This document shows, piece by piece, positions 1-25,337 of a stretch of DNA of 25,337 nucleotides. This DNA is from a virus, in the IMG/VR virus record IMGVR_UViG_3300021957_000275, positions 1 through 25,337 of that record. One strand, given 5' to 3'. The position numbers were made by a program, and so were the translations under genes. The stretch's first letter is position 1; each line of letters begins with the position of its first letter. The notes beneath the pieces are model-generated. The model did not search any database, had not been told where the DNA came from, and was given only the letters and a program-made list of their open reading frames with translations.

Positions 1-231
1 TACAGGTTCAAAAGTTCTGTCACCAGCTAGTTGTAGTTGTCTGCCTCTGAATAATACAGGGACAGGAGCTACGACTGATGAAGGAAACTGAGCACCCTTA
101 ATCATGAAGGAAGATAGTTCAACGTCACCTTGAGCATAAGCAGGGAAGTTACATGTTACTTTGAACATGTTTGAACGTGCACCACCGCCTACTAGCTTAG
201 ATTTAAAATCGTCAACGCCTAAAATTGCCAT
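1..231 (-). CDS. 19: Tail tube protein gp19 (N-terminal 77 codons, runs off left edge)
   Basis: This is the start of the T4-type tail tube subunit, which stacks in hexameric rings inside the contractile sheath. The visible N-terminus begins MAILGVDDFKSKL, followed by a GGARSNMFKVTCNFP stretch and later VAPVPVLFRGRQLQLAGDR, the pattern of gp19 homologues in which the receptor strand and the tube-fold beta sheet begin. The ATG at 229-231 is preceded by a strong AGGAG Shine-Dalgarno (coding strand of 234-240). It lies 14 bases after the sheath stop codon, which is the standard gp18-gp19 order. The 3' end is outside the window, so the length cannot be compared with the roughly 163 residues of T4 gp19. 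The identification rests on sequence pattern plus position. Confidence 0.93.
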   Translation of the reverse strand, partial: MAILGVDDFKSKLVGGGARSNMFKVTCNFPAYAQGDVELSSFMIKGAQFPSSVVAPVPVLFRGRQLQLAGDRTFEPV

Positions 232-245
232 TATTCTTCTCCTAA

Positions 246-1931
246 TTAACTACCGGCGACTTCTGAGAAATCGACTCCGGTTCTTGTTGCAATAAAGTTA
301 AGTGAGATGAAGTTAATAGACCTTGAAGGCTTGATAAAGATATCAGCAACAAATCTATTAGCATCAATTACTTGACCTGTGTTGTTTGTAGTATCACATA
401 CGACTCTAAAGTCTGTAACACCACGTCTTCCTTTCACATCTCTTAAGAATGGCTCAAGAAGATTTCTGAATTGAGCTCTAGTAAACTCATCGTTAAATTC
501 GAAGAGTTGTCCCTTAGCTGCAGTAGATACTGCTTTCTCAATTACAATGAATAATCTTCTTACGTTGATTCTATCAAATGCACTTGGCTTGCTCAATAAT
601 GTTTTGTCTCCAAATAACATAGTACCTTGACCAGGGAAAGAAACGAGAGGATTAATTCTTGCTTTATAAAGCATGTCTCTATCAGCCTTTTTAGGATTAT
701 ATGCTAATTTAGTAACACCAAATAGTTGGCCTCTTGTTGATCCCGCAGGTGAGAACCATGCGTCAGCAACATTGTCTGTATTTGCACAAAGACCTGCACA
801 AAGACCAGAAGCTCCTAACCATCTGTATACGTCGTTATATTTGTCATAAACATAAACAGCACCAGAATCTGTTGAAGCGTAAGAAGTAGAGGCTAATGTG
901 TCAGCCCACGCTTTTACGGTAGTAGCAGGAGCAGCGGCTCCAACTGAATCTTCGATCGGAGGTGATACAAAGGCCATACAGTCTTTTCTTGTGTTACATA
1001 TTGAAATAAGTTTATCTGCAATATCTTTTGCGCCATTGGCGTCTGGATATGCAAACAAAAGGTTAACATCGACAGTTTCAGCATCCGCTAAAAAATCGTA
1101 TGCGGTACCAAGCTCTCCGTGAGTTGGAGCATTATCGTCGGTTCCATTTGTCAGGTCAGCAGTAATTACTGTATTGAGAGTAGTAAATACAGTATCTGCA
1201 GTCACGTCACCGATACTATCTCCAGCATCACTTAATCCAGTAGGTGCTAAATTTGAGTAGACATACTTAGATGTTCTGTTAATCACTTCTTTATAGTAAT
1301 TAGATGTTCCATCAGGCTTTTTAGAATCTGAGGCCTGAGAGACGAGTTGGAAAGTTTCTATAACTGATCCAGGTACTCCAGTCCAAAGTCCTAGTGAATC
1401 AACGACTGCGATATTCATCTCGTCTAAGGTAACAGCGTGTGATGATGCCGTAGCAGTATCGGATGTTCCTGGAGCTACGTCAAAGGCTGCTTGAACGCCA
1501 GCGGCTAACGCCCCAAATGATGTCGCGTTGGTTGCAACTAAGACCTGTAAAGAATTACCTAATTTCCCGGGATATCTTGCGTGAAATGTCCCAGTAGCGA
1601 TAGATTGACCTTCAAAGTCGTCTAAATTGTTAATTTTTTGTGCAGTACCGTCGGTCGCGTTTAGGTGACCGTCAGTTGATGCTCGTACTACTTTTAGTGC
1701 ATTACCATACTTTAAGAATGATGCTGCAGTTAAAAAGTATTTTGCTGTATTGTCGTCCGGTGTTCCGAATATACTTGCTAGTTCTGTTTCTGAACCAACC
1801 GTAGTAACTTCTTCTACTGGACCCCAATTAAAAGCTCCTGCGAATCCACCAATACTGGTTGATACGGCAGGTATTACGCCCGATGCGTCAATTTCATTGA
1901 CTTGGACGCCTGGTGATACTTGAAATGCCAT
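246..1931 (-). CDS. 18: Tail sheath protein gp18
   Basis: This is the contractile sheath subunit, 561 residues against 659 in T4. The N-terminus has the sheath signature MAFQVSPGVQVNEID, followed by GGFAGAFNWGPVEEVTTVGSE (about residues 28-48), matching the SPGI.L.E and GKFQWGP blocks of T4 gp18. The C-terminal third has FNDEFTRAQFRNLLEPFLRD, then RRGVTDFRVVCD and DIFIKPSRSINFISLNF, the conserved inner domain that contacts the tube and neighbouring sheath subunits. The middle (about 90-300) is Ala/Thr/Asp-rich and is probably the variable outward-facing insertion. The start ATG is preceded by GAGAGGAC and by an exact T4 late-promoter octamer 65 bases upstream. It is shorter than in T4, probably because of smaller surface domains. 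Confidence 0.95.
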   Translation of the reverse strand: MAFQVSPGVQVNEIDASGVIPAVSTSIGGFAGAFNWGPVEEVTTVGSETELASIFGTPDDNTAKYFLTAASFLKYGNALKVVRASTDGHLNATDGTAQKINNLDDFEGQSIATGTFHARYPGKLGNSLQVLVATNATSFGALAAGVQAAFDVAPGTSDTATASSHAVTLDEMNIAVVDSLGLWTGVPGSVIETFQLVSQASDSKKPDGTSNYYKEVINRTSKYVYSNLAPTGLSDAGDSIGDVTADTVFTTLNTVITADLTNGTDDNAPTHGELGTAYDFLADAETVDVNLLFAYPDANGAKDIADKLISICNTRKDCMAFVSPPIEDSVGAAAPATTVKAWADTLASTSYASTDSGAVYVYDKYNDVYRWLGASGLCAGLCANTDNVADAWFSPAGSTRGQLFGVTKLAYNPKKADRDMLYKARINPLVSFPGQGTMLFGDKTLLSKPSAFDRINVRRLFIVIEKAVSTAAKGQLFEFNDEFTRAQFRNLLEPFLRDVKGRRGVTDFRVVCDTTNNTGQVIDANRFVADIFIKPSRSINFISLNFIATRTGVDFSEVAGS

Positions 1932-1995
1932 TTTTTTGTCCTCTCAATTTGAGTTATTAATAAGTTTTCATAATACGGTTATGTTCAATCAGTAT

Positions 1996-2003
1996 TATTT
2001 ATA
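1996..2003 (-). promoter_or_regulatory. T4-type late promoter upstream of gp18
   Basis: The coding strand reads TATAAATA, identical to the T4 late-promoter -10 consensus recognised by the gp55-type late sigma factor. It sits in the 83-base gap between the gp17 stop and the gp18 start, so the predicted leader is about 55-60 bases. It would give separate high-level expression of sheath and tube, the most abundant tail proteins. The 14-mer at 1996-2009 is a perfect palindrome, so the same octamer also occurs on the plus strand. Confidence 0.8.
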
Positions 2004-2014
2004 TAAATAAAGTT

Positions 2015-3613
2015 TTAAAGGTGTTCGACCTCAAACCATACATTACCTTCTCCATCGCCCTTTCCATCAGCGACACTACTATGTCCGTCATTAATAATTC
2101 CAAACGGCAATAAATCATCGTGTATTGCCTGCAATTGTTCTTTATACAACATGTTTTTCATGTCGATATTTGTTATTCCCTGAAATATATCAGTTGTTGT
2201 AAACCATGCGAATAATACTAAATTCATTACTAAGTCATCATGGTTAGGAGCTTGGGCTTCAAACGAGTTACCTCTTGCAACAAACGTACACATTTCTTCA
2301 ATAGTATTAGCATCAACAATGTGAAGCTTTTTTTGTCCTATCAAATCTTTAAATGTAGAACAACCTATTCTTTTTACTCGTCTTGTCATTGTTGCACCAA
2401 TCGCATTTGCCTTAACCTGCGATTCAACAAACATATTTTCGTATTCCAAATCATAATATAATCCATTACAAACTACTGCACCTTGGTCATTAGATTCTAC
2501 TATAATGTACGCTTCGTTATACAGTTTAGCATATTTATAGCACATATCAGGTAATAGCATTGGTGATATATTATTATCTCTAAATACACAAACCTGTTTA
2601 AACGGGTTTACAGAAGTATCTATAACAGTAAATGTACTGTAATCTTGCCCACGACCTTTAGATACATCAACCGTCATGACGTATTGGTGATCTTCAATAG
2701 CCTTTTCGTAAATATATAAGTTTTCGTTCCATGTCATAGGACGTAAAGACTTTTGAGCAAGTAAGTCACTCGCATCAATTAAAGTATTTCCTCTTCCATG
2801 GAAGTTATTACCAAACTCCTGGTCAAACTGCAGCTCTGAAGTGTTTGATATTGTCTCAGCTTTCCACTTATCATCTCTTCCTGGAACATCCCACCAATCA
2901 ACTCTAAAAGCTTTATACTCATTCGTATATGTAGTAGCACCTTCCCAAATCCTGTGAAACACATTACCAATACCGTTCGCCGTAGAAGTAATAATAACCT
3001 TAGTATCTTTACCTGACGAAACAACTGGATATGTTGAAGTATAAAATTGCGCGTCGTTTTCCACAAAAGCAAACTCATCTAAGAACAATAAGTTAATAGA
3101 CAAACCACGAATAGAACTGCCAGAGGTAGCCGATGCAATTATCTTAGAGTTATTGCTAAATTCAATAGAGCCTTTATTTAGTGCCTTACATCCAGGCTGT
3201 AAGAAGAATGGCAAATTCTCTAACATAAGAGTAATACGAGCTAGCATTTCTCTAGCGGTAGCTCCTTTGTTTGCCAATATCGCGATAGTCTTCTCAGGAT
3301 GAAAACACGCATACCATAAAAGATACGCTACTGCAGAAATTGATTTACCTGACTGTCTACACGCGAGAACTACTGAAAACCGATTATCATTAAAATGATT
3401 AAACATGTTTTTCTGATATGGATACAAATTAAACGGAACTAAACCATCATCTAAAGATATAACCTTTAAATAGTTAATAGCGAAATACCCAGGATCCATC
3501 ATACATTGTCTGTATTCCTTGATCTCATCTTCGCTAAATTGACTTTCTACTCCATCCTTTTTTACATTAGGATTTCCTAGATAGCCTTCATGTTCATTCT
3601 TCGGGCGTGGCAT
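2015..3613 (-). CDS. 17: Terminase large subunit gp17 (packaging ATPase and headful nuclease)
   Basis: This is the DNA packaging motor that docks on the portal, pumps DNA by ATP hydrolysis and cuts the concatemer. At 532 residues it is shorter than T4 gp17 (610). ATPase domain: Walker A CRQSGKS at 85-91, Walker B LLFLDEF with D179-E180, and coupling motif IITSTANG near 207-214. RNase H-like nuclease: VDVSKGRGQDYS with D316, IVESNDQG with E373 and NHDDLVMNLVLFAW with D459/D460, corresponding to T4 D401, E458 and D542. The ATG at 3613 lies inside the last codons of gp16 (20-base overlap in another frame). Only a weak purine-rich AGAAG precedes it, so translation is probably coupled to gp16. Confidence 0.97.
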   Translation of the reverse strand: MPRPKNEHEGYLGNPNVKKDGVESQFSEDEIKEYRQCMMDPGYFAINYLKVISLDDGLVPFNLYPYQKNMFNHFNDNRFSVVLACRQSGKSISAVAYLLWYACFHPEKTIAILANKGATAREMLARITLMLENLPFFLQPGCKALNKGSIEFSNNSKIIASATSGSSIRGLSINLLFLDEFAFVENDAQFYTSTYPVVSSGKDTKVIITSTANGIGNVFHRIWEGATTYTNEYKAFRVDWWDVPGRDDKWKAETISNTSELQFDQEFGNNFHGRGNTLIDASDLLAQKSLRPMTWNENLYIYEKAIEDHQYVMTVDVSKGRGQDYSTFTVIDTSVNPFKQVCVFRDNNISPMLLPDMCYKYAKLYNEAYIIVESNDQGAVVCNGLYYDLEYENMFVESQVKANAIGATMTRRVKRIGCSTFKDLIGQKKLHIVDANTIEEMCTFVARGNSFEAQAPNHDDLVMNLVLFAWFTTTDIFQGITNIDMKNMLYKEQLQAIHDDLLPFGIINDGHSSVADGKGDGEGNVWFEVEHL

Positions 3614-4025
3614 CTATAATCTTCTTATCTTTATTTTCTTTATCGTGCTTCATAAACAATCTTTGCAAATCTGTAGTACTTCCTACAAATAAATTGTTGT
3701 TTGTTACTTCTTTCTTACCTTTATTTTCGTCGTTAAGGTCTCTATTGCTTTTTTGTAGATCCATAAGCTTATCGGTTACATCACCAATATCTTTAATTGC
3801 TTTAGATAATACTTCAAAAGCTCTAGGATGCTCTGACTCTCTTGCAAGTTCAGCAAGTACGTCAAGAGATCTCACACCAGTTTCGATGAGATCTTTATAT
3901 GTTTTTCTGGAAAATTCATAATCATCTTTGACCTCTTTTTGTGTAGTGGTCAATTCAGTTTTTTTGACTTTTTTCTCAGGCAAGTTCTTATTCAGGCTTT
4001 CCTGCATTTTCTCTAATTTATCCAT
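3594..4025 (-). CDS. 16: Terminase small subunit gp16
   Basis: This is the small terminase subunit, 143 residues (T4: 164), which forms a ring, binds packaging-initiation DNA and regulates the gp17 ATPase and nuclease. The N-terminal ~30 residues are Lys-rich (ESLNKNLPEKKVKKTE). The central block, about residues 45-95, contains SEHPRAFEVLSKAIKDIGDV and DKLMDLQKSNRDLN, close to the SEHPRAFEV...LLDLQK coiled-coil oligomerisation region of T4 gp16. An AGGT ribosome site lies 5' of the ATG. It sits between gp15 (7-base gap) and gp17 (overlap), the canonical order. Confidence 0.93.
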   Translation of the reverse strand: MDKLEKMQESLNKNLPEKKVKKTELTTTQKEVKDDYEFSRKTYKDLIETGVRSLDVLAELARESEHPRAFEVLSKAIKDIGDVTDKLMDLQKSNRDLNDENKGKKEVTNNNLFVGSTTDLQRLFMKHDKENKDKKIIDATPEE

Positions 4026-4032
4026 AATGTAC

Positions 4033-4779
4033 CTATGTTATACTTACATTAACAGTATAGTTATCATCCTCATCTGCGTCGGCAGGAGTTATTGTAAAAT
4101 CCATATTCTCTAATATGTTAGCGCCGCCAGGATCAGCATTAAAGTCTAAATTAATTTCTCTAATAACACCTTGATCTGCAGTAGGCCCAAAGTACTTCAT
4201 TTTCATAACAAAGTCAAATTGGTATATTAATGCTCTACGAGTTTGAAAGTCTCCCTCGTAATCATCTTGAATAGTAACAGCATTTAATATAATAGGAACG
4301 TCCTGCTTATAATCAAACCCAGTTACTGGATTAATTGTTACTGTATATTCTGGTTGAAAATACGGAAGAATTTGTTCCATAATTTGTAAACCATCATCTT
4401 GATTTTTGGCCATAGCAAATAGTGACATATTAATATTATACGCTACGGCTTGTTTAATTGTTTTCTTTTTAGTAGAATCTGTCGCGTGGTTTTCTACTAT
4501 CTGATTTCTCTTTGCTAACTTCTGAGTAGAATCAATATCCATAGAAGTTATTTCGAATCCCATTCTAGGCAACTTAATAGCCATTGTGGCATCTTGACCC
4601 GTTATGGAATCTAGCCTAGATAAAAACTTTTGTTTAGGTCCATATGCTAATGGCACTTTAATCTGATTTAATACATTACCAGAACCATCCTGCCTAATAA
4701 CGCTAATGTTATTAAATATAGTACCAAATAAAGCTACTGCTTTTCGTGTTGTTGCGTGGTAAAAGTGATTTCCAAACAT
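4033..4779 (-). CDS. 15: Tail terminator / sheath stabiliser gp15
   Basis: This is the hexameric protein that caps the finished tail tube and sheath and connects the tail to the neck; 248 residues (T4: 272). Family features are MFGNHFYHATTRKAVALFGT at 1-20, IKVPLAYGPKQKFLSRL at 40-56, and QIMEQILPYFQPEYTVTINP at about 132-151, matching VEQILPYFQPHF of T4 gp15. Start and upstream stop are fused as TAATG (one-base overlap with gp14), with CGGAG located inside the gp14 C-terminal codons. This suggests translational coupling and balanced gp14:gp15 synthesis. Confidence 0.93.
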   Translation of the reverse strand: MFGNHFYHATTRKAVALFGTIFNNISVIRQDGSGNVLNQIKVPLAYGPKQKFLSRLDSITGQDATMAIKLPRMGFEITSMDIDSTQKLAKRNQIVENHATDSTKKKTIKQAVAYNINMSLFAMAKNQDDGLQIMEQILPYFQPEYTVTINPVTGFDYKQDVPIILNAVTIQDDYEGDFQTRRALIYQFDFVMKMKYFGPTADQGVIREINLDFNADPGGANILENMDFTITPADADEDDNYTVNVSIT

Positions 4780-5708
4780 TAGTATGTCTCCGACGCGTCG
4801 CCAAACGGATTAGTTTCAGTAAAGTCCAAGAATCCATCAGCCTCTACTTCGAATGCATAGTTTTCAGCTTGATCGTCACTAGGGAAGGCTTCTGAATCTG
4901 CTACATTGTTTATATCTGCAATATAACAAGTATTAGTTGATTCTGATCCGACAAGTCCAAGAGTTTCAGATACTATAAAGTCTTTTGCATCAGTACTGCC
5001 AATAACTCCTATGTTAGACACCGAAATAGTAGCAGCAATATCTGAGGTTTTAGTAAGTGTCTGAATTTCTCCATATACACTTATCGCAGGGTCTGTTGAA
5101 ATTACTTGAGTTACAGTTTCACCTAACTTAAAGTGATTTCCCCCAGTAACATCGACTGTCATACCGACCTGGTATGATTGCTGTGCTTGTACTCCGTCAA
5201 TAGCCTGCACACCAGTTTCGAAATCTTCTTCATTATATTCGAATAGGCTACATTGCATTTTATATACTGGAAGATTTGAAAGCTGGTAAAAGGGTTGCTC
5301 ATCTTCTACAAAAGAAATCTCAAAGAACGAATTAGACATTGGAAGAAACAGCAAATCACCTTCTTGAGGTTTATTTGTTTCTACTGTGTTATTCCACACA
5401 CCTACTAAGTTTTGCCATTGTCTTCTAGAAATAATAAATGTAGCCTCATCCCTAATCTCAAGACCAAATTTTTGGTAAAGATCTCCAGAACCTTCAAACC
5501 CATCGGTGTTTTCAATGTAGGCTTCAATAAGATAAGCATCATCAAATTTAGATGCAGTATCTTCGCCTAATATGTTATCTCTAGAAACTAAAGTTCTTGG
5601 AACGTAATATACGTCCTGACCAAAAATCTTAAGGGATTCAATAATTAAATCCTCATATAAGTTTTGTTCTGACTTTACTGCCTGAGAGAAATATACGCTT
5701 CTTGGCAT
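4779..5708 (-). CDS. 14: Neck protein gp14
   Basis: This is the neck (head-completion) protein that with gp13 closes the portal after packaging and forms the tail attachment site. It has 309 residues (T4: 256). The N-terminal 110 residues are typical: SVYFSQAVKSEQNLYEDLII, IFGQDVYYVPRTLVSRD, then FEGSGDLYQKFGLEIRDEAT and ISRRQWQNLVG. The region after about residue 170 is acidic and less conserved; it may account for the extra length. It starts 3 bases after the gp13 stop, with AGGAT in the last gp13 codons serving as ribosome site. Confidence 0.92.
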   Translation of the reverse strand: MPRSVYFSQAVKSEQNLYEDLIIESLKIFGQDVYYVPRTLVSRDNILGEDTASKFDDAYLIEAYIENTDGFEGSGDLYQKFGLEIRDEATFIISRRQWQNLVGVWNNTVETNKPQEGDLLFLPMSNSFFEISFVEDEQPFYQLSNLPVYKMQCSLFEYNEEDFETGVQAIDGVQAQQSYQVGMTVDVTGGNHFKLGETVTQVISTDPAISVYGEIQTLTKTSDIAATISVSNIGVIGSTDAKDFIVSETLGLVGSESTNTCYIADINNVADSEAFPSDDQAENYAFEVEADGFLDFTETNPFGDASETY

Positions 5709-5711
5709 ATC

Positions 5712-6458
5712 TTATCCTGTATAGAAGTCAACTGGTTGTTCCCAGTTTAATCTGACTTCTTCATTTAATTTTTCTATTTCTTCCTTAGCATCTTCTAAAA
5801 TTTGACGGCCATTAAATGTAACACCACCAGGCATTACCATACCTTCAAACTTAGAAAGATTTACGCCCCATTGCATTTTTATTAATGCTGTGGCATAGCG
5901 CTTTAAAAAATAATCGTTATATACATCAGTATACGTTGTTGGATCTAGTATTCTATAACACTCAATAATTATATACTCATCAACTTCTACTTCTTTAGAC
6001 CAATCCATATCAATACGTAGTTGATTTTTGTGCCTATCGAAGCTAATATGTTTAGTATCTGAATCCATAATAAGATCTAACATTGACAACCACTGTTGTG
6101 CCATTTCATATTCTACTAATGATCCCATATAACCAAGAGAATACATGTCATTTAAATGCATCTGATATTGAATATCAAACATATTATGACCACCGCTTTC
6201 TCTTAGTGGAAATATTTGAACTACATCTGTCACTAAATCAGGTATGGTTAAATACCCGTTAGTAATATCATCGGCCGATACTTGATGCTTTAGAAATACT
6301 TTTTCAATCGCATCCGCGTGATAGTGCTGATAAAACTGTAAAGCTTCATCAATTCTATCTTCTACTTGATCGTCATCAACATTAATCTCTACAACTGGCG
6401 CGCCGAGAGATCTTAGACAATATTCTATTAACGTCGTTCTTGAATTAGGTTTAGCCAT
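5712..6458 (-). CDS. 13: Neck protein gp13
   Basis: This is the portal-proximal neck protein that binds the filled head and is followed by gp14. It has 248 residues (T4: 309). The N-terminus has the family signature RTTLIEYCLRSLGAPVVEIN, followed by VDDDQVEDRIDEALQFYQHYHAD (residues ~27-49). The central region carries a long run of aromatic/acidic residues typical of the family (TDVYNDYFLKRYATALIKMQ, ~176-195). It is the first gene of the neck-terminase-tail block and has its own exact late promoter 34 bases upstream and a GGAG ribosome site. Confidence 0.92.
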   Translation of the reverse strand: MAKPNSRTTLIEYCLRSLGAPVVEINVDDDQVEDRIDEALQFYQHYHADAIEKVFLKHQVSADDITNGYLTIPDLVTDVVQIFPLRESGGHNMFDIQYQMHLNDMYSLGYMGSLVEYEMAQQWLSMLDLIMDSDTKHISFDRHKNQLRIDMDWSKEVEVDEYIIIECYRILDPTTYTDVYNDYFLKRYATALIKMQWGVNLSKFEGMVMPGGVTFNGRQILEDAKEEIEKLNEEVRLNWEQPVDFYTG

Positions 6459-6491
6459 CTTTTTTTAACTCCAATATCGCTGTACTACTAT

Positions 6492-6499
6492 TATTTATA
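6492..6499 (-). promoter_or_regulatory. T4-type late promoter upstream of gp13
   Basis: The coding strand reads TATAAATA, ending 33 bases before the gp13 ATG and overlapping the final codons of the preceding oxygenase gene (stop at 6495-6497). The exact consensus and ideal spacing make it a likely start of the gp13-gp17 transcript. It also separates the accessory cassette from the assembly genes transcriptionally. Confidence 0.8.
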
Positions 6500-7118
6500 A
6501 GAGTTTTAATCCTAGTTGAGAATCTCCATAACCTATATTTCCATCGGCCATAAAGTTCATGGCGATAGAGTATCGAGGATTTATACCAAAATATGGTTCA
6601 ATTTTATGGTACAGATAACTTGGAAATATTGCAAGCACTCCCTTTCCTGGCTGAATAGTAAAACTATCTCCATTAAAAGCATTAATTCTATCACTCATAA
6701 TGGTATACGACGTCTTATTAACTCCAATACTACTAAAGGCTAAACTGCCACCATCTTTTGGTGGTATATCATCTAAGTAATATACTGCGCTAAAAATAGA
6801 ATTAGTATGGTTATGCAAATCTGAGCCAGTCTTTGATTTGCACTTAGTAGACCAGGAAGAATACATCTTAAATTGCGTACTTCTATACTCAAAAATCTCG
6901 TTTTTATAGTCGTATAAGTGTTTTAATATAATTTTCTTTTCTCTTGGAAATTCATCTAATATTGAATATGATTCTGAGATTTCACTGCCAGAATCATTAG
7001 TGGTAGTGAAATCTTTTAATTTTATTGAATCTAAAGCAGACATGTCGTCTTCAATTTTAGTTATTGCAAGAGGACTTGCAAATAATGGTATAACATCAAA
7101 CTGTTTTATATTAAACAT
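6495..7118 (-). CDS. Phage 2OG-Fe(II) oxygenase-like protein
   Basis: This looks like a non-haem iron, 2-oxoglutarate-dependent oxygenase of the group (TIGR02466-like) common in marine T4-like phages; the substrate is unknown. Of 207 residues, the visible cupin motifs are LHNHTNSIFSAVYYL (His102/His104 as candidate iron ligands, ~101-115), a G-G-S-L-A-F strand, GVLAIFPSYLYHKIEPY with His171 as the distal ligand, and NPRYSIAMNF with Arg182 placed to bind the 2OG carboxylate. A clear HxD is not seen (the motif is HNH), so the metal set needs a structure model. The ATG follows the stop of the upstream gene directly, so it is the last gene of the accessory cassette. It could hydroxylate a virion protein, a host protein or a small molecule. 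Confidence 0.75.
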   Translation of the reverse strand: MFNIKQFDVIPLFASPLAITKIEDDMSALDSIKLKDFTTTNDSGSEISESYSILDEFPREKKIILKHLYDYKNEIFEYRSTQFKMYSSWSTKCKSKTGSDLHNHTNSIFSAVYYLDDIPPKDGGSLAFSSIGVNKTSYTIMSDRINAFNGDSFTIQPGKGVLAIFPSYLYHKIEPYFGINPRYSIAMNFMADGNIGYGDSQLGLKLL

Positions 7119-7709
7119 TTATTTACTCATATTGTATTTAAAATCAATTATAGCAAAAGTATCTTGCTTTTGAAACTTTGTATTATAGCCAGTTTCAATA
7201 GAAGGAATCATCGTTAACTTTTTAGTAATTTTGTATTCAATACCAACCCATGTTTGCATTTGATTATATTCGGCTTGATTATTTTGATACGTGTGATTCC
7301 AATGTGGTTCAAACGTAATAAATGGACTTCCTCCTAAAATTTTTATGTTATTTGGAGCATAACCAAATTGTGGCCGATATCTAAGTACGTTGTTTTTATT
7401 TTCCCTAATTCGATGTTCAATCCTATGATTATACCAAAAGCCATTAACATTAAACCATTTTCGTTGATATCGTAATCTATGCTCGTGGTTATCTCCATTT
7501 TGAACGTATCGGTATTCAACTCTATTTGGAGAATTTGTAAAGTCGTATCTTAGTAAACCTTGGCTATAATCTTTATCAAAATAACCTCTAGTACCTATTG
7601 TAACATTACCCTTTTTAATATACGCGTTAACTTCGGTATAGTTAAAGTCTTTTGCCATAGTTGCTACTGGCATCATTAGTATTATTATAAAACCAATTAT
7701 TTTTTTCAT
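7119..7709 (-). CDS. Exported protein, predicted small outer-membrane beta-barrel
   Basis: A 196-residue protein starting MKKIIGFIIILMMPVATMA, a textbook Sec signal peptide with likely cleavage after Ala19. I chose the ATG at 7707-7709 because AAGGAAA precedes it at good spacing and the signal peptide begins there; the open frame extends 22 codons further but would put a charged leader before the signal peptide. The mature part (~177 residues) has no hydrophobic helix and alternates aromatic/charged strands, for example RVEYRYVQ, HEHRLRYQRKWF, NHRIEHRI and TFAIIDFKYNM, ending near an aromatic strand. This resembles small KdgM-like or acid-stress porin-like barrels, but the family is not certain. 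It lies 14 bases after a membrane transporter-like gene. An exported barrel inside a late phage operon is unusual. Confidence 0.6.
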   Translation of the reverse strand: MKKIIGFIIILMMPVATMAKDFNYTEVNAYIKKGNVTIGTRGYFDKDYSQGLLRYDFTNSPNRVEYRYVQNGDNHEHRLRYQRKWFNVNGFWYNHRIEHRIRENKNNVLRYRPQFGYAPNNIKILGGSPFITFEPHWNHTYQNNQAEYNQMQTWVGIEYKITKKLTMIPSIETGYNTKFQKQDTFAIIDFKYNMSK

Positions 7710-7723
7710 TAGTGTTTCCTTTA

Positions 7724-8758
7724 TTAAATTAAAAATGTTACAATCCCGGCAGATGCTAGTAGAACGGCTATCCATATTGAAATAGCTTTATAGTACATAG
7801 AAAGCGGTGTATTAAAATAGCCTCTTCCAATTACCAAGCATTTATGCATAGGACTACACAAATATGCTGAATATTCTAAAGCAAAAAACCATAAAAAATA
7901 TTCAATACCAAAAACTTGTGCCATAAGAACAGCAAGCGCAATAAACTTCCCGCTACTTCCCATTAAGAAACTAGCAAAAAACCCTAGTGCTGAAATCATA
8001 GCCATGCCAACAAAAGTTGTTGGATCAACTATAGTTGATGATATAATTTCTTGCATAACTGAGTTCTGTGCCTTTAAATAATTACTTACTATGATCACAA
8101 AAGCTACAGTTAGTATTAACTCAAAATTAATATAGCCTAATAGTTTTTTAAAGTTCCATGTTCCAGTTAGTACCATATAGTATAAAGCCAACAATCCAAA
8201 ACATAAAATATAGTTTGAAGTTTGAACGTAACCAGCAATTGCTAAAATCATTGGAAATACATTTATAACTACAGAACTTATCTTAAATTTAGTTGGACTA
8301 ATTGCAACTTCTTCTTCTTTTATTTGTGTAAAAATGTACCATCCAATAAATAAAGCTGAAGCTACTAATATAGGCCATACGATACCAAGCCAAGCCCCAT
8401 AAGTTAAACCAAATGCAGCTAATGGTAATATTACTGTTTTTTCTAACGGGGACCACATATAATAATGATGAGTTGCTAAATAATCAATAATTCCTAGTTT
8501 TTCTCTACCTGGACCTTGTTTAGGGGCTAAAGTATCTAACAATCCTGCTGATACTGTAACTCTTCCTGATATAGGCAAAACACCACCAATAGCGCTTAAT
8601 ATAACTAAAACAAATTTGTTTGATCGAAATACATTTCTTACATAAGCATAGGCAGGGGCAAATAATTCGTGTTCTTTTGCTAGTCCCGCACTAATCATTA
8701 TGAATATAATCATCCACAAGTAGCTTATGCCGCCTGTTAAACTAAGTATATCTGTCAT
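7724..8758 (-). CDS. DUF401-like polytopic membrane protein (putative transporter)
   Basis: A 344-residue integral membrane protein with about nine or ten hydrophobic segments. It has a two-fold pattern: half one contains GGVLPISGRVTVSAG (58-72) then YYMWSPLEKTVIL (~99-111); half two contains FFASFLMGSSGKF (~260-272) then AYLCSPMHKCLVI (~298-310). Paired Gly/Ser/Pro hairpins followed by Y..SP..K motifs are what I associate with DUF401 and the wider ion-transporter type folds; substrate unknown. The start is ATG at 8756-8758, with AAGGAAAA upstream and an ATGA overlap with the preceding stop codon, so it is translationally coupled to the U32-methyltransferase gene. A 15-codon longer start at 8803 lacks a good ribosome site and is disfavoured. 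Confidence 0.65.
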   Translation of the reverse strand: MTDILSLTGGISYLWMIIFIMISAGLAKEHELFAPAYAYVRNVFRSNKFVLVILSAIGGVLPISGRVTVSAGLLDTLAPKQGPGREKLGIIDYLATHHYYMWSPLEKTVILPLAAFGLTYGAWLGIVWPILVASALFIGWYIFTQIKEEEVAISPTKFKISSVVINVFPMILAIAGYVQTSNYILCFGLLALYYMVLTGTWNFKKLLGYINFELILTVAFVIIVSNYLKAQNSVMQEIISSTIVDPTTFVGMAMISALGFFASFLMGSSGKFIALAVLMAQVFGIEYFLWFFALEYSAYLCSPMHKCLVIGRGYFNTPLSMYYKAISIWIAVLLASAGIVTFLI

Positions 8759-10416
8759 AAATTTTCCTTTTTTATTACCATAATATATAATCCATTCCAC
8801 CATTGATCTGGATCTTCAATGTCGTTAAGTATAATTTTATCGTAAACAATGTTTAACCCGGCAATTTTCATGCCTTCTCTCACACTATCTACAACACCAT
8901 CAAAATTAGCGTCATCAAATATAATAATACTTTCATCAGCTAACTTATCTTTAAAATAGACAAGCGACTCAATGTTTGATTTTGGATCGTGATCTGCATC
9001 ATAAAACATTAAATCGATCTTTTCTATTTTATCCAAATTCACTTTTCTAAAATCACAATCAAAAAGATGAACTGAATTATTTCCTTTATATTTTTTTACG
9101 TTTTCTATAAAGGTTTGCTTATTACCTTTTATATCAGAACCTGTTGCTGCCTGAGTATCATCTTTAAAATGATCAATTGCATAAGCTGTAATATTGTTAT
9201 TATTTATAGCAGCACAAAATGTTGAACCAGATAGCACACCCACCTCTAAATAGTGCGTTGACATACCCGCCAATATGTTTAATAAGCTTTGTGTTCTTTT
9301 ACTAGATAAACCTTCTATATCGACATTGACATCTACGTTTGTGCAATCGATTAATGCTTGCGCCACCCTTTCGATTTTAGGAACATTAGAATTACCCTTA
9401 GCCTTCCATACTTTATCGCAAAAATTACAGTCCCAGCAATCAAACTTACACGTTTTTATTATTTTGCGCCAACCATCTATAGGTCTACCTTCCATATTAG
9501 AATCTTTAATATATTCATTAAACGTGTCAAATAATATGTCGTCATCGCTCGCAAATCTTTTTATAATATCAACAGTTTCCCATAACCTGGATATTGATTC
9601 TCTTCCGTGCATCTTAATTGTATCAATTCCAATATCCAACAGCTCTATCCAATCTTCTTTCCACGGAGTAAAGTTTGCAGTCTTTAATTGAACCGCAATA
9701 TTTTCAGTATCCCATTTTGGACAAGACACTCTACTAATCGGGTCTGAAAAATACTGCGGGCCGTCTGTTCTAGTATTATTAAACTGGAAATGTTCTGGCA
9801 TAACAGAGCATCCTCCAAGACATCCCTCATTTGCAAGTAAAGACAATTTAACATTATACTTTTCTTTTACTTTAGCAATTTCTTTTATTCTATCGTGATC
9901 GCGCATTAAAACTCTATCTAGGTTTACGTAATCAAAACCAGCTTCAGCCAATAAAGCGACGTCTCTTGGTTCTTTTACCTGTCTCAATATAGTATTTTTA
10001 ACAAACAATTTGGGAAAATGCTTTTTAACTTGCCCAGTCATCATCCAATGTGTATGCGGAAGAGTGCAGTTATATATTCCTGCATCGTATAGTGGTTTAT
10101 AATTTTTTATCCAAAGATCTAGGTTTTGTTGATCGGGCCTAACTTCAATGTTATTAAAAGTCGCAGATACTGGTATGCCAATATTGTTCTGAATATGTAA
10201 AGCAGCTTCTATCAAATACTGAACATCATTCGTAGATGCAAAAACATCTCCCATTGCGTCTTGATTAAATGGAGGTATCCGCGTAGTAAAATACACGTCA
10301 TATATATAATCCTTGTACTTTGTTAAAAAGTCTAAGAATTTATAGTATTCTTTTTCGTTAAGTTTTGGATTTAGTGGAACACTAAATACTTTCGCCGTCG
10401 CTTTTTTCGTCTTCAA
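8755..10416 (-). CDS. U32-like Fe-S domain fused to class I SAM methyltransferase
   Basis: A 553-residue two-domain enzyme I could not match to a named gene. Residues ~1-345 look like a TIM-barrel of the peptidase U32 superfamily (the YhbU/UbiU/RlhA/TrhP type, which carry a 4Fe-4S cluster): NEGCLGGCSVMPEHF has Cys199 and Cys203, SCPKW has Cys232, and CKFDCWDCNFC has Cys323, 327, 330 and 333. Residues ~385-550 form a Rossmann methyltransferase: motif I YLEVGVLSGST (389-399), DLMFYDADHDPKSN (~468-481) and IIIFDDANFDG (~497-507), like Methyltransf_24 enzymes that act on sugars or small molecules. The start is TTG at 10416: an in-frame stop (TGA) lies directly before it, the first in-frame ATG is at residue 55 inside the barrel, and GGTGAG precedes it. 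It overlaps the upstream gene by 35 bases. Confidence 0.65.
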   Translation of the reverse strand: MKTKKATAKVFSVPLNPKLNEKEYYKFLDFLTKYKDYIYDVYFTTRIPPFNQDAMGDVFASTNDVQYLIEAALHIQNNIGIPVSATFNNIEVRPDQQNLDLWIKNYKPLYDAGIYNCTLPHTHWMMTGQVKKHFPKLFVKNTILRQVKEPRDVALLAEAGFDYVNLDRVLMRDHDRIKEIAKVKEKYNVKLSLLANEGCLGGCSVMPEHFQFNNTRTDGPQYFSDPISRVSCPKWDTENIAVQLKTANFTPWKEDWIELLDIGIDTIKMHGRESISRLWETVDIIKRFASDDDILFDTFNEYIKDSNMEGRPIDGWRKIIKTCKFDCWDCNFCDKVWKAKGNSNVPKIERVAQALIDCTNVDVNVDIEGLSSKRTQSLLNILAGMSTHYLEVGVLSGSTFCAAINNNNITAYAIDHFKDDTQAATGSDIKGNKQTFIENVKKYKGNNSVHLFDCDFRKVNLDKIEKIDLMFYDADHDPKSNIESLVYFKDKLADESIIIFDDANFDGVVDSVREGMKIAGLNIVYDKIILNDIEDPDQWWNGLYIMVIKKENL

Positions 10417-11098
10417 TCATCTCACCATTTTCTAATAATTTATCAATAAATTCAACATCGTTATCGGATTGATAGGAAAGAGTTAACTCATCAACGCCCT
10501 TTCTTTCCAAATTAGCAATGCCATTATTCATAACAGCGCTATATTTTAGCGCTATTTTTACAGTCTGTTCTTGATCTTCAATTCCCATCATAGTAATTGA
10601 GTCCATATTTCCTTGACTTATTTTACCAATAGTCATAAGATCCATAGCAGCTTGCTTACCCATACGAGCAATCCAGTATTTTCTTTCTTCTTCTGGATTT
10701 TCTTTATTTAGCTCTTTAAGCTTATCTAAATCTGGAACTAGCTCTTTTACAAGTTCAGCAAAAGTTTCTAACTCACCGGACAATTGAGTGTATCTTTTAT
10801 CATACGTTGATAGATCATATTCAGATTGCTCAATGTCACATTGAATAATAACCTTTTCTAATTCGTCGCTTTCATTGTTATAAGCTCGTTCTAAGATTGC
10901 TTTATTAGCTAATTCTCTTTTTACGTTTCTTTCTACCTGTCTTTTAGCCTGAAGCCTAGCTTCAACTTCAAGCAAAGCTTGTCTAACTCTACGGTAATTT
11001 GTCACGTGCGAGTTAACTACAAAGTGCCTAGACTGAAAGTCTGATTGAGAAAACGTGCCATGAGTTTCTATTAAATTATATATTTCTTCGTTTTTCAT
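10382..11098 (-). CDS. Unrecognised 238-residue protein, probable coiled coil
   Basis: No family recognised. Residues ~35-130 are strongly helical and charged with long runs of Glu/Lys/Arg/Leu (ALLEVEARLQAKRQVERNVK, then LAELVKELVPDLDKLKELNK-type heptads), suggesting an extended coiled coil. The C-terminal ~100 residues are more globular, Met-rich near 170-185, with an acidic tail. It starts 7 bases after the previous gene; the nearest Shine-Dalgarno-like AGGA is unusually far (about 13 bases) from the ATG, across an A-rich run. Its 3' end overlaps the U32-methyltransferase gene by 35 bases. A structural, scaffolding or fibre-assembly role is possible by position only. Confidence 0.8.
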   Translation of the reverse strand: MKNEEIYNLIETHGTFSQSDFQSRHFVVNSHVTNYRRVRQALLEVEARLQAKRQVERNVKRELANKAILERAYNNESDELEKVIIQCDIEQSEYDLSTYDKRYTQLSGELETFAELVKELVPDLDKLKELNKENPEEERKYWIARMGKQAAMDLMTIGKISQGNMDSITMMGIEDQEQTVKIALKYSAVMNNGIANLERKGVDELTLSYQSDNDVEFIDKLLENGEMIEDEKSDGESI

Positions 11099-11105
11099 AT
11101 TTTTT

Positions 11106-11663
11106 TTAAAATCCTAAAGTATAATCACAAACCTCGGTTCTACAACCAAGATCTTCGTCCCATAAGTCAAGTTCTCTTAACTGGGTTCTTGTCATTTCAA
11201 TTCCTAAAAGTTCTTCTCTTTTAAGATTAATAGCTCTTACTGTGGTTAAACCATTAATCATAGTTAATATAGTATCTTCGCCATCTCTACTATCTCTAGT
11301 ATCGTAAACATCCATTACCATTTTTTTAAAAACTCTTTTCATTAACAAAATGGTAGCAGCATGAAATTCATCAGTGTAATAAATTTTAGTTTTACCATTC
11401 TCATCTTCATCAGGCTCTAATCCTTCATCATATGAATAAGCCTTTCTAAATTCTCTAACTTCGCCATAAAATTTAATACCCTGAGTAGCTTCTATTTCAG
11501 TTATTTCTTCCCATGGTTGTCCTAGTCCAGTAAATTCTGTCCATAAGTTTTCGTGATTTTCATCGTCAATAGAAAATATAGTATACTCTGTAAGAGTGGC
11601 TACTATAGTAAGACCATCCATGGTTGGTATAATCTTATCAAATTTTGCAATACAGTATTTCAT
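11106..11663 (-). CDS. Unrecognised 185-residue protein
   Basis: No family recognised. The sequence starts MKYCIAKFDKIIPTMDGLTI, has mixed alpha/beta composition, an acidic linker near residues 83-94 (EGLEPDEDENGK) and no signal peptide or membrane segment. I start at the ATG 11661-11663 because AGGAGGAG lies upstream at proper spacing; the frame could open at 11708, but the extra Arg-rich 15 residues would be encoded inside the preceding gene without a better ribosome site. The Shine-Dalgarno is made from the last Gly-Gly codons of the upstream paralogue. The neighbours suggest a late virion or assembly protein. Confidence 0.82.
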   Translation of the reverse strand: MKYCIAKFDKIIPTMDGLTIVATLTEYTIFSIDDENHENLWTEFTGLGQPWEEITEIEATQGIKFYGEVREFRKAYSYDEGLEPDEDENGKTKIYYTDEFHAATILLMKRVFKKMVMDVYDTRDSRDGEDTILTMINGLTTVRAINLKREELLGIEMTRTQLRELDLWDEDLGCRTEVCDYTLGF

Positions 11664-11668
11664 TATTT

Positions 11669-12736
11669 TTAATCTCCTCCTAATATATATGCGCTTGCTG
11701 AAGCGCAACTAGCTGAACTTATGCCATCATGACCTTTGGGTTGTGCTGTAGAACCTAAAGTAGTAAATGTGTCAGTTGCATGTACTACTTTATACGTATT
11801 ATTGTTTTGAACACCATTGTAATGACCTATGCAATAACCATGTTCTTGTCCGGTTTGATAATTTTCTTCACCCGCGTTTCCATCTGGCGTTGTTAATGTT
11901 GTAGATATATTAGCACCAGTTTCATCATTTATTTTATATATACCACTAACAACATTTCCGCCATTCTTTACATATGTATGACCATCCTTTGTGGATAATG
12001 CTTTGCCCCAACCGTCAGTAGCTACTGATAATCCAGCAGCACTATATACCTCTGTTGCAAATGCAAGCTTATGATTTATTGTACCAGTATGCGAAGATTT
12101 AAACCATCCATATGTTTTACCTTGCCAAGCTGCATTAAAATCACTGCCAGTATTATCAAATGCATTAAGGTTTTGATAAATTCCAATATCAGCCATGACT
12201 TCAGTAACCATATTATGTCTACATGATCTAAAGCCCTTACCCATTAAATATGCAAAGGTCAATCCTGGACTAAGAACAGTACCAATATCTCCATAGCCAG
12301 AATATGCAGAACTAGTATCCCAATCAGTATTATGAGTTCTTGCAGATTCAGTGGCCATATCTACACACTCAGTTCTAACACCAGTTCCAGGAAACGAAGT
12401 AGAACATTGATATACCCATTGGTGTTTATCGCTATAAGCACCCATACTATAAGCACATGGAGTTCCTATTGTATCTCCAAGATTTGTTGTAGTATCAGTA
12501 GAGTGCACTGTTCTATTTGTGTTTCTCCAAGGGCTACTGCTTTTATAACCACCAGTTGTATAACCTCTAGTATAAATTGAACGATATTTAAATAAGCCTA
12601 AAGGTGTACTAAATGGATTAGTATCTAAAGCGCTGCCTAAAGTAGTCCATGAATCTCCATCATACACGTAAGGAAATCCATTTTGCGCTGTAAAAATATC
12701 ACCAGTAGTGGGTGATGCCGGAAAGCTAAGAGCCAT
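11669..12736 (-). CDS. Glycine/aromatic-repeat virion protein, paralogue B (probable fibre or adhesin accessory)
   Basis: A 355-residue protein and tandem paralogue of the next gene upstream. It opens with FPASPTTGDIFTAQNG then YVYDGDSW, the P..P..G..f...G..y.y.g..W module at the head of many phage fibre and baseplate proteins. The rest is repeats of about 40-50 residues ending in G-Y-x-x-G-like strands, including RGYTTGGYKSSSPWRNTNR, VATDGWGKALSTKDGHTYV, and C-terminal AQPKGHDGISSASCASASAY. The spacing and the repeated Gly/Trp/Tyr pattern suggest a beta-propeller or kelch-like fold, inferred only. It ends in GGD; its start overlaps the previous stop as TAATG. A host-recognition or virion decoration role is likely from position after the giant fibre. 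Confidence 0.78.
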   Translation of the reverse strand: MALSFPASPTTGDIFTAQNGFPYVYDGDSWTTLGSALDTNPFSTPLGLFKYRSIYTRGYTTGGYKSSSPWRNTNRTVHSTDTTTNLGDTIGTPCAYSMGAYSDKHQWVYQCSTSFPGTGVRTECVDMATESARTHNTDWDTSSAYSGYGDIGTVLSPGLTFAYLMGKGFRSCRHNMVTEVMADIGIYQNLNAFDNTGSDFNAAWQGKTYGWFKSSHTGTINHKLAFATEVYSAAGLSVATDGWGKALSTKDGHTYVKNGGNVVSGIYKINDETGANISTTLTTPDGNAGEENYQTGQEHGYCIGHYNGVQNNNTYKVVHATDTFTTLGSTAQPKGHDGISSASCASASAYILGGD

Positions 12737-13764
12737 TAATTACCTCCAACTACCAGAGCGCTGGCGCTTCCGCAACCACCAGAAGACATACCATCATGCC
12801 CTTTGGGTTGAGCGGTAGCACCTAAGCTAACAATTGTATCTGTCAAATATGAAAGTTTAGTACTAGCATTTGTCTGGGCAGAACCATTATAAAGTCCAAG
12901 AGTATAACCACTATTTTGTCCTAGGTTTTGATTTTCTTCACCGGCAGCCTGAGGTCTAGTAACGCCAGATCCAATAGTAGCTCCAGTTGCGTCATTAAAT
13001 TTTAAATAAGTCGAAGATCCACCATACGTTCCTGTTGCGCCATAACCATGACCATGTTTAGAACTCAATCCTTTTGGTTGACCATCAGTTGCCCATGATA
13101 TACCACCGCTACTAAACGTTTCGGTTGTCCAATCTAAAGAGCCACACTCTGAACTAGTAGTTCCTTGACTTACCCATCCTTTATATTGTCCAAATAAAAC
13201 ACCTACTCCTTTTACAGTGCCACCCGCAACAGTAGCAGGAGATCCTGTTGTATACATTGTTCCAGTTACCATATTGTGCTTATCTGTGTTAGTTCCAGTA
13301 GTGCCTCCACATATATATGCAATAGTCCAACCTGGGTTTTGCAAAATATCCATATCTTGCCTAGCAGTTATTAGGTTTTGAGCAGTTGTATGCGTCATTT
13401 CGGTTTCTGTCGACATATCAAATTTACCAGTGTATGTCCCAACTCCCGAATGTGTGCCAGTCATACCATACATATAATGATGATAATCACTAAAACTTCC
13501 ATCTTTATATGAACAAGTGTTTGACCATAGATCACCTAAGTTTGTAGTTGTATCTGTTGCGTGCACGCATCTGTTAATATTTCTCCAAGGGCTGCCGGAT
13601 TTATAGCCACACGAAACATAACCACGAGTAATAATTGTGCGGTATAAAAATGGATTTCCACCTAGATCATTTTTAATTGACCAACCGTTCGCGCTGTATT
13701 GATATAATCTTCCTTGTTCTGCAAGAAATTGATCTCCTGCTGATGGGCTTGTTGGAAATTGCAT
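12736..13764 (-). CDS. Glycine/aromatic-repeat virion protein, paralogue A (probable fibre or adhesin accessory)
   Basis: A 342-residue protein closely related to its downstream neighbour over its full length: FPTSPSAGDQFLAEQGRLYQ, then RGYVSCGYKSGSPWRNINR, HATDTTTNLGD, and C-terminal AQPKGHDGMSSGGCGSASAL, ending GGN. Between these, internal repeats occur, for example ATDGQPKGLSSKHGHGYG. The start at 13764 has an AGGAG 5' of it. The stop overlaps the start of paralogue B by one base, with GGAGGT inside the last codons. The N-terminal module is typical of phage fibre proteins; a kelch-like propeller is an inference. Confidence 0.78.
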   Translation of the reverse strand: MQFPTSPSAGDQFLAEQGRLYQYSANGWSIKNDLGGNPFLYRTIITRGYVSCGYKSGSPWRNINRCVHATDTTTNLGDLWSNTCSYKDGSFSDYHHYMYGMTGTHSGVGTYTGKFDMSTETEMTHTTAQNLITARQDMDILQNPGWTIAYICGGTTGTNTDKHNMVTGTMYTTGSPATVAGGTVKGVGVLFGQYKGWVSQGTTSSECGSLDWTTETFSSGGISWATDGQPKGLSSKHGHGYGATGTYGGSSTYLKFNDATGATIGSGVTRPQAAGEENQNLGQNSGYTLGLYNGSAQTNASTKLSYLTDTIVSLGATAQPKGHDGMSSGGCGSASALVVGGN

Positions 13765-13776
13765 ATTAAACTCCTA

Positions 13777-14034
13777 TTATGACCAGATTGTTGCTGCTAT
13801 ATCTCGTATTAGCTGATCATAATTAGATACATCAGTGTCTTCTCCATCTGTAAATTTACCAAGACCTATAGTCTTAGCCACTTCATCAGATTCTCCAGTG
13901 ACACTATCAGCATATATATCAATCATCTGAATTGACATTGATGGATGCGCCATATTGTCCGTATCATCGCTATCAGGCATCGGGGCCGGATAAATCGAAA
14001 TTGAAATTATTTGATTTGTTTTTGTAATTGCCAT
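13777..14034 (-). CDS. Small unrecognised virion-cluster protein (85 residues)
   Basis: An 85-residue protein, no family recognised. Its N-terminal third is beta-rich (QIISISIYPAPM) followed by an acidic stretch (DSDDTDN) and a C-terminal helix ending AATIWS. The start ATG overlaps the stop of the giant fibre (TAATG), and GGAGAAG, which encodes the last residues of that fibre, acts as its ribosome site. An exact late-promoter octamer lies about 50 bases upstream inside the fibre gene. The size and position would fit a fibre-associated cap or chaperone, not shown. Confidence 0.75.
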   Translation of the reverse strand: MAITKTNQIISISIYPAPMPDSDDTDNMAHPSMSIQMIDIYADSVTGESDEVAKTIGLGKFTDGEDTDVSNYDQLIRDIAATIWS

Positions 14035-17000
14035 TATTTCTTCTCCATACTTTTTTCTAGCTCGTTTAATCTAGCTTCTAATTTATTTATAAGATTTTGT
14101 TGTTCCTTTATAGCTTCTACTAGTACTGGAACAACTGCTTGATAATTTACTACTTTGTGTTCTTCCCCATCGATATTTGTAATATCTTTTACAACCTCGG
14201 GTATTACTTCTTCTACTTCTTGAGCAATAAATCCTAAATTGTCTTTCGACTTACTTTCATCAATCCAATCAAACTTTACACCTCTTAATTTGAGAGTTTT
14301 ATCTAGTGATCCTTCTAAGTCTCTTACATTTTCTTTTAACCTAGCATCTGAAGTTGTTGTAGTTGAATAAGCAGTAATATCTCCTTTAGCATGAAAAGCA
14401 CCAGTAGGAGTAAATTGGAAGACATCGCCTTGGCCACTGTTATTACTGAATATTTTCATATTACCAACACCAGTTCCAGAAGCATGATACCACAATGTCA
14501 TTTGTGGACCGGCCGAATGATAGAAGTTTAAGCCTCTTCTAGCGGATTGAGAACTAGTTGTGCCACCTCTGTAATTAGACTGCTCATAAGGATTAATCTT
14601 ATATGTTGTACCATTAAAGTTTACTTGGCCTGATAAGTTTATAGCAGCAATATTTTGAAGGTTCTTACTAGCATCTATTACAGTAGTGCCATTTTGTTCA
14701 TAAGTATTTGTCGCATTAAATGAACCTGCAGGCGGTGTATCACCATATGACGTTCCTGCAAATACCGACTTTGTACGTATGTCTTGTGCGCCACTGGCTA
14801 AAGTTAAGAATGCAAATGCATTATTACTATGAACAGCACCAGTATGAACTATAATACCTCTACTAGTATTCACTGATAACGCTAATGCATTGGTATGAGT
14901 AGCAATATCAAATTGACTACTACCTGAAGTACCTGCTACGTTTTTACCAACTTTCCAATCTGTACCAGATGAGGCTCCTAAGTAAATATATCCTGAGGTT
15001 GCGCCTGAAGCTATATTTGAAAATCGAGCTATTTGATTAGATGTTCCATTAGCACCGGCAATTTTATCAACAAATAGTTCATTATCTAATTCAGTAATAC
15101 CAACAACGTTTAGAGTGTTTAATATACTTACAGAGCCACTAATTGTACCACCACCCTTACTGTATAAGTTAGAGATACTTGGTACAGCAACTGCATCAAC
15201 CCATGCTGCTGTAGTACCATCGTTGTGATAGAACTTTAGCTTACCTACCGAAGTATCAAACCAAAGTTCACAATTATCTGCATGAGTAGTAATCGTTGGA
15301 GTAGTACTTCCAGTGAAAATCATTGGAATACGTTTTGTTTCTTGCCATACCCCAGAATTTTTACTCTTAACAGCAATTGCGCCAGATCTATAATCGCCAT
15401 TAATAGTATGTCGCCATGAGCTATCATACGCTTGTGCATATCCAGCACCATCTGTTGCGTTTCCACTAAAGTTAGAAGTACCTGAACTGTAATAGAAAAT
15501 ACCATTACCATTAACAGCTTCTACATTCTGCGCAGAATTTGACCGAGTATTAATAAACGCTTGGCCATCAATATTGTTAACAGTAACTGCAACGCTGTTT
15601 GTCCAGCTTCCACTACCATTTACACTTGCACTTGCAGTACCAGTAGCGTCACCTGTTAATGTTACAGTATCAGTTCTTGCTGTTGTCCATGTATCTGCAT
15701 TTGGATGATAGTCATCTCTAAATATTTGCTGGTTTTTATATTTTAGCGCGGTTGTGTTGTGGGGAAGGCTAAGGCCACCGCTGTCAGCACTAGTACCATA
15801 CGCGAGAACTAAGTTTTTACTTGGATTTCTTGCAACCCACCATGCTTCAGTTATTCCATTTACAGAGTTACGAACGCCTCCAAATGTCGCTCCACCCCAG
15901 CCTGAAGTCGAGCGATTTAGTCTTGCGCCTTCTGTATAGTTACCTGTAGAGTCTGAATTAAAATATAATTGACCATTGAATGATACATCACCAGTTGCAG
16001 TATCATTAGCGTCGCTTCTTAAAAATGATGCTGCATGCAAACTATCAACAGTATCTGCATTTGTTGCGTTTGTTGCATTCGCAATAGTTGTAATATTAGA
16101 ACTAAAGTTTGATGCTGTAAGAATATTACTGCTATTGTGTTTTAAAGAAGAACCACTACCTGTCGCAAATGCAATACCATCGTTATTATCATTCTGAGAA
16201 GAAATTACTAATACCGCGCCCGAGTGTCCTCCAGTGTTAGTTGTGTGCCTAATATATGCTCTATCAGAAAAGTCTGTAACACCTTCTTTATCAAAGCCCG
16301 TAAAATCAATAGTTCTAGATTGATTAGAAGTTGTTGGATCGCCTTCTAAATGAATATTACCAAATACACTTATCTCACCATGAACTGGTTCAGTAACATC
16401 AATAACAGTACAGTTTGCTATATGGTAACTAAAGTTTCCACTTCCCCCACTAGTATATACATGACCGCCACCACCGAAACTTCCACTATCACCACAGTGA
16501 GATACTCTAGCATACCATTCCCATTTGCCAGTACCCGCAGTACTTGATAACCAATACGACGTGTTATTTGATCCCTGAGCATTTTCTGCAATTACGAAAC
16601 TTTTACTTGTTGGTAATTTAGCTTGAAAAATTTGTACAAATGTATGGTTATCTTCTGAAGGTATTGTTTGAATAAAACCACCAAAACCAGGAGAAGATGA
16701 GCCACCATTATGATTAACTTTCAAGACATACCCAGAACTATTAGGAGCTGTGCCACCAGAACTTACTGATGCAAGTTCACGCGTAACAGTTACTGCACCA
16801 CCGGCTGTATTATTATAAACTCCAACAGTATTAGTTCCATCTCTAAAATCTTCATCAGGATATAGTCTTCTACCACTATTTCTCATTGATGTAATAATAG
16901 GATTCCATGGGCCACGTTCTGTAGAGCTACTTGGTAGGTCTAATACTACTTTGCCATCAACTAATACTCGCTGTGCATTTAAATCTCCATTTACTGTAAA

Positions 17001-20000
17001 TCCACCATCGCTATGATTATGATTATGCGAGTCATTACTAATAGCAACTGATAGTGTTACATTAGCAGAACCATCCCATGATACTGAACCTGAAGCATCT
17101 CCACTTAATGACAATGTTCTTGGTGTTGTCCATTTGTCAGCATTAGGATGATAAGCATCATTAAAATATCTAGAGCCATTGTTGTCGCTGGAGCCTTTCC
17201 ACAAGTCTCCATCTGGACCCATCCAAGCAGCGACGCCTGAAGCTCCATTACCAAAAGCAACACCAGCAGCACCTTCATAATAGTTAAGATATGTAGCTGA
17301 ATTAATTTCGGAATCTAGGTGTAGATTACCATTTGTGCATTTGATCTCAGCTTGTTTATTGGTTACATTTCCACCAAGTATTAATTTACCTTGTTTTGAA
17401 GCGTCTGAAAAACTGCCAAGTAATAATGTGCTTTCTATTGCTGCACCAGTGGTAGTAGTCTCAAATCGTTTTACATTAGAAGCATAAAGTTTTACTGTGT
17501 GATCATTATTATTGCCATTACTATTCGAAGCCACTATTAAGTTATATGCTCCAGATAAGCCGCCTCTAAGTTTTATTCCTCTATAAGTATTCCACATTAT
17601 TCCATCGAAAGCGCCACTTGTTCCTGGTCTCGATGTTGGAGTAGTTCCATATGCTGCGTTCCAAAGAACGTGATTCGCGTCTGTCGCTGAAGCTCCATTA
17701 AACCATATCGATGAATTAGCGTGAGTTCTTGATAATCTTATACCATTAGCTTGAGTTATAATACCACTATTAAACGACGATTGCGTTGAAGTAGTCGCGC
17801 CTCGACCCGTGACACTAGCTAATGTATCTGTTTCAGAATAAGCTCCATTATAAGCTGTTGATATTGTCCATGTCCTATTTCCAGTACCATCAACGCTTTG
17901 AGTTGCTGTTCCTGTAATTGCTCCATTTAGTGTTACTGTATGACTTCTAGCGGTTGTCCATTTGTCAGCATTTGGATGATAGTTGTCCTGAAAGATTCTT
18001 TGCCATGAATACCATGTAGAACCAGAATCGTTCATTCCTCTAATAAATGTGCCGGCACCAGTTCTCTCATGCGCAAGCTGCATTGTAAAACCAGCACCGG
18101 CTTTGTCATTACCAACAACCAACATACTACCATATGTAAATGGCGCATTAGTATTACCAGTAGCCGTTCCATTATATATGTTATAAAAACCAGATTTAGC
18201 TAAGTTGTCAAAGTTTTGAGCTCCATTAAGCATAACTGTTTTTGCTTTAAATGAACCATTAACTTCAAGTAAAGCGTCTGGCGAACTTGTTCCTATACCA
18301 GTCTCACCATTTGATTCTATGTGAAGTCTGTCCTGATTACCAGTACCCGTGGATATTGAAAAGCTTGCGCCATTAGAACCAGCAATACCAGCTTTCCATT
18401 CAGCAGCACTATTAGTACCTCTACCAAATGTTATTTGAGGAGCGTTACTACCTCTTACATGAATACCCTTATAATTAGCAGCCTCATTAACTTCTAATTT
18501 GTTGCCTGGATTAGAGTCGTTAATACCAAAATTGCCATTTTGTAACACTGTTACATAAGGTCCTGTAACGTTAGTATACGATGGCGTCGCACCCTGTCCA
18601 TATAAATCTAATCTATAGCCCTGACTACTTCCTCGAGTTGAAAAATCCCAACGCATAGCACCGTTGCTATCAAAGAATAGCTCAGCTGGGTCATCAGTAG
18701 TCGATCTTATTCTCACAGTTGCTCTTGCAGTAGTATCTTCAAATATTGCAGCAACTGAACCACTTGAATATGAAGCTCCAGTAGATTTTACGTGTAATTG
18801 AGCATCTGGTGATGTATTACTAATACCAACCTTTCCGGCTTTAATAGTTAATTCATCCCTATAACTTGCAGAATGGTTACTCGCTGTTCCTAATCTAAGC
18901 TCTGTTGTCCAGCCAGCGTCATGTTTAAAATATAACCTACCAGCATTATGTTCTGCGCTATTATACATTCCACTAAGAGTGATTTGGCCATCAGCCGCAC
19001 CCGGATCAAGTATATGCAATACTGATTCTGGTGTAGACATGTTAATACCAATATCACCGGCTGTAGTAATTCTCATTCTTTCGGTATCGGTATCTGTCGT
19101 AAATGTTAAGAATCCACCTGTACTTGCTCCACCTCTGTAGAACTTAATGTTAGCATTAGATGTAGTACCATAATGTAATCCAAATTTAAATGCATATTGA
19201 CTAGAACCATTTCCGGTGCCGTTATTATATAATGACATTCTAAAATTAGATTCAGTACCATTAATCCAATTAGCCCATAAATTTCCTGAATTAACAGTTG
19301 TAGTTTGCATGCCAAGATAATCAGATCCTTGATTTACCTTAAAAGTACCATTAACGTGTAACGTAGTATCAGGTGTAAACACACCACTACCAATACCCAC
19401 TCTACCATTTGCCCTGATAAACATTTTGGTTGAAGGCGCTGCTTGACCCGATGTTGATGTTCTAAACTCTAGTCTACCATTGTAGTTTCCATCATCTGTA
19501 GAAGTAATTTGCGATGTATTCCATATACTAGTATTACCTGGATGGCCAGTTCTAAATGTTAATTTAGCAGCACTTTGATCGTATCGTGACGCAATTGTAA
19601 TACCTGTCGATGCGGTTTCAGGATTACCTACCTGTAAATCGGTATGTGGATATGTGCCTGGATCAATATTAATACCTGCAGTATATGTTGTTCCATCTTG
19701 ATAGAAGCCCATAATACGTGTATGATCTGCACCTGAGTTTAGTAGACCAATATAACCAACGCCTCTATCAGAACTGCTTCGACCACCTTCAATTAATAAA
19801 CCACGATCATTAGAATGGTTAATTAATATTGCACCACCAGTATTATCAGAATCAGTACCGCCCTGGAACCTAGCAACTAAGTTAAACGCACTAGATGTAT
19901 TTGGACCTTTTACATGAAGTTGAGGCGTGTTAAGAGTTAAATCTCCATCAGTCGGATCGATATCACCAATACCAACAGCGCCTCCAATAACTCGTATCCT

Positions 20001-23000
20001 TTCAACGCCACCAGTAACAACTCTCCACTGATCGCCACTATCAAACTCCATATATGTGTTTGAATCACTAGTATGTTCTATTTTTTGTGGTACAAATAAA
20101 GTTCCACCAACACTAAAGTTACCAGATGAAGATGAGTGGTTATGCGAATCGTTAGCTACTACTACAGGAATTGTTGTAGTACCAGAACCAGAAGCATCGC
20201 CAGTTAGCGTTATTGTTTGGTTACCCGTTAGGTATGTACTTGAATCAACTGAACCATCGGCTTTTAAGAATTGAGACGATGTACCACCAGTTTTAACAAT
20301 TGTCGCGCCTTGAACAGTTGATGAACCTGTGATAGTACCACTTACCGCTAATGTCGAAGTAATACTTACTGATCCACTAATTGCCCCACCGGTCTTATCA
20401 TATTTAGTTGATACATCAGGAATTGCTGATGCTGTTACCCAAACAGAACCATTGTAGATTTTTAAATTACCTGAAGTAGAATCCCACCATAATCTTCCAG
20501 TAGAAGCAGTAGGTGCCGAAGTTTGTGTGGGTACATCAATGACTAAACTATTATATGTTCCATCTACATCACCACCAAAAGTCGTCGTAGTAGTTAATAG
20601 GTTTGTAATATTACTAGTAAAGTTTGCTGCAGTAAGAATATTGCTACTATTATGTTTTAATGTAGAACTCGCATGTGTAGTAAACGCAATACCATCTCCT
20701 GAATCATTACCAGATTTAAGTTCTAATACAGAATTTGAGTGGCCACCAACAGCTTCAGTATGCCTAATATAAGCCTTGTCTGATTTATCTCCACCTGATT
20801 CTTTATCCCATGCTGACCAATAAACTCCTAGGTTTTGATTAGTCTCTGAATAAGTATCTCTATCAAAGTTAATACCATGTGAGAATTGAAATTTATCTTC
20901 AGCATGATCCCAAAGAATTTTAGATCCTGCTCCACCAATGATCAGTCCTGATTCATCCGCAGCAGAACTTGAAGCAGCACCAGCAGATACAGTAATTGTT
21001 TTATCTTGAACATCTAAATCTGTTACTGATACAGTATTAATATCACCTGTAATATTTAAATCACCGGTAACATTTAATGTCGCAAAGGTAGGTGAATCAG
21101 TAGTTCTTAAATTCTGATTCATTAAGTGAACTTCGGTATTACCTTGTCCAGTATTAATATGGCTTGTATAAAGACCACCATCAATATTTAAATTACCAGC
21201 TGCAGATAATGTAGCTCTTTCTGTTACAGTGCCACCATCTCTAACATGAAATGTCATTTTACCAGTACCAGAACTTGATTCAGCAAGAGTTGCTACTCGT
21301 ATTTGACCAAATATTCTTGAGGCCGCGGTAGTACTAGCCTCTTTTATACCTAAAGATAATGTCGCAGTTTCATTAGTACCTGTTCCTGTTCCATAAGATT
21401 TTGTATTAAATATTCCTACATTAAAATCACCATCAACGCTTCCTTGAATATGAACTGGAAATTCAGGACTATCAGTATGAATACCAACCTTACTATTACC
21501 ATTTGCAGTTGCAGATTGAAATGACATCATATTAGAAGGATAATCACCTTCATCTCTAATTCTTAAATGAGTTGCATTAGACTGCCAAATTCTCCAATCT
21601 AATGAACCATTTGTATAGTATAAAAGATTATTATGGCTGCTTACTCCACCTCTATCCATACGTATACTAGCATGGCCAGATGAATCTACCTTTATACCAG
21701 AAGACGCATCTGATACAGTTAAAGGAGCATCGACTATTGTTGCCCCATTTAAATAAGTTGTTCCATTGTTATATAAATCATAAGTTCCATGCAAAGCAGT
21801 TATCGATGGACCAAATGTACCTTTTCTTGCAACAACGCCATCACTAGCACCATTAGCAAATAATGTACCGTCTGTTAAATAAAGATTTTGATTGTCTAAA
21901 TCAAAGTATGCTATTTCGTCAACGTGAGAATGATTAGTAAAACTAGTAGTATTATTAATTTTACCGAATGATATTTTTCTACCTGTTTGAGCAGGACCAT
22001 AAATCATTGTGGCCCAATCACCGCTGGTGCCATTATCATTCCATAACATCATACCATAAGATGTTGTACCATTATCATAGACAGAAACTCTATGCGCCGC
22101 AGTGTTAGTAGCATCATTTGTAAGTCTAATAGTAGGAGCAATTAAGTTGCCTGTACCTTGAACTTCAACATTACCTGTACTTGAAATATCTAATCGATTT
22201 GAATTACCAGTTCTAATTTGTAAAGCATGAGCTCCATGAGTACCAATCGACACGTAATTGCCATCAGCACCAACTCTTTCTTGATATTCTACAAGCGTAC
22301 CATCATTGCCATGATCGCCATATGTTCTAGTTATGAATCCACCCAGTTCATTTCGATAAGTCGCGATTTGAGTAGTGGTCGAATCATTACGAACAGAAAT
22401 TAAATCAGACGCGCCAGCACCAATATGAAGACCATCAGCGTTTAAGATTCCATTAACTAAAACACCCCATGATGCAGTTTGAAGTTTTGCAGTACCACCT
22501 CCAGCAAATAGTTGTACATCAGTTGGAGTAGCTATTATTACATTAGCGTTATTACTAGGATTTCTAACTATAAGACCACTTGTATCTAAATATAAACTTC
22601 CTACTCCAGTATCTTGTATAAAACTGTGTGTGCCACTATGATAAATCTGTAAATCATCACTAGATCCAAACTTAGCCTTATAACCATCATTCCAACGATA
22701 ATTAGCTCTAATAGTTGAATCAACATAACTTTCTAAGTTGTGCGTTATACTTTCTGAATAATCATAAGCAAACAACTGATTAATTCTCATACCAGTACTA
22801 GCAAAATCAGTAAATGTATATCTTATTGCGTTAGTAGAAGTACCACTACCGCCGTGATAATGATTAACTGTAGAGTACGGAAAATCAGCCACATCGTAGA
22901 TAGAAGTCCAATTTGCTCCCGAATCAGTTGAATGCTCAATCTCAATACTTTTAGCTCTAAAAGATGGATGTCCAAATTGAACACCATAATATTGCGCATA

Positions 23001-24488
23001 ACTAAGTTGCCCACCGGTAATTGTAATTACAATAGTATCTGTAGTTCCTGCAGCATGACTAAAACTAGCAAATGAGCCTGTCGAGGTAAACATGTTTCCA
23101 ATGCTACTAGGAGTGTAAGCGCTTCCATTCTTAGTAATAGTTACAGTTAGTCGTCTATCAGCTCCAGCTAAATTGTTCGGTGATAAGCCTGGAATATAAA
23201 AGTGGTTACTAGCTTCTTCAAAACCAGAATTCGCAGTAAAACCGCCAATAATCATTGAGCTGTTTAATAGATCAGACGCTGATTGGCTTGTACCAATAAA
23301 TTTACCTCTTTGTAATATTAATTGTCCTGTAGTAGAAGTTTGTGCTCTTCTTAGAGTTAAATCTTCATTGTGAGAACCAATAATACCAGTATCAACTTGA
23401 ATCTCTTTATTAAAATAGAAGTTAGGTCTATCAGTCATTAAATGCGCATGAGCTGCATTACCTGGTCCCATTTCAATATAACCATAGGGAGTAGAGTGTC
23501 TTAAGTAAGTGCTATTATAATCTAAATAAGAACTTGTTTGGCCATCTAGATATAATCTACCATTATTATCAAAAGTTGCTGCAGTTACAATATTACCAGC
23601 GCCACCAGTTTTAATAATAAACTTATTATCATCCATCTGAAGTCTGACGTCGTAGTCATCAGATGCGCTATCTTTAAAATCAATATATGGATCTGCGGCT
23701 CCTGCAGTCCGTGCAATTTCTATGCCACCACTATCGCCTAAGTATACATGAGCGCCTGATGTTGAACCAACAAATAGACCTGCGTCCATTCTATAATGTG
23801 TAGCGCCACTAAATAGAAGTTCTGTATGATTTGTCGAAATGCCAGTCGTTATGTGTCTTATTTGGCCCGATTTACTTTGTGATGTTCCATCAGCCTTTTT
23901 TGATCTTGTTTGGAAATATAGTGGTGATGAATTGTTTGTTGTATCATTAACAGTAGGACTTTGAGTCATTAAGTAGACTGAACCACCAGTGCTGCCTTCA
24001 AAGAAAGATACTGCGCCAGATTCGTCTGGTCTAATATACATTGTTTGACCAGAGGTATGTTTAATCCTCATAGCACTCGCATGAGTACCTCTAATATAGG
24101 GATTGGCACCACCAATATCGAGAATATTTCCTACAACATTTACGCCGTTAGAAGTAGTTTCAAACTTAGGAGCATTATTGTGATAAAGAGTTACTGCTCC
24201 ATTTTCTATAAATCTAGCTTGAGTTTCGTTATTATCTGAATTTACAAAATAAGTCTCTTGACTTCTAATTCGCAATACACCATTATTCTGAGTATTTTGT
24301 ATATGTGAATCAGTACCATCATGCCATATTCTAAGGTCAGCCCCATTACCAAACCTCGCCTTAATATTATCTGCAAAGTCCAGGTTACTAGCGACGTCAG
24401 CAACGACAAGTTGCCCTGATGAATTGACTATTAATTGACCGCCTACTTCTAGGCCGTTCTTTATTCTAAAGTTGTGATCTGTTGCCAT
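14034..24488 (-). CDS. Giant tail fibre protein (3484 residues) with S74 C-terminal chaperone
   Basis: An uninterrupted 10.5-kb gene. N-terminus MATDHNFRIKNGLEVGGQ, then FGNGADLRIWHDGTDSHIQN (a repeated marine-phage fibre motif, seen again as FGSSDDLQIYHSGTHSFIQD near residue 610). The shaft is beta-rich and Gly/Ser/Thr/Asn-rich, with many NVGIGT..P..LHV-type modules (near residues 1006, 1517, 1700, 1820, 1886, 1990 and 2065), three YHPNAD.WTT.R modules (near 2170, 2447, 2926) and TGDASG/DSHNH repeats. The C-terminal ~105 residues are a Peptidase_S74 intramolecular chaperone: SDARLKENV with Ser3380 and Lys3385, GFIAQEVEEVIPEVV, and a final helical coil rich in Leu/Glu/Lys. The family trimerises fibres and cleaves itself off. 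A strong GGAGAAC ribosome site and a late promoter precede the gene. It is probably the main receptor-binding fibre, two to three times longer than T4 gp34 or gp37. Confidence 0.9.
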   Translation of the reverse strand: MATDHNFRIKNGLEVGGQLIVNSSGQLVVADVASNLDFADNIKARFGNGADLRIWHDGTDSHIQNTQNNGVLRIRSQETYFVNSDNNETQARFIENGAVTLYHNNAPKFETTSNGVNVVGNILDIGGANPYIRGTHASAMRIKHTSGQTMYIRPDESGAVSFFEGSTGGSVYLMTQSPTVNDTTNNSSPLYFQTRSKKADGTSQSKSGQIRHITTGISTNHTELLFSGATHYRMDAGLFVGSTSGAHVYLGDSGGIEIARTAGAADPYIDFKDSASDDYDVRLQMDDNKFIIKTGGAGNIVTAATFDNNGRLYLDGQTSSYLDYNSTYLRHSTPYGYIEMGPGNAAHAHLMTDRPNFYFNKEIQVDTGIIGSHNEDLTLRRAQTSTTGQLILQRGKFIGTSQSASDLLNSSMIIGGFTANSGFEEASNHFYIPGLSPNNLAGADRRLTVTITKNGSAYTPSSIGNMFTSTGSFASFSHAAGTTDTIVITITGGQLSYAQYYGVQFGHPSFRAKSIEIEHSTDSGANWTSIYDVADFPYSTVNHYHGGSGTSTNAIRYTFTDFASTGMRINQLFAYDYSESITHNLESYVDSTIRANYRWNDGYKAKFGSSDDLQIYHSGTHSFIQDTGVGSLYLDTSGLIVRNPSNNANVIIATPTDVQLFAGGGTAKLQTASWGVLVNGILNADGLHIGAGASDLISVRNDSTTTQIATYRNELGGFITRTYGDHGNDGTLVEYQERVGADGNYVSIGTHGAHALQIRTGNSNRLDISSTGNVEVQGTGNLIAPTIRLTNDATNTAAHRVSVYDNGTTSYGMMLWNDNGTSGDWATMIYGPAQTGRKISFGKINNTTSFTNHSHVDEIAYFDLDNQNLYLTDGTLFANGASDGVVARKGTFGPSITALHGTYDLYNNGTTYLNGATIVDAPLTVSDASSGIKVDSSGHASIRMDRGGVSSHNNLLYYTNGSLDWRIWQSNATHLRIRDEGDYPSNMMSFQSATANGNSKVGIHTDSPEFPVHIQGSVDGDFNVGIFNTKSYGTGTGTNETATLSLGIKEASTTAASRIFGQIRVATLAESSSGTGKMTFHVRDGGTVTERATLSAAGNLNIDGGLYTSHINTGQGNTEVHLMNQNLRTTDSPTFATLNVTGDLNITGDINTVSVTDLDVQDKTITVSAGAASSSAADESGLIIGGAGSKILWDHAEDKFQFSHGINFDRDTYSETNQNLGVYWSAWDKESGGDKSDKAYIRHTEAVGGHSNSVLELKSGNDSGDGIAFTTHASSTLKHNSSNILTAANFTSNITNLLTTTTTFGGDVDGTYNSLVIDVPTQTSAPTASTGRLWWDSTSGNLKIYNGSVWVTASAIPDVSTKYDKTGGAISGSVSITSTLAVSGTITGSSTVQGATIVKTGGTSSQFLKADGSVDSSTYLTGNQTITLTGDASGSGTTTIPVVVANDSHNHSSSSGNFSVGGTLFVPQKIEHTSDSNTYMEFDSGDQWRVVTGGVERIRVIGGAVGIGDIDPTDGDLTLNTPQLHVKGPNTSSAFNLVARFQGGTDSDNTGGAILINHSNDRGLLIEGGRSSSDRGVGYIGLLNSGADHTRIMGFYQDGTTYTAGINIDPGTYPHTDLQVGNPETASTGITIASRYDQSAAKLTFRTGHPGNTSIWNTSQITSTDDGNYNGRLEFRTSTSGQAAPSTKMFIRANGRVGIGSGVFTPDTTLHVNGTFKVNQGSDYLGMQTTTVNSGNLWANWINGTESNFRMSLYNNGTGNGSSQYAFKFGLHYGTTSNANIKFYRGGASTGGFLTFTTDTDTERMRITTAGDIGINMSTPESVLHILDPGAADGQITLSGMYNSAEHNAGRLYFKHDAGWTTELRLGTASNHSASYRDELTIKAGKVGISNTSPDAQLHVKSTGASYSSGSVAAIFEDTTARATVRIRSTTDDPAELFFDSNGAMRWDFSTRGSSQGYRLDLYGQGATPSYTNVTGPYVTVLQNGNFGINDSNPGNKLEVNEAANYKGIHVRGSNAPQITFGRGTNSAAEWKAGIAGSNGASFSISTGTGNQDRLHIESNGETGIGTSSPDALLEVNGSFKAKTVMLNGAQNFDNLAKSGFYNIYNGTATGNTNAPFTYGSMLVVGNDKAGAGFTMQLAHERTGAGTFIRGMNDSGSTWYSWQRIFQDNYHPNADKWTTARSHTVTLNGAITGTATQSVDGTGNRTWTISTAYNGAYSETDTLASVTGRGATTSTQSSFNSGIITQANGIRLSRTHANSSIWFNGASATDANHVLWNAAYGTTPTSRPGTSGAFDGIMWNTYRGIKLRGGLSGAYNLIVASNSNGNNNDHTVKLYASNVKRFETTTTGAAIESTLLLGSFSDASKQGKLILGGNVTNKQAEIKCTNGNLHLDSEINSATYLNYYEGAAGVAFGNGASGVAAWMGPDGDLWKGSSDNNGSRYFNDAYHPNADKWTTPRTLSLSGDASGSVSWDGSANVTLSVAISNDSHNHNHSDGGFTVNGDLNAQRVLVDGKVVLDLPSSSTERGPWNPIITSMRNSGRRLYPDEDFRDGTNTVGVYNNTAGGAVTVTRELASVSSGGTAPNSSGYVLKVNHNGGSSSPGFGGFIQTIPSEDNHTFVQIFQAKLPTSKSFVIAENAQGSNNTSYWLSSTAGTGKWEWYARVSHCGDSGSFGGGGHVYTSGGSGNFSYHIANCTVIDVTEPVHGEISVFGNIHLEGDPTTSNQSRTIDFTGFDKEGVTDFSDRAYIRHTTNTGGHSGAVLVISSQNDNNDGIAFATGSGSSLKHNSSNILTASNFSSNITTIANATNATNADTVDSLHAASFLRSDANDTATGDVSFNGQLYFNSDSTGNYTEGARLNRSTSGWGGATFGGVRNSVNGITEAWWVARNPSKNLVLAYGTSADSGGLSLPHNTTALKYKNQQIFRDDYHPNADTWTTARTDTVTLTGDATGTASASVNGSGSWTNSVAVTVNNIDGQAFINTRSNSAQNVEAVNGNGIFYYSSGTSNFSGNATDGAGYAQAYDSSWRHTINGDYRSGAIAVKSKNSGVWQETKRIPMIFTGSTTPTITTHADNCELWFDTSVGKLKFYHNDGTTAAWVDAVAVPSISNLYSKGGGTISGSVSILNTLNVVGITELDNELFVDKIAGANGTSNQIARFSNIASGATSGYIYLGASSGTDWKVGKNVAGTSGSSQFDIATHTNALALSVNTSRGIIVHTGAVHSNNAFAFLTLASGAQDIRTKSVFAGTSYGDTPPAGSFNATNTYEQNGTTVIDASKNLQNIAAINLSGQVNFNGTTYKINPYEQSNYRGGTTSSQSARRGLNFYHSAGPQMTLWYHASGTGVGNMKIFSNNSGQGDVFQFTPTGAFHAKGDITAYSTTTTSDARLKENVRDLEGSLDKTLKLRGVKFDWIDESKSKDNLGFIAQEVEEVIPEVVKDITNIDGEEHKVVNYQAVVPVLVEAIKEQQNLINKLEARLNELEKSMEKK
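14037..14351 (-). other. Peptidase_S74 self-cleaving chaperone domain of the giant fibre
   Basis: This is the C-terminal chaperone domain of residues 3380-3484. Ser3380 and Lys3385 are five residues apart, the same spacing as the catalytic Ser/Lys pair of the endosialidase-type S74 domains. Autocleavage before Ser3380 would release a ~105-residue peptide after fibre trimerisation. The terminal helix (QNLINKLEARLNELEKSM) fits the trimeric coiled coil. Cleavage is inferred from family knowledge, not seen. Confidence 0.85.
14084..14091 (-). promoter_or_regulatory. Possible late promoter inside the 3' end of the giant fibre gene
   Basis: An exact TATAAATA on the coding strand, spanning codons of the terminal coiled coil (LINK region), 49 bases before the ATG at 14034. 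The distance is right for a late promoter serving the 85-residue protein and the two paralogues. Because it also encodes a Leu-Ile-Asn-Lys stretch in an AT-rich genome, chance occurrence is possible. Confidence 0.5.
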
Positions 24489-24516
24489 GTGTTCTCCGTT
24501 TCACTGTCCACGGTTA

Positions 24517-24538
24517 TAGTTGTAGTTATCCACAACTA
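24517..24538 (-). promoter_or_regulatory. Leader hairpin with an embedded DnaA-box-like sequence
   Basis: Inverted repeat TAGTTGT (24517-24523) / ACAACTA (24532-24538) with an 8-base loop, in the 5' leader of the giant fibre mRNA between the late promoter and the ribosome site. The 9-mer TTATCCACA (24526-24534), the canonical bacterial DnaA box, spans the loop and one arm. A second copy of this 9-mer occurs by chance inside a coding region of the window, so a replication role is doubtful. An mRNA-stability or translation-control hairpin is the simpler reading. Confidence 0.4.
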
Positions 24539-24553
24539 ACTGATTTATAATTC

Positions 24554-24561
24554 TATTTATA
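24554..24561 (-). promoter_or_regulatory. T4-type late promoter upstream of the giant fibre
   Basis: The coding strand reads TATAAATA, five bases after the stop codon of the upstream fibre and 65 bases before the giant fibre ATG. It lies in the only sizeable gap in the right half of the window, with exact consensus and good spacing, so it is a likely start of the fibre-accessory transcript. Confidence 0.8.
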
Positions 24562-24565
24562 CGTA

Positions 24566-25337
24566 TTATACTGTCAAACTATGACAAACAACTTTAAACG
24601 CCATACTATTTGTTGAGGTTGGAGTAGCCAATAATCTAAAGTTACCGCTACTTACGTCAGCATCAAATGTAGCTTCTACAGAAGATCCTGTATGAACTTC
24701 ACCAAACTCTGTAATGTTTGCGGTAGTACCATCATGTATTGCTAATATCTCTGTTGAGTGATAAGTACTATCTGTACTATTAGTAATCTGAATTGTAAAC
24801 CTAGCACTTCTAAAGTCGGCAATCGGGAATGTATGAATCGCCACTTGAGTCGTTGCTGCAGTAGATGAAGTTGTTGTATCAATGCCATATTCTTCAACCT
24901 GTAGTTTTGCTTTAACAGTAGTTTTACCAATTCCAACCCGCCCAGAGGAATTAAATGTAATTATGTTACCTTCAGTTCCAGTAGCCGCAGGTCTAAATAA
25001 CATACTTCCATTAGTATCAACATTAATCCAATACTTATTAGAACCGGCTTGACTAAATCTTAAATATGAACCATAAGCACTATGGGCATCAATATATAAC
25101 GAGGCATGGTTATCAGTTGATTCTATCCTTACTCCTGAATCACCACTAAATTGAACGTCTAATGGTTTTGACGGTGAATTAGTTCCAATACCAACATTAC
25201 CACTAGTAGTTATCGTTAATCTGGAAGTTGACCAGCCACCTCCACTTCCTGGATGTGTCGATCTATAGCCTATAGCAAAATTATCGTTTGCACCATAGAC
25301 ACCTTGACCTACTTGCCAATTGTGATTAGTATGACCA
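24566..25337 (-). CDS. Fibre-like virion protein, C-terminal part (runs off right edge)
   Basis: An open frame of 256 codons visible, entering from the right edge with no start in the window; the internal Met at 25003 is not a plausible start because the frame continues upstream with a conserved fibre module. From the edge it reads a Gly/Trp-rich stretch (VGQGVYGANDNFAIGYR), a GNVGIGTNSPSKPLDVQ module, LYIDAHSAYGSYLRF, then a second module with GRVGIGKTTVKAKLQVEEYG. The last ~95 residues are a compact beta domain (FRSARFTIQITNSTDSTYHS) ending CHSLTV. It has no S74 domain. It is probably a virion fibre or baseplate protein related to the giant fibre. Confidence 0.8.
   Translation of the reverse strand, partial: GHTNHNWQVGQGVYGANDNFAIGYRSTHPGSGGGWSTSRLTITTSGNVGIGTNSPSKPLDVQFSGDSGVRIESTDNHASLYIDAHSAYGSYLRFSQAGSNKYWINVDTNGSMLFRPAATGTEGNIITFNSSGRVGIGKTTVKAKLQVEEYGIDTTTSSTAATTQVAIHTFPIADFRSARFTIQITNSTDSTYHSTEILAIHDGTTANITEFGEVHTGSSVEATFDADVSSGNFRLLATPTSTNSMAFKVVCHSLTV

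Follow-up and report, generated by a model that had tools for sequence, protein, structure and literature searches.

The locus analysed here is best read, at a probability of about one half, as a module that T4-like phages express late from the region of their tail-fibre genes and that consists of two linked parts, a tailoring enzyme of the fibre locus and a transport pair serving both membranes of the host envelope. The window (the whole stretch of 25,337 nucleotides) derives from a genuine phage, as T4-type neck, terminase and sheath genes were all present, and aquatic bacteria have hundreds of T4-like viruses with loci of the same type beside their tail-fibre genes. The conserved unit consists of one or more fibre genes, the p1604 and p1409 genes, a U32::methyltransferase (U32-MT, encoded as a single protein or by two adjacent genes) and a carrier of the DUF401 family, often together with an exported barrel protein.

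The preliminary description had reported four tightly packed, co-directional genes, and all four open reading frames were recovered on the minus strand at the positions given there. The U32-MT gene encodes an N-terminal U32-like domain (9382-10416) and a C-terminal class I methyltransferase domain (8755-9381). Its TGA stop codon overlaps the DUF401 start in an ATGA sequence at 8755-8758, which places DUF401 at 8758-7724. The barrel gene starts with the ATG at 7709, 14 nt past the DUF401 stop and preceded by an AAAGGA motif, and ends at 7119; the gene for a 2OG-Fe(II) oxygenase (7118-6495; 2OG-FeII_Oxy_5, phrog_81) begins on the very next base. The late promoter announced for the end of the cassette was also confirmed: the T4-type motif TATAAATA (6492-6499, minus strand) overlaps the stop codon of the oxygenase gene, 34 nt ahead of gp13. 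Exact copies of the octamer were not enriched in the window as a whole (seven found, 5.1 expected). Four of the six minus-strand copies are located 34 to 66 nt upstream of gene starts (approximately 8e-6 in a simple binomial calculation), namely those of gp18, gp13, an 85-aa gene and a 3484-aa gene. Scans for sigma-70 promoters and terminators yielded no more sites than did shuffled sequences.

The borders drawn around the four genes had to be revised. The U32-MT gene shares 35 nt with the upstream p1409 gene (10382-11098, minus strand; phrog_1409, helical in appearance), and the next late promoter motif that precedes a gene start appears as far upstream as 14084-14091 (minus strand); the four genes thus do not form a closed cassette. 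Further upstream on the same strand lie p1604 (11106-11708; phrog_1604, with an uncertain TTG start), the tail-fibre-like w355 (11669-12736; phrog_1417), whose N-terminus is of the phage-fibre type as judged by eye, and w342 (12736-13764), a fibre-associated protein that also matches phrog_1417 and clusters with w355 as its paralogue. These upstream genes include the most constant partners of U32-MT: p1409 or p1604 was present within three genes upstream in 40 of 42 dereplicated loci, and a protein of the w355 type within six genes in 39 of the 42 loci having upstream sequence. The 2OG oxygenase, by contrast with its assumed fixed membership, was missing or located elsewhere in most relatives. 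The idea of a single four-gene functional unit was dropped for this reason, and the oxygenase is regarded as an exchangeable neighbour. The place beside U32-MT, or its own slot, is taken in related phages by halogenases, radical-SAM enzymes or 2OG oxygenases.

Independent scattering of the homologues, which would have spoken against a joint system, was not observed for U32-MT and DUF401. Of 40 dereplicated loci, 29 had the two genes side by side, and 33 had them no more than nine genes apart. A second phage lineage carries U32, methyltransferase (as separate genes), barrel and DUF401 genes contiguously but in a different order, preceded by a radical-SAM gene. The association has exceptions: more than 100 cyanophage records contain U32-MT but only nine contain DUF401, and two large contigs carry DUF401 without a full U32-MT. 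Both genes are present in the complete cyanophages S-H25, MbCM1 and S-CAM4.

The assignment of the N-terminal domain to the U32 group was supported by fold comparison and not by family search. Foldseek aligned its AlphaFold model with the U32 peptidase Mk0906 (5d88; TM 0.70 by target length, rmsd 3.8), a TIM-barrel fold also found in RlhA, TrhP and UbiU/UbiV, the U32 proteins of RNA and quinone hydroxylation, whereas neither the window protein nor a separate U32 protein (L293:4224-5261) matched the Pfam U32 family PF01136. In profile comparisons the domain showed weak similarity to TrhP and RlhA and no meaningful alignment with UbiU and UbiV. A KMHGR motif sits where RlhA has KIEGR, and Glu and Cys residues are conserved as in U32 proteins. 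Seven cysteines were conserved among 101 relatives (C199, C203, C232, C323, C327, C330 and C333). The motif N-E-G-C-x3-C (E197, C199, C203) gives the spacing E-x-C-x3-C and not the E-x7-C-x6-C of the essential residues of TrhP (E162, C170, C177), and RlhA is likewise spaced differently. The domain is further set apart from these U32 proteins by an additional C-terminal CxxxCxxCxxC cluster and by the fused or adjacent methyltransferase. The C-terminal domain belongs to Methyltransf_24 (Pfam 2.5e-9). Its best profile match in the PDB was TrmR/YrrM (E 0.017, a weak match), and Foldseek returned O-methyltransferases including TrmR, a Rossmann fold common to many O-methyltransferases; TrmR differs in not being fused to a U32 domain. 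U32-MT is predicted to introduce a hydroxyl group and then to methylate it. Approximately 450 relatives were found in IMG/VR, and the more than 100 cyanophage proteins are mostly annotated as 'hypothetical protein'. U32-MT was found almost only in viruses; the sole two matches in cellular genomes appear to be phage contigs that ended up in MAGs during binning, one (L134) by its phage-like gene order, the other (L135) only by analogy.

The second gene (7724-8758, minus strand; long type, phrog_14035) encodes an inner-membrane protein that matches DUF401 (PF04165; 3.8e-14) with 53.3 bits against a curated cut-off of 24. Its model (pLDDT 90) has the fold of the IT superfamily, with Foldseek matches to MleN (TMq 0.61), INDY, NaS1, Pho90 and TRAP proteins, and the protein is on this basis a predicted carboxylate or oxyanion carrier. 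The elevator-type fold is held in common with IT-superfamily proteins such as MleN, INDY, NaDC and TRAP M subunits (TM up to 0.65). The phage clade differs from DUF401/TIGR00529 in scoring far under the TIGR00529 cut-off and in being paired or fused with an outer-membrane barrel. The DUF401 profile found no match among PDB sequences. There were approximately 450 relatives in IMG/VR; cellular DUF401 genes in Chloroflexota were surrounded by housekeeping genes, which offered no clue to the substrate.

The barrel gene (7119-7709, minus strand) encodes a small, putatively outer-membrane protein with a signal peptide (MKKIIGFIIILMMPVATMA) and no TonB-receptor plug. Its score is just below the DUF2490 cut-off, and it was placed through this family and a homologue (L209:1023-1592) that passes the cut-off (35.1 versus 29.8); no close relatives were found in the phage collection or IMG/VR. 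Here and across relatives the barrels were recognised from their sequences alone, and the counts refer to candidates so defined. An exported protein directly followed the long DUF401 in 34 of 56 cases, against a background of 40 in 1384 (p 3e-33). These partners belong to at least six unrelated families (OMP_b-brl, Phenol_MetA_deg-like, DUF2490, Gcw_chp/TorF, a siderophore-type TonB receptor and a second plug-bearing receptor type), and the families switch rapidly between relatives. Two are types of TonB-dependent receptor, one with plug and receptor domains (L117; PF00593, PF07715), the other recognised by motif (L090). When the scan was started from the barrel, DUF401 was directly upstream of all 13 close homologues of f32. 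In one phage type, represented by two contigs, the two proteins form a single open reading frame in which the final helix of the carrier serves as signal peptide of the barrel. DUF401 and the barrel thus do have a conserved neighbourhood, and the earlier proposal of an inner-membrane carrier, an outer-membrane barrel and a modifying enzyme is well supported by the pairing, the fusion and the rearranged but contiguous lineage.

A barrel was found with none of 22 short DUF401 proteins. The actinobacterial marker WhiB was present in 11 of 24 contigs with short DUF401 and in none of 16 with the long type (p 0.001). From these two observations the barrel seems to be absent where the hosts have no outer membrane.

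Taken together, the two parts suggest that the virus installs its own small-molecule route across the host envelope. In the enzyme part the U32-type Fe-S domain would hydroxylate a target, most likely a product of the phage's fibre region, and the fused methyltransferase would O-methylate it. In the transport part DUF401, as a carrier of the elevator type, would move a small organic anion or the metal chelate of one (our guess is an iron chelate or an organic acid) across the inner membrane, and in two-membrane hosts the cognate channel, be it a small barrel, a porin or a TonB-dependent receptor, would open the outer membrane. Transport would most likely run inward, and the cargo would most likely feed late metal- or carboxylate-dependent chemistry. 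A stronger version, in which a complete trans-envelope uptake system of the phage feeds the hydroxylation, methylation and halogenation of its own fibres, is considerably less likely; in that case carrier and channel could be made as one protein that is cleaved at the carrier's last helix.

U32-MT might instead combine TrhP and TrmR in one protein, producing first 5-hydroxyuridine and from it 5-methoxyuridine at tRNA position 34 and thereby tuning late translation. The chemistry has precedents: the U32 proteins TrhP and RlhA are required for RNA hydroxylation, TrmR methylates ho5U34, and a fusion of TrmR with another hydroxylase, TrhO, is known in oomycetes and a diatom (PMC6599085). TrmR/YrrM, moreover, heads the profile matches of the methyltransferase domain. 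This explanation is nevertheless unlikely, as the match is weak and other O-methyltransferases fit equally, the Glu-Cys-Cys spacing departs from that of TrhP, and U32-MT is constantly linked to fibre-type genes and p1604/p1409 and can be adjoined or replaced by radical-SAM or halogenase genes. The same halogenase, oxygenase, methyltransferase and radical-SAM neighbours resemble the tailoring genes of a small halogenated, hydroxylated or methylated natural product, for which DUF401 and the barrel would be the exit route. No scaffold-forming gene was seen, and the plug-bearing TonB-dependent receptors used by at least two lineages are importers, so that a product of this kind appears distinctly improbable.

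Phage-induced changes to host surface proteins are known, and the rapid variation of barrel families would suit superinfection exclusion or receptor decoys, a role that the preliminary description had also considered. A decoy needs no multi-spanning carrier, yet the carrier is the constant element and the barrel the optional one, and phages with short DUF401, some of them WhiB-marked, retain the carrier alone. Blocking of superinfection leaves the missing barrel of the WhiB-bearing phages and the plug-bearing TonB-dependent receptors unexplained, and we give it little credence. Equally little weight is given to the view that independent auxiliary genes have gathered as passengers in a variable fibre region; 2OG oxygenases, halogenases and others do come and go, as in Syn9 and HTVC008M, and DUF401-barrel pairs sit elsewhere in some phages, but the statistical pairing, the fusion, the rearranged yet contiguous lineage and the ATGA coupling argue against it.

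The proposed carrier and channel resemble bacterial uptake pairs across two membranes such as FptA/FptX, in which a TonB receptor likewise stands beside a one-protein inner-membrane carrier; the phage pairs differ in being virus-encoded, in drawing their carrier from another superfamily and in mostly using small plug-less barrels. Phage auxiliary genes such as pstS, amt and tctA also aid host nutrient transport, but they are single parts of host systems, whereas here one phage operon would serve both membranes. Literature searches yielded nothing relevant on DUF401, no description of its pairing or fusion with a barrel, and no paper mentioning peptidase U32 together with cyanophages. If the two-part reading is correct, lytic phages equip their hosts late in infection with matching transporters in the inner and the outer membrane, the DUF401 carriers, to which no function has been assigned, gain a first functional handle, and U32-MT becomes a concrete candidate for viral fibre or RNA modification. 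The fusion protein and the contrast between one- and two-membrane hosts make the transport idea testable.

Relatives also carry, on the fibre side of the locus and sometimes in the U32-MT slot, homologues of cyanophage flavin halogenases of the VirX1 type (26-32% identity); the window has none. Because these enzymes work with flavin and not with iron, a common iron theme would leave part of these loci unaccounted for. A point in favour of the two-part reading is the ferritin/Dps gene located behind the barrel in one group of phages.

All four genes of the preliminary description, which had presented them as an accessory cassette, are present as open reading frames in the window, where the genes of this T4-like phage (a 25,337-base virus record) lie on the minus strand. 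The stop codon of the U32-MT gene (8755-10416, minus strand), encoding a U32-like domain fused to a class I methyltransferase, and the start of the DUF401 carrier gene share the sequence ATGA. DUF401 ends 14 nt before the start of the exported barrel, and the 2OG-Fe(II) oxygenase gene follows the barrel directly (gap of 0). The upstream limit did not hold: because the start of U32-MT overlaps the phrog_1409 gene, the operon extends further upstream than had been assumed. Upstream of the four genes lie a 3484-residue reading frame and the genes of a pair of phrog_1417 paralogues; gp13, gp14, gp15, the small terminase and further genes lie downstream. The 3484-residue frame (14034-24488, minus strand), probably a giant adhesin or fibre, has its own TATAAATA 66 nt 5' of its start. 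The proposed late promoter, an octamer TATAAATA at 6499-6492 (minus strand), overlaps the oxygenase stop codon. Despite the absence of octamer enrichment across the window as a whole, this assignment is sound, because four of the six minus-strand copies stand a short distance before gene starts.

Pfam matches in the four genes were 2OG-FeII_Oxy_5, DUF401 and Methyltransf_24, with DUF2490 slightly below the cut-off. U32-MT and DUF401 belong to phrog_1458 and phrog_14035, respectively, neither with an assigned function. The structure model of DUF401 (pLDDT 90) resembles carriers of the IT superfamily (MleN, Pho90, TRAP, INDY, NaS1, NaDC).

Directly downstream of long DUF401 genes (330 residues or more), a same-strand gene encoded a protein that a simple heuristic scored as exported, and that was otherwise free of helices, in 34 of 56 dereplicated cases; for other genes the figure was 40 of 1384 (Fisher p 3e-33). 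The exported partners belong to unrelated families: OMP_b-brl, Phenol_MetA_deg-like, DUF2490 (the window and locus L209), Gcw_chp/TorF (L222) and two kinds of receptor with a plug, one of 717 residues and of the TonB-dependent siderophore type (L117, L120), the other of 584 residues and identified by motif (L090). When the scan was started from the OMP_b-brl barrel, DUF401 was found directly upstream of all 13 close homologues, and distant homologues were without it. At L152 carrier and barrel form a single 544-residue reading frame, in which the final carrier helix continues into a cleavage site like that of signal peptides (SAVNA/EEKE); the fusion recurs, truncated at its start, in a 99.7% identical contig of a different sample.

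A barrel with a role in the outer membrane should be missing from phages whose hosts have no such membrane. No barrel was found downstream of short DUF401 genes (0/22), and contigs of the two types were therefore searched for WhiB, which is typical of actinobacteria and the phages that infect them. Among 40 incomplete contigs, WhiB was detected in 11 of 24 of the short type, whose members form a single related group and not a set of independent cases, and in none of 16 of the long type (p 0.001). This contrast fits the prediction, the hosts being indicated only by the WhiB marker.

Late in infection, carrier and barrel would most likely take a small anionic metabolite, or a metal chelate of it, across the two membranes, and uptake is the favoured direction since two lineages use TonB-dependent receptors. 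CitMHS-type IT carriers transport metal-citrate. An iron chelate is a tentative first guess for the cargo, prompted by the ferritin/Dps gene that one group carries after the barrel, and by the iron requirement of U32, 2OG and radical-SAM enzymes. At L090, L102, L103, L105, L107, L109 and L130 a ferritin/Dps-like gene (PF00210) stands after the barrel or DUF401 and before gp13. In some phage contigs, full-length DnaK and then Hsp20 occur shortly after DUF401 or its barrel (L086:11974-14374, L088:1124-3514, L112, L122, L128; PF00012 at 869 bits for L088), and at L086:8859-9170 the gene that immediately precedes DUF401 encodes a ribosomal protein S21 homologue (PF01165).

IMG/VR scans returned 452 relatives of U32-MT and 476 of DUF401; in the phage collection they occurred in 123 cyanophage records and in nine, respectively. 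The tabulated gene order covers about 330 loci. The following counts come from 44 dereplicated loci of the U32-MT scan and are valid for that part of the family, closest to the window. A phrog_1409 or phrog_1604 protein was encoded at most three genes upstream of U32-MT in 40/42, a fibre-like phrog_1417 protein at most six genes upstream in 39/42, and DUF401 at most nine genes downstream in 33/40 (directly adjoining in 29). In the reverse direction, 11 of 36 DUF401 loci had U32-MT nearby. In some phages the two genes are widely separated (L073/L104, by about 50 kb; L128; S-CAM4), and two large contigs have DUF401 and no full-length U32-MT. Most of L286-L331 form a separate lineage with distinct U32 and methyltransferase genes, in the order phrog_1409, phrog_1604, radical-SAM, U32, methyltransferase, barrel, DUF401. 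The radical-SAM gene (L293:3233-4231 and relatives) encodes a C-terminal cysteine cluster, and in the same contigs DUF401 is followed by a convergent block that includes glycosyltransferase genes and one for an epimerase. U32-MT was also found in two MAGs, of Dehalococcoidia (L134, which looks like a misbinned phage contig) and Euryarchaeota (L135, very short).

U32-MT most likely hydroxylates and methylates some product of the fibre region, as fibre-type genes and phrog_1604/phrog_1409 accompany it constantly, and halogenases, radical-SAM enzymes and 2OG oxygenases are found next to it or in its position. The chief alternative is an enzyme for mo5U34 in tRNA: in bacteria this modification is formed by the U32 protein TrhP together with TrmR, and a TrhO-TrmR fusion is already known (PMC6599085). 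In the AlphaFold model of U32-MT (pLDDT 86) the C-terminus resembles O-methyltransferases including TrmR, and the N-terminus the U32 protein Mk0906 (TM 0.70); seven cysteines are kept in at least 95% of 101 relatives. The residues essential in TrhP (E-x7-C-x6-C; PMC6599085) are present, but their spacing is altered and the N-terminal domain does not match the Pfam U32 family, hence the name U32-like.

Phage flavin halogenases, 2OG oxygenases and transport genes such as pstS, amt and tctA have been described; the open-licence papers searched contained no description of the DUF401-barrel pairing, the carrier-barrel fusion or U32-MT in phages. We rate the locus as belonging with phage-encoded auxiliary transport and modification genes. 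Halogenase and 2OG oxygenase arrays lie near fibre or neck genes in Syn9 (L132:6491-16670) and HTVC008M (L133:3031-11380), where some neighbouring genes may be wrongly labelled ('ferrochelatase', 'DNA endonuclease V', 'minor coat protein'). Family f12 (about 240 residues, phrog_7084; e.g. L092:8846-9619) accompanies U32-MT, DUF401 and halogenases, and occurs in Syn9 too.
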